From Fibrobacter sp. UWB5 (lineage in GTDB: Bacteria > Fibrobacterota > Fibrobacteria > Fibrobacterales > Fibrobacteraceae), in assembly GCF_002210295.1 (NCBI RefSeq), contig NZ_MWQH01000001.1, positions 868,001-932,000 on the forward strand: a stretch of DNA of 64,000 nucleotides, written 5' to 3'. The position numbers and the translations under genes are program-made. Below are positions 1 to 64,000 of the stretch, one piece after another. Every line of letters begins with the position of its first letter. Position 1 is the first letter of the stretch. Below the pieces are notes generated by a model, which was not told the origin of the DNA, searched no databases, and saw only the letters and a list, made by a program, of their open reading frames with translations.

Positions 1-57
1 AGTGTATAAAATAACTTTAAATTGCGGGAATGGCTTGGATTTTCTTTGATTTTATAT

Positions 58-72
58 ACGCAAAATATGCGT
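58..72. promoter_or_regulatory. Palindromic operator-like site, copy 1
   Basis: ACGCA-N5-TGCGT, a 15-bp sequence with perfect 5-bp arms, identical to the copy at 228-242. Two identical dyads upstream of one gene suggest binding sites for a dimeric regulator. The regulator is unknown. Confidence 0.4.
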
Positions 73-227
73 AAAATAAAAATTGCGCGAACAGCCTTCG
101 CCTGCTTGGTTATGAAGATTCTTATTCAAATGTCGGGCGTTTTTCGTTTCTGGAGGTCTGTTTTTCGGTTTTGGGGAATTTCTAACCCATTGATTTTGAT
201 AGAATTATAAACTTTTTGTTAAAAATA

Positions 228-242
228 ACGCAAAATATGCGT
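228..242. promoter_or_regulatory. Palindromic operator-like site, copy 2
   Basis: Second identical ACGCAAAATATGCGT palindrome, 170 bp from the first and about 100 bp before the aldolase-like start codon. The two sites are 16-17 helical turns apart, so looping between them is possible but is inference only. Confidence 0.4.
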
Positions 243-345
243 TGAAAATGTTCTTTTTTGAACGAAATGTTTTAAGGCTCTTGACCGGTGTCTTCGTAGA
301 ACCTATCTTTGCCTGCGAAAGAAAAACAATCCGAAAAGGTAAAAC

Positions 346-1287
346 ATGTACTACGAAAGCATCAAAGTTTTGGACTGCACCATCCGCGATGGTGGCTTGG
401 TCAACAAGCACGACTTCTCTCTCGAATTTGTGCGTCGCCTTTACACCCTCCTGTCTGCCGCCGGTGTGGACTATATGGAAATGGGCTACAAGAACTCTCC
501 GGATCTCTTTGACCCCAAGGAATACGGTCCGTGGAAGTTCTGCGATGACGATCTGCTCTGGAAGGTGAAAGACGGTATCGATTCCAAGATCAAGATGGCT
601 GTGATGGCTGATGTGGGCCGCGTGAACATGGATGCCGTGAAGCCCGCTAGCGAAAGCCCGTACCAGATGTTCCGCGTGGCTAGCTACGTGAAGAACATCG
701 ACAAGGGTATCGAAATGGTGAACGCCTTCCACGAAATGGGTTACGAAACCACCCTCAATATCATGGCTGTGAGCCGTGACCGTGGTCCGGAACTGGACGA
801 AGCCCTGCACCAGGTGAACGAAGAGTGCAAGGCCGACGTGCTTTACCTCGTGGACAGCTTCGGCGCCTTCTACCAGGAAGACATCGATAAGGAAATTACC
901 CGCTACCGCGGTATCGTGAAGGGCAAGAAGTTCGGCTTCCATGGTCACAACAACCAGCAGCTCGCCTTCTCCAACACGATTCAGGCTATCATCGACCACG
1001 TGGATTACCTCGATGGTTCCGTGTCCGGTATGGGCCGTGGCGCCGGTAACTGCACCACCGAACTGTTGCTCGGTTTCTTGAAGAACCCGAAGTACGACCT
1101 GCGTCCGGTACTCGATGCCTACCAGGAACTGTTCTTGCCGCTCAAGGAAAAGTACGAATGGGGTTACATCATTCCGCAGATGATTACGGGTATGCTGAAC
1201 CGCCACCCGCAAGACGCCATCGCCGTCCGCAAGACCGAAGACCGCGACAATTACACGAAATTCTATAACCACATGATGAACGATTAG
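346..1287 (+). CDS. DRE-TIM metallolyase (HMGL-like aldolase family)
   Basis: A 313-residue cytoplasmic TIM-barrel enzyme of the HMG-CoA lyase / 4-hydroxy-2-oxovalerate aldolase superfamily. The N-terminal motif DCTIRDGG (residues 10-17) carries the Arg14-Asp15 pair that gives the family its name. A metal-binding HxH (His199, His201, in FHGHNN) lies at the end of a later strand. GSVSGMGRGAGNCTTE, near residue 226, matches the conserved glycine-rich segment of these aldolases. The length suits a single catalytic domain, without the C-terminal regulatory domain of isopropylmalate or citramalate synthase. The substrate cannot be read from the sequence; relatives cleave or form 2-oxo acid C-C bonds. 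The start was chosen because it directly precedes the conserved strand and follows AAAAGG. It appears monocistronic, with two palindromes upstream and a structured spacer downstream. Confidence 0.8.
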   Translation: MYYESIKVLDCTIRDGGLVNKHDFSLEFVRRLYTLLSAAGVDYMEMGYKNSPDLFDPKEYGPWKFCDDDLLWKVKDGIDSKIKMAVMADVGRVNMDAVKPASESPYQMFRVASYVKNIDKGIEMVNAFHEMGYETTLNIMAVSRDRGPELDEALHQVNEECKADVLYLVDSFGAFYQEDIDKEITRYRGIVKGKKFGFHGHNNQQLAFSNTIQAIIDHVDYLDGSVSGMGRGAGNCTTELLLGFLKNPKYDLRPVLDAYQELFLPLKEKYEWGYIIPQMITGMLNRHPQDAIAVRKTEDRDNYTKFYNHMMND

Positions 1288-1514
1288 GAGGCGAATCCAG
1301 CACGAAAGTGCTCGCACTTTCGTATTGGTGAGCCGACGAATCGTGGACTTGAGCCCGTAGGGCGAAAGGCCAACGACTAATAAGCCTAGCATTGCGATAA
1401 GCTATCCAGGTCTTAGGGCGGAGCCCTAGGAGAAGGGGTAGTGGAAAACGCAGCAGGGCTGCGATTGTAACGAGGGGGATTCTTCCCCCTTTGTTTTTTT
1501 ACTAGCTTATACAT
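1288..1514. other. Hairpin-rich intergenic region
   Basis: About 225 bp without a credible gene, unusually dense in short hairpins: CGAAAGTG-CTCG-CACTTTCG at about 1304-1323, GCCC-GTA-GGGC near 1350, TAGGGC/GCCCTA near 1415-1430, and CGCAGC-AGG-GCTGCG near 1450. It ends in an intrinsic terminator. It may be a structured 3' UTR, an unrecognised small RNA or a decayed repeat. I recognise none of the common RNA families (RNase P, tmRNA, 6S, SRP). Confidence 0.4.
1473..1500 (+). terminator. Intrinsic terminator
   Basis: GAGGGGGA/TTCCCCCTTTG forms a G/C-rich hairpin followed by a run of T. It would end transcription from the aldolase-like gene or the structured spacer before the next gene. Confidence 0.7.
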
Positions 1515-2345
1515 GTGCGTTACTTATTCCTGCTGATTGCATTTGTGTTTGGGTGGTCTGCCTCGTTTGCGGCAGACGCCGTAGACTCGCTTGCGTCAGA
1601 GAATAAGTTGTCCGAAATCAGTACGGTCCCTTTGCCGGGGCAGACCGCCTACATGGAACAGGGGCTTTCGTTCGGTATGGGTTTCGGTGTTTACGACCCG
1701 CTGGACGAGTGCGACTGCATGGGTGCCTGGCAGGTGCAGCTGGAGTATTTCTATTCCGACTGGATTAGCGGCGGTGCCGATGTCCGCTTTTTCGGGGGCG
1801 ACCTGGACCGCGATGCGATGATCATGTACCAGCGCTACCGCTTGAATGTGCGCCTCCATAAGGCTTCCGATGATTTCGACCTGTACGTGGAGCCGTTCCT
1901 GGGCCTTGAAAACACGAGTATTTCGGCCTTCAGAAAGCAGGTGCGCGGCAAAAAGACCCCGTCGAAACAGCAACATTATTGGTGGGACGACGATGACGAG
2001 GGTACTGTCGAGGCGGATTCCCTTGAAGAAAGGGAAAATGACGACTGCCAGAAGCTTTTCACCTTGGACGGTTTTTCGATTGGCCTTGGCCTTGGCGGCG
2101 GCTATAACCTGACCCGGTATTTCTCGGTGACCGCCGGTACCCATGTGGAATACAACTTTTCGAAGGCCTTTTTGCTGAATATCGTGCCGGGGGTGGCCTT
2201 CAACCTCCGCGAAGTGTGGCCGTGGGCCAAGCGTACGCTCCGTTCGACCTGGGTTTCCTTCGAAATCGGGGCTCTAAAGACGTTCAATAACGACATTGAC
2301 GGCTGGTCGAACGTCTTTTTCCTGGGAATCCAGTTCGGGGCGTAG
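1515..2345 (+). CDS. Exported outer-membrane-like protein
   Basis: A 276-residue protein with a clear Sec signal peptide (MRYLFLLIAFVFGW, then SASFAADAV; cleavage probably after AFA/ASFA). The mature part alternates aromatic, polar and glycine residues as in a small beta-barrel (VQLEYFYSDWISGGADVRFF, and later GLGLGGGYNL). The chain ends in FFLGIQFGA, compatible with a final membrane strand. An acidic, low-complexity loop (WWDDDDEGT) lies near residue 156. GTG at 1515 is used as the start because the signal peptide begins there; an ATG two bases upstream is out of frame. I do not recognise a specific family and assign no function. It sits alone between a terminator and the ribosomal operon promoter. 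Confidence 0.65.
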   Translation: MRYLFLLIAFVFGWSASFAADAVDSLASENKLSEISTVPLPGQTAYMEQGLSFGMGFGVYDPLDECDCMGAWQVQLEYFYSDWISGGADVRFFGGDLDRDAMIMYQRYRLNVRLHKASDDFDLYVEPFLGLENTSISAFRKQVRGKKTPSKQQHYWWDDDDEGTVEADSLEERENDDCQKLFTLDGFSIGLGLGGGYNLTRYFSVTAGTHVEYNFSKAFLLNIVPGVAFNLREVWPWAKRTLRSTWVSFEIGALKTFNNDIDGWSNVFFLGIQFGA

Positions 2346-2365
2346 GGTAGACCTGCCTCCGAGGA

Positions 2366-2394
2366 TTGACGTCTAAATCCCGTTTTTCTATATT
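2366..2394 (+). promoter_or_regulatory. Promoter of the rpsF operon
   Basis: TTGACG (2366-2371), a 17-bp spacer and TATATT (2389-2394) form a good housekeeping promoter. The predicted start near 2401 leaves a leader of about 70 nt before rpsF. Confidence 0.75.
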
Positions 2395-2401
2395 TGCTGC
2401 A

Positions 2402-2471
2402 CCGATTTTTATCGGAACCCTCCCGGGGCCAATGTCGGTTTCCCGGGCGATAGACCAAAGGGACTCATTAT
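2402..2471 (+). promoter_or_regulatory. Structured rpsF leader
   Basis: The 70-nt leader contains a perfect hairpin (CCGAT-TTTT-ATCGG, 2403-2416) and a second stem made of two CCCGGG blocks around a 14-nt loop. Leaders that bind the S6:S18 complex are known before rpsF in many bacteria. The position fits such an autoregulatory site, but I could not confirm the motif. Confidence 0.45.
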
Positions 2472-2843
2472 ATGAGACAATACGAAACGATGGTGATCAT
2501 CGACGCTATGATCTCTGACGACGCTATCAAGGCCGAAATCGAGACTATCGCCGCCAACATCACCAAAGGCAACGGCGAAATCCTCCGCCGCGACGATTGG
2601 GGCAAGCGCAAGCTCGCTTACACCATCAAGAAGCGCCAGCATGGCTTTTATGTGATCTTCTACTACAAGGCTGAAGCCGCTACGGTCGCCTCTGTGGAAG
2701 CCGCTCTTAAGCTGAACGAAAACGTTCTCCGCTGGATGACTCTCGCTGATTATCCGATGAGCGAAATTGTTTATGACCAAACTCAGACCCAGTCCACCGA
2801 AGATATCATCCCGGTTGACGCAGAAGAAGGGGAGGCTGAATAA
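2472..2843 (+). CDS. rpsF: 30S ribosomal protein S6
   Basis: A 123-residue protein with the S6 hallmark start [12 protein letters not shown] and the [21 protein letters not shown] core. S6 binds the central domain of 16S rRNA as a heterodimer with S18, the next gene. An acidic C-terminal tail (DAEEGEAE) extends past the usual core of about 95 residues, as in several other bacteria. The stop overlaps the rpsR start by one base (TAATG), implying translational coupling. It is the first gene of rpsF-rpsR-rplI and is read from the strong promoter at 2366 through a structured leader. The usual single-stranded DNA-binding protein gene (ssb), often found between rpsF and rpsR, is absent. Confidence 0.97.
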
Positions 2844-3094
2844 TGGCTTTTGAAGATAAGAAGCAGGCAACCCGTATCCGCCGCAAGAAGACTTGCTGGT
2901 TCACGGAAAACAACATCAAGTTCATTGACTATAAGGACGAAAAGACTCTTCGTCGCTTTATCTCTGAACGTGGTAAGATCATTCCTCGCCGCATTTCTGG
3001 CACCTCCGCCAAGTATCAGCGTATGCTGAACGAAGCTATCAAGCGTGCCCGTCAGATGGCTATTCTCCCGTTCGTTTCGGACAGCTTGCGCTAA
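2843..3094 (+). CDS. rpsR: 30S ribosomal protein S18
   Basis: An 83-residue basic protein with the S18 signature: the [18 protein letters not shown] segment, then [18 protein letters not shown], and the conserved [20 protein letters not shown] end. It binds the 30S platform together with S6. The length matches bacterial S18. It overlaps rpsF by one base and is followed 17 bp later by rplI, which has its own AAGGAGG-type site. Confidence 0.97.
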
Positions 3095-3111
3095 TAAGGA
3101 GGAACTAGACT

Positions 3112-3561
3112 ATGGAAATTATTCTTAAGGCTAATGTCCCCCATTTGGGCAAGATGCTTGACGTCGTGAAGGTTAAGGACGGCTATGCTCGTAACTACCT
3201 CTTCCCGCGCAAGCTCGCTGTTCGCGCTACTAAGGAAGCCAAGCTTGAAATCGAAAACAACCGCGCTGCCGTTGAAGCTCAGTTCCAGAAGGAACTCGCT
3301 GCCGCTGGCGATGTGGCTGCCAAGCTTTCTCAGGTTTCTGTCAACCTCGAACGCCGCGTTGTGGAAGGCGAACGTCTGTACGGTTCTGTGACCGCTTCTG
3401 ACATCGCTGACGCCATCACCAAGCAGGGCGTTAAGGTTACCCGTGCTCAGGTTGCTCTCGAAGAACCGATCAAGCAGCTCGGTGTTTACACCGTGACGAT
3501 CAAGGTCTTCAGCGACGTTGAAGCTCAGGTCAAGGTTTGGGTGGTTGCAGAGAAGGCATAA
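3112..3561 (+). CDS. rplI: 50S ribosomal protein L9
   Basis: A 149-residue L9. The N-terminal rRNA-binding domain is clear (MEIILKANVPHLGKMLDVVKVK, DGYARNYLFPRKLA), followed by the long connecting helix (KEAKLEIENNRAAVEAQF) and the C-terminal domain. L9 sits at the base of the L1 stalk and affects frame maintenance. The ribosome site AAGGAGG lies about 10 bp upstream. It is the last gene of the operon and is followed by a strong terminator. Confidence 0.97.
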   Translation: MEIILKANVPHLGKMLDVVKVKDGYARNYLFPRKLAVRATKEAKLEIENNRAAVEAQFQKELAAAGDVAAKLSQVSVNLERRVVEGERLYGSVTASDIADAITKQGVKVTRAQVALEEPIKQLGVYTVTIKVFSDVEAQVKVWVVAEKA

Positions 3562-3590
3562 GTCTTTTCTAAATCACTAGAAATCTTAAA

Positions 3591-3622
3591 AGCCGCTCCT
3601 TCGGGGGCGGTTCTTTTTTTTG
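3591..3622 (+). terminator. Intrinsic terminator after rplI
   Basis: GCCGCTCC-TTCG-GGGGCGGT stem with a stable tetraloop, followed by a run of T. It ends the rpsF-rpsR-rplI transcript. Confidence 0.9.
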
Positions 3623-3716
3623 CAAGCGCCGATCAAGCGCCGTCGGGCGTCTTGCGTTTATAACAAAAAATGCGGACAAATGAATGTCCGCACGCGATTG
3701 AAATTCTGGTGGAAAA

Positions 3717-4364
3717 TTACTTGTTGATGAACTGGGGGATGCCCTTGTACTTTTCCATGTTCTTCATGATGCTGGCCATTTCCCAATCCTTCTCCTTGAA
3801 GCGGCGGCGGAGCAGGGCTACGAACACTTCCATGAGCATCAGGCAGTCGTAAACGGCGCGGTGCATCTTGTCGGATTCGATCTTCATGCTGATTTCGTCG
3901 CGGCGCTGGAACATGTTGGCCAAGATGCCGAGCTTGTGGGAACTGGCTTCGGGAAGAATCGCCTTGGAAATGGCGAGGGAGTCGATGACCGGGTTGCCGG
4001 GCACGAGCTGCGGGTTGTTCTGATAGGCCACGCGCAAGAAGCTTGCGTCGAAGTTTGCGTTGTGGGCGATGAGAATGGAGCTCTGTCCGCAGAATTCCGT
4101 GAACTTCTTGATGGCATCGCCGACGGCGGGGGCGTCTTGCACGTCGCTGTCGTAAATGTGGTTCACGGCGGAGGCTTCGGCCGGAATCATCATGTTCGGC
4201 TTCACGAAGGTTTCGAGTTCGCCGAGCAGCTTGGGCACGACTTTGCCGTTCTTGGTTTCTACGGTGAACTTGACGGCACCGATTTCAATGATTTCATCTT
4301 TCTGGTTGTTAAGACCTGTAGTTTCAAGGTCGAAGGCGACAAATTTAGGCGGCATTAAAATCAC
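3717..4364 (-). CDS. DEDDh 3'-5' exonuclease (DNA polymerase III epsilon-like)
   Basis: A 215-residue exonuclease of the DnaQ superfamily. All DEDDh motifs are visible: FDLETTG with Asp12 and Glu14 (Exo I), HNANFDASFL (Exo II), and HRAVYDCLM with the catalytic His and Asp (Exo III). These coordinate two metal ions for 3'-5' hydrolysis. No polymerase-binding extension or BRCT domain is present, so it could be the replicative proofreader, a free epsilon paralogue or an RNase T-like enzyme. A GTG start at 4364 is preferred because AAGGA lies 7 nt upstream; the alternative is ATG at 4355. It lies 45 bp downstream of the acyltransferase gene on the same strand and probably shares its transcript. 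Confidence 0.85.
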   Translation of the reverse strand: MILMPPKFVAFDLETTGLNNQKDEIIEIGAVKFTVETKNGKVVPKLLGELETFVKPNMMIPAEASAVNHIYDSDVQDAPAVGDAIKKFTEFCGQSSILIAHNANFDASFLRVAYQNNPQLVPGNPVIDSLAISKAILPEASSHKLGILANMFQRRDEISMKIESDKMHRAVYDCLMLMEVFVALLRRRFKEKDWEMASIMKNMEKYKGIPQFINK

Positions 4365-4409
4365 GATTCATTCCTTAGTTAATGAGTTATCACCTTGGTA
4401 TATTTGCAA

Positions 4410-4922
4410 TCACAAAGATAATTTAATTTCGATGTCAATACGTGTCAGCGGCAGGGGTAGAACAAATTTATCCCATGTTTTTAGCGTGATGTGCGCGCCG
4501 TACCTGGCGCTGATTTGCCATAGGGGAGTGCCGCTTGTTTTGGAGAGCCAGAGCGAGCCTTTTTTGACTACGCCTGCCGGTCCGCGAGGGCCGTCGAGAG
4601 CCATGCCTACAAAGCGGCCTTCGCGGAGCGGTGTAAGCAGGTGGCGCACGTTGGTGGCGCCGTGGGTGCTCGACCCGCGTGTGACACTGTAACCGAGATT
4701 TTCTACGATGGTCGCGAAAAGGTCGCCGTCGTTCGACTGCGAAACGAGCGTGTGCACGCCCCAGTTTTTAAAGGCGGCGGCACTCGCGAGTAGATCTTGA
4801 TGCCATACCCCAAGGATTCCCGGTGCGAATGATTCGGGCGTTTTGAGCCTGATGCGCAGGCTTTTGATCCAGAGGGTTACAAGAAATGCCTTGAACCTGA
4901 CCTTGAACGGCGGTTTAGTCAT
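4410..4922 (-). CDS. DUF374-type lysophospholipid acyltransferase-like protein
   Basis: A 170-residue protein resembling the DUF374 family, related to the lysophospholipid / lipid A acyltransferases. Visible features are GVWHQDLLASAAAF (in place of the HX4D motif of the wider superfamily), SQSNDGDLFATIVENLGY, TRGSSTHGAT and GMALDGPRGPAGVVKKGSLWLSKTSG, the most recognisable block. No signal peptide is seen; a peripheral inner-membrane role in lipid metabolism is inferred from the family. The -10 hexamer TATCTT on the minus strand ends 6 nt before the ATG, so the message is probably leaderless. It is likely co-transcribed with the downstream exonuclease. Confidence 0.75.
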   Translation of the reverse strand: MTKPPFKVRFKAFLVTLWIKSLRIRLKTPESFAPGILGVWHQDLLASAAAFKNWGVHTLVSQSNDGDLFATIVENLGYSVTRGSSTHGATNVRHLLTPLREGRFVGMALDGPRGPAGVVKKGSLWLSKTSGTPLWQISARYGAHITLKTWDKFVLPLPLTRIDIEIKLSL

Positions 4923-4934
4923 GCGTAAAAGATA
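4923..4934 (-). promoter_or_regulatory. Leaderless promoter -10 of the acyltransferase gene
   Basis: On the minus strand TATCTT (4934-4929) is followed by TTACGC and then the ATG at 4922. The 6-nt gap puts the transcription start at the start codon. Confidence 0.5.
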
Positions 4935-4963
4935 AAAAAATGCAAAAAATGCCCGGTTTGCCC

Positions 4964-4992
4964 TTGAAAAAGGGAATAAATTTACCTATATT
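4964..4992 (+). promoter_or_regulatory. Promoter of tRNA-Cys
   Basis: TTGAAA (4964-4969), a 17-bp spacer and TATATT (4987-4992). The predicted start near 4999 is a few bases before the mature tRNA. Confidence 0.75.
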
Positions 4993-5004
4993 GCGTTTCA
5001 CTTT

Positions 5005-5077
5005 GGCGACGTACCCAAGTTGGTAAGGGGCGGCTCTGCAAAAGCCTTATTCATCAGTTCGAGTCTGATCGTTGCCT
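5005..5077 (+). tRNA. tRNA-Cys (anticodon GCA)
   Basis: A 73-nt cloverleaf. The acceptor stem GGCGACG pairs with CGTTGCC (one G-T pair), the anticodon loop CTGCAAA shows the GCA anticodon, and the T arm is ATCAG-TTCGAGT-CTGAT. The discriminator base is T (U73), as expected for tRNA-Cys. The 3' CCA is not encoded, so it must be added after transcription. The gene has its own promoter and terminator. Confidence 0.93.
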
Positions 5078-5082
5078 CTCAA

Positions 5083-5114
5083 AACTCCTTCTCACCCCGA
5101 GAAGGAGTTTTTTG
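5083..5114 (+). terminator. Intrinsic terminator after tRNA-Cys
   Basis: AACTCCTTCTC/GAGAAGGAGTT makes an 11-bp stem with a short loop, followed by a T run. Confidence 0.9.
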
Positions 5115-5130
5115 ATTTTGTTTGTAATCG

Positions 5131-5245
5131 CTGTAGAATTGAGCGGTATTCGTGAGCAACAAAGCCCCAGGCGTTAAGCTGGGGTGGTTGCGAGAGTGAG
5201 GCAAAGTCACATTTTAATGAAAGTGATAGAGCCGAGCGGTCTTAC
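5131..5245 (+). repeat. 95-bp structured repeat, copy A (with partial upstream end)
   Basis: Begins with CGTGAGCAAC at 5151 and repeats at 5246, a period of 95 bp. Bases 5131-5150 resemble the end of a further copy. A central hairpin CCCCAG-GCGTTAAG-CTGGGG is flanked by GCAAC/GTTGC, which can also pair. The 3' part (GCGAGAGTGAGGC, GTCAC, TTTAATGAA, ATAGAGCCGAGCGGT) is shared with the other copies. Confidence 0.8.
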
Positions 5246-5340
5246 CGTGAGCAACAAAGCCCCAGGCGTTAAGCTGGGGCGGTGCGAGAGTGAGGCGATG
5301 TCACGTTTAATGAATGTTATAGAGCCGAACGGTCTATAGG
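5246..5340 (+). repeat. 95-bp structured repeat, copy B
   Basis: Direct tandem copy of A with the same CCCCAG/CTGGGG hairpin. Its 3' part, GAGGCGATGTCACGTTTAAT then GAATGTTATAGAGCCGAACG, is the version closest to the distant copy at 55480. The last ~24 bp overlap the 3' end of the minus-strand AT-hook gene and supply its final codons and stop. Confidence 0.8.
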
Positions 5341-5976
5341 ATTCTTTCTCGGTCTTCCACGGCCGCGCTTTACGGGAGTGCCGTCAGGCATGGTCGTTGC
5401 TTCCGGGTGCTTGGCCCTAAAGAAGTCCTGGATCTTCTTGGCGCGTTCTTCGGCCTTTTGCTTGGCGAGGTCCGCAGCCGACACGATTACGGCCTTGGGC
5501 TTGTCGCCGCCCTTGAACCCGAACGATGCCTTGAGTACGCGGCCCGAGGCGGGCTTCGGGGCTTCTGAAATCATGGACTTGGGGGCGCTGTTCAAGGTCG
5601 CCTCTTTAAGCTTGTAGCTCGAAAAACTCGGGCTTTCTTGCGTGAAGGCGGTGTTCAGCATTTTCTGCTTTTCGGCCGAAAGTTCGCCGAACGCGGGAAT
5701 TCCCGGGATGGCTGCCTTGGGCTTGAAATACAGGTCGCCCTGCTTGGGAATCGAACCGAAGATCTCGTTCGCGATGCTCTGGGCTTCTTGGTATTCCTTT
5801 TGCTGCTTCTGGGCGAGGCGGTCTTTCTTGGAGGGTCTGGCAGCCCCGTTCTTGCGCTTTCCGCTAAAATCCCTCTTTTTCTCGGAATTCTGGATGATTT
5901 CTTCGTCAGTGAGGCCGCGGAGTTCCGGCGGAACTTCGATGATTTGAAGCGCGATATTAGACAAATTCTGATCCAT
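5317..5976 (-). CDS. Lysine-rich protein with C-terminal AT-hook
   Basis: A 219-residue, highly charged and probably largely disordered protein of unknown function. Near the C-terminus KRGRGRPRKNP contains the AT-hook core RGRP, which binds the minor groove of A/T-rich DNA in known proteins. Upstream there are Lys-rich helical stretches (SKKDRLAQKQQKEYQEA; LAKQKAEERAKKIQDFF) and no catalytic motif. The final residues IDRSAL and the stop are encoded inside repeat copy B, so the repeat probably inserted at, or re-formed, the 3' end. A nucleoid-associated or DNA-binding role is inferred from the AT-hook only. The start ATG follows an A/T-rich region shared with the divergent AlkD-like gene. Confidence 0.6.
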   Translation of the reverse strand: MDQNLSNIALQIIEVPPELRGLTDEEIIQNSEKKRDFSGKRKNGAARPSKKDRLAQKQQKEYQEAQSIANEIFGSIPKQGDLYFKPKAAIPGIPAFGELSAEKQKMLNTAFTQESPSFSSYKLKEATLNSAPKSMISEAPKPASGRVLKASFGFKGGDKPKAVIVSAADLAKQKAEERAKKIQDFFRAKHPEATTMPDGTPVKRGRGRPRKNPIDRSAL

Positions 5977-6110
5977 AAAACCCGATTTTTAGCCCTTTGC
6001 GGGCTTGTCAAGAGTGAAAAAAGCCAATTTATTGTAAAAAATGCGACCCAAATTTAAAAAAAATTGAAAAAAATGCTTGTCAAGACCTAGAAAAAAAATT
6101 TTTTTTGGAC

Positions 6111-6116
6111 TATTTT
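6111..6116 (+). promoter_or_regulatory. Putative -10 element of the AlkD-like gene
   Basis: TATTTT ends 8 nt before the ATG at 6125, so the message has little or no leader. A very A/T-rich tract (about 6052-6110) lies upstream. Confidence 0.4.
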
Positions 6117-6124
6117 TGTTATAC

Positions 6125-6787
6125 ATGCTTCGGTTTACTCAAGAAATATTACTTGCTCTCCGTGCTATCTCTAATGAAGAGGAAGCACATGAAATGTCTA
6201 AGAAGGCTCGAGAACAGTTCGATTTCCTTGGAATTCGCCTTGTTCCCCGCCGTGAGGTGACCTACCCCATATTCGACAAGTATCCTCCGAAAGATGGTGA
6301 CGAATTGGTGGCTAGGGTTGAGGACATGTGGGCGCAGCCGTATCGTGAAATCCAGTATGCGGCTTGTGACTACCTGTTCCGCCACAGAGTTCTGCTCGGT
6401 GGACAGCACCTTGCCTTCCTTAAAAAGTTAATCAAGACCCGTGCCTGGCGCGATACCGTCGATACGCTCGCCGCTTGCGTCCTGGGTGACTTGGCACTCC
6501 GCCTCCCGGCGCTCCGTTCCAAGATCGCTTCCTGGATCCGCGACCCGAACGTGTGGGTGCGTCGCAGTGCGATCATTTTCCAGATTCAGTACAAGGATCG
6601 TACCGACTGGCCGCTGCTCAGACAGTTCTGCCTGACTTGCGCCAAGGACGACGATTACTATATCAGGAACGGTATCGGTCGTGCCCTTTCGGAATACGCC
6701 CGAATCAACCCGACCGAGGTCCGTCGTTTCGTGCAAGATAACACCTTTGCCGAACAGACCGCCCAGGAAATCCTCCGCCTGATCTAA
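6125..6787 (+). CDS. AlkD-like HEAT-repeat DNA alkylation repair protein
   Basis: A 220-residue all-helical protein matching the AlkD / DNA alkylation repair family. The conserved pattern of paired helices is visible: REIQYAACDYLFRH, TVDTLAACVLGDLA, then DPNVWVRRSAIIFQIQYKDRTD and KDDDYYIRNGIGRALSEYARINP near the C-terminus. AlkD relatives are glycosylases that excise N3- and N7-alkylated purines; the WVRRSAI and FYIRKAIGWALR-type blocks are typical. The start at 6125 is preferred over an upstream in-frame TTG/ATG because the extra residues are hydrophobic and non-conserved and the -10 element lies between. The gene is alone, with a terminator downstream. Confidence 0.75.
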   Translation: MLRFTQEILLALRAISNEEEAHEMSKKAREQFDFLGIRLVPRREVTYPIFDKYPPKDGDELVARVEDMWAQPYREIQYAACDYLFRHRVLLGGQHLAFLKKLIKTRAWRDTVDTLAACVLGDLALRLPALRSKIASWIRDPNVWVRRSAIIFQIQYKDRTDWPLLRQFCLTCAKDDDYYIRNGIGRALSEYARINPTEVRRFVQDNTFAEQTAQEILRLI

Positions 6788-6813
6788 ACGAAAAAAGAAA
6801 CAACTTTTAAGCA

Positions 6814-6847
6814 GCCTTCCTGTAAATCTTACGGGAAGGTTTTTTTT
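6814..6847 (+). terminator. Intrinsic terminator after the AlkD-like gene
   Basis: CCTTCC...GTAA/TTAC...GGAAGG stem followed by eight T. Confidence 0.85.
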
Positions 6848-6870
6848 ATGCAATTTCTTTCGTTGCCTGT

Positions 6871-6898
6871 TTGAGGATTTTTGTCGAAAAACTAAATT
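6871..6898 (+). promoter_or_regulatory. Leaderless promoter of malQ
   Basis: TTGAGG (6871-6876), a 16-bp spacer and TAAATT (6893-6898); the ATG is 6 nt after the -10. The same TAAATT-TACGCC block is seen before the MATE gene at 23876. Confidence 0.5.
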
Positions 6899-6904
6899 TA
6901 CGCC

Positions 6905-8878
6905 ATGCGTTACGGTGACATTTCATTTTTCCAGAGCGGCGTGGCCGTTCCCCTCTTTAGCCTTTACAGCAAGCAGAGCATCGGTATCGGTGAATTCTTG
7001 GACCTGATTCCGTTTGCCCGTTGGACCGCTTTTTGTGATTTCAATATTATTCAGCTTTTGCCGGTGAACGACACGGGTGCCGAGTCGAGCCCCTACAGTG
7101 CTCGCAGCGCTTTTGCCTTGAACCCGGTGTTCATCAACGTGCAGTCTGTTGAAGGTTCTTCGGAATACGAAGACGAAATCCAGGCGGGCAAGGCCGATTT
7201 TGAAAAGTACGGCAAGATCGACTACTACAATATCTCGACTTGGAAGCGCTTGATTCTGCGCAAGATTTTTGACAACCGTTACGACGACCTGAAAAAAGAC
7301 AAGGTGTTGCAGCGCTGGATCGACGACAATACTTGGGCAAAACCGTATTGCGTGTACTGCACCCTCAAGGCCCAGAACGATGAAAGAAGTTGGAAGGACT
7401 GGAAGAATTACCGCGATCCGACCGAAAAAGATATCGAGGCCCTCTGGAAAAAATTCCTGAAGGACAATCTGTTCCAGGCCTGGATGCAGTTCGAAGCCGA
7501 AAAGCAGTTCAGCGCTGCCGTAGCCGAAGTTTCTAAAATGGGTGTCCGCATCAAGGGTGACATTCCTATTCTGATTAACGAAGACAGTGCCGATGTGTGG
7601 GCCGACCGCAAGTACTTCTCGCTGGATGACCGCGCGGGCGCTCCTCCTGACATGTTCAGCTACACCGGCCAGAACTGGGGCTTCCCGACATACCGTTGGG
7701 ACGTGATCGAAAAGGACAACTTTGTATGGTGGCGCCGTCGCCTGGCTCAGGCAAGCAAGTTCTACCACGCTTACCGCATTGACCACGTGCTTGGATTCTT
7801 CCGCATTTGGTCGATTCCGCAGCAAGAAGTCACGGGCATTCTGGGTTACTTTAATCCGTGCGTGCCGCTCACATACGACAAACTCGCTGCTGCAGGCTTT
7901 ATGCGCGAAACGCTTGAATACCTGCGCCGTCCGAATTACGGCTTTGATCAGTTGCGCGAATTCCTGGGTGGCGATGCCGACCGTCTCGCTCCGGTTTGCT
8001 TTACCCAGCTCGAAGGTCATCCGGACCGCCTGATCCTCAAGCCGGAATACAGTTCCGAAAAGGCTATCCTTGGCATGAACGAACCGCAAGAGGTCAAGGA
8101 CAAACTGCTCAAGGTTTACTGGAACCGCGTGTTTGTGCCCTCGGGCGACGAAAACAATTTCTACCCGTATTGGTACTGGTACAACGCACCGGTGCTCTTT
8201 ACCTTGCCGGATTACGAACAGGAAAAGCTGCGTAACCTGATCAAGGAAAACGAGAATTCCCAGAATGGTTTGTGGGATGCCAATGCCACCAAGCTTTTGA
8301 CAGTGCTTTCGCAGGAAACCGATATGCTGGTCTGCGCCGAAGACTTGGGTGCCGTGCCGCCTTGCGTGCCTGCCGTGCTCAAAAAGCTCAACATCCTGTC
8401 GCTGCGCATTGAACGCTGGGCCCGTAATTGGAATGCTCCGTATTCGCCGTACTACGAAATGGACGAATACCCGCGCCTGTCTGTGTGCGCCACGAGCTGC
8501 CACGATACCTCTAGCCTGCGTGGACTTTGGAAAGAACCCGACTTTGACCGCAACCTTTACTGGTCGCATGCACACTTGCCGGGCAACGCCCCTGAAGAAG
8601 TGACGCCGTCGGTGGCCCGTGCGATTTTGAGCCACGTGTTTACGGCGAACAGCTTATTCTGCATTTTGCCGGTGCAAGACTACTTCGCCCTTTCGGCAAG
8701 CCTTTCCAAGTGCGCGCCCGAAGAAGAACGCGTGAACGTGCCGGGTACGGTGGGTGGCAAGAACTGGTGCTACCGCATGCCGTGTTCTGTGGAAGAACTG
8801 ATGGATTACTCGTCGCTTGCCTCTGAAATCCGCATGCTCGTGGATGTGCGCAAGCGCCGCCCGATGTGGAATATTTAG
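6905..8878 (+). CDS. malQ: 4-alpha-glucanotransferase (amylomaltase, GH77)
   Basis: A 657-residue GH77 enzyme that transfers alpha-1,4-glucan segments between maltodextrins, releasing glucose. GAESSPYSARSAFALNP, near residue 58, is the substrate-binding signature. The nucleophile is Asp293 (YRIDHVLGFF), the acid/base Glu479 (CAEDLGAVP), and the third carboxylate Asp534 (SCHDTSSLRG). It is longer than the compact amylomaltases of about 500 residues, with inserted segments like the longer MalQ/DPE2 forms, but I see no N-terminal starch-binding domains. No signal peptide is present, so it acts in the cytoplasm on glycogen or imported dextrins. It ends one base before the next gene starts, so the two are a tightly coupled pair. 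Confidence 0.93.
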   Translation: MRYGDISFFQSGVAVPLFSLYSKQSIGIGEFLDLIPFARWTAFCDFNIIQLLPVNDTGAESSPYSARSAFALNPVFINVQSVEGSSEYEDEIQAGKADFEKYGKIDYYNISTWKRLILRKIFDNRYDDLKKDKVLQRWIDDNTWAKPYCVYCTLKAQNDERSWKDWKNYRDPTEKDIEALWKKFLKDNLFQAWMQFEAEKQFSAAVAEVSKMGVRIKGDIPILINEDSADVWADRKYFSLDDRAGAPPDMFSYTGQNWGFPTYRWDVIEKDNFVWWRRRLAQASKFYHAYRIDHVLGFFRIWSIPQQEVTGILGYFNPCVPLTYDKLAAAGFMRETLEYLRRPNYGFDQLREFLGGDADRLAPVCFTQLEGHPDRLILKPEYSSEKAILGMNEPQEVKDKLLKVYWNRVFVPSGDENNFYPYWYWYNAPVLFTLPDYEQEKLRNLIKENENSQNGLWDANATKLLTVLSQETDMLVCAEDLGAVPPCVPAVLKKLNILSLRIERWARNWNAPYSPYYEMDEYPRLSVCATSCHDTSSLRGLWKEPDFDRNLYWSHAHLPGNAPEEVTPSVARAILSHVFTANSLFCILPVQDYFALSASLSKCAPEEERVNVPGTVGGKNWCYRMPCSVEELMDYSSLASEIRMLVDVRKRRPMWNI

Positions 8879-8879
8879 G

Positions 8880-10139
8880 ATGTTCGCTCCTGCTTGGGTT
8901 AAAGACGCTATTTTCTATCAAATTTTTCCGGACCGGTTTTGCCGTTCGGGGCGTTACCATGCAGTAGGCAAGTTCGTGGAGTGGGGGAGTAAACCCACTC
9001 GCGAAAACATGTTTGGCGGAAACCTGGCGGGTATCGAAGACAAGCTTGAATACATTGCGGGCCTGGGTGTCAACGCAATTTACCTGTGCCCGATTTTCAA
9101 GAGCAATTCGAATCATCGTTACCACACGGTAGACTACTTCGAGATTGACCCGGTGCTCGGCACGCTCGAAGATTTTGACCGCCTTGTCAAGAAGGCGCAC
9201 AAGCTAAAGCTGCGCGTGATTCTGGATGGCGTGTTCAACCATTGCTCCCGTGGATTCTTTCAGTTCAATAGCCTCATGGAATTGGGCGAGCATTCGCCGT
9301 ATGTGGACTGGTTCCATGTGAAGGGCTGGCCGCTGAACGCCTATACCGACAAGCCCAATTACGAATGCTGGTGGAACTTTCCGGCGCTCCCGAAATTCAA
9401 TACGGACTGCCCCGATGTGCGCGAATACCTTTTCTCGGTAGGCGAGTACTGGATGAAGCGCGGCATTGACGGCTGGCGCCTCGATGTTCCGAATGAAATT
9501 GACGACGATAGCTTTTGGCAGGAATTCCGCCGCCGCGTGAAGGCGGTGAATCCGGATGCCTACATTGTGGGCGAAATCTGGGACGACCCGATTCGCTGGC
9601 TGAAAGGCGACCAGTTCGACGGCGTGATGAATTACATGTTCCGCAAGGCGGCGATGCAGTTCCTGTTCGACGAGAATCCGATTTCGATCAAGGAATTCGG
9701 CGAACGCATGAGTCGCGCATTCCCCGAAGGCCGTGGCGACATTCCCATGAACCTGCTCGGAAGCCATGATACCACGCGCTTGATGTCGCAGCCCTGCGCA
9801 AGCCTTGAACGGATCAAGCTCGCGTATGCGATTCTGTTCTTCTTGCCGGGGGCGCCGTGCATTTATTACGGCGAAGAGCTTTCGATGAAGGGCGGTAAGG
9901 ATCCTGACAACCGCCGTAGCGTACCGTGGAGCAAACTGGCCGAGATGCAGGCCAAGCCGCTGTACGAATTTATCAAGCAGATGATTGCTCTCCGCAACAA
10001 GAATGTGGTGCTTCGCGACGGAACGCTTGAAATCCGCTCCGCCGACAATGGATTTGCTATCGAGCGTACCCTCGGTAAGAAAACGATGACGCTCGTTGTG
10101 CTGCAAGACGGCTCTGATTTTAAATTCAACATAGTATAA
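8880..10139 (+). CDS. Alpha-amylase family glycoside hydrolase (GH13)
   Basis: A 419-residue cytoplasmic GH13 enzyme. It opens with WVKDAIFYQIFPDRF, typical of cyclomaltodextrinase / neopullulanase / maltogenic amylase types but without their N-terminal dimerisation domain. Conserved regions: DGVFNHCSRG (region I), GWRLDVPNE with nucleophile Asp202, VGEIWDD with acid/base Glu232, and LLGSHDTTR with Asp297. The start at 8880 (MFAPAW) is chosen because an upstream extension would lie inside malQ in another frame. With MalQ it probably degrades alpha-1,4/1,6 dextrins or glycogen. Exact specificity cannot be read from the sequence. Confidence 0.88.
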   Translation: MFAPAWVKDAIFYQIFPDRFCRSGRYHAVGKFVEWGSKPTRENMFGGNLAGIEDKLEYIAGLGVNAIYLCPIFKSNSNHRYHTVDYFEIDPVLGTLEDFDRLVKKAHKLKLRVILDGVFNHCSRGFFQFNSLMELGEHSPYVDWFHVKGWPLNAYTDKPNYECWWNFPALPKFNTDCPDVREYLFSVGEYWMKRGIDGWRLDVPNEIDDDSFWQEFRRRVKAVNPDAYIVGEIWDDPIRWLKGDQFDGVMNYMFRKAAMQFLFDENPISIKEFGERMSRAFPEGRGDIPMNLLGSHDTTRLMSQPCASLERIKLAYAILFFLPGAPCIYYGEELSMKGGKDPDNRRSVPWSKLAEMQAKPLYEFIKQMIALRNKNVVLRDGTLEIRSADNGFAIERTLGKKTMTLVVLQDGSDFKFNIV

Positions 10140-10153
10140 AACCGCTATAGTTG

Positions 10154-10269
10154 CCACACGGATTGGAAAAAGCTAACGCTTTTTTAAAAGGTGTAGGTTT
10201 TCTATCACACTGATTGCACTAATGTGTTAAATAAACAGATTTTGCGTTAGCAAAATCGAATCCGTGTGG
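10154..10269. repeat. Nested inverted-repeat element
   Basis: Perfect 11-bp outer arms, CCACACGGATT (10154-10164) and AATCCGTGTGG (10259-10269), enclose two stem-loops whose loops are complementary: AAAAAGC-TAAC-GCTTTTT (10167-10184) and GATTTTGC-GTTA-GCAAAATC (10238-10257). The first stem-loop plus its T run can serve as the terminator of the GH13 gene. Confidence 0.6.
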
Positions 10270-10416
10270 TTCTTTTAAAGAAAAACTCTTCTTTTCGGCT
10301 GAAAAAGGAGATTCCGGCTCAAGGCCAGGAAGACATGATTGCATAACTTTTTCTATCTTGGTGCGCCTTGACGCACAAGATAGGGCGGCTCGGCCATGTC
10401 AAATCCATAAATGGCT

Positions 10417-10445
10417 TTGCCGCGTCGCTCGCCTTTTTCTATCTT
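10417..10445 (+). promoter_or_regulatory. Promoter of secDF
   Basis: TTGCCG (10417-10422), a 17-bp spacer and TATCTT (10440-10445). The predicted start near 10452 gives a leader of about 35 nt. Confidence 0.6.
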
Positions 10446-10487
10446 TGCGCGCAAAACTTAGTGAATAATGCCTTATAGGGATTACAA

Positions 10488-13148
10488 ATGAATAAGAAAA
10501 AATTCGGCATGCGAGAACTGATTATTCTCCTCGTCATTGTTTTGTCGGCCTACACGGTATGGCCTTCTATCCAGGTTCACACCAAGAAGGGCGAAGAAAA
10601 GCAGACCTTCCTCAAGGAAAATCCGAAGATTGGCTCCAAGTCCATCAACTTCGGTTTGGACCTTGCTGGCGGTACGGCCATTACGCTCGAAATCGACAAG
10701 TCGAACGTCAAGGGCGACGATATCAAGGACATTCAGGAACAGTCCCTCGAAATCATCCGTAACCGCGTTGACCAGTACGGTCTTTCTGAACCGCAGATTT
10801 CCCCGTCCGGCGACGACCGAATCGTGGTTGAACTGGCAGGCGTGGATGACTCCACTGCAAAGGCTCTCGTGGGTTCGACCGCTAAGCTCGAATTCAAGAT
10901 CCTGGCCGAAGCTGAAAAGTTTACCCAGGTTGTTGGCCTGATTGACCAGTACCTGACCCGTCAGACGACCGACATCGTGGCTGACTCCGCCGCAACGGAT
11001 TCTACCGCCAAGGATTCTACGGTCGCTAAGGTTGATTCCGCCAAGGATACGCTTCCTAAGGAAGCTACCAAGGCCCTTTCCGATGACGAATTGCTCGGTA
11101 AGGCTCCGGCCGCTGAAGTCGCTGCTACCGATTCCGCCAAGGATTCTGCCGCAGTCGAGGCTCAACCGGCATCTGAGGTCGGCGTTGCCCTTTCCGCTTA
11201 CTACCTGAGCTTTGGTAACGGTGGCTTTATCGCCGAAGAAAATGTCGAAAAGGTCAAGAAGCTCCTCGCCACCGAAGGCGTGCAGAAGCTGATTCCGCGC
11301 GATGTTGCTTTCGCTTTCGGCAGCGGTCTCGAACCGGTGCAGCGTGATTCCAAGATCAAGGCCAAGCGCCTTTACCTCCTCAAGCGCCGTGCTGAAATGG
11401 CCGGTGACGATGTGGTTGATGCCCGTCCGTACCGCGTGTCTGACGGTGTGAGCGCCGGTGAAGTGGCTGTGAGCCTCAAGTTCGGTGGCATTGGTCCCAA
11501 GAAGTTCTCTGCCGTGACTGCCGCTAACATCGGCAAGCAGATGGCTATCGTGCTCGACAACCAGGTGATTTCTGCTCCGGTGATCCGCGACCGTATCCCG
11601 AACGGCGAAGCCCAGATTACGGGTCTCGACGACATGGCTGAAGCTAACCGCCTCTCCGTGGTGCTCCGCGCTGGTGCCCTGAAGGCCCCGATGAAGATTA
11701 TTGAAAGCCGCAGCGTGGGTGCAACCCTCGGTGAAGAAAACATTGTGCAGGGCTTCGGTTCCGGTGCTATCGGTCTTATCCTCTGCTTGGTGTTCATGGT
11801 TGCTTACTACCGCCTCGGTGGTTTGATTGCAAGCTTCGGTATGGTGATCAACACCTTGGTGACCGCCGCCGTGATGTCTGTGTTTAACGCTACGTTGACC
11901 TTGCCGGGTATCGCAGGCTTCATCCTCGTGGTCGGTATGTCTCTCGACGCCAACGTGATTATTTACGAACGTATCCGTGAAGAACTCAAGAACGGCCTGA
12001 CTGCCCGCGCCGCTGTGGCCAAGGGTTACGAACGCGCCTTCGGTGCCATCTTGGACTCCAACTTGACCACCGTGCTTACCGGCCTTATCCTTTATAAGAT
12101 TGGTACGGGTTCTGTGAAGGGTTTCGGTCTTACTCTTACGATCGGTATCTTGACCTCCTTGTTCTGCGCTATCACGGTGACCCGCTCCATCTTGGATTGG
12201 AAGCTTGCCAAGCGCGACGCAACGACCCTTTCTATCGGTGGCGGCTTCAAGGCTATCAATGAAGCTAACCTCCAGATCATTCCGAACCGCCGTCGTTTCG
12301 GTCTCATTTCCATGATCCTGATTGTGGCCTCTATCGCCTTCATCGCCATCAAGGGCTTTGACTTCAGCATCGACTTCACTGGTGGTCAGGTTTATACCGT
12401 GCAGTACCAGGATAACGACAAACATGAAAAGGATTTGAGCAAGGCTCTCTCTGCAGCCGGCATCTCTGGCACGAAGGTCCGTACCCTCGGTGGTACTTCT
12501 GCTAACTCTTACCAGATTAGCATGCGTGCCTCTGACGACGCCCAGTTCGAAGTCAAGATGGCTCAGGCCTTCGAAAAGGCCGGTCAGAAGTGCGAAATCG
12601 TCGCTAAGGACAATGTGGGTCCGACCATCGGTAAGGAACTCCGCTTCAACGCAATCCTTTCTGTGATCCTCGCATGGCTCGGCATTCTGATTTACGTGTG
12701 GTTCCGCTTCGGTAAGTTCGGTCTCGGCTTCGGTGTCGCTGCCGTGCTCGGCCTGGTGCACGATACCGTGATTACGCTCGGCTTCATCTCTGCCTTCGGT
12801 CTTTCCTTCGACGGCGCCTTGATTGCCTCGCTCCTCACCATGATCGGTTACTCTGTGAACGACACCATCGTGAACTTCGACCGTATTCGTGAAAACACTG
12901 CCGTGTATGGTTCCAGCAACTTTGCCGAAACCATCAACAAGTCTATGAACCAGTGCTTCAGCCGTACCATGGTGACCTCTCTCACGACCTTGTTCGTGTG
13001 CGTGATCCTCGCTGTGATGGGTGGTTCTTCCATCCGCGACTTCGGCTTGGTCCAGTGCTTCGGTATCCTTATCGGTACCTACTCTTCTGTGTGCATCTGC
13101 TCTCCGATCGTTCTGTGGTGGAGCAAGCGCTTCAAGAAGGGTGTGTAA
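10488..13148 (+). CDS. secDF: Protein translocase subunit SecDF (fusion)
   Basis: An 886-residue fusion of SecD and SecF that uses proton motive force to pull proteins through SecYEG. The SecD half has an N-terminal membrane segment (residues 12-28), the FGLDLAGGT motif and five C-terminal helices including GMSLDANVIIYERIREE, whose Asp is the proton-relay residue. The SecF half begins near residue 600 with DFSIDFTGG and ends with TMIGYSVNDTIVNFDRIREN. An insertion in the first periplasmic domain (about residues 162-228) is rich in Asp, Ser, Ala and Lys, with repeated DSxxKDS units, and is absent from typical SecD. The usual upstream partner yajC is not adjacent. It has its own promoter, and a terminator fused to the corA promoter follows. 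Confidence 0.95.
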   Translation: MNKKKFGMRELIILLVIVLSAYTVWPSIQVHTKKGEEKQTFLKENPKIGSKSINFGLDLAGGTAITLEIDKSNVKGDDIKDIQEQSLEIIRNRVDQYGLSEPQISPSGDDRIVVELAGVDDSTAKALVGSTAKLEFKILAEAEKFTQVVGLIDQYLTRQTTDIVADSAATDSTAKDSTVAKVDSAKDTLPKEATKALSDDELLGKAPAAEVAATDSAKDSAAVEAQPASEVGVALSAYYLSFGNGGFIAEENVEKVKKLLATEGVQKLIPRDVAFAFGSGLEPVQRDSKIKAKRLYLLKRRAEMAGDDVVDARPYRVSDGVSAGEVAVSLKFGGIGPKKFSAVTAANIGKQMAIVLDNQVISAPVIRDRIPNGEAQITGLDDMAEANRLSVVLRAGALKAPMKIIESRSVGATLGEENIVQGFGSGAIGLILCLVFMVAYYRLGGLIASFGMVINTLVTAAVMSVFNATLTLPGIAGFILVVGMSLDANVIIYERIREELKNGLTARAAVAKGYERAFGAILDSNLTTVLTGLILYKIGTGSVKGFGLTLTIGILTSLFCAITVTRSILDWKLAKRDATTLSIGGGFKAINEANLQIIPNRRRFGLISMILIVASIAFIAIKGFDFSIDFTGGQVYTVQYQDNDKHEKDLSKALSAAGISGTKVRTLGGTSANSYQISMRASDDAQFEVKMAQAFEKAGQKCEIVAKDNVGPTIGKELRFNAILSVILAWLGILIYVWFRFGKFGLGFGVAAVLGLVHDTVITLGFISAFGLSFDGALIASLLTMIGYSVNDTIVNFDRIRENTAVYGSSNFAETINKSMNQCFSRTMVTSLTTLFVCVILAVMGGSSIRDFGLVQCFGILIGTYSSVCICSPIVLWWSKRFKKGV

Positions 13149-13178
13149 TTTAGCGCTAAACTCAAAAAAAGCTTTAAA

Positions 13179-13205
13179 AAACCTCGGTTTTGCCGAGGTT
13201 TTTTC
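13179..13205 (+). terminator. Terminator after secDF, fused to the corA promoter
   Basis: AAACCTCGG (13179-13187) pairs with CCGAGGTTT (13193-13201) and is followed by a T run. TATATT, the next gene's -10, begins at 13206 immediately after the T tract. Confidence 0.85.
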
Positions 13206-13211
13206 TATATT
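13206..13211 (+). promoter_or_regulatory. -10 element of corA
   Basis: TATATT directly follows the secDF terminator; no good -35 is seen because the hairpin occupies that place. The predicted start near 13218 leaves a leader of about 20 nt containing GGGGGCTCCT. Confidence 0.5.
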
Positions 13212-13238
13212 AGACCCCGTTCGATAAAGGGGGCTCCT

Positions 13239-14174
13239 ATGCTCAAGAAGTACTACAAGATCGAATCGGGTCGCCTCGCTAGTGCCCCGAACGAAGACAG
13301 CGCCGACATCGTGATGATGGGTTCCTTGAGCCAAGAGCAACGTAGCGTGCTCGTTAAAGAGTATGAGATTACTGAACATACCATAGCCTCTGCATTCGAC
13401 TCGGACGAACTTTCCCGTATCGAATACGACGACGACTTTACGACCATCGTGTTTAAGAAGCCGAAGAACTATTCCGCCAGCGACAACTTCCAGTTCCGCG
13501 TGGAATCTTTCGGTATCTTCATCTTCAAGGACTGGGTGCTTTTGCTGACTGACTCCGACATTCCGGTGATGGATGAAAAGCGCTTCTCGAAGATTGACAG
13601 CTTGAATACCTTTGTGCTTCGCGTGTTGAGCTACGCTATTTTCCACTTTAACGAACACTTGAAGATTATCAACCGCATTAACGACGAGTTGGAACAGAAG
13701 CTGCGTACGGCCATGGAAAACAAGTACCTGCTTTCGATGTTCAGCTTGAACAAGGGCTTGATTTACTACGTGAGCGCCTTGAACAGCAACGACACGCTCC
13801 TGAAAAAGTTGCAGATCGGCCGCAGCCTGAACTGGAACGAAAACGAACGGGAACTGCTGGACGATATCGTGATTGAAAACCGTCAGAGCCTGCAGCAAGC
13901 TGAAATCTACGCCAACATTTTGACGTCCATGATGGATGCCCGCGCAAGCGTCATCAGCAACAACGTGAATACGCTGATGAAGAATTTGACCATCGTGACG
14001 ATTTCTATTTCGCTCCCGACGTTCTTCGCTAGCTTGTTCGGTATGAACGTGAAGCTGCCCTTCGGTATGAATGGCGATGCGACGGTCGGTTCGCCCATGG
14101 CCTTCTGGTTGATTATTGCGGTGTGTATTCTCTCGGTGCTTGCGTTCCTCGCCTTCTGGATGCGCCGCAAGTAA
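13239..14174 (+). CDS. corA: CorA-family divalent cation transporter
   Basis: A 311-residue CorA-type channel for Mg2+ (or Co2+/Ni2+). A large N-terminal cytoplasmic domain and long helix (FNEHLKIINRINDELEQKL...) precede two C-terminal membrane helices. The first ends in the essential GMN motif, SLFGMNVKLPFGMNG, near residue 268, and the second is followed by a short basic tail WMRRK. The protein is expected to be a homopentamer. A purine-rich ribosome site lies about 10 bp before the ATG. It is monocistronic between two terminators. Confidence 0.9.
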   Translation: MLKKYYKIESGRLASAPNEDSADIVMMGSLSQEQRSVLVKEYEITEHTIASAFDSDELSRIEYDDDFTTIVFKKPKNYSASDNFQFRVESFGIFIFKDWVLLLTDSDIPVMDEKRFSKIDSLNTFVLRVLSYAIFHFNEHLKIINRINDELEQKLRTAMENKYLLSMFSLNKGLIYYVSALNSNDTLLKKLQIGRSLNWNENERELLDDIVIENRQSLQQAEIYANILTSMMDARASVISNNVNTLMKNLTIVTISISLPTFFASLFGMNVKLPFGMNGDATVGSPMAFWLIIAVCILSVLAFLAFWMRRK

Positions 14175-14210
14175 AAAGCTTGATATTCTGCACATTTGTT
14201 CACTGAAAAT

Positions 14211-14239
14211 TAGACGGCTAGGCCGTCTTTTTCTATATT
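14211..14239 (+). promoter_or_regulatory. Promoter of uvrA, overlapping the corA terminator
   Basis: TAGACG (14211-14216), a 17-bp spacer and TATATT (14234-14239). The ATG at 14247 is 7 nt after the -10, so the uvrA message is probably leaderless. The -35 and spacer are the same bases as the terminator hairpin. Confidence 0.6.
14212..14232 (+). terminator. Terminator after corA
   Basis: AGACGGC-TAG-GCCGTCT followed by a run of T, overlapping the uvrA promoter. Confidence 0.85.
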
Positions 14240-14246
14240 GCGCGGC

Positions 14247-17200
14247 ATGACTAAGTCGATTGAAATCCGCGATGCGCACGAACATAACCTCCGCCATGTG
14301 AACCTTTCTATTCCCCGCGATTCGATTGTAGTGGTGACCGGTGTTTCGGGCTCGGGCAAGTCGAGTCTCGCGTTCGATACGGTGTTCCAGGAAGGCCAAC
14401 GCCGCTTTGTGGAGTCGCTCTCGGCGTATGCGCGCCAGTTCATTGGCCGCATGAAGCATCCCGAGGTGGAAAGCGTGCGCGGCATTTCGCCGACGATTTC
14501 GATTGACCAGAAGACGGTGAACCGTAACCCGCGTTCCACAGTGGGTACGGTGGTGGAGATTTTGGACCATTACCGTTTGCTTTTTGCGCGCTTGGGCGTG
14601 CCGCATTGCCCCGATTGCGGGCGCGTGATCCAGGCCCAGACGGTGGACCAGATTGTCGATAATTTGTATGTGAGCGACGAGGGCAAGCAGATTACGGTGA
14701 TGGCCCCGATTGTGCAGGAGCGCAAGGGCGAATACCGCAAGGAATTGGCCGAGCTCAAGGAAAACGGCTTTGTGCGTGCCCGTGTGGACGGCACGATTTA
14801 CCGCTTGGAAGATGTTCCGGCACTGGTGCGTTATGAGAAGCACACGATTGAGGCGGTGATTGACCGCTTGACGCTGGAGCGCAAGAACAAGAGCCGTTTG
14901 CGCGAGGCGCTGGAAGGTGCGTTGAAGCTGACCGACGGAAAGCTCGTGAGTTTCTTGCTGGCTGCGGGCGGTTCTGGCAGGGATGGCGCCGGAGAGGGGA
15001 AGGAAGAATATCGCCTGCAGGGCACGTTGCTCGCTTGCCCCAAGTGCGGCATTTCTATTCCGGAACTGGAACCGCGATTTTTCAGCTTTAATGATCCGAA
15101 GGGCCGTTGCCCCGCCTGTAAGGGCATGGGCGAAAGCTACAAGTTCGATTTGGATTTGATTATCCCGGACAAGACGAAATCGATTAAGGACGGCTGTATC
15201 GCGACCATCAAGAAGGACGACGGTACGCTGATTTTCAGCGACTTCGGCCGCCGCAACTTGAGGAACATCGCAAACGAGATGCATTTTTCGCTGGATACGC
15301 CGTGGAACAAGCTCAAAAAGGCGCAACAGGATGCCGTACTGTACGGTACGCCGAGTGAATCGGAACGCGGCATTATCCCGATTATGCAGGAACTGTGGGA
15401 CATGTGGCACATTTTCCACTTCCGCAAGTACATGCAGATTGGCGTTTGCCCCGAATGCCACGGCACGCGCATTAACCGCACGGCGAATGCGGTCACGTTC
15501 CATGGTGTGAATCTGACCGAGATGACGGAATGGTCCGTCGAAAAGTCGGTGGATTTTTTCAACAAGATTGACTTGTCCGAAAAGGAAAAGCGAATCGGCA
15601 AGGAAATTTTGAAGGAAATCCGCGGGCGACTTTCGTTCTTGAATGCGGTGGGGCTTGGCTACCTGAATATCAACCGCAAGGCGTCCACGCTTTCGGGCGG
15701 TGAAGCGCAGCGAATCAGGCTTGCAAGCGCCGTGGGCGCCGGCCTGCAGGGTGTGCTTTACGTGCTTGACGAGCCGAGCATCGGGCTCCACCCCCGCGAT
15801 AACGATAAACTGCTCGGGATGTTGGAGCATTTGAGGGCGCAGGGTAATAGCCTGATTATCGTGGAACATGACGAAGATACCATGCGCCATGCGGACTGCG
15901 TGATTGACGTGGGGCCGGGTGCCGGCGTAGAGGGCGGCCGCGTGATTGCGGCAGGAACTGTTGAAGAACTGGAAAAGAATAAGGCTTCGCTGACGGGCGC
16001 TTATTTGAGCGGCCGCAAGGCGATTGAAATTCCTGCAACCCGCAAGAAGATTGACAAGAATACGCCGAAATTAAAGATTTGCGGTGCTGCCGAAAATAAC
16101 CTGAAGAATATCGATGTGGAAATCCCGCTGGATGGTGCGTTGACGGTGGTGACGGGCGTTTCGGGTTCCGGTAAGAGTACGCTCATCAACCAGATTCTGC
16201 GCCGCGAATTGGCCCGCGTATTCTACAATTCTGAAGAACCGGTCGGCAAGTTTGACCACCTGGAAGGCCTTGAAAACATCGACAAGGTGATTGAAATCGA
16301 CCAGACGCCGATTGGCCGCACGCCGCGAAGCAATCCGGCGACGTACACCAAGATTTGGGACGATGTGCGCGACCTTTTCGCCAGTATGGAAGAAAGCAAG
16401 ATTCGCGGTTACAGCAAGAGCCGATTCAGCTTCAACGTGAAGGGTGGCCGCTGCGATGCCTGCGAAGGCGCAGGCGTGAAAATCGTGGATATGCATATTT
16501 TGCCGAGTGTGCAGGTGACTTGCGATGTGTGCGGCGGCAAGCGCTTTAACGATGCAACGCGTGAAGTCTATTATAAGGGCAAGAATGTTTCTGAAATTCT
16601 CGACTTGAGCATTGCTGATGCGGCGGAATTCTTCAAGGACATCCCGAAGATTGCAGAACCGCTGAATTTGCTGGTGGAAGTGGGCCTTGGCTACTTGACG
16701 CTCGGACAGCCATCGACAACGCTCAGCGGCGGTGAAGCGCAGAGAATCAAGATAGCCTCTGAACTGCGCCGCCCGGGTACGGGCAAGACGCTTTACTTGC
16801 TCGACGAACCGACGACGGGTTTGCACTTTGAAGATATCCGCAAACTCATGGATTGCCTGAATCGCTTGCGTAGCCTCGGCAACAGCGTCGTGATTATCGA
16901 ACACAATCTGGACGTGATCAAGTGCGCTGACTGGATTATCGATTTGGGCCCGGATGCGGGTATTCACGGCGGTCGCGTGATTGCTACGGGAACGCCGGAA
17001 CAGATTGCGAAGTGCAAAAAATCCGAGACGGGCAAGTACCTTGCTCCGGTGCTTGCGAAAAAGCATGGCGAAAACCATCATTTTGATCGCACGCTCAAGG
17101 GCGGTGAAGACTTGTCCCTCGATATCGAGGTGCATGGTGCCCGCAAGCATAACCTCAAGAACATTGACGTCACGATTCCGCGTCACAAGCTTACGGTGGT

Positions 17201-19541
17201 CACAGGCGTTTCGGGCTCCGGCAAGTCGAGCCTCGCTTTCCATACGCTCTTTAGCGAAGGCCAGCGCCGCTTTGTGGAGACGTTGAGCACGTATGCCCGC
17301 CGCTTCCTCGGTCGCCCTGACCACGGAAGCATTGATTCCATTTCGGGCCTTGCGCCGGCAATTGCCATCGACCAGAAGAGTGCCAGCAAGAGCCCGCGCA
17401 GTACGGTCGCGACCCTCACCGAAATTTATGACTACTTCCGCATTTTCTGGGCGAGGGTCGGGACCCCGCATTGCTTGAAATGCGGGAAGCCAGTGTCTTC
17501 GTACAGCGCGGGCGACCTGATGCAATACGCCTTCGACCGCGACTTGAACAAGAAAGTCATGGTGCTTGCCCCGTTCGAAATCAAGGATGTGCTCAAACTT
17601 TCAAAAATCCTCACTGAGAAGGGCTACCGCAAGGTTTACCTCGGCAACAAGCTCGTGGAACTTCCGCTGCCGAAAATCCCGACCCGCGAAAAGCAGTTGT
17701 TCGCCGTCGTCGATACGGTCGTGGTGAAAGAAGACAATCGCGCTCGCCTGGTGGAAGCTTTTGAACGCGGTTACCGCGACGGCAACGGAATCCTTTATGT
17801 GGAAGACGAGAAGGGCGGTCGCTTGGCCTGCTCCGAAAAGCCGGGTTGTCCCGATTGCGGCTGGTACATGGATTCGGCGCTGAACCCGAAGCATTTCAGC
17901 TTTAACACTCACTGGGGCGCCTGCGAAACTTGTCTTGGCCTCGGGCACTTTAAAGATGGCGAAGTTTGCCCCGATTGTCATGGCGAACGCTTGAAACCAG
18001 AATATTTGGCGGTCCGCATTGGCGACAAGAATATCATGGATGTGAACCACATGAGCATCGCCCAGGCGCTCGAATGGTTCAGCAACGAAAACTTTAAGCG
18101 AGACAATTTCGGGGACGACAAGAATGCCGACGGCAAGATGACGGTGGCCGAACCCTTGCTTCGCGAAATTGTCGGCCGCCTCAACTTCCTCAAGGGTGTA
18201 GGGCTCGGCTATATCGGCCTCGACCGTGCGGGCGACACGCTCAGCGGCGGTGAATCCCAGCGTATTCGCCTTGCAAGCCAAATCGGTAGCGGCCTCGAAG
18301 GTGTGCTCTACGTGCTTGACGAGCCCACGGTGGGCTTGCACGAAAGCGATACCGCTATGTTGCTCAATACGCTTTACCGCCTGCGCGACCTCGGTAATAC
18401 GCTTGTTGTGGTGGAACATGATATGAAGATGATGCAGGCGGCGGACCATATTATCGATATGGGCCCGGCGGCGGGTGAGTTCGGTGGCGAAGTGGTTGCC
18501 GAAGGTTCTCCGGAACAGCTTTCCAAGCCTTATGCCCTGCAACAGTTCCCTCGCAGCGAAACGGTCAAGTACCTGACGCATACCATCCCGATGGCAAACG
18601 AGATTGCGGCGAAGCCCATTACCGATTCCACGGAATTCTACGAATTCGAAAAGTTGAATCACAACAACCTTAAGAATTTGTCTGTAAAGTTCCCGAAGGG
18701 CGCCATCAGCGTGGTTTGCGGTGTGTCTGGCTCGGGCAAGAGTTCCATGGTCATGGACGAAATTTACCCGCGCCTCAAAAAGAAATTCCAGGCCCGCGGT
18801 CGCAAGAAGCAGAATGGCGAAGTTTTGTTAGTCGACCAAAGCCCGATTTCGGGAACTCCTCGCAGCACGCCCGCGAGTTTCACAGGCGTGTTTGACGACA
18901 TACGCAAGCTATTCGCCAAACTGCCGCAAGCCAAGTTGAAAGGCTTCGACTACGGGCGCTTCAGTTACAACTTGGCTCGCGGCCGCTGCGAGGCCTGCGA
19001 AGGCCGCGGCGCCATCTCGGTAGAAATGCACTTCCTTTCGGATGTGTGGGAAGTCTGCGATGTCTGCGGCGGCAAGCGTTACAATCAAGAAACGCTCACC
19101 GTCACGTTCAAGGGCAAGAATATCGCCGACGTGCTCGACATGCGCGTGGCCGAAGCCTGCGAATTCTTCAAGGACCAGCCGAAAATCTTGCCAAAGCTGG
19201 AATGCCTGCGCGATGTGGGCCTCCCGTACGTGAAACTTGGTCAGTCTGTAACGACGCTCAGCGGTGGCGAATCCCAGCGCCTGAAATTGGCTGCGGAACT
19301 TGCTCGCAAACCCGCCCAGGAAATGGTTTACCTGCTCGACGAGCCGACCACGGGGCTCCACCTCAAGGATATTCAGATTCTCTGGAACATGTTGCGCAAA
19401 CTCTCTGCCCGCGGTGATACGGTCATCGTCATCGAACATCACCCCGATATCATCCGTCTTTCGGACTGGAAAGTGGAACTTGGGCCTGTTGGCGGTGCCG
19501 AAGGTGGTCATTTGCTCAAAATCGGGGCAAATCAGACCTAA
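14247..19541 (+). CDS. uvrA: Double-length excinuclease ABC subunit A
   Basis: A 1764-residue protein made of two complete UvrA units in tandem. UvrA is the damage-recognition ATPase of nucleotide excision repair and loads UvrB. Four Walker A motifs of the form GVSGSGKS are present, with their lysines near residues 38, 643, 993 and 1498, and four ABC signatures (LSGGEAQRI / LSGGESQR) each precede a Walker B (LDEP). Zinc-finger CxxC pairs occur in both halves (CPDCGR, CDACEGAG...CDVCGG; CLKCGK, CEACEGRG...CDVCGG). The halves meet near residue 950 and are diverged, not a recent duplication. Chlamydial UvrA is also known to be double-length. Such a protein may replace the normal UvrA dimer by one chain. 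The start at 14247 is chosen because TATATT ends 7 nt upstream. Confidence 0.95.
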   Translation: MTKSIEIRDAHEHNLRHVNLSIPRDSIVVVTGVSGSGKSSLAFDTVFQEGQRRFVESLSAYARQFIGRMKHPEVESVRGISPTISIDQKTVNRNPRSTVGTVVEILDHYRLLFARLGVPHCPDCGRVIQAQTVDQIVDNLYVSDEGKQITVMAPIVQERKGEYRKELAELKENGFVRARVDGTIYRLEDVPALVRYEKHTIEAVIDRLTLERKNKSRLREALEGALKLTDGKLVSFLLAAGGSGRDGAGEGKEEYRLQGTLLACPKCGISIPELEPRFFSFNDPKGRCPACKGMGESYKFDLDLIIPDKTKSIKDGCIATIKKDDGTLIFSDFGRRNLRNIANEMHFSLDTPWNKLKKAQQDAVLYGTPSESERGIIPIMQELWDMWHIFHFRKYMQIGVCPECHGTRINRTANAVTFHGVNLTEMTEWSVEKSVDFFNKIDLSEKEKRIGKEILKEIRGRLSFLNAVGLGYLNINRKASTLSGGEAQRIRLASAVGAGLQGVLYVLDEPSIGLHPRDNDKLLGMLEHLRAQGNSLIIVEHDEDTMRHADCVIDVGPGAGVEGGRVIAAGTVEELEKNKASLTGAYLSGRKAIEIPATRKKIDKNTPKLKICGAAENNLKNIDVEIPLDGALTVVTGVSGSGKSTLINQILRRELARVFYNSEEPVGKFDHLEGLENIDKVIEIDQTPIGRTPRSNPATYTKIWDDVRDLFASMEESKIRGYSKSRFSFNVKGGRCDACEGAGVKIVDMHILPSVQVTCDVCGGKRFNDATREVYYKGKNVSEILDLSIADAAEFFKDIPKIAEPLNLLVEVGLGYLTLGQPSTTLSGGEAQRIKIASELRRPGTGKTLYLLDEPTTGLHFEDIRKLMDCLNRLRSLGNSVVIIEHNLDVIKCADWIIDLGPDAGIHGGRVIATGTPEQIAKCKKSETGKYLAPVLAKKHGENHHFDRTLKGGEDLSLDIEVHGARKHNLKNIDVTIPRHKLTVVTGVSGSGKSSLAFHTLFSEGQRRFVETLSTYARRFLGRPDHGSIDSISGLAPAIAIDQKSASKSPRSTVATLTEIYDYFRIFWARVGTPHCLKCGKPVSSYSAGDLMQYAFDRDLNKKVMVLAPFEIKDVLKLSKILTEKGYRKVYLGNKLVELPLPKIPTREKQLFAVVDTVVVKEDNRARLVEAFERGYRDGNGILYVEDEKGGRLACSEKPGCPDCGWYMDSALNPKHFSFNTHWGACETCLGLGHFKDGEVCPDCHGERLKPEYLAVRIGDKNIMDVNHMSIAQALEWFSNENFKRDNFGDDKNADGKMTVAEPLLREIVGRLNFLKGVGLGYIGLDRAGDTLSGGESQRIRLASQIGSGLEGVLYVLDEPTVGLHESDTAMLLNTLYRLRDLGNTLVVVEHDMKMMQAADHIIDMGPAAGEFGGEVVAEGSPEQLSKPYALQQFPRSETVKYLTHTIPMANEIAAKPITDSTEFYEFEKLNHNNLKNLSVKFPKGAISVVCGVSGSGKSSMVMDEIYPRLKKKFQARGRKKQNGEVLLVDQSPISGTPRSTPASFTGVFDDIRKLFAKLPQAKLKGFDYGRFSYNLARGRCEACEGRGAISVEMHFLSDVWEVCDVCGGKRYNQETLTVTFKGKNIADVLDMRVAEACEFFKDQPKILPKLECLRDVGLPYVKLGQSVTTLSGGESQRLKLAAELARKPAQEMVYLLDEPTTGLHLKDIQILWNMLRKLSARGDTVIVIEHHPDIIRLSDWKVELGPVGGAEGGHLLKIGANQT

Positions 19542-19577
19542 AAATACCATCGCTGTGTGAAAAAAAAGAAATGTTTT

Positions 19578-19583
19578 TATATT
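19578..19583 (+). promoter_or_regulatory. Putative -10 element before the FGE-domain gene
   Basis: TATATT in an A/T-rich context, 28 nt before the ATG at 19612, which has a good AGGAG ribosome site. Confidence 0.45.
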
Positions 19584-19611
19584 TCGTTTAGAAATGTAAA
19601 CAGGAGAAAAT

Positions 19612-21939
19612 ATGTCCCTTACTCGTTTGCTTCCGCTTTTGTTGCTGTTGCCGGTACTGACTTGGGCAGCCGACAGCGACAAGAATTTCAGGGTCGCCCC
19701 GACTATGTTCAAGGAAGGCGCTCTGATGGAGCCTGTCGCCAATATGGCGATTGTCAAGAAGGAAAAAATGATCTTGTCGGAATCCCCGATGGTTCCGCTG
19801 CGCCCGAACATCATGTTCATGCGCCATAAGAAGGGTCCTAAGGAATACCTTTGGTTCTCGGGTCCCATTGATGTCAAGAACTTTGAAAAACTTCACGCCT
19901 TTAGCCTGGCCGATAACTATCTGCGTCCGGCCGAAGTGATGCTGCTGCGTTTCTACGGCTCCCAGACCTCCAGGGCTTTCCAGGACGAAGCCGACATCTA
20001 TTTCGATAGGGAATACCTCTATTCTCCGCGTGTGCCGAAGCTCTATTTCAGAAAGAATGGCCAATGGCAGATGATTCAGGAAACGGAACGCCCGGGCATC
20101 ATTTCGATCAAGTCCAACGTTAAGGGCCTCGAAGCGGTTTCGATTTCTGTTCCCATGAAAGAAGTCCCGTCTTTGCTTTATCCGATTAACCCGGGCATGT
20201 ATGCGTTCTCGCTCTCGGCTCCGGACCACCTGCCGTATGTCGATGCCATTTCTGTTCCGGGCGGTTCCATGGTTGAGCTTAAACCGCAATTGCCGGTTGT
20301 AGATACCGCCTCCAAGGTCAAGGCGACAACCACGGTCACTTTGCATGCGGTTGCTGCCGCCAAGACTCTCGAAGAAACCGAACGCCTGTTCGATGTGCTT
20401 ACCCACGATGTCCAGGCCACCGTTGAAAAGGTCGATACGAACGAATTTGACAAGATTTATCCGCCGCTTCGCAAGCCCCTGCTTCTCGGCGTGTCTTCCG
20501 ATGACAGCGTCTATATCAAGTACCGCAATCGCTACAATGGCAAGCGCGAAGAAGCCAAGCTTTATTGGCGCATGAACAGGATGGGTTCCGCAAGCGCTGT
20601 AAACGTCGCCATTCGCCATAAACTGGATAGCCTGCAGGCTTTGCCGCACCGCGTGTCGCTGGTGCCTACCTCTATCGAGGCTATTTACGATGAAAATGCC
20701 TGCGAAGAGGTGATTGATTCCTCTGCAGCTCCGGCACCTGCCCCGGCCAAGGTCGATTCTACGGCCAAGGATTCTGCAGCCGCTCCGGCCGAACCGCCTG
20801 CTCCCAAGACCAAGACGGTCTGCAAGATGAAGGCTGTTCGCATCAACTACGGCAAGCAAGGCGACCGCTACGATGTTTCCTGGTCGGGTAACGCCGAAGG
20901 TTATACCGCAGACTCCTTGTTCGCCCTGCTCACGTCGGGAGCCTCTTCTCGCGCCTTTATCTCTATCGAAAGAAACAAGCCCGTCTGGATTTATCACGAA
21001 GGTGACTTGAAGGGCCGCCATCATTACCGTTACGAAAAGCACGAACTGGTCGTGAACGACAAACCGGTCCAGAGCCGTGGTGCTTTTGAACTTCCGCAGT
21101 ATATCTTTGACGAACCCGAAGTTCAGGAATGGCTGAACCGCCCGATCGAAGAAGAAGCCCATAAGGTGCAGGAACCCAAGGCAAAGGTGCTCAAGGTGGA
21201 CGACAGCGGCGTGACGCTCGATGTTTCCATGAAGGTCCCGCGCGTCATTCGCGACCGCGACCGTGGCTCGGTGGCCTTGATCGATTCCGGTTCTTTCCGT
21301 TACAAGGGCAAGGTGGTTTCCCTGTCTCCGTTCGCAATCCACACGACCGAAGTGACTCAGCAGTTCTTCAAGGACGTGATGGCCAAGGTGGATTCTACGA
21401 AGCGCATTAAGGATCGCTCTACCTTTACGGGTGCCCGCCATCCGGTGCACAACATCACCTGGAACGATGCCCAAGCCTTCTGTAAGGCAATCGGTGGCGA
21501 CCTGCCGACCGAAGCCCAGTGGGAATTTGCTGGCCGCGCCGACAACAACGAAGGCGCTCTTTGGAACCTTGACGAAGACCCGAACCCGGGTATGTACGCC
21601 ATTTACAAGGCGAACTCCTATAACCGTGGCAAGAAGAGTCCCGAATATGGTCCGCAGCCGGTAAGCACCAAGAAGTCCAACGCCTGGGGTATCTTCGATA
21701 TGTCGGGTAACGTCGCCGAATGGACTCGCGACAAGTACTTCATGTTCTCGGTCTGGGTGGAATCTTCTAACCCGACGGGCGCCATGATGGGTTCTTCCAA
21801 GGTGTATAAGGGTGGTTCCTGGAAAGACAAAGAAAGTCTGCTGAACCTGACTGAACGTGATGATGAAGATCCGCGTTACTGGTCTGATGCCATCGGTTTC
21901 CGTTGCGCATTCCCCAGGGATCTTTTTGAAGGAAAGTAA
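19612..21939 (+). CDS. Exported protein with C-terminal FGE-sulfatase (SUMF1-like) domain
   Basis: A 775-residue protein with a Sec signal peptide (LLPLLLLLPVLTWAADS). The large middle part resembles nothing I can name. It is interrupted near residue 380 by an Ala/Pro/Asp/Lys low-complexity linker (VDSTAKDSAAAPAEPPAP), followed by Cys/Lys-rich segments. From about residue 552 to the end is a formylglycine-generating-enzyme / SUMF1-like domain: HTTEVTQQFF, HNITWNDAQAFCKAIGG, LPTEAQWEFAGRADNN, GIFDMSGNVAEWTRD and GFRCAFPRD. Most bacterial members of this fold are not true FGEs and serve as binding or structural domains. The stop overlaps the next start (TAATG), so both are translated together. 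Confidence 0.8.
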   Translation: MSLTRLLPLLLLLPVLTWAADSDKNFRVAPTMFKEGALMEPVANMAIVKKEKMILSESPMVPLRPNIMFMRHKKGPKEYLWFSGPIDVKNFEKLHAFSLADNYLRPAEVMLLRFYGSQTSRAFQDEADIYFDREYLYSPRVPKLYFRKNGQWQMIQETERPGIISIKSNVKGLEAVSISVPMKEVPSLLYPINPGMYAFSLSAPDHLPYVDAISVPGGSMVELKPQLPVVDTASKVKATTTVTLHAVAAAKTLEETERLFDVLTHDVQATVEKVDTNEFDKIYPPLRKPLLLGVSSDDSVYIKYRNRYNGKREEAKLYWRMNRMGSASAVNVAIRHKLDSLQALPHRVSLVPTSIEAIYDENACEEVIDSSAAPAPAPAKVDSTAKDSAAAPAEPPAPKTKTVCKMKAVRINYGKQGDRYDVSWSGNAEGYTADSLFALLTSGASSRAFISIERNKPVWIYHEGDLKGRHHYRYEKHELVVNDKPVQSRGAFELPQYIFDEPEVQEWLNRPIEEEAHKVQEPKAKVLKVDDSGVTLDVSMKVPRVIRDRDRGSVALIDSGSFRYKGKVVSLSPFAIHTTEVTQQFFKDVMAKVDSTKRIKDRSTFTGARHPVHNITWNDAQAFCKAIGGDLPTEAQWEFAGRADNNEGALWNLDEDPNPGMYAIYKANSYNRGKKSPEYGPQPVSTKKSNAWGIFDMSGNVAEWTRDKYFMFSVWVESSNPTGAMMGSSKVYKGGSWKDKESLLNLTERDDEDPRYWSDAIGFRCAFPRDLFEGK

Positions 21940-22505
21940 TGTTTAAAGGAATGCGTCTGTTTAAAAAGCTTACGGCGATCCCGTATTTGCTTGTTATTGT
22001 TGCTTTGCTGATGCCCTTGGCAAATGTTTCTTGTGCTGACGACGTGATTGCCGAGCCCAATCTTTATGAGCTTGCCTCGGGTCTCGATCTGCGACAGGAA
22101 CTGAAACAGCCTGCCTTGGGTATTCTTGAAAAGATGGAAACGGGTAACCCGAGTGCCATGGAAAAGTTCCGGCAGACCATGCCGCATTTCCCGCAAATGG
22201 AACCGGTACCGTTCCTCTACGTGATTCTTGCGGGGGCTGTGATTGCGGGCTTGTTCGCGCTGATCACTCCGCTCGGTTCGATTGCCATGGGCATGCTGAC
22301 AATGGTTTCGCTCTGGTTCTTCCTCTCGAAACTCGCGCAGATCAATTCAGCCATGGGAATGTCGCTCTTGAAGGTGGAACCCGGCATCGGGATTCATGCC
22401 GCATCGTTCATGATTCTGATAGGGACCGCGATGAACCTCGCGACGATTATTCGCCCGATTGTTGAAGAAATCAAGGCCAAACGCGCCGCCAAAAAGAAAC
22501 AATAA
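21939..22505 (+). CDS. Multi-pass membrane protein of unknown function
   Basis: A 188-residue membrane protein. Hydrophobic segments lie near residues 13-30, 86-110, 112-128 and 146-166; the chain ends in a Lys/Arg-rich tail (IKAKRAAKKKQ). A Cys after the first helix (VSCADD) looks superficially like a lipobox, but the following helices argue for a plain inner-membrane protein. It is coupled to the upstream FGE-domain gene by a one-base stop/start overlap, suggesting joint function at the envelope. I do not recognise a family. Confidence 0.65.
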   Translation: MFKGMRLFKKLTAIPYLLVIVALLMPLANVSCADDVIAEPNLYELASGLDLRQELKQPALGILEKMETGNPSAMEKFRQTMPHFPQMEPVPFLYVILAGAVIAGLFALITPLGSIAMGMLTMVSLWFFLSKLAQINSAMGMSLLKVEPGIGIHAASFMILIGTAMNLATIIRPIVEEIKAKRAAKKKQ

Positions 22506-22681
22506 ATGAGATTAGGGAGGGCTTAGCCCTCCCTAAAACCTACCCGGCACTCAATAAACCGCGATATTCTGGTTGCAAGTTCTGACTTGCGGTTTATTTC
22601 GTGGGCGCCTGTCGGCGCAATAAATTTGCAAAAAGAAAAGGGAACGCGTTGCGTTCCCTTTTTGAATTGAAATAGCAAACA
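22506..22681. other. Intergenic region with nested hairpins
   Basis: Contains TTAGGGAGGGCT/AGCCCTCCCTAA (22513-22536), a nested hairpin AATAAACC...GCAAGT-TCTG-ACTTGC-GGTTTATT (about 22553-22600), GCGCC/GGCGC near 22612, and a bidirectional terminator at 22634-22664. No gene is seen. Confidence 0.5.
22634..22664. terminator. Bidirectional terminator between convergent genes
   Basis: AAAAGGGAACGC-GTT-GCGTTCCCTTTT: a 12-bp stem with T on both 3' sides. It serves the plus-strand membrane protein gene and minus-strand ychF. Confidence 0.85.
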
Positions 22682-23779
22682 TTAAACGTTGAACAGGAAG
22701 TACATGATGTCGCCGTCCTGTACCACGTAGTCCTTGCCTTCGGTGCGGACAAGGCCTGCTTCCTTGGCGGCGTTCCAGCTGCCATGCTTCAGGAAGTCTT
22801 CGTAGCTCAAAGTTTCGGCGCGGATGAAGCCGCGTTCGAAGTCGGTGTGAATCACGCCTGCGCACTGCGGAGCCTTGTAGCCGGCGTGGAACGTCCAGGC
22901 GCGGCATTCCTTTTCGCCAGCGGTGAAGAAGGTGCGCAGACCGAGGATTTCGTAACCCTTGCGGACTACGGCGTCGAGGCCCGATTCCTTCATGCCGAGT
23001 TCCTTGAGGAATTCAACCTTGTCGGCGGGTTCCATGGCAGAGAGTTCTTCTTCAATCTTGCCGCTGATCATGATGACTTCGTGACCGTTCTTGGCGGCGT
23101 ATTCCTTCAGCTGGTCCACGTAGGCGTTGCCGGTCAGAATGTCGTCTTCCTTCACGTTGGCGCAGTAGAAGAGCGGCTTTGCAGTGAGGAGAGCCAAGTC
23201 CTTCACGATGAGTTCCATTTCTTCGCTGTCGTGCATCACGGTGCGGGCGGCCTTGCCTTCCTGGAAGGCGTCGCGGAGCTTTTCGCAAGCGGCGAGGCGG
23301 GCCTTGGCTTCGGCACCACCCATACGGGCAGCCTTGGCTTCGGTGGCGAGGCGCTTTTCGACAGAGTCGAGGTCCTTCAGAATCAGTTCGGTCTCGATGA
23401 TTTCCACGTCGCGGACCGGATCCACGGAACCGTGTACGTGCACGATGTTTTCGTCGTCGAAGCAGCGGATGACTTCCATGATGGCTTCGCATTCACGGAT
23501 GTGGGTCAGGAACTGGTTGCCGAGGCCTTCGCCCTGGGCGGCACCCTTTACAAGACCTGCAATGTCCACGAATTCTGTAACAGCGGGAACGATGGATTTC
23601 GGATTGTAGACCTTGACCAGTTCGTCGAGGCGGCTGTCTGGCACGCTCACCATGCCCACGTTCGGTTCGATGGTGCAGAACGGATAGTTGGCAGCTTCGG
23701 CGCCGGCGTTGGTGATGGCGTTAAAGATGGTGGACTTGCCCACGTTGGGGAGGCCTACGATACCGCATTTAAAACCCAT
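22682..23779 (-). CDS. ychF: Redox-regulated ATPase YchF (Obg-like)
   Basis: A 365-residue YchF/OLA1 P-loop protein of the Obg family that prefers ATP and interacts with ribosomes. The G1 motif is GLPNVGKST (residues 7-15), with FCTIEPNVG and VDIAGLVKGAAQGEGLGNQFL (G3) next. The C-terminal TGS-like domain ends GDIMYFLFNV. The start at 23779 (MGFKCG) is chosen because G1 must lie within about 10 residues of the N-terminus and GGAGA precedes it; a 29-residue upstream extension is rejected. It is monocistronic and convergent with the upstream plus-strand genes. Confidence 0.95.
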   Translation of the reverse strand: MGFKCGIVGLPNVGKSTIFNAITNAGAEAANYPFCTIEPNVGMVSVPDSRLDELVKVYNPKSIVPAVTEFVDIAGLVKGAAQGEGLGNQFLTHIRECEAIMEVIRCFDDENIVHVHGSVDPVRDVEIIETELILKDLDSVEKRLATEAKAARMGGAEAKARLAACEKLRDAFQEGKAARTVMHDSEEMELIVKDLALLTAKPLFYCANVKEDDILTGNAYVDQLKEYAAKNGHEVIMISGKIEEELSAMEPADKVEFLKELGMKESGLDAVVRKGYEILGLRTFFTAGEKECRAWTFHAGYKAPQCAGVIHTDFERGFIRAETLSYEDFLKHGSWNAAKEAGLVRTEGKDYVVQDGDIMYFLFNV

Positions 23780-23902
23780 GATAATCTCCAGTTTTGGCGG
23801 CAACATATCTGCCGCTCGTTTTTTTGCGATGTAAAGGTAGAAAAATGCCCTTGTAGGCAGTCCCATGAAAATCTAAATTTACGCCCGTTTTTAAGGTAAG
23901 GT

Positions 23903-25252
23903 ATGGCTGGGCTCTCATCGAAGACGAACATCGATATGCTGAATGGGCCCCTCGGGAGAAAAATCCTGAGGTTCGCTATCCCTATTGCCTTGAGTAGCAT
24001 TTTCCAGCAGATGTTCAACTTGGCAGACGTTGCCGTGGTGGGGCAGTTTGCGGGCGACAAGGCCTTGGCCGCCGTGGGCGCGAACACCTTCGTCATCAAC
24101 CTGCTAATCAACTTGTTCGTTGGCCTTTCCGTAGGTGCGAACGTGGTGGTGGCCAATTCCATTGGCGAACGCAGTTACCGTTCCGTGACCCGTAGCGTGC
24201 ACACGTCGGTGATGGTCGCCTTCTTTAGCGGAATATTCCTTTCTTTCGTGGGCATCTTTTTTGCAAGACCGATTCTTGAACTGATTTCGACTCCGGCAGA
24301 CGTGTTGGACATGGCGGTGCGCTACTTGCAAATCTACTTTGCGGGCATGCCCTTCGTGATGGTCTACAACTTTGTGTCGGCGGTCTTGCGTAGCAAGGGC
24401 GATACCAAGCGTCCGCTTTATGTACTCATGGTGGCGGGGGCGGTGAATGTGGTGCTGAACCTGATTCTGGTGGCGGGCTTTGACATGGGCGTGTCAGGCG
24501 TGGCCATTGCGACAGTGATTGCAAACGTCATTAGTGGCGTTATTTTGTTCTACCTCCTATTGCACGAGGTGGGCCCTTTCAAGTTGGAATTCTGGAAGTT
24601 GCGCGTGACGCCCTTCTTCTTGAGCCGCATTCTGCGCGTAGGGATTCCGACAGGGCTTCGCGGCGTCGTGTTCTCGTTCAGCAATGTGTGCCTGCAGTCG
24701 GCCATTAACAGCCTTGGTTCTGCCACGGTGGCGGCTTCGGCTGTGGCGCTGAACTATGAATTCGTGGTGTATTACTGGCTCAGTTCCTTTTCGCAGGCGT
24801 GCGTAACCTTTGTCGGACAAAACTATGGCGCGAAGAATATGGAACGCTGTCGTCGCACGGTCCGCTGGACGCTCCTGTTGGGTTGCTCTTCTACAATCGT
24901 GTTGAGCGCGCTTTGCTGCATTTTTGCAAAGCCCATGTTGAGCGTGTTTACGTCTAATGCCGAAATCATTGAAATCGGTTCTATCCGCATGTACGTGGTG
25001 GTGGGGCTTTTGGCGATTAACGTGTTCCTGGACGTATTTTCGGGAGCGCTTTCGGGAATGGGAAAGTCCCTGGCGCCGGCCCTTACCTGCATGGTGGGCG
25101 TTTGCGGAATCCGTATTCTCTGGGTGATTTTCGTGTTCCCCCAGTACAAATCTTTCGCCTCGTTGATGGTTGTGTACCCGATAAGCTGGATTCTTACGAT
25201 ATCTGTGATTATGGGAATCTATTTTTACCATGTCCGGCGTGCTAAGTTTTAG
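23903..25252 (+). CDS. MATE-family efflux transporter
   Basis: A 449-residue inner-membrane protein with twelve hydrophobic segments, of the multidrug and toxin extrusion family. The start PLGRKILRFAIPIALSSIFQQMFNLADVAVVGQF is the characteristic first repeat, with GVLRSKGDTK-type sequence (AVLRSKGDTKRP) in the loop between repeats and a matching second half. These are Na+- or H+-coupled antiporters; the substrate is unknown. An AAGGTAAGG ribosome site precedes the ATG, and a TAAATT -10 lies near 23876. Confidence 0.9.
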   Translation: MAGLSSKTNIDMLNGPLGRKILRFAIPIALSSIFQQMFNLADVAVVGQFAGDKALAAVGANTFVINLLINLFVGLSVGANVVVANSIGERSYRSVTRSVHTSVMVAFFSGIFLSFVGIFFARPILELISTPADVLDMAVRYLQIYFAGMPFVMVYNFVSAVLRSKGDTKRPLYVLMVAGAVNVVLNLILVAGFDMGVSGVAIATVIANVISGVILFYLLLHEVGPFKLEFWKLRVTPFFLSRILRVGIPTGLRGVVFSFSNVCLQSAINSLGSATVAASAVALNYEFVVYYWLSSFSQACVTFVGQNYGAKNMERCRRTVRWTLLLGCSSTIVLSALCCIFAKPMLSVFTSNAEIIEIGSIRMYVVVGLLAINVFLDVFSGALSGMGKSLAPALTCMVGVCGIRILWVIFVFPQYKSFASLMVVYPISWILTISVIMGIYFYHVRRAKF

Positions 25253-25258
25253 TATATT
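25253..25258 (+). promoter_or_regulatory. Leaderless -10 of the following lipoprotein gene
   Basis: TATATT, inside the 3' end of the MATE gene (stop at 25252), ends 7 nt before the ATG at 25266. No ribosome site is visible. Confidence 0.5.
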
Positions 25259-25265
25259 TCGGATG

Positions 25266-26441
25266 ATGCGTTACTTTAGCCTTACTGCTTTATCTTTTGT
25301 ATTAGCCCTTTCGGCTTGCGTTTACGAGCCGGAACAGTTTACGGAGTCTGAAACCTCCAATGAAAAAACTGACACGGGTTCGATTTTTGCGGTGAACGGT
25401 GGCAAGCAAATTTGCAACCCTTCCGTTTCCCAGGATCCTGAAAATTATCCGGCAGCAATGCTTTGGCTGAACTTTGGCGGCAAGCTGAATGTAGAAGCCC
25501 CCGATTCGGTGTACACGACTTCGAAGGTGGTGCAGCATGACCGTCTTTCGGTGTCCGATACGTCGGGCAAGGTTCTTTGGTACTTGATGCGCGATACCGA
25601 AGCGGGCGATTGCCAGTTCCAGGACCCGGAATGGAGTACGCATCCGAACTATATCGTAGCCCTTAGAGGCTTCAAGGCTAAAGACAGCAAGTCTTGCTCG
25701 GATATTTTGGATTACGGAATCTTTGCCGTTCGCATGTCCGACAAAAAGCAGTTCTTCTTCTACGACAAGGACATTAGCGAATTTGCCACTCCGCACTTGT
25801 GGGTAAATCCCGATGCCGTGCGCGATTCTTCGGCAGATGATTCCAAAATTGAAGGATTCTTTGGCACCAATGAAGTGCGCCTGGTTTATGTGAACAAGAA
25901 AGACCAGATTGTATTTGTGGATTACGCCAATGGCGGAACCAAGAAGGCCGTTACGCTCAAGAAGCCGTCTGATGTCGATGGCTGGATGATGGATAGCCCC
26001 ATGATTTCGCCGGATGGCAACTATGTGGTCTACAACGTCATCAATCCTTCGATGACGGGTTGGCGGTCCTTTATTCAAGAACTTTCGAAGGATGCCGCTC
26101 CGTTTGAAATTGAAAAGACTTCCGGTATGATTTCTGAACCGGTTCAGCCTCACTGGTTCTCTTTTGCCGGCCGTCTTTTTGTGGTGTGGGCGGAATTCCC
26201 GCAAGGTTCGCAGTACGTGAACAAGAACGATTTGTCTGATGCGTCGGTGCAAAACGGTAGCGCTGGCCGTACGGTGATGCGTGAAATCAAGCTGGCTGCC
26301 AATGCCCCTGCAGACCTTGCGTTTGAATGGGTGGACAACGCGAAAGAAATTGCCTCGATCCCGATGATTGGTGGACGTTCGCCGGATGGATTCTTCCTGG
26401 CGACCGGTGCGAACAATGGTTATTTGATGAAACTCCCGTGA
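25266..26441 (+). CDS. Lipoprotein of unknown function (beta-propeller-like)
   Basis: A 391-residue lipoprotein: the signal peptide MRYFSLTALSFVLALSAC has lipobox LSAC, with Cys18 as the acylated residue. The mature protein contains several TolB-like turns such as DSPMISPDGNYVVYNV and GGRSPDGFFLATG, which suggest a beta-propeller. The start at 25266 is preferred over 25263 and the upstream in-frame start because the lipobox spacing and the 7-nt gap to TATATT fit best. It is 8 bp before the next gene, so the two are probably one operon, with the lipoprotein as periplasmic partner of the outer-membrane protein. Confidence 0.7.
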   Translation: MRYFSLTALSFVLALSACVYEPEQFTESETSNEKTDTGSIFAVNGGKQICNPSVSQDPENYPAAMLWLNFGGKLNVEAPDSVYTTSKVVQHDRLSVSDTSGKVLWYLMRDTEAGDCQFQDPEWSTHPNYIVALRGFKAKDSKSCSDILDYGIFAVRMSDKKQFFFYDKDISEFATPHLWVNPDAVRDSSADDSKIEGFFGTNEVRLVYVNKKDQIVFVDYANGGTKKAVTLKKPSDVDGWMMDSPMISPDGNYVVYNVINPSMTGWRSFIQELSKDAAPFEIEKTSGMISEPVQPHWFSFAGRLFVVWAEFPQGSQYVNKNDLSDASVQNGSAGRTVMREIKLAANAPADLAFEWVDNAKEIASIPMIGGRSPDGFFLATGANNGYLMKLP

Positions 26442-26449
26442 GGTAAAAG

Positions 26450-27580
26450 ATGAAGAAGAATTTATTTAGCGGGATTTTGTCTGGCGTTGCCTTGGCTGCT
26501 GTGGCCGGTGGCGCGTTTTATGCCGGTTTAAATTCGCCTGTAGAAGTGGCGACTCCGTGGCAGTCTATTGGTGGCTGCGGCGCAGGCGGCTCCGGTGGCG
26601 GTTCTGGCGATGGTATCAAGTGGATTGGCCAGGGTGTTTCTGGCGGTTACCTTGAAGTCGAAGCGTTTACCAAGTACACGGTCGGCCAGAACTTTACGGG
26701 AGTCTCGTTTACTCCGCATCTGTCTATCAAGCCGACGTGGTCGACCAAGCTCGGCGTATCTATTCCGTGGACGAGTCATAGCGGCGAAGTGCAGTACCGC
26801 AGTAACCAGATTCCGGCAGACCGCACCACAGGCGGCGTGGGCGATGTGTCTATCGACTTTAGCAAGACAATCGGTAGTGGCGGCGCAGCATCGCTTTCTG
26901 CGAGCCTCTCCATTCCGACAGGTCAGTATGACATCAAGCGCGGTACTGATTCCGGCAAGGAACTTTTGCCGAGCAGCTTCCAGAAGGGCTCGGGCCTGTA
27001 TTCGCTTACGGTGGGCTGGGATTACAGCCGCGATACCGACAAAGGTATTTGGCTTTATGGTCTCAGCTACACGCACCCGTTTGCCATGCACTTGATTTCG
27101 GGCGAGAACGAATTCAACGATTCTTACTGGAAGGACATGGAACATAAGGGCGATCGCTTTGAGTACCGTTTCAAGCCTTATGGCGAAAATGACCTCGGCG
27201 CCTACACTCCTCCTTCAGTGGGCGGTTCCATTGCTTACGGCTATCGCGGCCGTCCGGGAATCGTGCAGAGCTTCGGCGTGAATTTCTCCGTGCCGCTCGG
27301 CGTCGCCTGGATTAATTCCGAAAAGGTCGGAACTTACGACCCGCGTCCGGACCCCGATCATCAGGCATGGTCTGTGGCATTTGCCTATGGCATCGAATTC
27401 TCGAATGCGGACTTCCCGGTGTTTCTCGCGGTCTCCTTGCCGCTCCATGACAAGAGCAATGCGGCTGACCCCGATGACGAATACGACGAAAGCCCCATGC
27501 GCAAGTGGGATACTCCTGACTGGTCCGATTTTGGCCAGCAGTGGACTATCGCCGTCGGCATCAAGGGAAGTTTCTTCTAG
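26450..27580 (+). CDS. Putative outer-membrane beta-barrel protein
   Basis: A 376-residue protein with an N-terminal signal segment (LFSGILSGVALAAVAGGAFYAGL), a Gly/Ser-rich tract with a Cys (GGCGAGGSGGGSGDG), and alternating strands typical of a transporter-like outer-membrane barrel: LSIKPTWSTKLGVSIPW, VGDVSIDFSKTIG, SLSASLSIPTGQYDIK. The chain ends in Phe (VGIKGSFF), the usual Bam recognition residue. It may be related to the FadL/transporter-like families of porins. It is convergent with the recombinase gene, with stops only a few bases apart. Confidence 0.65.
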   Translation: MKKNLFSGILSGVALAAVAGGAFYAGLNSPVEVATPWQSIGGCGAGGSGGGSGDGIKWIGQGVSGGYLEVEAFTKYTVGQNFTGVSFTPHLSIKPTWSTKLGVSIPWTSHSGEVQYRSNQIPADRTTGGVGDVSIDFSKTIGSGGAASLSASLSIPTGQYDIKRGTDSGKELLPSSFQKGSGLYSLTVGWDYSRDTDKGIWLYGLSYTHPFAMHLISGENEFNDSYWKDMEHKGDRFEYRFKPYGENDLGAYTPPSVGGSIAYGYRGRPGIVQSFGVNFSVPLGVAWINSEKVGTYDPRPDPDHQAWSVAFAYGIEFSNADFPVFLAVSLPLHDKSNAADPDDEYDESPMRKWDTPDWSDFGQQWTIAVGIKGSFF

Positions 27581-27584
27581 TGAG

Positions 27585-28487
27585 TTATGCTCGCGGGTGC
27601 GTCTTCTTGAAGGCGGCTCGCAGGCGTTCTGCATTTACATGAGTATAAACCTGAGTGGTGGAGATGTTCGAATGACCGAGCATCTCTTTTACGCTCATAA
27701 TCTCGGCTCCGTTTTCGAGCAGGTGCGTCGCAAAGCTATGGCGTAGCACGTGCGGGCTGGCCTTGCCTTCCCAGCCGATTTCGCGCAGCAGGTGCTGGAT
27801 GTCGTTTCGTAGCGTGCGCAGGCCGAACGGCTTGCCGTCTTCGCTCAAGAACACGTAGCCCGTGGCGGAGGGAATGTGACCGGCCTGCATTTGCATTTGT
27901 TTGTAATTTGCGATGCGGTCGATAAAACTTTCTGTCAGAGGGACGATTCGTTCCTTGTTGCCCTTGCCGAGCACGCGCACGAGTTTTGCGCTAGTGTCGA
28001 TGCGATCCCAAGTGAGATTCTGGCATTCCGAAATACGCAGTCCTGAACCGTAAATGAGTTCGAGCAGAATCCTTGCGCGCACTTGCTGGAGCGTGGGGTC
28101 CGCAATGTCCGGGAATTTTTCTTCGGCCAAGTCCTTTTGTCCAAGAACGTTCACCAAGCGCTTGGGGCGCTTGGGCATGGGCACGTTTTCGGCGGGATTC
28201 TTTTCAAGAGTCTTGCTTTTGACCAGGAACTTGCCGAAACTCTTTAAGGCGGCCAGGTGTTCGCAAATGCTTGTGGGCGCAAGCTTCTGCTTCATCTTCA
28301 AGTCCCACACGAATGTCTTGACGCTAGATTCCGAGAAGGCGTTGAGCGGAAAGTCCGCTGCGCCTTCGCCGAGATGTTCCAGAAATTTTGTGAGCGACTT
28401 GCGGTACGTGTCGATTGTACGCGGCGAAAAACGTCGCCGGTCCGCGATGTACTGTAAATATTGCTCGATGTGTTCCGAAAGGTTCAT
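27585..28487 (-). CDS. xerD: Xer-type tyrosine recombinase
   Basis: A 300-residue site-specific recombinase of the XerC/XerD family, which resolves chromosome dimers at dif. The N-terminal SAM-like domain (residues 1-90) precedes the catalytic domain, which shows all key residues: Arg in YGSGLRISE, Lys in GKGNKER, the HxxR pair in SPHVLRHSFATHL, His in MLGHSNI and the nucleophile Tyr in TQVYTHV. Full length matches the family. It could be XerC or XerD; with no second Xer in the window the choice is provisional. No dif-like site was recognised nearby. Confidence 0.85.
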   Translation of the reverse strand: MNLSEHIEQYLQYIADRRRFSPRTIDTYRKSLTKFLEHLGEGAADFPLNAFSESSVKTFVWDLKMKQKLAPTSICEHLAALKSFGKFLVKSKTLEKNPAENVPMPKRPKRLVNVLGQKDLAEEKFPDIADPTLQQVRARILLELIYGSGLRISECQNLTWDRIDTSAKLVRVLGKGNKERIVPLTESFIDRIANYKQMQMQAGHIPSATGYVFLSEDGKPFGLRTLRNDIQHLLREIGWEGKASPHVLRHSFATHLLENGAEIMSVKEMLGHSNISTTQVYTHVNAERLRAAFKKTHPRA

Positions 28488-28545
28488 CTAAAATACTTTT
28501 TCGCTGGTCTACGAAACAAAAATAATCTATCTTGAAGGTCAAAGT

Positions 28546-29820
28546 ATGACATTAGCGAAAAATTCTGTTTGTATTGCTTTAATTGCTGTTGCGAGTTCTT
28601 TTGCCGCCGACCGTGTGGTAGGTGCGAATGCGACCTTGGATATTGAACCGGGTGCGCGTTCCGCTGCATTGGGTTCTGCGACGATGGCCGTCGATGGCGA
28701 TTACCTGGGGCTCATGTCTAACCCCTACCAGCTTGCAAATGTGAATTACGCGTGGGCATCTTTCTCGCATACCGAATACTATGAAGATACAAAGTATGAC
28801 TATGCTTCGACGGTGGTGCCGCTGGGTGAGGGTCAGGGCTTAGGTATTTCTTTTTCCAGATTCGGTGCCGACGATATCCCGTACATTAAAGAGGGCGAAC
28901 CTTTGCCCGAAGGTTCCGACTACAACACGCTTTCGATTGCAGACTACGTGTTCTCGGCAACCTTTGGCCGCAAGCTCACCAAGCGCTTGGATTTGGGTAT
29001 CGGGTTCCACGGCCTTTACCGCGAAATGGACCAGAGTGGTTGGGGCTTCCGCGGCGATGCCGGACTTCGCTTTAATGCGGTCGATGAACTTTATTTGTCC
29101 GCCCTCTTGAAGGGTTGGACGTCTTCGGCGACCAGTTGGGAATCGGGCGAGTTCGAATACTCTTCTCCGGAGCTGTATATCGCAGCCAGTTATGGACTTC
29201 CGGTGCCTTACCTGTATGGCAAGTTGAACCTGTATTGGCAGGGTGCAGAACTCTTGCACCGTGAAGCTCGCGACCTGGATTATGAAATGGACCAGTCCCG
29301 CGGCAAGCGCGTGTGGGAAAATCCGCTGGATTGGCTTTCGGGCGGTCGCGGCGGTATCGAATACACCTTTGATTTCGGCCTTTTGCTTAGGGCGGGCCTT
29401 TCGAGCTTTACCACACTCCAAAGCGTGACTGCGGGTGCGGGTCTTGTTATTGCAAAATTTGTAAAAGTCGACTACGCTTTCGAATCGCACCCGGTGCTTT
29501 CTCCGGTGCATCGCGTGAGCGTGAGTATCAGTCCGTACTTGTTCAGCCATGCGCCTAAGCCGGGTACGCCGGAAGCCGCTTCGGGCCGCAGCAAGAACCT
29601 GACTGAAGAACCCGATGACGAAACCTCTTACGAGGATATGGAACGCGAACCTTACGAAGATTCTCGCGCTGCAGATAATGCTCCCGAACAGGGTTCTGCC
29701 CCTGACCAGGAACAGTCTACATCCGAGGCTCAAAGCGAAAGCCCGGCAGCCGCTTCGCCGGCCGCTCCCGCTCCGGCTAGGAACGCAATCATCGAAACAG
29801 ACGACGAAGTTTTAGAGTAA
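28546..29820 (+). CDS. PorV/PorQ-like outer-membrane protein with acidic Pro/Ala tail
   Basis: A 424-residue exported protein. After the signal peptide, GARSAALGSATMAVDGDYLGLMSNPYQLAN matches the N-terminal pattern of PorV/UPF0164 beta-barrels, which in type IX secretion systems shuttle cargo at the outer membrane. The barrel-like part runs to about residue 335. An unusual, probably disordered tail of about 85 residues follows, rich in Asp, Glu, Pro and Ser (GRSKNLTEEPDDETSYEDME, then PAAASPAAPAPARN). A periplasmic or surface linker role is possible. The -10 TATCTT (near 28529) ends 12 nt before the ATG. The nearby type IX-like surface protein supports the assignment indirectly. Confidence 0.65.
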   Translation: MTLAKNSVCIALIAVASSFAADRVVGANATLDIEPGARSAALGSATMAVDGDYLGLMSNPYQLANVNYAWASFSHTEYYEDTKYDYASTVVPLGEGQGLGISFSRFGADDIPYIKEGEPLPEGSDYNTLSIADYVFSATFGRKLTKRLDLGIGFHGLYREMDQSGWGFRGDAGLRFNAVDELYLSALLKGWTSSATSWESGEFEYSSPELYIAASYGLPVPYLYGKLNLYWQGAELLHREARDLDYEMDQSRGKRVWENPLDWLSGGRGGIEYTFDFGLLLRAGLSSFTTLQSVTAGAGLVIAKFVKVDYAFESHPVLSPVHRVSVSISPYLFSHAPKPGTPEAASGRSKNLTEEPDDETSYEDMEREPYEDSRAADNAPEQGSAPDQEQSTSEAQSESPAAASPAAPAPARNAIIETDDEVLE

Positions 29821-29900
29821 TTTGGGGCAAAAACCGCGATTTTATCGAGTTTAGGAGCACTTTTTGGTGATAGGTCGCACACGTTGAACCATAATTAGGC

Positions 29901-29906
29901 TATATT
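29901..29906 (+). promoter_or_regulatory. Leaderless -10 of the STAS gene
   Basis: TATATT ends 6 nt (TTTACC) before the ATG at 29913. No clear -35 at the standard spacing. Confidence 0.5.
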
Positions 29907-29912
29907 TTTACC

Positions 29913-30584
29913 ATGCCGCAATTAAAGAATTATCGCGAAGTTGGAATTTTTGATTTGATGTCCGCCCCCCTGAATCCGATTGGGGCGTTCGATGCCGAAC
30001 AGTTTAAGAAAGATGTTCGCGATCTTCTCGCTGAAAAGCCTGATGAAAAGTATTTGGCCGTCGATTTGACGGGTCTCGACTTTGTCTATAGTGACGCTTA
30101 CAATGCCTTTATCCAGTTCCAGCAGGAAATGGATGACCGTAAGGGCATTTTTGCCGTCCTTACCAACAACCAGACGATTCTTGTTGGCCTCAAGAAGGCC
30201 GGTCTCGACAAAAGCATCATGGTCTTCGCTTACGAAGAAGACTTGATGTCGTTCTCGTTGCAGGCCCAGTCTCCGGCTGCAGCCGCTGAACCCGAACTCG
30301 AAGTTGCTCACGAAGAACCGGCTCCGGTTGCATCGCAGAACATGGGCAGCACCATGGGTTCTATCGATGTGACTCCGTCTCATTTGGATCGCCGTACTGG
30401 TCAGCATCGCAGGTTCACCAAGAGCTTCAATGCGATTGCCAAGGAAGAACCGGTGGAAAATTCCAAGAAGAAGGGCCTCGATGTTCCGTTCGACGAAGAA
30501 CCGTCTTCGGCCAAGACAGTGATCATTGTTGCCTTGCTTATGTTGGCTGCTGTGGGCGGTGCCATCGCGATTTTCAGCCTTTAG
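29913..30584 (+). CDS. Membrane-anchored STAS-domain protein
   Basis: A 223-residue protein with an N-terminal STAS-like fold (about residues 1-115), as in anti-sigma factor antagonists. YLAVDLTGLDFVYSDAYNAFIQF is split here as the strand AVDLTGLDFVYSD and helix, and Ser54 lies where SpoIIAA-type proteins are phosphorylated. A disordered Pro/Glu-rich linker follows, with SHLDRRTGQHRRFTKSF in the middle. A C-terminal membrane helix (VIIVALLMLAAVGGAIAIF) tethers it. STAS domains on a C-terminal anchor are uncommon. Its partner is unknown and no anti-sigma kinase is nearby. It is followed directly by a degenerate LytM protein gene, which may use the same envelope complex. Confidence 0.65.
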   Translation: MPQLKNYREVGIFDLMSAPLNPIGAFDAEQFKKDVRDLLAEKPDEKYLAVDLTGLDFVYSDAYNAFIQFQQEMDDRKGIFAVLTNNQTILVGLKKAGLDKSIMVFAYEEDLMSFSLQAQSPAAAAEPELEVAHEEPAPVASQNMGSTMGSIDVTPSHLDRRTGQHRRFTKSFNAIAKEEPVENSKKKGLDVPFDEEPSSAKTVIIVALLMLAAVGGAIAIFSL

Positions 30585-30588
30585 TCCG

Positions 30589-31509
30589 ATGCCTGTCGAG
30601 TTCCAAGAATACACACGTAAGCAAAAAACTTTTAATACTCAACATAAGTTCCCGTTAATCCGACTCGTGCTTGTGGCCGTGGCGGCTTTGACGGCCTATT
30701 TTTCGGGCTTTGTCTCTAAAATCGCAAATGCGTTGCCGCTTCCGGGTAACGAAGAAGAAAAGCCGATTGAAACTTGGGATTACCGCTGCAAACTTTATGG
30801 CGGTAAGCCATTCGTGTTAAAGCAGGGGCTTGCGCAGTGTTCGTGGGTGTTGGTCGATTCCATTCCCGTTTCGCGTTTGCCGAACCCGTTCCTACGTTAC
30901 GTGGGTTCTCTCCGCAAGTCCGAAAAGTCTAAACTCCACTGGATTGCCCCGGTCAAGGACTTCGGTAATGCGTTGCTCGTGATGCACGAAGACAGCGTAC
31001 CGTCGGTGTATTTACGTTATATGAAACCGGACTCCAGCTACATATGGGTGTCCAAGAATACGGGCTGCAAGTTCCCCGGAGTGTGTCCGAGACTTCCGCT
31101 GGAATGGTCTGCGCTTTCGATTGACGAAGGCTTCGACTTCGAAGGCCAGGAATCGTTGCTGGCGATGGATGTGTTTAGCGGTGTCGGCGAAGCTCCGATT
31201 TATCCGGTGCTTGCGGGGCGCGTGCTTGAAACAGGACACGACTCGCTTGGTTACTTTGTTGAAATTGACCACGGTTATAACGTCACGAGCAAAACTTTGG
31301 GCATGGGCGCTCCCAACGATTCCCTGTCGGTGGGCGATACCGTTGGCGTGCAGTCGGTGCTGGGCAGGCTTTCTCCGAAAGACAGCGCGACCTTCTTTTT
31401 GTCGGTTCGCCTGAATGGTCAGTTTGTCCGTTGGAGCGATTTCTACGCTTCGACGCATCCTGTCGCATTGGATTCGCTTGCATCGTTTGAAAAGTTGAAC
31501 GGTTTTTAA
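30589..31509 (+). CDS. Membrane-anchored protein with degenerate LytM (M23-like) domain
   Basis: A 306-residue protein. A short cytoplasmic N-terminus and one membrane helix (FPLIRLVLVAVAALTAYFSG) leave the rest in the periplasm. About residues 205-265 resemble the core of a LytM/M23 peptidase (IYPVLAGRVLETGHDSLGYF, VEIDHGYNVTSK, SVGDTVGVQSVLGRL). The metal ligands of active M23 enzymes (HxxxD and the HxH pair) are not seen, so it is probably catalytically dead, like EnvC or NlpD, which activate amidases. The start at 30589 (MPVEFQ) is preferred over an upstream in-frame start because that would overlap the STAS gene. It lies 4 bp after the STAS gene. Confidence 0.65.
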   Translation: MPVEFQEYTRKQKTFNTQHKFPLIRLVLVAVAALTAYFSGFVSKIANALPLPGNEEEKPIETWDYRCKLYGGKPFVLKQGLAQCSWVLVDSIPVSRLPNPFLRYVGSLRKSEKSKLHWIAPVKDFGNALLVMHEDSVPSVYLRYMKPDSSYIWVSKNTGCKFPGVCPRLPLEWSALSIDEGFDFEGQESLLAMDVFSGVGEAPIYPVLAGRVLETGHDSLGYFVEIDHGYNVTSKTLGMGAPNDSLSVGDTVGVQSVLGRLSPKDSATFFLSVRLNGQFVRWSDFYASTHPVALDSLASFEKLNGF

Positions 31510-31522
31510 TACCTTTGGTCTC

Positions 31523-32641
31523 ATGAACCGTCTTCGCTCTAAATACATGGGTTTTGCATTGCTGTGGATTTTGTCTGCAGTCGTATTTTTTGCCGGTTGC
31601 GAAAAAGACACCGACGGCCCCCTGAATGTTTCGAAAGAAGACTTTAGTTACGATGGCGAAGGATTCTTCGCCTACGCCCGCCTCGATTCCGGCAAGACAA
31701 TTCACTTGTCCAAGGACACCCTGTATTTGGATATGGGGAAAATGTGGACGTTCTCGAATTGCGCCTTGAAGTCCATCAATCTGGATTACGACAAGGAAGA
31801 TTCTGTTCTTTGGATTGCGCCGACGCTTTCGATTCATGCGACGGCCGAAGACTGTGCCGCTCCTTATTACCGCCCCGATACGACTCTCAAGCTTCTGCTT
31901 TCGTCGAAGCAAATGACCGGTATCGGAGTCATCAAGGTGAAAAACGATGCCGACACGTCGCTGGATTCCATTATCCTTCGCCGCGGAAGCCTTTCGAGAG
32001 ATACTTTTGAAATGTATCTGGATTCCGCTTTTGCGGACGTGCAGGCGTTCCCGCTTCGCACTAAAGACAAAAAGCACGGAAAAAATTACCCGACGGTCAT
32101 GCGCGTGCTTGATTCCCTTACGCCGCGTGTGTTCTTCTGGCGCACCATGAAGTCTACTTGCACGCACCGTGTGGACATGTGCAAGAATACGGTTTCCGAT
32201 ACCATTTACCCGAGTTCCTGGAATATTAACGACACGAACTTGGTGCCGGTGCATTACGCCTGCGCCGATTCCGATTCGGTGTACTGCATTAATTCCAAGT
32301 GGGAAAACGATTCGACGGAACTGGGCAAGCTGCAGGAACGTCCCGATACCATTTGGCATTACAGCACTTACTATACCGAAAAGATTCCGGAATGCGGAAC
32401 GTATAGTCACTTTGCGATCAACTCCTTTGTGATCGGTGGGCAGGCCCGCTTTATTCGCGAGCTGTTTACGCCCGATGAAGACGAATCGTTCTGCGGTCCG
32501 AATTCTAAAAAAGATTGGATGGTCTATAACTTGTCGACCAACAAGATGGTGGTCGATTCAGACAGCGTTACGGTTCTAGACTCTCTGTATAAAATCTGGA
32601 AGAAGGCGACGGTTGCTCCGGACGCCCCGAAAGAAAAATGA
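31523..32641 (+). CDS. Lipoprotein of unknown function
   Basis: A 372-residue lipoprotein with lipobox FAGC (Cys26) after a hydrophobic segment (LLWILSAVVFFAGC). The mature chain is rich in Asp, Ser and Thr, with several cysteines that could form disulfides (SNCALKS, AEDCAAPYY, STCTHRVDMCKN, YACADSDSVYCIN). No family is recognised. It is 13 bp after the LytM-like gene and overlaps the Nudix gene by 4 bp (ATGA), forming a four-gene run with STAS, LytM and Nudix. It may be the outer-membrane partner of the LytM-like protein. Confidence 0.6.
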   Translation: MNRLRSKYMGFALLWILSAVVFFAGCEKDTDGPLNVSKEDFSYDGEGFFAYARLDSGKTIHLSKDTLYLDMGKMWTFSNCALKSINLDYDKEDSVLWIAPTLSIHATAEDCAAPYYRPDTTLKLLLSSKQMTGIGVIKVKNDADTSLDSIILRRGSLSRDTFEMYLDSAFADVQAFPLRTKDKKHGKNYPTVMRVLDSLTPRVFFWRTMKSTCTHRVDMCKNTVSDTIYPSSWNINDTNLVPVHYACADSDSVYCINSKWENDSTELGKLQERPDTIWHYSTYYTEKIPECGTYSHFAINSFVIGGQARFIRELFTPDEDESFCGPNSKKDWMVYNLSTNKMVVDSDSVTVLDSLYKIWKKATVAPDAPKEK

Positions 32642-33351
32642 TTGAATATTCCTATTCTCCCGAAATTGCCGAGGCAGATCGCCCGATTATCCTTGAATCC
32701 CGCATTTACAAGGATTGGCTTGAAAAATCTCAAGAAAAATTCGTAGTGACCAAGGTTCACTTTTCTTCAGTGGATTTTTTGCGCAAGGGGCGCCAACCGT
32801 TGTTCATTAAGCTCGATGCGACCGCGACGCTTCCGGATGGGCGCCCGGTGCATGGCATTGTGCTTGTGCGCGGGAATGCCGTGGGCGTTTTGGTGGTGCT
32901 GCGCTGCGAAGGCAAGAAGTACTTGCTGCTGGTAAGGCAGCCGCGCTTTGCGATAGGCGAGCAGGCTTCCCTTGAAATTCCGGCAGGCATTCTGGACTGG
33001 ACGGGAGATTACCGCAAGGTTGCCCTGAGCGAGCTTGAAGAAGAAGCCCAGATCAAGGCTGAAGATTCCGAACTGATTGACCTCATGGATTTTTGGTACA
33101 AGGGCAAAAGCGATGGCTTTGCGGCGAGTTGCGGACTTCTTGACGAACGTATTCGTTTGTATGCAATTGAACGTGACGTGACGCCGGAACAATTGAAGGC
33201 CATGGACGGCAAGGATCAGGAATACACTGAAGAAATCGAATGGATTAAAACGGTGGTGCTCCCTTACGAAGAAGCCGCTCACGAATTTATCGATGGAAAG
33301 AACTTGATTGCGCTCTTCTTGTACGAACGCTGGCTGGAATCTAGACGGTAA
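32638..33351 (+). CDS. Nudix-family protein with degenerate Nudix box
   Basis: A 237-residue protein with a Nudix fold of the ADP-/UDP-sugar pyrophosphatase type. EIPAGILDWTGDY followed by ALSELEEEAQI is the Nudix box region, but it departs from the consensus: the Arg of REUxEExGU is Ser131 and the Gly is Gln138. The Glu residues that bind metal (Glu132, 135, 136) are kept, so activity is possible. ASCGLLDERIRLY downstream fits the UDP-glucose pyrophosphatase branch. The start overlaps the lipoprotein stop (ATGA). The substrate is unknown. Confidence 0.7.
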   Translation: MIEYSYSPEIAEADRPIILESRIYKDWLEKSQEKFVVTKVHFSSVDFLRKGRQPLFIKLDATATLPDGRPVHGIVLVRGNAVGVLVVLRCEGKKYLLLVRQPRFAIGEQASLEIPAGILDWTGDYRKVALSELEEEAQIKAEDSELIDLMDFWYKGKSDGFAASCGLLDERIRLYAIERDVTPEQLKAMDGKDQEYTEEIEWIKTVVLPYEEAAHEFIDGKNLIALFLYERWLESRR

Positions 33352-33564
33352 TTACCAGTTTCCCAAGTTGTTAATTGTAAGGCCCAGGAAGAAAATGGTT
33401 AAGTAACCATACCAGAGGCCTGTAAGAACGTAGTTCAATTTACGCTTGTAGGCCTTGGGCTCGTTTTTATTCTTTTCGCGAATCACGAGAATGTTCTTGC
33501 GCAAAAAATAGGCGCAACCTGCAAGACCGATTAATGTAGCGAGAATCAAAAGTACGTAAGCCAT
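33352..33564 (-). CDS. Small membrane protein
   Basis: A 70-residue protein with two membrane helices (VLLILATLIGLAGCAYFLR at 4-22 and VLTGLWYGYLTIFFLGLTI near 46-64) joined by a basic loop (REKNKNEPKAYKRK). No family is recognised. Its stop directly abuts the Nudix stop on the opposite strand. On the minus strand a TACATT -10 (33576-33571) ends 6 nt before the ATG, again suggesting a leaderless message. Confidence 0.55.
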   Translation of the reverse strand: MAYVLLILATLIGLAGCAYFLRKNILVIREKNKNEPKAYKRKLNYVLTGLWYGYLTIFFLGLTINNLGNW

Positions 33565-33576
33565 GCGCCAAATGTA
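33565..33576 (-). promoter_or_regulatory. Leaderless -10 of the small membrane protein gene
   Basis: TACATT (33576-33571 on the minus strand), then TGGCGC, then ATG at 33564. Confidence 0.4.
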
Positions 33577-33580
33577 GTAA

Positions 33581-33650
33581 TTAGAGCTTAGAACTTAGAA
33601 CTCAGAATTTAGAGTTTCTATCTAAGTTCTGCCAACTAAGCTCTACTAAC
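33581..33650. repeat. Large imperfect hairpin before rimP
   Basis: AGAGCTTAG and AGAACTTAG on the 5' side pair with CTAAGTTCT and CTAAGCTCT on the 3' side (two 9-bp perfect blocks). It may be a bidirectional termination or regulatory structure between the small membrane protein gene and the rimP operon. The rest of the spacer to 33803 holds a weak TTGACG (33723) and no gene. Confidence 0.45.
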
Positions 33651-33803
33651 AGGGTTTTTAAGCCTCATTTTCTAAAATCCCGGTTGCCTAGCCCCCAAAA
33701 AATTTCTCTATTTGGTCTGTCTTGACGTTCGTGGACTCGATTTAGGCTTAAATGAGCAGATTTCGGGGCCGTATGCGAACGCCGTTTATTATACGAGGTC
33801 TAT

Positions 33804-34250
33804 TTGGTAGCCCAGAAATTGGATACATTGATCGCCCAGGCATGCGAAGCCGCCGGCGTTACATTGGTGGAACAGGACATGTTCCGCGCAGGCAAGAGAA
33901 AGACGCTGCGCCTATACATAGACAAGCCCGAAGGGGTGACGATTGACGACTGCTCTAACGTGAGCCGCCACTTGTCCGACGCCCTGGATGCCGATCCGGA
34001 TATTATCGAAGGTGCCTACACTTTGGAAGTGTCGTCGCCGGGGCTAGACCGCCCCCTCAAGTCGGTTGCCGATTTTACCCGCAATATCGGACGTTTTTTG
34101 CGGGTGACCCGCAGTACCGGTAAGCCTGTAACGGGCAAGCTCGTGGCTGCTGACGAAGAAAATTTGACGCTCACCCTTAAAGGCAATGCCGGTGACGTGG
34201 TTGTGCCCCGCAGCGAAGTGCTGGTGGCAAAAGTGGATGTACAAATATAA
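33804..34250 (+). CDS. rimP: Ribosome maturation factor RimP
   Basis: A 148-residue RimP, needed for 30S subunit assembly. YIDKPEGVTIDDCSNVSRHLSDALD and YTLEVSSPGLDRPLK are the family signatures, each present here with only minor changes, followed by the SH3-like C-terminal domain. A TTG start (33804) is supported by ACGAGGT 5 bp upstream and by matching family length. It is first in a nusA-infB-type operon, with nusA starting 15 bp later. Operon order rimP-nusA-infB-rbfA-truB-ribF is conserved in many bacteria. Confidence 0.92.
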   Translation: MVAQKLDTLIAQACEAAGVTLVEQDMFRAGKRKTLRLYIDKPEGVTIDDCSNVSRHLSDALDADPDIIEGAYTLEVSSPGLDRPLKSVADFTRNIGRFLRVTRSTGKPVTGKLVAADEENLTLTLKGNAGDVVVPRSEVLVAKVDVQI

Positions 34251-34265
34251 TAGGAAGGTCATTTT

Positions 34266-35435
34266 ATGAAGAACGAACCGAAAGTTAACTTGCTCGATGT
34301 GCTGAAAGATGTGGTCGAAGCCAAGGATATGGATGATTCCATTGTCATCAACGCTTTGAAGGAAGCCTTGGTGACGGCAGCACGCAAGTACTTGCACATC
34401 GAAAAGAAGATCGATGTGGATTTCGATACTGAAACCAACGAAGTCCATGTGTTCTTGCGCGTGGCCGTTGTCGATGACTATCCGGACTACGACCCGAACA
34501 TGACCGCTGCCGAAGTGGAAGAACTCGACAAGGGTTACATGCTGGTCGAAGAAGCTCGCGACTTTAACGAAGACGCCCAGCCGGGTGACTTCCTCGAAAT
34601 GGAAATTCCGATCTCTGCATTCGGTCGCCAGGCCATTCAGACTGCAAAGCAGCTCCTGAACCAGCAGATCCGCGATGCCGAACGCCAGAAGATCATGGAT
34701 ACCTACCGCAGCCGTATCGGTACCATGGTGAGCGGTGAAGTGCTCCGCCTTGAACAAAGTAACATCATCGTGAAACTCGGCAAGCAGACCGAAGCCATGA
34801 TTCCGGCTCGTGAACAGATCCGCCGCGAACGCTGGGCTCAGGGTAATTCCATCAAGGCCGTGATTGCCCGCGTGGAAGAATCTTCCAAGAACGGTGCCCA
34901 GGTGGTGCTGTCCCGCGCTAACGGTGACTTCCTCAAGGAACTCTTCCGTCAGGAAGTTCCGGAAATTTACGAAGGTACGGTTGAAATCAAGGGCGTTGCC
35001 CGCGAACCGGGTTTCCGCGCCAAGATTGCCGTGTATTCCCGTGACGAAAAGATTGACCCGGTCGGCGCATGCGTCGGCATGAAGGGTGCCCGCGTGCAGA
35101 CGATTGTGCGCGAACTCGGTAACGAACGCATTGACATCGTGCAGTGGAATCCGGATCTGGATACCTTCATTACGCGTGCCCTGACTCCGGCTAACGTGAT
35201 CAAGCTGATTCACGTGCCCGAAACCCGCCGTACCGTGGTGATTATCAGCGACGAAAACCTCGCACTTGCAATTGGCAAGAACGGCCAGAATGTGAAGCTC
35301 GCTGCAGAACTCGTGCAGCGTAACCTCGACGTGTTCGGTGAAAATGAATGGAACGAAAAGGACGACGAAACGAAGGCTAAGATTACCTCTCCGTCCGCTG
35401 CCGATTTTAACCAGAACCGTAAGGCTGCTCGCTAA
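34266..35435 (+). CDS. nusA: Transcription termination/antitermination factor NusA
   Basis: A 389-residue NusA. The N-terminal RNA polymerase-binding domain is followed by an S1 domain (about residues 150-215: GTMVSGEVLRLEQSNIIVKLG) and two KH domains (DPVGACVGMKGARVQ near residue 262 and NLALAIGKNGQNVKLA near residue 335). It lacks the acidic C-terminal repeats of E. coli NusA, as in many other phyla. It modulates pausing, termination and antitermination. A purine-rich AGGAAGG site precedes the ATG. Confidence 0.96.
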   Translation: MKNEPKVNLLDVLKDVVEAKDMDDSIVINALKEALVTAARKYLHIEKKIDVDFDTETNEVHVFLRVAVVDDYPDYDPNMTAAEVEELDKGYMLVEEARDFNEDAQPGDFLEMEIPISAFGRQAIQTAKQLLNQQIRDAERQKIMDTYRSRIGTMVSGEVLRLEQSNIIVKLGKQTEAMIPAREQIRRERWAQGNSIKAVIARVEESSKNGAQVVLSRANGDFLKELFRQEVPEIYEGTVEIKGVAREPGFRAKIAVYSRDEKIDPVGACVGMKGARVQTIVRELGNERIDIVQWNPDLDTFITRALTPANVIKLIHVPETRRTVVIISDENLALAIGKNGQNVKLAAELVQRNLDVFGENEWNEKDDETKAKITSPSAADFNQNRKAAR

Positions 35436-35465
35436 TTTTTAAAAAAGGAACATTGGAAGCTATTC

Positions 35466-38400
35466 ATGGCTAATGAAGAACAAATTAAACCAGTAGACTG
35501 GGCTAAAACCCACGGCATCAAGGTTGATGTCGTGATGAAGCTGCTTCGCGATGCGGGCGTTGCTGTCCGTACTCAAGTGTCCAAGCTCGACGCTAAGGAC
35601 TATGAGAAAATCGAAGCGGACGCCGAGGCTGAACGCCAGAAGGCTGAAGCTCGCAACAAGAATCTGAAAAAGGCGTCTTCCGCTGAAACTTCCAATGCTT
35701 CTTCTGACAAGAAGAGTGAGTCTGCTTCGGCTGGCGATGGTAAGTTGAAGGCCAAGCTCATCAGGACTAAGAAGCCGGCGAAACCCGCTGCCGCTGCTGC
35801 CGCACCGGCCGCTGCAAAGCCTGCCGCTACGGTGAAACCTGCCGTAGCTGCCCCCGCCCCCAAGGCCGAGGCCCCTGCCGTTGTCGAAGCACCGAAGGCA
35901 CCCGAGGTGAAGCCTGCCGCTCCGGCTGCCCCTGCTGCCCCGAAGGCTGAAGCTCCTGCCGCAGCACCTGCTCCCGCCGCAAAGCCTGCCGCCCCGGTTG
36001 CCCCGAAGGCTCCGGCCGCTCCCGCAGCACCTGCTCCGGCTCCTGCCGCTCCCGCTGCAGTCAAGCCCGCAGCTCCGGCAGTCAAGCCTGCCGCTCCGGC
36101 CGCCCCTGCAGCCCCCGCTGCTGCCGCACCGGCCGCTGCAAAGCCTGCCATGGTTACCCCGGGCATGGAACTCAAGCAGCCTCCGATGAAGGCCCAGGTG
36201 TTTAAACCGGACGAAGCCATTCTTGCCCGTATCAAAAAGTCTCAGCAACAGGCCCAGTCGAACCGCGGCGGACACCGCAACGGTGGTGGAAACCAGCAGG
36301 GTTATACAGGAACTTTCGGTCGCCTTTCGAACAATGGCGACAACCGCAACGGCAATCGTCGTAACGACAACCGTAATGGTAACGGCGGCCCGAACAACAA
36401 CGGCGGTCGTACCTTTACCGGTCGCACGGGTGGCTTTACCGGCAACTCGATGCAGGATGCCTTTAATGCAAGCAATGGTGGCGCCCAGGGATTTGGCGGC
36501 CAGAACCAGGGCAAGGGCGGCAAGCCGCAGAACGGTCGACATGGCCAGAACGACAAGAACCGTCGTAACAATGGCAAGGACCGCATGGAGCAACAGAAGG
36601 AACTCCAGCAGGAAGCCGTACGCCAGAACGTTTCCCGCGTGATGGCTGACCTTTCCAAGAAGCCTGTCAAGAAGGTTTATCGCAAGGAGCATAACGACAA
36701 TACTCCGGGCGAAGAAAAGAAAATCCTCAAGACTTCCGACTTTATCACTGTGGGCGAACTCGCTGGCCTTATGGACCAGATGCCGGCCCGCGTGATCGCG
36801 AAGTGCATGGAAATGGGCATGATGGTGACCATCAACGCCCGCTTGGATTTTGAAACCATCCAGCTCTTGGCTGACGAATTCGGTTACGAAGCCCAGCTGA
36901 TGGAAGAATACGAAGAAGAAGTGCTCGGCGTGGAAGAAGAATCTTCTGAAAACCTGAAGCCGCGTCACCCGGTGGTGACGGTGATGGGCCACGTTGACCA
37001 CGGTAAAACTTCTTTGCTCGACTGGATTCGTAAGACCCACGTGGTGTCTGGCGAATCGGGTGGTATTACCCAGCACATCGGTGCATACGAAGTCACGACC
37101 AAGCAGGGTAAGGTGACCTTCCTCGATACCCCGGGTCACGAAGCATTCAGTGCTATGCGTGCTCGCGGTTCTCAGGTGACCGACGTGATCGTGCTCGTGG
37201 TGGCTGCCGACTCCATGGTGATGCCGCAGACGGTTGAATCTATTGAACTTGCCAAGCGCGAAAAGGTGCCGATGGTCGTGGCAATCACGAAGATCGACTT
37301 GCCGACCGCTAACCCCGACAAGATTCGCGCCCAACTCGCTGAACGCGGCGTGGAAGTGGAACAGTGGGGTGGTTCTACCAGCTGTATCGAAGTTTCTGCA
37401 CGTACGGGTCAGGGCATGGACGACCTCTTGGAAACGCTCGCCCTTGAAGCTGAAGTGCTCGAACTCAAGGCTAACCCCGATGCTCACGCTCGCGGTGCCG
37501 TGGTGGAATCCAAGCTCGACGTGGGTAAGGGTTCTATGGCCACGATCCTCGTGCAGAACGGTACGCTCCATGTGGGTGACCCGTTTGTCTGCGGTATTTA
37601 CGCTGGTCGTGTCCGTGCTATGTTTAACGAACGTGGCGAACAGATGAAGGAAGCTCCTCCGTCTGCTCCGTGTCAGGTGCTCGGTTTTGACGGTACTCCG
37701 CAGGCCGGTGACGACTTGATCGTGGTCGAAGATGAAAAGACCGCACGTGAAATTGCCTCCAAGCGCCGTATGGCTGCTCGTGAACGCGACCTGCGTTCTC
37801 GTAACGTAAAGACCTTGGAAGATACCTTCAACGATCGTAAGGAAGGCAAGCTCTCCGAACTCAACCTTATTGTCAAGGCCGACGTGGGCGGTTCTGCAGA
37901 AGCTCTTGCAGCAAGCCTCGAAAAGCTTACCAACAAGGAAGTGCGCGTCAACATTATCCGCAAGGGTGTGGGTACCATTACGGAATCCGATATCTTGCTC
38001 GCTACGACCGCACAGGCAATCATTATTTCCTTCCACTTGATGCCGTCGCTCTCTATCCGCGAAATGGCCCAGAAGGAAGGCATCGAAATCCGCAACTACC
38101 GCGTGATTTACGACTGCATTGAAGATATCACCAACGCTGTGGAAGGCCTCCTCAAGCCGACCATGCGCGAAGAACTCTCCGGCGAAGCCGAAATCCGCCA
38201 GGTGTTCAAGATTCCGAAGATCGGTCTCATCGCAGGCTGTATGGTTACCGACGGCGAAGTCGACCGTACCAGCCATGTGCGCGTGTACCGCAACGGTGTG
38301 GAACTCGGTACGACCGTGGTCCAGTCCTTGAAGCGCATGAAGGACGACGTCAAGTCTGTCGCTCGTGGCTTTGAATGCGGTATCGGTCTTAAGGGTTACG

Positions 38401-38528
38401 AAGACATCAAGGAAGGCGATAGCTTGATCTTCTTCAAGGAAGTCAAGGTTGCCCGTACCCTGAAGGATGTGGCCCGCGAAGAAGCCGAAGAAAAGGCCAA
38501 GAAGGCTGAGGAGTCCAATGAGTCGTAG
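35466..38528 (+). CDS. infB: Translation initiation factor IF-2
   Basis: A 1020-residue IF-2, the GTPase that places initiator tRNA on the 30S subunit. The N-terminal IF2N domain (residues 1-50, [20 protein letters not shown]) is followed by a long Ala/Pro/Lys-rich stretch (about 95-225) and then a Gly/Asn/Arg-rich stretch (about 255-365). The second IF2N-like domain and the G domain follow: GHVDHGKT (G1, residues 508-515), DTPGHEAF (G3) and TKIDLP (G4). The C-terminal half is standard. It is longer than E. coli IF-2 (890), mostly because of the disordered region. The stop overlaps the rbfA start by 11 nt. Confidence 0.96.
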
Positions 38529-38871
38529 AACTGACAGATTGGACGAACAGTTCCGCGAGGAAATCGGCAAGCTCTTGCAGAAGGGCTTGAAGGATCCTCG
38601 TGTGAGCAGCCTCGCCAGCATCACGCGCGTCACGATTACCGATGACCTGAGCTACGCCAAGGTCATGGTGTCCGTGATGGGTTCCGACAAGGAAAAGCGT
38701 GATTCGCTGATTGGCCTCAAGAATTCGGCGGGTTATATCCGCACTGTTTTAGGCAAGGCGCTTAAGATCCGTAAGATTCCGGAACTGAATTTTGTTCTGG
38801 ATGAAAACTTGGAACACGCCATGCATATCGAAAGCATTCTGGCCGAACTGAAGCAGAAAGGGGACTTGTAA
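38518..38871 (+). CDS. rbfA: Ribosome-binding factor A
   Basis: A 117-residue KH-like protein that helps mature the 16S 5' end and the cold-adapted 30S subunit. The start [20 protein letters not shown] and the DPRVSS, ITRVTITDDLSYAKVMVSV segments are the RbfA signature. ATG 38518 is chosen because it starts the conserved domain, has GAGGAG upstream and overlaps infB by 11 nt. truB follows immediately. Confidence 0.94.
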   Translation: MSRRTDRLDEQFREEIGKLLQKGLKDPRVSSLASITRVTITDDLSYAKVMVSVMGSDKEKRDSLIGLKNSAGYIRTVLGKALKIRKIPELNFVLDENLEHAMHIESILAELKQKGDL

Positions 38872-39777
38872 TTGAGCAATTCCGGCTTCGTTCTTTTGGA
38901 CAAGATTGCTGGCGAAACTTCTTTTAAGGCCCTTTTCCCACTGAAAAGGGTCTTTTCTACAAAGCGAGTAGGCCACGCGGGCACGCTGGATTTGCGTGCC
39001 TCGGGCTTGATTATTGCGGCGACTGGCCGCTGCACGCGACTGTTGCCCTTTATCGAAGCCAAGGACAAGTGCTACAGCTTTAGACTGCATTTGGGCTACG
39101 AAACCGATACGCTCGAATGGGACGGCGAAGTTGTGGAGCAGGGCGAAGCGCTCGCGCTGACTCGCGAAAAGCTCGAAGCGGTTCTCCCGCAGTTTACGGG
39201 CGATATCGAACAGATTCCGCCCAAGTACTGTGCTGTGAAAATCAACGGCGTGCGTGCCAGCGACTTGATGGAACGTGGCCGCAACATTGAATTGAAACCC
39301 CGCAAGATTCACATTGGCGAACTCAAGGTGATAGGCGAGGGCGAAGTGACGGAAGGCTGCTCCGGCAAGGAATTTGCGACCTTTGACTTGATTTGCGAAT
39401 GCTCCAAGGGAACTTACATTCGTGCGCTCGGTCGCGATATCGGGCGTGCGCTTGGAACCTACGCGTGCGTATCGCAGATACGCAGACACCGCATCGGCAA
39501 TGTGACGCTCGATAAGGCGGTGCGTGGCGAGGACTTGACGCGTGAAAATCTGTTGCCGGTCGATGCGGTGCTCGACTTTCCGGTGGTGCGCCTTACCGAC
39601 GAACAGGTGGCCGTGATTCGCCAGGGCAATTGGTTGCCGTGGAAAGAGAAAGTCGAGGGCGTAGGCCCCGAAGGCCATGTGTTTGCCGCGAACATGCAAG
39701 GCGAAGTCTTGAGCCTGTGTTTTTATGAGCCGGGCCGAATCAAGCCGAAATTTTATTTGGGTGAGGATGAAAAATGA
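38872..39777 (+). CDS. truB: tRNA pseudouridine(55) synthase TruB
   Basis: A 301-residue enzyme that isomerises U55 in the T loop of tRNA. GFVLLDKIAGETS (motif I) and GHAGTLDLRASGLI (motif II) are visible, with the catalytic Asp in TLD near residue 40. YSFRLHLGYETDTLEWDG and the PUA-like C-terminus follow. A TTG start directly after the rbfA stop fits; no better ATG exists nearby. The stop overlaps the ribF start (ATGA). Confidence 0.94.
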   Translation: MSNSGFVLLDKIAGETSFKALFPLKRVFSTKRVGHAGTLDLRASGLIIAATGRCTRLLPFIEAKDKCYSFRLHLGYETDTLEWDGEVVEQGEALALTREKLEAVLPQFTGDIEQIPPKYCAVKINGVRASDLMERGRNIELKPRKIHIGELKVIGEGEVTEGCSGKEFATFDLICECSKGTYIRALGRDIGRALGTYACVSQIRRHRIGNVTLDKAVRGEDLTRENLLPVDAVLDFPVVRLTDEQVAVIRQGNWLPWKEKVEGVGPEGHVFAANMQGEVLSLCFYEPGRIKPKFYLGEDEK

Positions 39778-40676
39778 AGCGTGCTGTGACGATGGGTAAT
39801 TTTGACGGATGCCACCTGGGACACCAGGCGCTTTTCCGCACGCTCAAGGCCGTTGCCGAAGTGAACGGCTTGACGCCTACCGTCATTAGCTTTGAGCCGC
39901 ATTCCAACTATGTGCTGCGCACTCCTGGCGATCCGCTGCTCCTCACGACTACCGAAGAAAAGCGCGAATTTATTGAAAGCCTGGGTCTTGAATTTTTGGT
40001 GCTCCCGTTTACGCCCGAGGTGGCGAAGCTCCCGTTCGATGTTTTTGTCCGTCAGGAACTGATTGAAAAGCGCGGCGTGTGTTCGATGTTCTTTGGACAC
40101 GACCATTGCTTTGGCGCCGGCGGCAAGGGTAACTACGAAACCATTACCGCAGCCTTCCCGGAACTTTCGACTGCCATGCTTTCGATTGTGCTCCACAAGG
40201 GTGAACGCGTGAGTTCTTCTGCTGTGCGCAATGCGCTTTTGAATGGCGATGTTTCGCGCGCGCAAACTTATTTGGGCCGCCCGTATCGTTTGTCCGGAAC
40301 GATTGTCGAAGGCAAACGCTTGGGCCATACCATCGGTTTCCCGACTGCGAACCTTCAGGTGGAAAAGTATAAGTTCTTGCCCAAGCATGGCGTGTATGTG
40401 GCAACCGCGCGCTTGCCCGATGGCAACGGGGGAGAGCGTTCTTTCCGCGCCGTAGTGAATATTGGAACGCAGCCTTCTACCGGCAACCAGCGCTTGGCTA
40501 TCGAAGCGTACCTGCTCGACTTTAGCGAAGACATTTACGGTCGCCCGATGGTGCTTGACTTGATGGCGTACTTGCGCCCTGAACAGAAATTCCCGAGCTT
40601 GGATGATCTGGTTCGTCAGATTGGCATGGATGCGGACACCGCTCGCAATTATAACGGCAATCACTGGGCGGAATAA
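39774..40676 (+). CDS. ribF: Bifunctional riboflavin kinase / FAD synthetase
   Basis: A 300-residue enzyme that converts riboflavin to FMN and then FAD. The N-terminal nucleotidyltransferase half has MGNFDGCHLGHQALF (the HxGH-type motif) and VSSSAVRNALLNGDV, and the C-terminal kinase half has GFPTANL near residue 190. The length matches the family. It is the last housekeeping gene of the operon; the next gene starts right at its stop. Confidence 0.95.
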   Translation: MKRAVTMGNFDGCHLGHQALFRTLKAVAEVNGLTPTVISFEPHSNYVLRTPGDPLLLTTTEEKREFIESLGLEFLVLPFTPEVAKLPFDVFVRQELIEKRGVCSMFFGHDHCFGAGGKGNYETITAAFPELSTAMLSIVLHKGERVSSSAVRNALLNGDVSRAQTYLGRPYRLSGTIVEGKRLGHTIGFPTANLQVEKYKFLPKHGVYVATARLPDGNGGERSFRAVVNIGTQPSTGNQRLAIEAYLLDFSEDIYGRPMVLDLMAYLRPEQKFPSLDDLVRQIGMDADTARNYNGNHWAE

Positions 40677-41180
40677 ATGAAGCTGTTTAAGATTCTATTT
40701 GCTTGCTTATTGATATTGTCGACGACTAGCTTTGCCGCAAAGTCCTCTGCCGCAAAAAAGTCTGTATCTAAGAAAAAGGAATCAAAAGAATCAACGCAGG
40801 AGTCGGCGGAGTTTTCGAATAGTTCCCGCTGTCGGTTCTTTTTGCATGCGGGCTTGCTGGATGCAGGCCTTGGCTTGAAGCTTCGCTTGAGTAAAGAAAA
40901 TGGCGTGTACATGACATTCGACATGATGTGGCAACAATTCCGCACGCAGTATGTTCGCGTTCCGGCATTGATTTACTTGGGCGGCAACAATTTCCATTTC
41001 CTCACGGGCTTTACTTTGGTCAACGAAGCTCATGGTGCTGACACCAAGACCGAAGTATCGGCCGGTTTCAACTGGGACTTCAATCAGCATTGGGGCCTGA
41101 ACGGTGCGATGTTCACTCCGGTGTCGAAAAGGGCCTCTACAGGAACGTCGTACCTTTTAGATATCCGCTACGTATTCTAG
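40677..41180 (+). CDS. Small exported beta-barrel-like protein
   Basis: A 167-residue protein with a signal peptide (LFKILFACLLILSTTSFAAKSSA) and then a Lys/Ser/Glu-rich segment (AAKKSVSKKKESKESTQES). The rest alternates hydrophobic and polar residues and ends LLDIRYVF, with a terminal Phe that suggests a small outer-membrane barrel. No family is recognised. The ATG directly follows the ribF stop with no gap, so it is coupled to ribF although functionally unrelated. A terminator follows. Confidence 0.6.
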   Translation: MKLFKILFACLLILSTTSFAAKSSAAKKSVSKKKESKESTQESAEFSNSSRCRFFLHAGLLDAGLGLKLRLSKENGVYMTFDMMWQQFRTQYVRVPALIYLGGNNFHFLTGFTLVNEAHGADTKTEVSAGFNWDFNQHWGLNGAMFTPVSKRASTGTSYLLDIRYVF

Positions 41181-41213
41181 ACTAATTATTCAAAATATTT
41201 AGGGCTTGAAAAA

Positions 41214-41240
41214 TCTCGGTGAACAACCGGGAATTTTTTT
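41214..41240 (+). terminator. Terminator of the rimP-ribF operon
   Basis: TCTCGGT-GAACA-ACCGGGA (one G-T pair) followed by eight T. Confidence 0.75.
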
Positions 41241-41247
41241 TGATGTA

Positions 41248-41263
41248 GTGAACGCTTGTTCAC
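41248..41263. promoter_or_regulatory. Palindromic operator-like site upstream of mraZ
   Basis: GTGAAC-GCTT-GTTCAC, a perfect 6-bp dyad about 70 bp before the mraZ promoter. It resembles the GAAC-N4-GTTC form of Bacillus-type LexA boxes but not the LexA site described for Fibrobacter. The regulator is unknown. Confidence 0.35.
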
Positions 41264-41330
41264 TTAAATTAAATCGGACCTGGGTTCGAGGTATGCTTTT
41301 TGTATGCTTTCGGGGTGAAAATGTCTGCTC

Positions 41331-41336
41331 TATCTT
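41331..41336 (+). promoter_or_regulatory. -10 element of the division cluster
   Basis: TATCTT in the form CTATCTT; the predicted start near 41343 lies at the first TGGTA box. No strong -35 at 17 bp. Confidence 0.5.
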
Positions 41337-41343
41337 GCCAAAG

Positions 41344-41379
41344 TGGTAGAAAATGGTAGATTTGTACTGTGTTGTGGTA
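41344..41379 (+). promoter_or_regulatory. MraZ-type operator (TGGTA boxes)
   Basis: TGGTA at 41344-41348, 41354-41358 and 41375-41379: a 10-bp step and then a 21-bp step, i.e. one and two helical turns. E. coli MraZ binds TGGGN repeats with the same 10-bp phasing just upstream of its own gene. The position over the transcription start fits autoregulation of the whole cluster. Confidence 0.6.
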
Positions 41380-41396
41380 AAATGTGTCAAACTAGT

Positions 41397-41873
41397 ATGA
41401 ACTTTACGTCTTTCATAGGTCAAGCCCAAACGGCTATCGATGGAAAGGGAAGGTCTTCCTTCCCCAGGGAATTCCGTCGTCAGCTCGGGCCAACCGAAGG
41501 GGAGCAATTCGTGGTCACGCGTGGCCCTGCTCAAACCCTGCGGTTGTATACCTTGCCGGAATACGAAAAGTTCATGGCGGACTTGGACTCGAGGTCCGAC
41601 CGCCGTCAAGCTGACCTAGTTCGGAGAAGCCTCTGGCCCACGGTGGTGGAGCTGGATGGCCAGAACCGCATTTTACTTCCAAAGATTTTGTTGGAGTATG
41701 CTGGTCTTAAGGGTGAAGTCCTTTACGTACAAGCTAGCGGAAAAACTCTTGAACTATGGAATCCTGAACGCTACAATGCCAAGTATGGCTTGGAAACTGA
41801 AGATGCGATGGCCGCATTCGATGCCGCGTTCTATGGAGAAAGCTTGACGGAGGGGTCCGATGGCAATAAATAG
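41397..41873 (+). CDS. mraZ: Transcriptional regulator MraZ
   Basis: A 158-residue MraZ with two SpoVT/AbrB-like halves. The first, TAIDGKGRSSFPREFRRQLG, and the second, ELDGQNRILLPKILLEYAGL, are the usual DNA-binding repeats; MraZ forms a ring and represses the dcw cluster. The start at 41397 (MNFTSF) is chosen because the family begins about 10 residues before the first repeat. Upstream in-frame starts would run through the TGGTA boxes. It overlaps rsmH by 14 nt. Confidence 0.92.
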   Translation: MNFTSFIGQAQTAIDGKGRSSFPREFRRQLGPTEGEQFVVTRGPAQTLRLYTLPEYEKFMADLDSRSDRRQADLVRRSLWPTVVELDGQNRILLPKILLEYAGLKGEVLYVQASGKTLELWNPERYNAKYGLETEDAMAAFDAAFYGESLTEGSDGNK

Positions 41874-42897
41874 CCTCCGCAAGAACGAATTACGTACAAA
41901 TGAATTTTTGAACGGCCGCGCAGCGGCTGCCCATTCCGAAGCCGCCCTTGCAGGCGTCGAAAACGGCGTGTTCTATCACGATCCGGTGATGCTGAAGGAA
42001 TGCCTTGAAGGCTTGAACATCAAGCCGAGCGGCACTTATAGCGATTGCACCCTGGGCGGTGGCGGCCATTCTTACGCTATTGCAAACAAACTAGACGAAA
42101 ACGGAACGCTTCACGCCTTTGATCGCGATGAAGAAGCCGTTGCCTTTGCCACCAAGCGCCTTGCCGGTGTAAAGCCCAAGTTCATTGTGCATCCGGTTCG
42201 CTTCGGTGAACTCAAGAACGAAATTGCACCGGATACTTTAGACGGCATTCTCTACGATTTGGGCATTAGCAGCCACCAGGTAGACGCTTCTGACCGTGGC
42301 TTTACTTTTGTGGGCGACAATCCGCTGGATTTGCGCATGGACCGCCGCGAAGGCGTTTCTGCCCAGGAATGGCTCAAGACGGTGGATGCCGATACGCTCG
42401 CTGCCGCACTCCGCAAGAATGCGGATATGGATCGCGGCTTCAAGCTTGCAACCCGTTTGGTTGAAATGGCTGCCTCCAAGGGCGACCAGGAAATCTTGCC
42501 TTCTGACGTGAAGGCGGTGGTGGAATCCGTGTTCCCCGACAAGCGCCGCGAAGTGAATGGCCTTTTGGCCCGCGTGTTCCAGGCGATTCGCATGGAAGTG
42601 AACGGCGAACTCAAGGAAATCGAAGATAGCCTGCGCGCTGCCGTAGATTGCCTCAAGGTGGGCGGTCGCCTGGTGGTGATGAGCTACCATTCCGTGGAAG
42701 ATCGCTGCGTCAAGGAAACGGCCGCTGAATTTGAACGCGCCTGCATTTGCCCCGAACGTCAGCCTGTGTGCACGTGCGGTGGCAATCACCAGCGCCTTAA
42801 AAAGGTGAATCGCAAGCCGATTCTGCCTTCTAACGAAGAAATTGCGAACAACAGCAGGGCTCGCTCTGCGAAGCTTAGGGTGTACGAACGGGTATGA
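41860..42897 (+). CDS. rsmH: 16S rRNA (cytosine1402-N4)-methyltransferase
   Basis: A 345-residue SAM-dependent methyltransferase (RsmH/MraW) that modifies C1402 at the ribosomal P site. DCTLGGGGHSYAI is the SAM-binding motif near residue 60, and FVGDNPLDLRMDRR and VMSYHSVEDRCVKE are conserved. The N-terminal extension of about 35 residues (RKNELRTNEFLNGRAAAAHS) is longer than usual. It overlaps mraZ and is joined to ftsL by an ATGA overlap. Confidence 0.94.
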   Translation: MAINSLRKNELRTNEFLNGRAAAAHSEAALAGVENGVFYHDPVMLKECLEGLNIKPSGTYSDCTLGGGGHSYAIANKLDENGTLHAFDRDEEAVAFATKRLAGVKPKFIVHPVRFGELKNEIAPDTLDGILYDLGISSHQVDASDRGFTFVGDNPLDLRMDRREGVSAQEWLKTVDADTLAAALRKNADMDRGFKLATRLVEMAASKGDQEILPSDVKAVVESVFPDKRREVNGLLARVFQAIRMEVNGELKEIEDSLRAAVDCLKVGGRLVVMSYHSVEDRCVKETAAEFERACICPERQPVCTCGGNHQRLKKVNRKPILPSNEEIANNSRARSAKLRVYERV

Positions 42898-43202
42898 GCG
42901 AAAAGAATCAAAAATCCCTGTTCAACTCTAACCGCACCATTGTGTGGGTGTTTATCTGCGCCGTGTTGGTGGCGGGGCTTTTGCTGATCTTGCCGTTGTA
43001 TATGCAGAACTGCTTGTCCAAGCTTTATTTGAAGTCCCAGGATCTTTCTTATAAGATCGGGCAGCTGCAGCGCGAAAGAACCCTGCAGGAACTTGAAATC
43101 AACAAGTTGTCTTCTCTTGAAAACTTGTCTGTCTTTGCAGACAGTGTTGGTCTTGACTTGAACGGCATGCCGACCAAGGTCCGCGTAACGGGGGCTCCAT
43201 GA
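42894..43202 (+). CDS. ftsL: Cell division protein FtsL-like
   Basis: A 102-residue bitopic protein: a short cytoplasmic N-terminus, one membrane helix (TIVWVFICAVLVAGLLLILPLY, trimmed) and a periplasmic coiled-coil with regular hydrophobic positions (KIGQLQRERTLQELEINKL). FtsL bridges FtsQ and FtsB to FtsI and FtsW. Sequence similarity is low in this family, so the assignment rests on size, topology and its place between rsmH and ftsI. Confidence 0.75.
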   Translation: MSEKNQKSLFNSNRTIVWVFICAVLVAGLLLILPLYMQNCLSKLYLKSQDLSYKIGQLQRERTLQELEINKLSSLENLSVFADSVGLDLNGMPTKVRVTGAP

Positions 43203-45097
43203 ATATAATCAATATGGATGCTCTCTCGGTTGCAAAGATGATTGTGCTTGGCGCAATTGGTGTTTTGGCATGGCAGACCTTTAACATTCAGGTGCTGAAC
43301 CGCGAAGTGTACCAGGCCGAAACCAAGAGCATGGTAACCCGTACCAAGAGCATTTACGCCGAACGCGGCGAAATCCTGGACCGTAACGGTGTGGTGTTCG
43401 CCAAGAACCTGCGCGATACCGGCAAGGCCGAAGACTACAGCCGAATTTTCTTGCAGGGCAAGCTGGCCTCCCAGATTGTGGGCAAGGTCGGCTACGATGG
43501 CGAAGGCAGCATGGGCATGGAACGCATGTACGACTTGCGCCTGCGCGGCAACGAAGGATTCCGCGTGGGTATCAAGGATGCCAAGGAACGCGAAATTCTG
43601 GGACGCTCCGAAAACGTGGCCGAAGCAAAGCCGGGCAAGAACCTGGTGCTGACCATTGACCGCGACATGCAAGAAATTGTGGAAAAGGCCCTGAAGGACG
43701 GCGTGATCGAATTCAGCGCTGCCAGTGCCTCTGCCGTGGTGGTGGACCCGTACACGGGCGAAATCCTGGCCATGGCAAGTTACCCGACTTTTGACCCGAA
43801 CTCTAAAAAGCAGGGTGTGGGCAAAATGGCGAAGAACGACATCGTGGCGATGTCTTACGAACCGGGTTCTACCTTCAAGGTGATTACGGCTGCGGCTGCC
43901 ATTGAAAACGACGTGGTGCCCGAAGATACCGTGTTTGTGAACGAAGGCAAGTGCTGGAGCTGGAGCGCCCGAGCCGAACGCATTTGCGACACGCACATTT
44001 ATGGCGATATGGATATGGCCGAGGCAATGGTGCAGTCTTCGAACATTGTCTATGCGAAGGTTGCCGACAAGGTGGGCGCCGAAAAGCTTTACCGTATGGC
44101 CCGTAACTTCGGCTTTGGCATGAAGACTTCTGAAAACCTGGCTGGTGAAGAAGCCGGTCGCCTTTACATGCCGTACGAACTGACTCGTGATGACCGTACC
44201 CTTAAAACCATGGGCTTTGGTCACGCTGTTTCTGTAACGCCGATCCAGATGGTGATGGCTTATGCAGCTATCGCTAACGGCGGCACTCTGATGGAACCGA
44301 TGATTGTAAAGGAATGGCGCGATTCAGACGGAAACCTGGTCGAAAAGAAGGATCCGGTGAAGGTGCGTCGCGTGATTTCGGAACGCACGGCAGCCTCGAT
44401 CCGCAAGATGCTCAATCGCGTGGTGAACAGCGGTACGGCAAAGCGCGTGGCAAGCAAGAAGATTCCGGACGTGATTTTTGGCGGAAAGACCGGTACGGCA
44501 GAAAAATACAACCAGGAAACCGGCAAGTATGACCGCGAACACCAGGTGGCTTCGTTTATTGGCCTTGCCCCGGTCGAAGATGTGCGCTACGTGTGCATGG
44601 TGCTGGTAGACGACCCGAACGCCGACAAGCTTTATGGCCATACGGGTGGTGCAACGGCGGGCCCGATTTTCCGCCGCATTATGGAAGGCATTTACTACCA
44701 TCCGAAACTTTCGCCGGCATCACATGACCTTGCCTTTGTCAAGAAGAATACGGCTTGCGAAGGCGATTACGTGGGAATGCTTGCCCAGACGGCAAAGTCG
44801 GTGGCGGCAAACAAGAAATGCCCGGTGACTTTTGAAGGTGAAGGTTCTCGAGTGATTGCCGTGCGCCGCGACAAGACGGATTCTTTGTCGCTGGTGCTCA
44901 AGCTTGGCGATGTCGATGCTTCGACGATGCCGGACTTGAAGGGGCTTTCGCTGAAGGATGCTCTTGAAATTGCTGGAAACATTCGCATGAATGTGGAATA
45001 TACCGGAATGGGTCGCGTTGTGTCCCAGACGCCGAAAGTCGGGGAAACGCTCCATAAGGGTCAAATTTGCAAGCTTACGCTCAAGGAGAGAGGCTAA
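43199..45097 (+). CDS. ftsI: Division transpeptidase FtsI (PBP3) with PASTA domain
   Basis: A 632-residue class B penicillin-binding protein that crosslinks septal peptidoglycan. The N-terminal anchor (IVLGAIGVLAWQTFNIQVL) precedes the dimerisation domain. The transpeptidase domain shows SxxK with nucleophile Ser224 (EPGSTFKVI), SxN at 280-282 (SSN) and KTG at 430-432 (GKTGTAEKY). The C-terminal 70 residues (DASTMPDLKGLSLKDALEIA, SQTPKVGETLHKGQ) form a PASTA domain, present in SpoVD-type but not in E. coli FtsI. It starts inside the ftsL stop and abuts murE. Confidence 0.94.
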   Translation: MNIINMDALSVAKMIVLGAIGVLAWQTFNIQVLNREVYQAETKSMVTRTKSIYAERGEILDRNGVVFAKNLRDTGKAEDYSRIFLQGKLASQIVGKVGYDGEGSMGMERMYDLRLRGNEGFRVGIKDAKEREILGRSENVAEAKPGKNLVLTIDRDMQEIVEKALKDGVIEFSAASASAVVVDPYTGEILAMASYPTFDPNSKKQGVGKMAKNDIVAMSYEPGSTFKVITAAAAIENDVVPEDTVFVNEGKCWSWSARAERICDTHIYGDMDMAEAMVQSSNIVYAKVADKVGAEKLYRMARNFGFGMKTSENLAGEEAGRLYMPYELTRDDRTLKTMGFGHAVSVTPIQMVMAYAAIANGGTLMEPMIVKEWRDSDGNLVEKKDPVKVRRVISERTAASIRKMLNRVVNSGTAKRVASKKIPDVIFGGKTGTAEKYNQETGKYDREHQVASFIGLAPVEDVRYVCMVLVDDPNADKLYGHTGGATAGPIFRRIMEGIYYHPKLSPASHDLAFVKKNTACEGDYVGMLAQTAKSVAANKKCPVTFEGEGSRVIAVRRDKTDSLSLVLKLGDVDASTMPDLKGLSLKDALEIAGNIRMNVEYTGMGRVVSQTPKVGETLHKGQICKLTLKERG

Positions 45098-46525
45098 ATG
45101 ATTTCTGAAACGTTGATGCAGAAATTGAATGTGCAGGGCCTGTGCGACGACTCCCGCCGCGTGAAGGCAAAAGATTTGTTTTTCTCGATGCCGGGCGAAA
45201 AGTCCGATGAATTTGCAAGAACCGCTTTGGCGTCGGGTGCTGTGGCCGTGGTGAGCGAAACGGTCGCTCCCGAAGGTTTGACTTCGAAGTGGATCCAGGT
45301 GGCTGATGTGAAGGCGGCTCGCCTCGAAGCGGCACAAGTTTTTTACAAGAACCCGTTTGCAAAGCTTTCGGCTCATGCAGTGACGGGTACGAACGGAAAG
45401 ACCACCAGCGCATTCCTGATGGATGCGATGCTTACGGCTGCAGGCCATAAGGTGGCTCTCCTTGGAACGATCAAGAACAAGATTGGCGATACTTCGGTAC
45501 CGGCCACCCTTACGACACCGGGACTTTTGGATTTGTATGCCTTTGCCGCCAAGGGGGTGGAGGCCGGTTGTACGGATTTGGTGATGGAAGCGTCTTCGCA
45601 CTCGCTGGATCAGGGACGTATGGCAGGCGTGCTTTATAAGAGCGCCTTGTTCAGCAACCTTACGCAAGACCATCTCGATTACCATAAGACAATGGATGCC
45701 TACTTTGAGGCAAAGAAGCTTCTGTTTACGCGTTATCTTGCAGATGACGGCGTTGCTGTTGTCAATATCGATGATGCGTACGGACTGAAACTATACGATT
45801 CCCTAGCCGGGATAGGAGCGGACCGGAGGGTGGCTGTCTCGCGTCTAGGGGTCGTTAGTGCTCTTGTGAAGCCCGAAGGGGCAGTGAAGAATACCGAAGA
45901 CGGTCTCAAGATGCTGTTGCCTGCCATTAGTGCAGAACCGTTTGAAACTCCGTTGTGCGGCGACTTTAACGTGGACAACGTGATGCTGGTGCTTGCCTGG
46001 GCTAAGGCAATCGGCCTTGCCGAATCTGCCATGCGCAAGGCTCTGGCAGAAGTTCGCGTTCCGGGCCGCTTTGAAAAAGTTTGGAACAAGAATGGCCGCC
46101 ACGTGATTGTGGACTACGCCCACACTCCCGACGCCCTCGAACGCGTCCTTACGACCGCGCGTAGCCTCTGCCGAGGCCGCCTCGCGTGCGTATTCGGCTG
46201 CGGCGGTGACCGCGACAAGACCAAGCGCCCGATTATGGGTGCGATTGCCGAACGCATTGCGGACAAGGCTTGGCTCACCTCCGACAACCCGCGTACCGAA
46301 AATCCGACCGACATCATTAACGATGTGCGCGCCGGCATGAAGACGGACAAGTTCAGCGTTGTGGAAAAGCGCGAAGAAGCGATTGCCAAGGCTTGCGCCG
46401 AACTCAAGGACGGCGACTGGCTCGTGATTGCGGGCAAGGGCCACGAAGACTACCAGATTGTGGGTAAGACCAAACACCATTTTGATGACCGCGAAGAAGC
46501 GGTGAAGGCGATGGAAAATGTATAA
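45098..46525 (+). CDS. murE: UDP-MurNAc-L-Ala-D-Glu:meso-DAP ligase
   Basis: A 475-residue Mur ligase that adds the third amino acid to the peptidoglycan precursor. GTNGKTTSAF is the ATP-binding loop near residue 94. The amino-acid motif DNPRTENP marks meso-diaminopimelate specificity (lysine-adding enzymes have a different motif), consistent with a Gram-negative wall. EASSHSLDQGR and DYAHTPDALERVL are other family blocks. It starts immediately after the ftsI stop and overlaps murF by 8 nt. Confidence 0.96.
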   Translation: MISETLMQKLNVQGLCDDSRRVKAKDLFFSMPGEKSDEFARTALASGAVAVVSETVAPEGLTSKWIQVADVKAARLEAAQVFYKNPFAKLSAHAVTGTNGKTTSAFLMDAMLTAAGHKVALLGTIKNKIGDTSVPATLTTPGLLDLYAFAAKGVEAGCTDLVMEASSHSLDQGRMAGVLYKSALFSNLTQDHLDYHKTMDAYFEAKKLLFTRYLADDGVAVVNIDDAYGLKLYDSLAGIGADRRVAVSRLGVVSALVKPEGAVKNTEDGLKMLLPAISAEPFETPLCGDFNVDNVMLVLAWAKAIGLAESAMRKALAEVRVPGRFEKVWNKNGRHVIVDYAHTPDALERVLTTARSLCRGRLACVFGCGGDRDKTKRPIMGAIAERIADKAWLTSDNPRTENPTDIINDVRAGMKTDKFSVVEKREEAIAKACAELKDGDWLVIAGKGHEDYQIVGKTKHHFDDREEAVKAMENV

Positions 46526-47900
46526 GCTGGATTTGAAAATCAAGGAACTCTTGGAAATCCTCGAAACCTACTCGGTAGGCGTTGATGGCCGTACCAAGAA
46601 CCGCAAAGTGAATCTTTGCATGGATTCTCGCGAACCTGCCAAGGGTGTGGTCTTTTGGCCGATCAAGGGCGCCCGTTTTGACGCCCACCAGTTTGTAACA
46701 CAAATGGAAAAAAATGGAGCATTGATGAGTGTCGTGAATGCAGATGCCGAAGGCATTGAAAACTTCAAGATGTATGCGCCCGTCGACGATACGACGAAAG
46801 CGCTTCTCAAGCTCGCCAAGGGCTACCAGAAGAATTTCAAGGTGAAGAAGGTTGCCATTACGGGCAGCAACGGCAAGACCACCACCAAGGAAATGGTGAA
46901 GGCCGTTCTTTCGCAGAAGTACAACACCCACGCCACCGCAGGTAATTTCAACAACCACATCGGTGTGCCCATGACACTGTTCCAGCTCAAGCACTGCCAT
47001 GAAGCGGCCGTGATTGAAATGGGTACGAGTGGTCCGGATGAAATCCGTCCGCTTTCGATGGCGGTGGAACCCGATGTCGCCGTGATTACCAACATTGGTG
47101 CTTCTCACCTGGAACGCCTCAAGGATTTGGACGGCGTGTTCGCCGAAAAGAAGACGATTGTCGCGGGCCTCAAGAAGAACGGCGTGCTCATTGTGAACGC
47201 CGACGACCCGCGCCTTTGCAAGTGCCGCAGCACTACGAGCTACAAGGTGGTGACCTTTGGCGTGAAGCGCGGTATCATTAAGCCCGAAAAGCTTGAATGG
47301 AACGAAGACAACTGCGCGACCTTCTTTGTGGACCGAACCAAGTTCACGCTGAACGTGCCGGGCATTCATAACCTCTATAACGCACTCGCCGCTATCGCCG
47401 TGGGCTTGCAGTACAGAGTGCCCAAGGCCGACATCGCCAAGGCTCTTGCCAACTTCCGTTCGACCAACATGCGCATGGAAATCAAGAATGCCAACGGCTT
47501 CAAGATTGTGTCGGACTGCTACAATGCAAACCCGTCTTCGACCAAGATGGCCTTGCAGACCATTGGCAATATGAAGGTGAACCGCCGCATTGCCATTTTG
47601 GGCGATATGCTGGAACTCGGCGCCCAGACCGACGCCCTGCACCAGGAAATGGGCGCCATGGTGCCCGAAATGAATTTTGACATGCTCCTGACCGTGGGCG
47701 AAAAGGCAAAGCTTTATGTGAAGGGCGCAAAGTCCAAGGGCATGAAGGCCGCTCACCATTTTGCAAGCGTACAGGAACTGATCGACACCCTTACCGAAAT
47801 CGTGGCAGAAGGCGACGTGCTCTTGATCAAGGGCAGCCGCGGCATGCACATGGAACAGGTGGTGGATGCCATGCTTAAACTCACGAAGGTCAAGGCTTAA
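46518..47900 (+). CDS. murF: UDP-MurNAc-tripeptide:D-Ala-D-Ala ligase
   Basis: A 460-residue Mur ligase that completes the precursor pentapeptide. GSNGKTTTKEM is the ATP loop near residue 115; NFNNHIGVPMTLF and EMGTSGPDEIRPLS are MurF blocks, and YNANPSSTKMAL is the signature of the last domain. It overlaps murE and ends 18 bp before ftsW. In most dcw clusters mraY and murD would lie between murF and ftsW; they are missing here. Confidence 0.96.
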   Translation: MYKLDLKIKELLEILETYSVGVDGRTKNRKVNLCMDSREPAKGVVFWPIKGARFDAHQFVTQMEKNGALMSVVNADAEGIENFKMYAPVDDTTKALLKLAKGYQKNFKVKKVAITGSNGKTTTKEMVKAVLSQKYNTHATAGNFNNHIGVPMTLFQLKHCHEAAVIEMGTSGPDEIRPLSMAVEPDVAVITNIGASHLERLKDLDGVFAEKKTIVAGLKKNGVLIVNADDPRLCKCRSTTSYKVVTFGVKRGIIKPEKLEWNEDNCATFFVDRTKFTLNVPGIHNLYNALAAIAVGLQYRVPKADIAKALANFRSTNMRMEIKNANGFKIVSDCYNANPSSTKMALQTIGNMKVNRRIAILGDMLELGAQTDALHQEMGAMVPEMNFDMLLTVGEKAKLYVKGAKSKGMKAAHHFASVQELIDTLTEIVAEGDVLLIKGSRGMHMEQVVDAMLKLTKVKA

Positions 47901-47918
47901 TTTAGGACTCACGAAGGA

Positions 47919-49094
47919 ATGGAAAACACAGTCGCAAATACCGGCATGAACAAGCTACTCTTGGTAGTAGTGTTGCTGCTGATTTGTTTGGGCGTGCCTA
48001 TTGTCTATACGGCATCGGCCCATTTCGCTGTGTCCCATGGACTTCCTGCAGAATACTATCTGCAAAAGCACTTGATCAAGGCGGTGTTCGGTTTGATTCT
48101 GATGCTTGGCCTTGCCCGGTTCCTGGATTACGGTCACTGGGTATGGCTGGGGCGCATTACCTTCTTTGTGGGCGTTGTCCTTACCATTGCGGCCCTTGTG
48201 TCGGGCCACGGCGTCAAGGGCGCAAACCGCTGGATTTTGGGCATTCAGCCTTCTGAAATCATGAAACTCGGCATGCTCATCTGCATTTGCGGAAAGTTCT
48301 CGCAGGCAGGCGACAACATCAAGAGTGTCGCTTGCACTATCATTCAGCCGGGAATCTTCTTTGGCATTACCGCTTTCTTGCTGATTTTGCAGCCGAACTA
48401 TTCGATGCTCATGATGCTTTCGATGGTGGTGATTTGCGTGATGCTCACGGCTGGTGTGAATTACAAGTACCTCGCCATTACCATTGGTGCTGCCATTCCG
48501 CCGGGAATTATCATGTTGCTCATGACAGGGCATTCGAGTAAGCGTATTCAGGCGTTTACGGCGGCCGAAGGCGAAATGGTCGCTTCGAACTGGCAGGGTG
48601 AACATGCTTTGCTCGCTTTGGGTAACGGCGGATTCTCGGGAACGGGCTTCGGCATGGGCGTGCAGAAACTGGGCTACTTGCCCGAAGTCCATAAAGACGT
48701 GATTTATGCGGTGGCCGGCGAAGAATTCGGATTCATGGGAACCTTCTTCTTGTTGGCCTTGTACGCAGTCCTTTTTGCTCAGGGATTCTCGATTGCCCGC
48801 CAGTCTTCGACCCGTTTCGGAAAGTACCTGGCCGTGGCTCTCACGTTCTCGCTTTTCTTCAACTTTTTGGTTCACGTCTGCGTTTGCGTGGGACTTTTCC
48901 CCACGACGGGCCAACCTCTCCCGTTCATAAGCTTCGGCGGAACCAATCTAATTTACAGCTGTGTGGCAGTGGGGATTCTTTTGAACATTTCCAGATCCAA
49001 TACAGGCAAGATGATCAAGGAACCCTACATGAGCGGCGCCTCGCTCGAAAGCAGTGCCTACAGAAACTATGAATTTTCAAGGAGTGGCGTATGA
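47919..49094 (+). CDS. ftsW: SEDS peptidoglycan polymerase FtsW
   Basis: A 391-residue inner-membrane protein with about ten helices. It polymerises lipid II with FtsI at the septum. GVKGANRWILGIQPSEIMKLG in loop form (GANRWI...QPSE), YQLxxG-type loop sequence and PFISFGGTNLI are SEDS signatures. Its position between murF and murG is that of FtsW rather than RodA. It overlaps murG by 4 nt. Confidence 0.92.
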   Translation: MENTVANTGMNKLLLVVVLLLICLGVPIVYTASAHFAVSHGLPAEYYLQKHLIKAVFGLILMLGLARFLDYGHWVWLGRITFFVGVVLTIAALVSGHGVKGANRWILGIQPSEIMKLGMLICICGKFSQAGDNIKSVACTIIQPGIFFGITAFLLILQPNYSMLMMLSMVVICVMLTAGVNYKYLAITIGAAIPPGIIMLLMTGHSSKRIQAFTAAEGEMVASNWQGEHALLALGNGGFSGTGFGMGVQKLGYLPEVHKDVIYAVAGEEFGFMGTFFLLALYAVLFAQGFSIARQSSTRFGKYLAVALTFSLFFNFLVHVCVCVGLFPTTGQPLPFISFGGTNLIYSCVAVGILLNISRSNTGKMIKEPYMSGASLESSAYRNYEFSRSGV

Positions 49095-50161
49095 AAAAGT
49101 TCCTTTTCGTATGTGGCGGTACCGGTGGCCATATTTTCCCGGCCGTAGCCATTGCAAATAGCCTTAAAAAGATGGGCGTGACCGACATTACTTTTGCTGG
49201 CCGTAAAGATTCCATGGAAGAACGCTTGGTGGCAAAAGACTGGCCCTACGAATACATTTCGGCTGTTCCTCTGCACCGTGGCCCGTTCCTCAAGAATTTG
49301 GCCTTGCCGTTCAATTTGTCCAAGGCCTTGGTGCGCGCCAAGAGCGTGATTAAGAAGGTGAAGCCCGATGTAGTCGTTGCAACCGGTGGCTATGTATCGC
49401 TCCCGATCGTGCTTGCCGCAGGCACTGCCGGCATTCCGGTTTACCTGCAGGAACAGAATGCGGTGGCCGGCGTTGCCAACAAGGTGGGCGCCCGTTACGC
49501 AAAGACCGTCTTTGTAACCTCTGAAGAAGCAGCCAAGTTCTTCCCGGTAGAAAAGTGCATGATTTTTGGCAACCCGGTTCGTGAATTGCCGATTGGCGAT
49601 TCTCTCGCTCGCCCTGCCGAATTCGCTCCGGGCAAAAAGGCCGTGTTTATTGTGGGCGGCTCTCAGGGTGCTGTGGGCATCAACAACAAGATTGAAGAAA
49701 GCATCAAGACCATTGCCGCCCGCAACGATGTTTCCGTGGTGTGGCAGGTGGGTGTAAAGAACGTGGAAACCATCAGCAACCGCGTAGGCGAAGTTCCGAA
49801 TGTGGCCATTCGCGGATTCCTGGATGGCATTTACGCCTACATGAAGCATGCCGACTTGATTATCAGCCGCGCAGGAGCTTCTGCCTTGGCCGAAATCTTG
49901 GCCTTCGGTAAGCCTTCGATCCTCTTGCCGTTCCCGCATGCAACTGCGAACCACCAGGAACATAACGCCCGCGTGGTCGAAAAGGCTGGCGCTGCCCTTG
50001 TGGAACTCGATGCCGAAGAAAATCACCTGTGGGAAAAGGTGGAACAGCTCTTGGCTGATGAAAACCGTTTGAATTCGATGGCCGTCGCGGCTAAAAAGCT
50101 CGGAATGCCCGATGCTGCCGACCAGATTGCTCGTGTTATCCTCTCTAAGGAGAATGATTAA
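49091..50161 (+). CDS. murG: Lipid II synthase MurG
   Basis: A 356-residue GT28 glycosyltransferase that adds GlcNAc to lipid I on the inner face of the membrane. CGGTGGHIFPAVAIA is the N-terminal G loop; ATGGYVSLPIVLAA, EQNAVAGVANK and VGGSQGAVGIN are the further G loops and acceptor region, and SRAGASALAEILAFGKPSIL is the UDP-binding motif. The length matches the family. It starts inside the ftsW stop and shares one base with murC. Confidence 0.96.
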   Translation: MKKFLFVCGGTGGHIFPAVAIANSLKKMGVTDITFAGRKDSMEERLVAKDWPYEYISAVPLHRGPFLKNLALPFNLSKALVRAKSVIKKVKPDVVVATGGYVSLPIVLAAGTAGIPVYLQEQNAVAGVANKVGARYAKTVFVTSEEAAKFFPVEKCMIFGNPVRELPIGDSLARPAEFAPGKKAVFIVGGSQGAVGINNKIEESIKTIAARNDVSVVWQVGVKNVETISNRVGEVPNVAIRGFLDGIYAYMKHADLIISRAGASALAEILAFGKPSILLPFPHATANHQEHNARVVEKAGAALVELDAEENHLWEKVEQLLADENRLNSMAVAAKKLGMPDAADQIARVILSKEND

Positions 50162-51543
50162 TGCAGATTAATGATTGTAAGCGTGTCCGTAAGCTTCATT
50201 TCGTAGGTATCGGTGGTGCCGGTATGTCCGGTATTGCCGAAGTGCTCCACGACAACGGTTTCGTGGTGAGCGGCTCCGATACCGGTGAAAGCCAGGTGAT
50301 TGATTATCTGAAAGGCCTTGGCATTAAGGTGTTCTCGAAGCACGAAGCTTCCAACGTCGAAGATACGGACTTGGTGGTTTATTCTTCTGCAGTTCCGCAC
50401 GATAACCCGGAACTTGTTGAAGCACGCAACCGCCGCATTCCGGTGATTCGCCGAGCAGAAATGCTGGGCGAACTCATGCGCATGAAGTACACGCTTTCGA
50501 TTGCCGGCACTCACGGCAAGACCACGACCACCTCTATCGTGGGCCAGATTTGGGAAGAAGCCGGCCGTGACCCGACCATTATCGTGGGCGGTGTAGTCAA
50601 GGGTAAGGGCAGTGGCGCTAAGGTCGGTAAGGGTGACTACCTGATTGCCGAAAGCGACGAATTCGACCGCAGCTTCCTTTCGATGATGCCGTCTTCTGCA
50701 ATCATTACCAACATTGACGCCGACCACTTGGATACTTACGAAAACATCGAAGACATCAAGGATGCCTTCGTACAGTTCGCGAACAAGATTCCGTTCTACG
50801 GCCAGGTGATCGTCTGCCTGGACGACCCGAACGTGCAGCAGATTTTGGCCCGCCTCAAGAAGCCCGTGATTACTTACGGCTTTACGCGTCAGGCCAAGTA
50901 CCGCGTGGATAACCTCCGTTTTGAAAAGGGTTACCCTGTATTTGAAATTTTGAACGACGGCGAAAGCTTGGGCGAATTCAAGCTCCAGATTCCAGGCCGT
51001 CACAACGTGCTGAATGCAACTGCCGCCGTAGCCCTCGCCATCGAAGAAGGCATCTCTGCCGATGTCGCTCGCAAGGCCTGCGCCGAATTCGAAGGCGTCA
51101 AGCGCCGCTTTGAATTCATCGGCGAAAAGAATGATGTTCTGGTCTTTGATGACTATGCTCACCATCCGACCGAAGCGACTGCTACCTTGCTCGGCTTCCG
51201 CGATGCCTTCCCGGACCGCCGCATTATCGTTGCCTTCCAGCCGCACCTGTTTACCCGTACCCGCGACCAGCACGATGCCTTTGGCGGTGCGTTTGCGAAC
51301 TGCGATGTGCTCCTGGTGACCGACATTTACGCCTCCCGCGAAAAGCCCATTGAAGGCGTGACGGGCGCGCTGGTGTCCAATAGCGCTTCTGATCGCGGTC
51401 ACCGTGACTCTCGCTTTGTGGGCGACCAGCTGAACTTGCTGCCGATTCTCAAGAAGGAATTGCAGCCGGGTGATGTGGTGGTGCTTATGGGCGCCGGCAA
51501 CATCTGGAAGCTGGGCGAAAGAATTTTGAAGGAATGCCTGTAA
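50161..51543 (+). CDS. murC: UDP-MurNAc:L-alanine ligase
   Basis: A 460-residue Mur ligase that starts the stem peptide. HFVGIGGAGMSGIAEVL is the N-terminal nucleotide-binding motif, GTHGKTTTTSI is the ATP loop near residue 119, and DDYAHHPTEATATLLGFR is the C-terminal MurC signature. It overlaps murG by one base (TAATG) and precedes ftsQ by 16 bp. Typical neighbours murB and ddl are absent. Confidence 0.96.
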   Translation: MQINDCKRVRKLHFVGIGGAGMSGIAEVLHDNGFVVSGSDTGESQVIDYLKGLGIKVFSKHEASNVEDTDLVVYSSAVPHDNPELVEARNRRIPVIRRAEMLGELMRMKYTLSIAGTHGKTTTTSIVGQIWEEAGRDPTIIVGGVVKGKGSGAKVGKGDYLIAESDEFDRSFLSMMPSSAIITNIDADHLDTYENIEDIKDAFVQFANKIPFYGQVIVCLDDPNVQQILARLKKPVITYGFTRQAKYRVDNLRFEKGYPVFEILNDGESLGEFKLQIPGRHNVLNATAAVALAIEEGISADVARKACAEFEGVKRRFEFIGEKNDVLVFDDYAHHPTEATATLLGFRDAFPDRRIIVAFQPHLFTRTRDQHDAFGGAFANCDVLLVTDIYASREKPIEGVTGALVSNSASDRGHRDSRFVGDQLNLLPILKKELQPGDVVVLMGAGNIWKLGERILKECL

Positions 51544-51559
51544 GTATTAGGGATTAGAA

Positions 51560-52402
51560 TTGACTGGACGTAAGACAACATTACTCGGCCGTCGAATGGG
51601 CTATAACGAACTGAAGCGCAAGCAAGAGCGCGTCCGCAAGGTAAAGGACGGCGTGTCTTCGGTGTGGCATTGGTTCAAGCGCCGCGGCTGGATTTTCACC
51701 ATCATTTTGGTGGTTCTTGCTGTCCTTGCAATTCACAACCGCTTCTACCTGCAGCATTTCAATCCGCTGGAACTGCGCCACTTGCAGTATGTGGAAATCG
51801 AAGGCAACCGCATGCTTTCTTGGGAAGACGTGATGCAGGGCGCCCAGGTCGAAACGGGAATGCTCATGTCGGAACTGAATGCCGATTCTGTCGAAGCTTC
51901 GCTCATGCAGCTTCCGATGATCCTTTCGGCGAAGGTCGAAAAGAAGTTTCCGTCTTCGCTCTACATCAAGCTGCAAGAAACCTCGCCGGTGCTTACTGTC
52001 CTTTCTGAAGGTCGCGCAACGATCTATTCCGAAAAGGGATTCCCGCTTCCGTTCTCGGTGGCAACGGCCATGAGGCTCCCGGTAATGGATATGGCTGCAA
52101 TGGAGCATGTGAAGACTGTAACGCAGTTCCTGGTAGAAATGCGTAAGTATGATGCTGAACTTTATAATCGTGTGTCGCAGGTAACCTGGTCTACGGAAGA
52201 TGAATGCATGAAGATTTACTTCAGGGATGCGGGCTTTACCGCGCTCTTTAGGGATCTCAAGTCGAACAAGGATCAGTTTACACTGTACAAGTCGCTTGAA
52301 AACGGGTTTGCAAAGGATTTGCTTTGCGCAGGTGAAGTCGATATGCGCTATTCGGGCTTTGCCTATGTAAGAAATTATGATAAGAGGTGCGTCAATGGAT
52401 GA
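51560..52402 (+). CDS. ftsQ: Cell division protein FtsQ
   Basis: A 280-residue bitopic division protein. A basic cytoplasmic N-terminus, one membrane helix (WIFTIILVVLAVLAIHNRF) and a periplasmic POTRA domain (QYVEIEGNRMLSWEDVMQGA) are visible. FtsQ scaffolds FtsB, FtsL and FtsI. A TTG start is used because the ORF opens there and no ATG gives a better fit; an ATG at 51596 would shorten the N-terminus by 12 residues. It overlaps ftsA by 8 nt. Confidence 0.88.
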   Translation: MTGRKTTLLGRRMGYNELKRKQERVRKVKDGVSSVWHWFKRRGWIFTIILVVLAVLAIHNRFYLQHFNPLELRHLQYVEIEGNRMLSWEDVMQGAQVETGMLMSELNADSVEASLMQLPMILSAKVEKKFPSSLYIKLQETSPVLTVLSEGRATIYSEKGFPLPFSVATAMRLPVMDMAAMEHVKTVTQFLVEMRKYDAELYNRVSQVTWSTEDECMKIYFRDAGFTALFRDLKSNKDQFTLYKSLENGFAKDLLCAGEVDMRYSGFAYVRNYDKRCVNG

Positions 52403-53636
52403 CAATAAACAGGACAAAAGAAAAGACGAATACATCTTTGGCCTTGACATTGGTGAATCGAAGATAAACCTGTTCGTGGGTGTTTCCGAAGGTGAAAACG
52501 TTCGCGTTGTGGAATGCGGCGATTTCCCGCTCAAGAATGCCGACGAATTCGATTCTGTAGTGGAAACATTGCAGCAGGCTGTCCAAGTCATTGAAAATAC
52601 GACTCGCGTCGATGTGCACGATGTGTACGTGGGCATTGCGGGTAAGCACGTGCGTTCCTTGGATACCCAGGGAATCGTGACGCTCCCCATGGGCGAAGTT
52701 CGCGAAGAAGACATCGAGAATGTGACAAAGCAGGCGAGTACCTTGCCTACCCAGGCCGGCGAAATCATTCACATCTTCCCGGGCGAATACAACCTGGACG
52801 ATGAACCGCATATCCGTAACCCGAAGGGCCGTTCGGGCCGTCGCCTGGGCGTCGATGTCCAGGTGGTGACCGTGAAGCAGAATGCCTTGCAGAACTTGGC
52901 CAAGTGCGTGAACCGCGCAGGCCTCAATGTAGCAGGCTTTGTGCTGGAACCGCTCGCGGCTGCAAGTGCGGTGCTGACCAATGACGAACGCGAATTGGGC
53001 GTGGCCCTCGTCGACATTGGCGCCGGTACGGCAGACATCGCCGTGTTCGTGAATGAATCCGTGCGCTTCACCTTCTCTTACGAATATGCCGGTAACTCGA
53101 TTACGAGCGATATCAGCCGCTGCCTCAACGTGCCTATCGCCCTTTCGAAGGCCGAAGAAATCAAGAAAAAGTTTGGAACTTGCGTCATCAGCAACTTGAT
53201 CGAAGACGATACCTTCCCGGTTCCGGCCGTGGGTAACCGTGGCGATGTCTCTTGCTCCCGCAAGCTTCTTGCCGAAATTATCACGGCGCGCGTAGGCGAA
53301 ATCTTCTGCAAGCTCAATGAACAGCTCAAGGTTCACCAGCTCGATACCATTATCAATGGCGGTATCGTGCTTACGGGTGGCTGCTGCGCTTTGGAAGGCA
53401 TCGAAGATGTCGCATGCAAGGTGTTCGGAAAGCCGGTTCGCATCGGTCGCCCCAAGGGCATGAGCGGTATTCAGGAAGCATACCAGAATCCGTCTTACGC
53501 AACGGGTATCGGCCTGCTTTACTATGCGAACAAGCAGCACCGCGAAAAGAAAAATCGTGAAACGGGAACGCAGATCGCTGTTTCCATGAAGAAAGGATTC
53601 CAGCGTGTTCTCGAAATCATCAGGACTTATCTATAA
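52395..53636 (+). CDS. ftsA: Cell division protein FtsA
   Basis: A 413-residue actin-like ATPase that tethers FtsZ to the membrane. YIFGLDIGESKI (phosphate 1), VDIGAGTADIAVFV (phosphate 2) and GGIVLTGGCCALEG (adenosine motif) are seen. The C-terminal helix (MKKGFQRVLEIIRTYL) is amphipathic and basic, fitting the membrane-targeting sequence. ATG 52395 is chosen over an upstream start because AAGAGGTG precedes it. It is 34 bp before ftsZ. Confidence 0.94.
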   Translation: MDDNKQDKRKDEYIFGLDIGESKINLFVGVSEGENVRVVECGDFPLKNADEFDSVVETLQQAVQVIENTTRVDVHDVYVGIAGKHVRSLDTQGIVTLPMGEVREEDIENVTKQASTLPTQAGEIIHIFPGEYNLDDEPHIRNPKGRSGRRLGVDVQVVTVKQNALQNLAKCVNRAGLNVAGFVLEPLAAASAVLTNDERELGVALVDIGAGTADIAVFVNESVRFTFSYEYAGNSITSDISRCLNVPIALSKAEEIKKKFGTCVISNLIEDDTFPVPAVGNRGDVSCSRKLLAEIITARVGEIFCKLNEQLKVHQLDTIINGGIVLTGGCCALEGIEDVACKVFGKPVRIGRPKGMSGIQEAYQNPSYATGIGLLYYANKQHREKKNRETGTQIAVSMKKGFQRVLEIIRTYL

Positions 53637-53670
53637 CAACATCAACACTCAACATCAGGGAGATAAAAAC

Positions 53671-55311
53671 ATGAGTGAAATCGATAACTTCAACTTCGAG
53701 GTAAAGTCTCGCGTTATGGGCGAGGAACCATCCTTCAACAACGCCAAGGTCAAGGTGTTCGGCGTCGGCGGCGCAGGCGGCAACACCGTGAACCGCATGA
53801 AGCGTATGAACATTGAAGGTGTGGAATACTATTCCATCAATACCGACGCAATGGCTTTGGACTTGAGCCTTGCTGACCACAAGATTCTGATTGGCGAAAA
53901 GACCACCAGAAACTTGGGTGCCGGTATGGACCCCGAAATTGGCCGTAAGGCAGCCGAAGAAAACCTGGACGACATCAGGGAAGCCATGAAGGGCGCTGAC
54001 ATGGTGTTCGTGACCGCCGGTATGGGCGGTGGTACGGGTACGGGTGCTGCTCCGGTGGTGGCAAACATTGCCCGCGAACTCGGTATTCTCACGGTCGCCG
54101 TGGTGACCAAGCCGTTCCGCTTCGAAGGTAATGCCCGTTCTTCTATCGCACAGGAAGGCATTAACGCTCTCCGCGCTGCTGTTGACACCATCATCGTTGT
54201 CGAAAACAAGAAGCTCCTCACGCTCCTCCAGGCCTCCAACCAGAAGGCTACCATGGATGAGGCCTTCAAGATGGCTGACGAAATCCTCGGTAACGCAGTC
54301 CAGAGCATTTGCGGCATCATGTTCCGTCACGGCCTCGTGCACGTTGACTTTGCCGATATCCGTAAGGTCATGCTCAAGGGTGGTTCTGCTCTCATGGGTA
54401 CGGGTTACGCTCAGGGCGAAAACCGCGGTATCATGGCTGCCGACATGGCTCTTGCCTCTCCGCTTCTCGAAGACATCAATATCGAAGGCGCTTCTGGCGT
54501 GCTCGTGAACGTTGCTCACGGCGAAAACTACTCCTTGCTCGAACATAGCGAAGCTATGGATCACATTTACGAAAAGGTCGGCGAAGAAGGTAACCCGAAC
54601 ATCATCATCGGCGATATCACTGACCCGGCTCTCGGCGACAAGGTTTGCATTACCATTATCGCAACGGGTTGCGGTGGCACTGCTGTGAACCAGCCCAAGG
54701 TCAGCTCCGCTGGTTTTGGCTTCGGTAACTTCACTGTTCCGCAGCAGACCATTCAGCAGTCCGCTCCGGTTCAGCAGGCTCCTGCCGCTCCGGCTGGCAT
54801 CCAGCAGGCTACTCCGCGTCCGACCGGTTTCAACGTGTTCGATTTCCAGACCGTTAAGCCCGAATCCACGGAAATGTTTACCCGTCCGCAGTACACGCCC
54901 GCTTCTCAGCCGGCTCCTGAAGCTATGACCTCTTCCATTCCGTCTCTGACCGAAACGTCCGTGATGCGTTCTGTGAATGCTGCCATGTTCAGCTCTCCGG
55001 AATTCAACGCTGCTGCTCCGGCCGAAGAAGAAGTGGTGTCCCAGGGCTCCGAAACTTCTGAAATGTCTGCTGTTGCCGAAGAAGACCGCATGAACGGTGG
55101 TGTTCCGGCTTACGAAGCTCCGTCTTACGAAACTCAGTACGACATGCCTGCTTACGCTCGCAATGCTGCCAATGGCGCTACCGTGACCATGGAACGCCCG
55201 GCTGCTACGCGTCAGGAAGTTGTTGAAGAACCGGCTCCTGCCACTCCGGCAACGATCGACTTCAGCTTGCCTGCCTACCTGCGCAACAGAATGAACACGA
55301 ACAACTTCTAA
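53671..55311 (+). CDS. ftsZ: Cell division protein FtsZ
   Basis: A 546-residue tubulin-like GTPase that forms the Z ring. The G-box GGGTGTG lies at residues 119-125, the KVFGVGGAGGNTVNRM start and N-terminal core are standard, and VDFADIRKVM is the T7 catalytic loop. After the core (about residue 340) a long linker of about 185 residues, rich in Pro, Ala, Gln and Glu, leads to the conserved C-terminal peptide DFSLPAYLRNR, which binds FtsA. The linker is much longer than in E. coli. ATG 53671 is chosen because GGGAGA lies 8 nt upstream. The stop overlaps a 26-codon frame. Confidence 0.96.
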   Translation: MSEIDNFNFEVKSRVMGEEPSFNNAKVKVFGVGGAGGNTVNRMKRMNIEGVEYYSINTDAMALDLSLADHKILIGEKTTRNLGAGMDPEIGRKAAEENLDDIREAMKGADMVFVTAGMGGGTGTGAAPVVANIARELGILTVAVVTKPFRFEGNARSSIAQEGINALRAAVDTIIVVENKKLLTLLQASNQKATMDEAFKMADEILGNAVQSICGIMFRHGLVHVDFADIRKVMLKGGSALMGTGYAQGENRGIMAADMALASPLLEDINIEGASGVLVNVAHGENYSLLEHSEAMDHIYEKVGEEGNPNIIIGDITDPALGDKVCITIIATGCGGTAVNQPKVSSAGFGFGNFTVPQQTIQQSAPVQQAPAAPAGIQQATPRPTGFNVFDFQTVKPESTEMFTRPQYTPASQPAPEAMTSSIPSLTETSVMRSVNAAMFSSPEFNAAAPAEEEVVSQGSETSEMSAVAEEDRMNGGVPAYEAPSYETQYDMPAYARNAANGATVTMERPAATRQEVVEEPAPATPATIDFSLPAYLRNRMNTNNF

Positions 55312-55391
55312 TGAGTCTTGCTGAAAGAATCAGCAAGGTCTGTTCCGCGGCGAAAGCCCCGGTGGGTTTTGCTGAATTCCCCAAGAATTAA
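55311..55391 (+). CDS. Possible 26-residue micro-ORF overlapping ftsZ
   Basis: The ftsZ stop shares a base with this ATG (TAATG), the same overlap that joins other genes here. The product (MSLAERISKVCSAAKAPVG, then FAEFPKN) has ordinary codons for this genome. It overlaps a perfect hairpin, CTTGCTGA-AAGAA-TCAGCAAG (about 55317-55337), so it may be chance. No function can be suggested. Confidence 0.2.
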   Translation: MSLAERISKVCSAAKAPVGFAEFPKN

Positions 55392-55479
55392 ACACACACA
55401 CAACGAGTGCGCGAGTGCGCACTCACCACAACACAAAAGGGTCACCTGGGTCTCCCTGCCTGGGTGATCCTTATTATGT

Positions 55480-55580
55480 CCGCTCGGCTCTATAGCATTC
55501 ATGAAAATGTGATATCGCCTCGCTCTCGCCTTCACGACCAACTTGCGTTTGGTCGTTCCGGCTCACGTTATATCCGCTCG
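55480..55580 (-). repeat. 95-bp structured repeat, copy C (inverted)
   Basis: On the minus strand it reads CGTGAGCC, a hairpin GACCAA-ACGCAAG-TTGGTC, GCGAGAGCGAGGCGATATCA and CATGAATGCTATAGAGCCG, then AGCGG. This is the same order as copies A and B at 5.15-5.34 kb. The stem sequence is different but pairs completely, and the flanking GCC/GGC also pairs. Confidence 0.75.
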
Positions 55581-55621
55581 CGCCCAATCCGCTCGCGTTA
55601 TGCTGGAAAACCTTAATTTGT

Positions 55622-55653
55622 CATGCCCGCGGAGGCGGGCTTCTCCTTTTTTA
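55622..55653 (+). terminator. Hairpin with T-rich tail before the outer-membrane protein gene
   Basis: GCCCGC-GGA-GGCGGGC followed by TTCTCCTTTTTT. It resembles a widespread ATGCCCGC...GCGGGC intergenic repeat and may act as a terminator for upstream transcription. Confidence 0.55.
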
Positions 55654-55668
55654 CTTAAATTTCTTTCT

Positions 55669-57225
55669 ATGAAATTGAAGTCCTTATTTTTTGGTTTATG
55701 TGCTCTTGGAACGGCTTTGGCTTTTGCAGAATCTTCGGATTCTGCGGCGTACAAGGGCTATTTCCAGATTGGTACGGATTTTAATTTCGGGTTTAACGGT
55801 GGTCCGACTGACCCGACGTTCGCTGTCGATACGGCCGAGTATTATGGCAACAATTGGCGTGGGCTTCGTGTGCCTCTCGAAAACGGTCGCAGCTACGAAG
55901 AACATATTGAACCTTTCTTTACGCTTAGTTTCCGTGCGGGCTACAAGGATTTCCATTTCTTGATGGAAGCGCCGCTCCGCAAGGATATCGAAGCCTGGTA
56001 CGATAGCGACCTCAAGACAAACTTTACCTACAAGCCGAGCGAACTCGACATTGGCGTGCCTATTAATGCCTACGCCTTGTGGAACAACCCGGTGGGCTAT
56101 GTGCAGTTGGGCCGTTTTGACCCTGATTTGAAAGTCTCTCCGAACGACCTCGCCTTGGGCGGAGCCCCTTACCACGATGGTTTGCTTTGGAGGTTCAAGG
56201 CCGGCATATTCCGTTATGACTTCTTGGTGAGCTCGTTAAACGCCTGGCTTTTTGACGATATCCCGGGTGCTGCAGACGAAACGGGCTGTGTTTACCCGAA
56301 GGGCTCCGAAGCGGCAGAACAAAAATGCCCGGAGCGCGGTAAGCAGGCGAGCAACCAGCGCGACCGCATTTACGACGAGAATGTGAAAAACCTGGTGTAT
56401 CACCGCATCGGCGTTGAAACCAAGCATTTCTGGACTTACGTGATTGAAGAAAGCATGGTGGGTGGCAAGGATTTGGAATTCCGTTCCATGAATCCGTTCA
56501 TGTTCCTGCATAACAATTTTGCGGGCGGCTACACCAAGGCGGTCACGACTTTCGAACTCGGCTTTACCCCTGCCCGTTATTCCAAGTTCTACGGCCAGAT
56601 TAACATGGAAGACATCAATAGCCCCGTGGGCGAAGACGACGACAAAGGCACGAACCGTAGCATGATGAGTTTTATGGCAGGCTATTACCAGGAAATTCCG
56701 ACGCGCCGTTACGGAACATTCTCCTGGCGCTTCGACGTGGTTCGCACCGACCCGTTGCATAACAACGGTCGCCTCCCGTTGCTGGAATATTCGAGCCGTC
56801 GCCTTTACCGCAGCAATTACCGCGAACAGGATGATCCCGATTACGCCGACATGTACTTTGTGGATTACCCGATCGGTTACCGTCGCGGTTCCGACGCTTT
56901 GGACATGTGGCTCGACCTCGGCTGGAAATGGGGTAGGCACAACCTGAAAATCACGCTTGCCTGGCTGCAACAGGGCGACAAGGAACTCTACACGGATTAC
57001 GATGTTGCCATTCAAGAAGGAAAGGCCCCGTCTGGCGTAAAGGAATCGCAGGCGCTGGTCGATGCCCTCTATTCCATGCAGTATAACAGCTGGCTTGGTT
57101 TCTACCTCGGCGGTGGATTCCGCAGCTATGAGAATTTGGCGCACGACAAGCACGAAGATGGCAAGGATGGCTGGATCCGTTCTGGCATCAAGATGACCTT
57201 TAATCCGGTCGATACGAAGTTCTAG
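55669..57225 (+). CDS. Large outer-membrane beta-barrel protein
   Basis: A 518-residue protein with signal peptide LFFGLCALGTALAFA, followed by barrel-like alternating strands through the whole length (YFQIGTDFNFGFNGG, FTLSFRAGYKDFHFLMEAPL, TTFELGFTPARYSKFYGQIN, LGFYLGGGFRSYENL). It ends in Phe (NPVDTKF). It has some similarity in strand pattern to Wzi-like capsule or porin families but I cannot assign one. The start at 55669 is chosen because an upstream in-frame extension of 42 residues lacks a signal peptide and runs through the repeat. Confidence 0.65.
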   Translation: MKLKSLFFGLCALGTALAFAESSDSAAYKGYFQIGTDFNFGFNGGPTDPTFAVDTAEYYGNNWRGLRVPLENGRSYEEHIEPFFTLSFRAGYKDFHFLMEAPLRKDIEAWYDSDLKTNFTYKPSELDIGVPINAYALWNNPVGYVQLGRFDPDLKVSPNDLALGGAPYHDGLLWRFKAGIFRYDFLVSSLNAWLFDDIPGAADETGCVYPKGSEAAEQKCPERGKQASNQRDRIYDENVKNLVYHRIGVETKHFWTYVIEESMVGGKDLEFRSMNPFMFLHNNFAGGYTKAVTTFELGFTPARYSKFYGQINMEDINSPVGEDDDKGTNRSMMSFMAGYYQEIPTRRYGTFSWRFDVVRTDPLHNNGRLPLLEYSSRRLYRSNYREQDDPDYADMYFVDYPIGYRRGSDALDMWLDLGWKWGRHNLKITLAWLQQGDKELYTDYDVAIQEGKAPSGVKESQALVDALYSMQYNSWLGFYLGGGFRSYENLAHDKHEDGKDGWIRSGIKMTFNPVDTKF

Positions 57226-57250
57226 TTAAATCGGGCCCGCGTCTAATACC

Positions 57251-57256
57251 TATATT
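57251..57256 (+). promoter_or_regulatory. -10 element of purT
   Basis: TATATT, 25 nt before the ATG; AAGGAG lies near the start codon. Confidence 0.5.
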
Positions 57257-57281
57257 ATTCCTGTAAACCAAGGAGTATTTT

Positions 57282-58466
57282 ATGGCAGAAATCGGTACAC
57301 CTCTAAGTTCTAGTGCAACCAAGGTCCTCTTTTGCGGGGCCGGCGAACTGGGTAAAGAAGTTATCATCGAAATGATGCGTCTCGGCGTCGAAGTCATTGC
57401 CGTAGACCGTTATGCCAATGCTCCTGGCATGCAGGTGGCCCATCGCAGTCACGTGATTAACATGCTTGACGGTGCCGAGCTCCGCCGCGTGATTGAACTT
57501 GAAAAGCCGGACTACATTGTTCCCGAAGTCGAAGCCATTGCGACCGACACGCTTGTGGAACTGGAAAAGGAAGGCTACAACGTCATTCCGACGGCCAAGG
57601 CGACCAAGCTTACCATGAACCGCGAAGGTATTCGCCGTCTGGCCGCCGAAGAACTCGGCATCAAGACGAGCCCGTACCGTTTCGCCGACAATTTTGAAGA
57701 CTTCAAGGCTGCCGTAAAGGAAATCGGCATTCCGTGCGTGATCAAGCCGGTCATGAGTTCCTCGGGCCACGGCCAGAGCGTCATCAAGACCGAAGCAGAC
57801 ATCCAGAAGTCTTGGGACATTTCTCAGCACGAAGGCCGCACGGGCCACGCGAGCCGCGTGATTGTGGAAGGCTTTGTGCCGTTCGATTACGAAATTACAT
57901 TGCTCACGGTTCGCCATGTGGCGGGCACGAGCTTCCTGGAACCGATTGGTCACCATCAAGTGGGCGGCGACTACCAGGAATCTTGGCAGCCGCAGCCGAT
58001 GAAGCCGGAACTGCTGGAACAGGCCAAGGTGATTGCAAAGAAGGTCACCGACGCTCTCGGCGGTCGTGGCATCTTTGGCGTAGAACTCTTTGTGTGCAAG
58101 GACGAAGTCCTGTTCAGCGAAGTCTCTCCGCGCCCGCACGATACCGGCATGGTGACTCTCATCAGCCAGGACCTTTCCGAATTTGCGCTGCATGCTCGCG
58201 CCATTCTCGGCCTGCCTATTCCGAACATCGCTTTCCACGGTCCGAGCGCCTCGAAGGCAATCGTCGTGGATGGCAATTCCGACCACGTGAAGTTCGGCGG
58301 CCTCGAAGAAGTGCTTGCAGAACCTGACACCGCGCTCCGCTTGTTTGGCAAGCCCGAACTCAAGGGCCACCGCCGCTTGGGCGTGCTGCTTGCTCGCCGC
58401 AATAGCGTCGAAGAAGCCAAGGCTCAGGTCATGGCCATGCGCGAAAAAGTCAAAGTGACTCTGTAG
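57282..58466 (+). CDS. purT: Formate-dependent phosphoribosylglycinamide formyltransferase
   Basis: A 394-residue ATP-grasp enzyme that formylates GAR in purine synthesis using formate and ATP instead of formyl-tetrahydrofolate. [13 protein letters not shown] is the N-terminal nucleotide loop, [15 protein letters not shown] the ATP loop and [16 protein letters not shown] the conserved active-site segment. Full length matches PurT. A good AAGGAG site lies upstream. It stands alone. A weak hairpin (CGCGCAT/ATGCGCG, 58475-58495) follows. Confidence 0.95.
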
Positions 58467-58562
58467 TTTGTCAGCGCGCATTTACTTGATGCGCGATTTC
58501 CTGTTCCTGCCTGAGAAGAAAATTCTTGGCCAAGAGTGGGGTGAATTTTTAAGGAGGAGAAC

Positions 58563-61346
58563 ATGAAAAGATTTTGGGTTTTAGCTCTTGCCGCAGCTGC
58601 ATTTGCAGGAGCGGCTATTACGCCAGAAACGCCGTCGAAAGATGCCGACGGCTGCTACGCAATCTCAACAGCAGAAGAACTTTTCGGCTTTGCCGATATT
58701 GTGAATACCTCTGCGACGCATGACGAATGTGGTAAGCTCACTGCCAACATTATAGTGAATAAACCTGGCCAAGAAGACGGTACCGTCAAATGGGAACCCA
58801 TTTCATTTTTTAGCGGGTCTTTTGATGGCCAAGGTCATACTATTGAGGGACTTGCCCTTGGTAATTCAACAACGAACGAAGTACCTGCTTTGCCAAATGC
58901 GGGCCTCTTTGGTGTTGTTTCCAGTAGAAATTCTCTGTCGCCAGTGCGTATCAAGAATTTGACTTTAAAAGGGGTGAACTTTTTTGATATAGATAATGGT
59001 GGCGGTTTAATTGGCAAAATAGATTCGCTGAGCAATGAAGTTGTTATTGAAAATTGTGATGTAGAAATCTCCATTGGAGTACTTAGATTAGAAGAGGATG
59101 TCAGAGGGTACAGAGGCGGCTTGGTCGGTTTGCACCAAGGTGGATGGCTGACTATTAAAGAGTCTCATGTTGAGGGGCATTTCTATGGTGCAGGAACCAA
59201 TGCGGGCTTGGTTGCGGGAACTACTGGTACGGTAAGGATTTTTAATTCGTACTGCCAAAACAACTTCTCTGATGCAGCGGAAGCGGCTCTCGTTGGTACT
59301 GCAACAAATGCAAATGTATATGTCGAAAACAGCTATGCGCTCTCTAGATATACACCTAGCGATCAATGGAATGGCGTTTATAACCTTGTAGGTAAAACGG
59401 AAAATTCTTACGTTAAGTACAGTAATGTTTTCCGTATGCATATGGTGTTTTTTAGTGAAACACCCCCCGAAGGCGTTCATGAATTTTACGACGAACAGGT
59501 TGAAGACGGAACCATTGCTCGTGTCCTGCATCTTTTTAAAAGTGGAAATGTGGATGGAAGCGTGTGGGGACAAAATGTTGGCACAGATGAATATCCGACT
59601 CTTTCGGGGAAAATCGATGGTGGCCAATCTCTCAAGTTGTCCGCTTTGCACTTGATTACCTATGACGCTGATACGGTGACGTATAGTAAACAGTATATTG
59701 AAGGAATTGAAAGTTCGCTTCCCTTACCCGAACGTAAAGATTATGAATTTGCGGGGTGGTATGATAATGAAAAATTTTACGGTAAGTCAACGACGACGAT
59801 TCCAAAAGACGCTACTGGTGATAAAACGTTTTACGCTAAGTGGTGGCATATTCCCAAATTCGTCAACAATTGTTATGAAATCGCGTTGATTGACGAACTG
59901 TATTATTTTGCCAATCTGTATAATCGACAGCAATATTCTAAAAATACATGTGTCAAATTAACGGCAGACCTTGTAGATAACAAGAAGGTGGTTGTCGGTG
60001 ATTCGCTCAATACTGCAGATTCCTCGAAGTTCTGTGCTTGGACTCCCATTCAAAAGTTTAAGGGAACATTCGATGGCCAAGGGCACTCTATTTCGGGTTT
60101 GATTTTTGTGGGGAATGATGGTAATCCAAATGCGGGACTTTTCGCTTCCGTTGGTGAAGAAAACGAAGTCTCGGATGAGGTGGTTATTAAGAATTTGGGA
60201 ATAAAGGATTCCTATTTTGAAGGAAGAAGAAAGTCAGGAAGTCTTGTAGGACAATCTGCTAGTGGGACTAATTTGTATGTGTCCAATGTCTATAGCGAAT
60301 GCGTCATTAATTCTTGGAACACTGATATTGGTGGGCTGATTGGAGCCTTCAATGCAGACTCTGAAAAGCAATCGCTTTTGTATCTTGTAAATGCTTATCA
60401 TAAGGGTCACGTTGGTGGGGGTAGTTATGTGGGAGGCCTTGTTGGCAGTATTGAAGATGCCAAGGCATTCATTGTGAACGCGTATCATTCGGGTCTTGTT
60501 CAAGGAGGTTCGACTGTTGGCGGCTTGGTGGGCGAAGTGACGGGTGGTGATGATTCTCGTACGTTCATGGCGTATGTTTATAATGACGGACTAGTCAATG
60601 CGTCAAGGGGCGCAGTTGCTGGTGGATTAATCGCGAACCAATATACATCGACAACCATTCAGAACGCCTATAACGCTGGAGATGTGACTGCAAAGACTCA
60701 ATCTGTGGGTGGAATTGTATCCCAATCGTCTAATCCCATCGTTTTGACGAATGTGTTCAATAAAGGAACTCTTTTGCCGGATTCCTATTCGGACGCGCTT
60801 GTTGCAGAGACTAACAAAAATTATAAGTTGACGGCAGATAATGTGTTCTTCTTTGAATCTGTGCCTTCAAAGAATGGCGGCTCGGCAGCAACGGCAGATG
60901 CGTTTGCAGACTTGTCTCTTGCTAAAAAATTGCATGATTACGCTAAAGGTGACGTTAACGGCGAAGGATGGACCCAAGCTGCAGGCGATCCGTATCCGAA
61001 TTTCAAAAAGGATGTTGTGGAAGCCTATGCAGAACAATTTATCGTGACTCCGTCTGAACCCGGTTCGAGTAGTTCCTCGGTGGTGGAATCCAGTTCTTCC
61101 AGCGAATCCGGCAAGACTTCGCCGGTCGTTTCTCGCGCGGTGTCCCTTGTGAACGTTCGCAGCGTTGGCCGCATGGTTGAAATCTCGGGAATGCAAGCGG
61201 GCGAGGCCTACGCCCTCCTGGATATGCAGGGAAGGCTCTTGCAGCGTGGTTTCGCAAGTGGTTCAAACGTTAGTCTGAATGTCGTACGCTCTGGTCGCTA
61301 CTTGATCCGGGTCGCGGGTCAAACGAAAGCGGTTACAATCCGGTAA
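58563..61346 (+). CDS. Large surface protein with duplicated module and type IX-like C-terminus
   Basis: A 927-residue exported protein. After the signal peptide (LALAAAAFAGAAI) two related modules appear: CYAISTAEELFGFA...SGSFDGQGHTIEGL (about residues 30-100) and CYEIALIDELYYFA...KGTFDGQGHSISGL (about 440-510). Each is followed by Gly-rich repeats (GGLIGK, GGLVGSI, GGLVGEV), resembling GLUG motifs. Between them (about 365-425) is an InlB B-type repeat (YEFAGWYDNEKFY...KTFYAKWW). A Ser-rich linker (SSSSSVVESSSSSES) leads to a C-terminal domain of about 75 residues (MVEISGMQAGEAYALLDMQG, RSGRYLIRVAG) like type IX sorting signals. The first 820 residues look more A/T-rich than the linker and C-terminus. 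A GGAGG ribosome site precedes the ATG. Confidence 0.75.
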   Translation: MKRFWVLALAAAAFAGAAITPETPSKDADGCYAISTAEELFGFADIVNTSATHDECGKLTANIIVNKPGQEDGTVKWEPISFFSGSFDGQGHTIEGLALGNSTTNEVPALPNAGLFGVVSSRNSLSPVRIKNLTLKGVNFFDIDNGGGLIGKIDSLSNEVVIENCDVEISIGVLRLEEDVRGYRGGLVGLHQGGWLTIKESHVEGHFYGAGTNAGLVAGTTGTVRIFNSYCQNNFSDAAEAALVGTATNANVYVENSYALSRYTPSDQWNGVYNLVGKTENSYVKYSNVFRMHMVFFSETPPEGVHEFYDEQVEDGTIARVLHLFKSGNVDGSVWGQNVGTDEYPTLSGKIDGGQSLKLSALHLITYDADTVTYSKQYIEGIESSLPLPERKDYEFAGWYDNEKFYGKSTTTIPKDATGDKTFYAKWWHIPKFVNNCYEIALIDELYYFANLYNRQQYSKNTCVKLTADLVDNKKVVVGDSLNTADSSKFCAWTPIQKFKGTFDGQGHSISGLIFVGNDGNPNAGLFASVGEENEVSDEVVIKNLGIKDSYFEGRRKSGSLVGQSASGTNLYVSNVYSECVINSWNTDIGGLIGAFNADSEKQSLLYLVNAYHKGHVGGGSYVGGLVGSIEDAKAFIVNAYHSGLVQGGSTVGGLVGEVTGGDDSRTFMAYVYNDGLVNASRGAVAGGLIANQYTSTTIQNAYNAGDVTAKTQSVGGIVSQSSNPIVLTNVFNKGTLLPDSYSDALVAETNKNYKLTADNVFFFESVPSKNGGSAATADAFADLSLAKKLHDYAKGDVNGEGWTQAAGDPYPNFKKDVVEAYAEQFIVTPSEPGSSSSSVVESSSSSESGKTSPVVSRAVSLVNVRSVGRMVEISGMQAGEAYALLDMQGRLLQRGFASGSNVSLNVVRSGRYLIRVAGQTKAVTIR

Positions 61347-61358
61347 GTGAAAACCAAC

Positions 61359-61391
61359 GTCATTGCGAGGGGCTAAGCCCCGAAGCAATCT
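61359..61391. repeat. Dispersed hairpin repeat after the surface protein gene
   Basis: CGTCATTGCGA...GAAGCAATC with inner GGGGCT/AGCCCC: arms ATTGC/GCAAT. This motif family occurs between genes in many bacteria. It lies between the convergent surface protein gene and rsmE and can act as a shared 3' hairpin. Confidence 0.55.
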
Positions 61392-61392
61392 A

Positions 61393-62121
61393 TTACAGTA
61401 TTTTTCCGAGCGCAATAATCGCGGCAGTGCGTGCACGCAAGCGCGTATTGCCCAAATTCAGCAAGTGGACCTTCCCGTTCTGGAAGGTCTTTATGGCTTC
61501 TATTTCGCGCGGCGAGAATCCGCCTTCGGGGCCGACGAGCAGGGTGATGGGCGCATCATTCTCATTTGCGCCCGAGCCGTCGCCACTCAAGTTCAGTTGG
61601 CGTTCTCCATCGATGTCGCAGAGAATCAAGTCGCCCTTGTAGTTTTCAAGCCACTTGTCGAATTCAACGGGGCCTTCGATTGCGGTCATCCAAGCTTTCT
61701 TGGATTGCTTCAGGCTCACGAGGCTCTTGAGCTCGGCGCGGCGCACCGTCTTCTTCAAATCGGAATTCTTGGGCTCCTGCGAAAAGTCCGTGCGCAAGAA
61801 GATGATTTTGTCGATTTCAGTTTGCGCCGCATGGAATACGACTTCTTCCAAGGCGTCGTCCTTGAGGCAGGCGATTCCGAGCGACACCTTGGGCCGCGGG
61901 CGTTCCGCCTCGATCACTTTGTCCACCCGAACTACACAGGCCTTTGCGTCGGCCACATCGATGACTGCGTCAGCGAAGTGCCCCACGCCATCGGACAGCT
62001 GCAAAACATCGCCTGCGCACGCCCTGCACACGCGCACTGCGTGCGTACTCTCGTTCTCGTCAAGGGTAATGGTGCCGACCGAAATCAGCGGGCAATAAAA
62101 GCGACTATCGGGTGTCTTCAT
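61393..62121 (-). CDS. rsmE: 16S rRNA (uracil1498-N3)-methyltransferase RsmE
   Basis: A 242-residue SPOUT-fold methyltransferase that modifies U1498 near the decoding centre. LLVGPEGGFSPREIEAI and LNLGNTRLRARTAAIIAL are the SAM-binding knot region. In the usual LGxRILRxETA motif the Glu is replaced by Arg here (LRARTAA), an unusual change at a conserved site. The start at 62121 (MKTPDSRFY) is chosen because TATCTT ends 7 nt upstream and an extension would cross the divergent promoter. It is divergent from the HAD gene. Confidence 0.88.
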   Translation of the reverse strand: MKTPDSRFYCPLISVGTITLDENESTHAVRVCRACAGDVLQLSDGVGHFADAVIDVADAKACVVRVDKVIEAERPRPKVSLGIACLKDDALEEVVFHAAQTEIDKIIFLRTDFSQEPKNSDLKKTVRRAELKSLVSLKQSKKAWMTAIEGPVEFDKWLENYKGDLILCDIDGERQLNLSGDGSGANENDAPITLLVGPEGGFSPREIEAIKTFQNGKVHLLNLGNTRLRARTAAIIALGKIL

Positions 62122-62158
62122 GTAACCAAAGATAGAATCTTTTGCTATTTTGAGGAAC
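62122..62158. promoter_or_regulatory. 37-bp divergent leaderless promoter pair
   Basis: On the minus strand TATCTT (62134-62129) plus 7 nt leads to the rsmE ATG; on the plus strand TATTTT (62146-62151) plus 7 nt leads to the HAD ATG. The two -10 elements are only 11 bp apart, so the two promoters should interfere. Confidence 0.5.
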
Positions 62159-62959
62159 ATGCCGAAGCGCACCCCTATAAAAGCTGTCGTATTTGACCTC
62201 GACGGAACCTTGTACCTGAGTGGCCGCCCCTACCCGAAGGCGGTCAAGACGGTTTGCCGCGTCGCCAAGCAAGTGCCTGTCTACTATTTGAGCAACAATA
62301 CCAGCAAGTCGCCGGTCTTCTACGAAAACCGCCTCAAGGTCATGGGGCTCCCGCTGGCCGACGATGCCATTATTTCGGCTTTGTACCTTTCGCTCGACGC
62401 CATTCACGAAGAAGGCATCAAGAACGTGTTTTTCTTTGCAAACCCCGAAGTCACGGAATGGTTTGCCGCGCAAGACACGACGCTGAACCTGCGTCCCGAT
62501 GTCAAGGACACCGAGCTGGTGCTGATCGCTTACCATAACAGCTTCGACTACCGCGAACTTTGCGAACTGTCGTTCCGCGTGCAGCGCAAGATCCCGTTCT
62601 GGGTCACGCATACCGACTTCGTCTGCCCCGATGCAAACGGCCCCGTGCCCGATATCGGAAGTTTCATGGCGCTCCTCAAGACTGCTTACGGCGTAGAACC
62701 TGAACGCAGCTTCGGTAAGCCGAATCCTGCCATGCTTTCGGGCCTTCTCAAAAAGTACCAGCCCGAAGAGATTCTGTTCGTGGGCGACCGCCTGTATACG
62801 GACTTTGAACTCGCCAAGCGCAGTGGCTGCCGCTTCGTGCTCCCGCTCTGTGGCGAAACCAAGCAGCAAGATCTGGACAAGCTGACCGTCAAGCCCGAGT
62901 TTGTTGTCGACATGGTGAGCGATATCGATTTTGATTCATTCTTCAAGGGTGAAATCTGA
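62159..62959 (+). CDS. HAD-superfamily phosphatase (NagD-like, class IIA)
   Basis: A 266-residue phosphatase. The nucleophile and acid Asp residues lie in VFDLDGTLYLSG near residue 11; LSNNTSKS is motif II, and GKPNPAML and FVGDRLYTDFELAKRSG are motifs III and IV. The large cap between them is typical of class IIA (NagD, glycerol-phosphatases). The substrate is unknown. ATG 62159 is preferred over an upstream TTG because of the TATTTT 7 nt before it; GAGG is too close to act as a good ribosome site. Confidence 0.85.
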   Translation: MPKRTPIKAVVFDLDGTLYLSGRPYPKAVKTVCRVAKQVPVYYLSNNTSKSPVFYENRLKVMGLPLADDAIISALYLSLDAIHEEGIKNVFFFANPEVTEWFAAQDTTLNLRPDVKDTELVLIAYHNSFDYRELCELSFRVQRKIPFWVTHTDFVCPDANGPVPDIGSFMALLKTAYGVEPERSFGKPNPAMLSGLLKKYQPEEILFVGDRLYTDFELAKRSGCRFVLPLCGETKQQDLDKLTVKPEFVVDMVSDIDFDSFFKGEI

Positions 62960-62979
62960 TTTTAAAAAATGGAGAAAAT

Positions 62980-63954
62980 ATGATTAAGCACTTTGCAAAT
63001 TTTGGAATCCTGGGCGCTTTCGCCTTGGTGTCGTCTGCGGCTTTGGTGGCTTGCGGTGACGATTCCTCTTCCGGAATTTTCAGCATGGAAAAGTCCTTCG
63101 AGATGGTTCTCGACAAGGCAAAGTATGACTACAACAAGAAGGATTCTACCTTCAAGCGTATTGAACCGGTCTGTAAAGAAGGCACGCTCGGTAACTTGGT
63201 CGGACCTGCCGAAGCCGACATGTGGGATACCCTTACATACAAAGCCTACGAAAACAAGGGCATTATTACCATCATGAAGGGTAAAGATGTCGTGGGTAAG
63301 TATAACCTCAGCGATGGTTCTTTCCCGAGGGCTTTCTGGGGTGATGAAGAAAACACCTCCAAGAAGATCCAGGGCGGTTACCGCCTGAACAAGAAAAACG
63401 TGATGAACCGCGTGATTCGTTACGACGGCAACTGCTTCATGAAGGATTACTATTCCGTATTCAACAAAGAAGTCAACGCGATCGAAAATATCGATGCCAA
63501 GCTCAAGGAATTCTACGCCCGTTTCCAGACCAAGGAAGGCCCGGTGGACGACAAGCAGATGCTGGCCGACATTCGCGCCATCGACTGCGATGAACTTTCC
63601 TTGTACGACGGTCTCGTAAAGATTCGCGTCCAGGACTTCAAGGAATCCCAGGGCAGAATCATCATTTCTTACGACAAGCGTTCTTGCAATGTGGACTTCC
63701 ACCTGCGTTACGCCTTCGAACAAAAGGATTGCGAAGCCGCCTATGCCGACTACAAGGACAGCAAGAGCAAGGAAACGTTTGATTTCAACGATTTCTTCTT
63801 TGACGTCACTTACAGCGGCAATGACGAAGAATACTGCCTTGACTACCTGATTCTTGACCTCAAGAAAGAAAAGGGAATTCCGACCACCAAGTCAATCCAG
63901 CCGGGCGAATTCGCACGCGGCATCGTGAAATTGATGGTCAACGGCATGAAATAA
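62980..63954 (+). CDS. Lipoprotein of unknown function
   Basis: A 324-residue lipoprotein with lipobox LVAC (Cys25) after FALVSSAALVAC. The chain is rich in Asp, Lys and aromatic residues and contains several cysteines (EPVCKEG, DGNCFMKD, AIDCDEL, KRSCNVDF, QKDCEAAY, EEYCLDY). No family is recognised. A GGAGAA ribosome site lies before the ATG. A hairpin begins at the window edge. Confidence 0.6.
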   Translation: MIKHFANFGILGAFALVSSAALVACGDDSSSGIFSMEKSFEMVLDKAKYDYNKKDSTFKRIEPVCKEGTLGNLVGPAEADMWDTLTYKAYENKGIITIMKGKDVVGKYNLSDGSFPRAFWGDEENTSKKIQGGYRLNKKNVMNRVIRYDGNCFMKDYYSVFNKEVNAIENIDAKLKEFYARFQTKEGPVDDKQMLADIRAIDCDELSLYDGLVKIRVQDFKESQGRIIISYDKRSCNVDFHLRYAFEQKDCEAAYADYKDSKSKETFDFNDFFFDVTYSGNDEEYCLDYLILDLKKEKGIPTTKSIQPGEFARGIVKLMVNGMK

Positions 63955-63979
63955 AAACAGAAAGCTTCTAAAAACAGAA

Positions 63980-64000
63980 AGGCTCCCTTGCGGGAGCCTT
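63980..64000 (+). terminator. Terminator hairpin at the window edge
   Basis: AGGCTCCC-TTGC-GGGAGCCT followed by T; the tail is cut off by the end of the window. Confidence 0.6.

Follow-up and report, generated by a model that had tools for sequence, protein, structure and literature searches.

Fibrobacter is a main cellulose degrader in the rumen, and to our knowledge little is known about how its envelope is controlled. Whether a membrane-tethered STAS protein encoded beside a degenerate LytM protein in Fibrobacter sp. UWB5 could take part in such control is the question raised by the gene run analyzed here. STAS proteins are, as far as we know, found in sigma-factor control and transport and not in cell-wall hydrolysis. 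Literature searches on STAS with PEGA, LytM or peptidoglycan hydrolase, and on Fibrobacter with LytM, recovered no pathway leading from STAS to the cell wall. The terms STAS domain and PEGA domain were joined in no paper found, STAS domain and LytM only in an E. coli genetic map, and nothing relevant to STAS with FapA/DUF342 stood among the matches listed.

Organization of the gene run

The window, a stretch of 64,000 nucleotides, contains four consecutive genes on the forward strand, encoding a STAS protein (29913-30584), a LytM protein (30589-31509), a lipoprotein (31523-32641), and a Nudix hydrolase (32638-33351). The stop codon of STAS at 30584 and the ATG of LytM at 30589 are separated by 4 bp, and the LytM stop at 31509 and the lipoprotein ATG at 31523 by 13 bp, while the Nudix ATG at 32638 precedes the lipoprotein stop at 32641, giving a 4-bp overlap. 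The junctions of the original prediction were thus exact when the coordinates were read again. On the same strand, 92 bp upstream of STAS, lies a gene for a PorV/PorQ-family outer-membrane protein (28546-29820). When seven window genes lying between 26450 and 33351 were scanned with Pfam, none proved to be a bactofilin gene. The gap between porV and STAS holds a promoter-like site at 29867-29895, which carries little weight since the region has 10 such sites in total against 4.8 expected.

The LytM protein has kept its fold and lost its catalytic residues

The LytM protein (306 aa) scored 24.3 bits against PF01551, under the cut-off of 28.7, and matched nothing in NCBIfam at E<=0.01. Its AF2 model (pLDDT 83) consists of a membrane anchor, a globular N-domain and the LytM domain, without a coiled coil. 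When the model was compared with known structures by VIA-align, the Z scores were 15.6 for Csd3, 14.8 for SpoIIQ, and 14.5 for the LytM domain of EnvC, and those of the LytM domain (about residues 164-295 from the aligned ranges, 31078-31473) were 13-15 against many M23 chains over about residues 164-291, indicating the M23/LytM beta fold. Among the top rows, SpoIIQ gave the closest single-domain superposition (rmsd 2.3 A over 120 residues).

The metal ligands, suspected from the sequence to be lost, are indeed gone. In the columns for HxxxD, the YxH loop and HxH, with the register set by hhalign, no His occurred in any of the 49 aligned sequences; stray single His were present in neighboring columns. 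The protein therefore lacks the HxxxD and HxH zinc ligands and the catalytic His of an active M23 peptidase. The dN/dS values were 0.07-0.11 in all four pairs, indicating purifying selection. These results show that LytM is a membrane-anchored pseudo-endopeptidase, in which the fold is retained and the catalytic residues are gone.

The membrane anchor is a hydrophobic stretch of about residues 22-45 (30652-30723), where AF2 placed helices at 22-38 and 41-48. Ahead of it lies a conserved cytoplasmic tail with PxxR at its end. In the alignment consensus M1, P22, and R25 were near-invariant. The strict form of the motif, P[LF]xR before the membrane helix, occurred in 26 of 49 LytM proteins and in two of the five M23 proteins that adjoin STAS outside the class. 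Ahead of the LytM domain, Cys160 and Cys166 (31066-31086) were invariant in 49/49 sequences, class members included, and possibly form a disulphide. The LytM proteins of the family and of the rest of the class are related (hhalign 98.4%, E 7e-15), and the profile matched class genomes outside it over the whole length (G082, 2-289; G089, 2-292; G099, 2-295). By sequence, the N-domain showed no relation to Csd3_N2 (hhalign 0.1%, no Pfam match); the fold alignment to ShyA, MepM, and Csd3 extended across the N-domain, but at high rmsd (Foldseek and VIA-align).

The STAS protein is tail-anchored and carries Asp at the phosphosite

The STAS protein (223 aa) has an N-terminal STAS domain, a linker, and a C-terminal membrane anchor. 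It scored 24.8 bits against PF01740, over the cut-off of 22.6, and the same family was matched by 32 of 32 aligned relatives (E<=0.01). Profile matches in the PDB were chiefly anti-sigma-factor antagonists. As the hydrophobic stretch lies at the C-terminus (about residues 202-221, 30516-30575), the protein is predicted to be tail-anchored; in relatives from the class and the phylum the membrane stretch is mid-protein, followed by PEGA in those scanned.

With the register taken from the alignment to 1th8, the Asp of a Tyr-Ser-Asp motif (codons 59-61, 30087-30095) falls at the position of the Ser which we take to be the phosphosite of SpoIIAA. This column was Asp in 31 of 32 sequences of one alignment (A3) and in 18 of 18 of another (A4), the two sharing four sequences. 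The Ser/Thr that is the hallmark of phosphoregulated anti-sigma antagonists is therefore missing. With the site fixed as Asp, control by a SpoIIAB-type kinase seems unlikely, and the protein would act by binding instead of through a phosphoserine switch.

The lipoprotein, the PorV-like protein, and the Nudix hydrolase

The lipoprotein (372 aa) has a lipobox Cys26 and eight further Cys conserved in alignment A2, and its AF2 model (pLDDT 83) was all-beta. No Pfam family scored above its cut-off and no fold match in the PDB reached E<=0.001; a profile search against the PDB found no partner or family and one chance match at E 0.97. The PorV-like protein scored 84.9 bits against NCBIfam NF033709, slightly below the cut-off of 90, and so did not qualify as a type IX secretion PorV/PorQ.

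The Nudix hydrolase was recognized by PF00293 (36.5 bits, over the cut-off of 21.1). In family f1 its gene directly follows either the lipoprotein gene or pdxA, as identified from its sequence, and in several genera it is split from the lipoprotein by pdxA or is absent. We rejected Nudix as a member of the gene set, because in five loci (L083, L084, L090, L097, and L188) pdxA separates it from the lipoprotein gene and because nothing matching Nudix lay near the corresponding genes in class loci. It is probably a neighbor outside the set.

Gene order across the phylum

LytM was present in 86 genomes, and in all 76 that had both genes STAS and LytM were adjacent on one strand, so the arrangement is not due to chance. 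Judged from gene order, the old core is porV-STAS-LytM-lipoprotein, an arrangement shared by further families of the order and of the class. Both f2 genomes had porV-STAS-LytM, with the lipoprotein next in G090 (the f2 locus L070 of G087 stops within the gene after LytM), and this order was also seen in the f3 g14 and f5 loci. The membrane-tethered STAS adjoining an inactive LytM is thus real, old, and under purifying selection. The check set for the proposed control module came out mixed: the LytM metal ligands are gone as predicted, but the four genes can be parted, since Nudix, LytM, and STAS were each lost or moved in some relatives. In the class genus g13, STAS was absent and LytM was kept in 4/4 loci, with porV still near LytM and a PEGA-like protein at the place of STAS in two of the four. 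LytM was lost in genera g2 and g3; G008 and G114 had STAS without LytM, and G026 and G137 had the lipoprotein without either.

In g7 and g11, LytM was placed behind FapA and another STAS protein; in g7 the relocated gene stood beside a STAS gene again (3/3 scanned), away from the porV neighborhood. FapA was rejected as a general partner, being present in four of eight genomes and missing from G000, G032, G114, and G026. A FapA-STAS pair was also seen in G007, where the contig ends shortly after.

Outside the class, a ShyA/MepM-like gene with M23 and Csd3_N2 lay next to STAS in five of ten loci, and the other five had no such gene in the next place. In the five M23 neighbors HxD stands in place of HxH, which leaves it uncertain whether they are active. 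In a scan of genome contigs for relatives outside the phylum, made with a single peptide pattern, 36 of 37 loci were titled Fibrobacter, Fibrobacteres, Fibrobacterota, Fibrobacteria, or Chitinivibrio- or Chitinispirillum-type, and one only 'bacterium'.

Comparison with known systems

The LytM factors EnvC, NlpD, ActS, and DipM are regulators of wall hydrolases. Like them, the present LytM combines the M23 fold with lost metal ligands; unlike them, it is bitopic, has its own N-domain and a STAS neighbor, and is without a coiled coil or LysM. SpoIIQ of Bacillus sporulation is a single-pass membrane protein with a degenerate LytM domain. The AF2 model, VIA-align, and the ligand columns give the same description here, whereas the N-domain and the Cys pair are additional. 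ShyA, MepM, and Csd3 were the best Foldseek matches, aligned across both the N-domain and the LytM domain, and a similar gene adjoins STAS outside the class; they differ in that LytM lacks their catalytic residues and its N-domain has no sequence relation to theirs. The STAS protein shares its domain family with SpoIIAA, RsbV, and MlaB and is distinguished by its membrane anchor, the Asp at the phosphosite, and the PEGA fusion in relatives.

According to PMC10945521, the cytoplasmic tail of the bitopic M23 protein LmdC is the means of its recruitment by bactofilin. The present locus is similar in that the gene of a cytoplasmic-side protein lies beside one for an M23-fold protein that is bitopic and extends a tail into the cytoplasm, but STAS replaces bactofilin, and LmdC is active whereas LytM has no catalytic residues. 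At g7 loci, a FapA solenoid occupies the place where bactofilin would stand in this comparison. According to PMC10336132, several autolysins are regulated by the non-catalytic LytM of DipM. In the envelope proteome of F. succinogenes (PMC6851124), the membrane M23 protein FSU_2836 was at +1.74 on cellulose, and no link to the present LytM was found.

Possible roles of the STAS-LytM pair

It had been proposed that LytM activates a cell-wall amidase in the manner of EnvC or NlpD, with the signal conveyed by STAS. The degenerate domain with its EnvC-like fold agrees with this, and the genome encodes a single AmiA/AmiC-type amidase (L137), in which the match to Amidase_3, a model of 174 positions, extends over 219 codons and so leaves room for a regulatory insertion. 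However, a full-length EnvC-like activator is already encoded in the same genome, with EnvC-like matches in 149 of the 150 phylum genomes; the amidase was retained in all three family genomes without LytM that were checked (G008, G114, and G026); and the modeled LytM, a membrane anchor with a globular N-domain, does not resemble the secreted coiled coil of EnvC. These results do not support the amidase claim, and we consider such activation quite improbable. STAS might instead partner an anti-sigma factor or some other regulator independently of phosphorylation, with LytM a mere operon neighbor; this reading is to be doubted just as strongly. The nearest solved relatives of STAS are indeed anti-sigma-factor antagonists, and STAS and LytM can each be lost without the other, but the near-invariant phosphosite Asp, the unbroken adjacency to LytM, and the renewed pairing with another STAS gene in g7 argue against it.

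The genes might also be an accessory set of the outer membrane or type IX secretion, in which LytM would be a SpoIIQ-like structural spacer linking the inner-membrane STAS, peptidoglycan, and the PorV barrel or lipoprotein, with no control of hydrolases. The SpoIIQ superposition, the eight Cys of the lipoprotein beyond the lipobox, and the persistence of porV near LytM in g13 despite the loss of STAS fit such a role, which we nevertheless find unlikely, as the PorV/PorQ match falls under the family cut-off and LytM in g7 has left the porV neighborhood.

The presence of a membrane-anchored STAS beside a non-catalytic LytM under selection suggests a possible relay from the cell interior to the wall. 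Gene order, fold, and a partly shared N-terminal motif point to an active M23 endopeptidase, paired with STAS-TM-PEGA and of a kind surviving outside the class, as the probable ancestor of LytM. We tentatively favor, at somewhat less than an even chance, the view that the Fibrobacter run derives by erosion from an old set of envelope genes and that its pseudo-endopeptidase is the basis of a scaffold or regulator reaching across the envelope. The full older set would have been porV, STAS-TM with or without PEGA, LytM, sometimes a small Minf_1886-like gene, and the lipoprotein. In this assembly the tail-anchored STAS may contact the cytoplasmic tail or membrane helix of LytM and set its position or state, LytM may serve as a periplasmic adaptor or regulator docking at least one peptidoglycan hydrolase or envelope protein, and the lipoprotein and PorV-like barrel may form the outer-membrane end. 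The loss of either gene while the other is kept in some genera counts against a fixed STAS-LytM pair. A more specific version is rather doubtful, namely a phylum-specific inside-out control device. In it, a STAS with a phosphomimetic Asp, tied to the inner membrane and in older forms followed by PEGA on the far side, would govern a bitopic M23 protein, which would have passed from active endopeptidase in the ancestor to pseudoenzyme regulator in Fibrobacteria.

In one and the same gene place, some lineages have an M23 enzyme that looks intact where others have a pseudoenzyme, so that the transition from enzyme to regulator can be put to the test. If the STAS-LytM pair cooperates, the Fibrobacterota would gain a second route from cytoplasm to wall besides EnvC.

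Gene run in the window

The STAS (29913-30584), LytM (30589-31509), lipoprotein (31523-32641) and Nudix (32638-33351) genes form one plus-strand run, as in the original prediction, and all coordinates and junctions (4 bp, 13 bp and a 4-bp overlap) matched the re-read sequence. The STAS protein (223 aa; PF01740, 24.8 bits) carries a membrane stretch at its C-terminus, and its gene lies 92 bp downstream of a PorV/PorQ-like gene (28546-29820, plus strand). The LytM protein (306 aa) has a membrane stretch near its N-terminus, and its M23 match, at 24.3 bits, falls below the cut-off of 28.7. The lipoprotein, which carries a lipobox, matched no family, and the Nudix protein matched PF00293.

The Nudix box is GILDWTGDYRKVALSELEEEAQI; it departs from the usual consensus at the first Glu, at the REL Arg and at the final Gly, and retains the Glu pair. 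Across the family, the neighbouring proteins are less conserved than this one. Its gene is followed by a short ORF on the minus strand (33354-33563), in which membrane stretches were read from the sequence. An FtsZ gene (53605-55311), about 20 kb from the STAS and LytM genes, closes a run of long plus-strand ORFs (43000-55400), probably a division and wall gene cluster.

LytM is a putative pseudoenzyme

The predicted loss of metal ligands was confirmed, as the zinc and catalytic columns held no His in 49/49 sequences, with the register taken from hhalign and stray single His nearby disregarded. Cys160, Cys166 and His228 were invariant. Foldseek with the AF2 model (mean pLDDT 83) placed Csd3 and ShyA in the first three hits, over about 230-270 columns, and VIA-align gave Z scores of 15.6 for Csd3 (203 residues, rmsd 9.3), 14.8 for SpoIIQ (120 residues, rmsd 2.3) and 14.5 for EnvC. 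The dN/dS values against four congeners were 0.067, 0.066, 0.105 and 0.113, with dS near saturation. Given the lost ligands, the M23 fold and the low dN/dS, the LytM domain appears to be a pseudoenzyme with a retained function.

Gene order in Fibrobacterota

Among 150 phylum genomes, STAS was matched in 117, LytM in 86, all of the window's family, and the lipoprotein profile in 82. Both STAS and LytM were matched in 76 of the 86 LytM genomes, and in all 76 they adjoined on the same strand, with 7-312 bp between matches. The other 10 LytM genomes belong to genera g7 and g11, where genes of 537-551 aa and 195-236 aa precede LytM (9 of 10 loci fetched); FapA was confirmed in 2/2 loci scanned, and 3/3 encode a STAS protein that lacks a membrane anchor, two of these with a second STAS match. 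In loci L086 (5008-8076), L092 (2398-5512) and L195 (1816-4219), a STAS gene stands downstream of a gene for a FapA-type beta-solenoid, with LytM after it in g7, and a genome of another class (G007) also has the FapA-STAS pair.

In both genomes of a second family of the order, the order of divergent xerC, porV (the PorV/PorQ-like gene), membrane-bound STAS and LytM is unchanged. The lipoprotein comes next in one of them (G090; lipoprotein profile E 1.8e-18); in the other (G087), the contig ends inside the gene after LytM. Elsewhere in the class (family f5 and genus g14 of f3), the STAS protein spans 717-757 aa, has a membrane stretch in its middle part and PEGA domains (two stretches in the sole one scanned, L064), and is followed by a LytM relative. 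Because the LytM profile included five class members, matches to those five arise by construction; matches independent of it were found in genomes G082 (2-289), G089 (2-292) and G099 (2-295). In class genus g13, no STAS match was found in 4/4 loci, and porV lay near the LytM relative in all four, with a PEGA-like periplasmic protein (read from repeats, not a Pfam result) between them in two and nothing between in two. The four-gene run stands as predicted; in relatives, some of its genes are also lost separately.

Small Minf_1886-like genes stand downstream of the genes above; TIGR04138 passed its cut-off in L061 and L078 and fell short of it in L064. Such genes lie beside or near STAS-PEGA genes outside the class (L061, 7046-7459; L078, 7224-7637); the name of this model (TIGR04138, Minf_1886) points to Planctomycetes and Verrucomicrobia, and here it occurs in Fibrobacterota. 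Two adjoining lipoprotein-like ORFs of similar make follow LytM and a small gene in genome G022 (L193, 3280-4829).

Ten STAS loci were fetched from other classes (L061, L066-L068, L075-L080), with PEGA in 2/2 scanned (L061, L078). The next gene in five (L066, L068, L076, L077, L078) encodes an M23 protein with Csd3_N2, which in the scanned one (L078) is kin to ShyA and MepM; HxxxD and YGH are present, and HLD stands where HxH is expected. The other five had no such M23 gene adjoining among the neighbours scanned. LytM may descend from an endopeptidase-like gene of this kind. Of the 37 loci that a STAS pattern scan of genome_contigs returned, 36 bear names of Fibrobacterota groups and one is titled 'bacterium'.

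Functional readings

The proposal that LytM activates an amidase was not borne out. One amidase match was found per genome in 7/7 checked, three of them family genomes without this LytM. The window's genome encodes a full-length EnvC-like protein (E 6.7e-20 to solved EnvC), and EnvC-like matches occurred in 149/150 genomes, in many distant ones to the LytM part only. An amidase without LytM and this EnvC-like protein count against the proposal, and the post of amidase activator is thus probably already filled, a second activator being possible.

The nearest solved relatives of STAS are TM_1081 and SpoIIAA, and its Asp61 aligns with the phospho-Ser of SpoIIAA, Ser58. This column is Asp in 18/18 phylum rows and 31/32 family rows, the sole exception (L071) coming from a genome without LytM; the g7 STAS protein has Ser-Ser at this position. 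The MlaFB paper describes the site as a phosphosite in several STAS proteins, with Glu there reducing partner binding in MlaB (PMC7367683).

The cytoplasmic tail of LytM is conserved (M1, P22, R25), nearly absent in g7 and kept in g13; since g13 has lost STAS, tail conservation is no clean sign of STAS binding. The bactofilin-LmdC pair shows that a bitopic M23 protein can be held through its tail by a cytoplasmic partner (PMC10945521), and DipM shows that one inactive LytM can work for several autolysins (PMC10336132). STAS and LytM may act together, with LytM as a putative regulator or scaffold. LytM belongs among the degenerate LytM factors, with STAS as an unusual putative partner.
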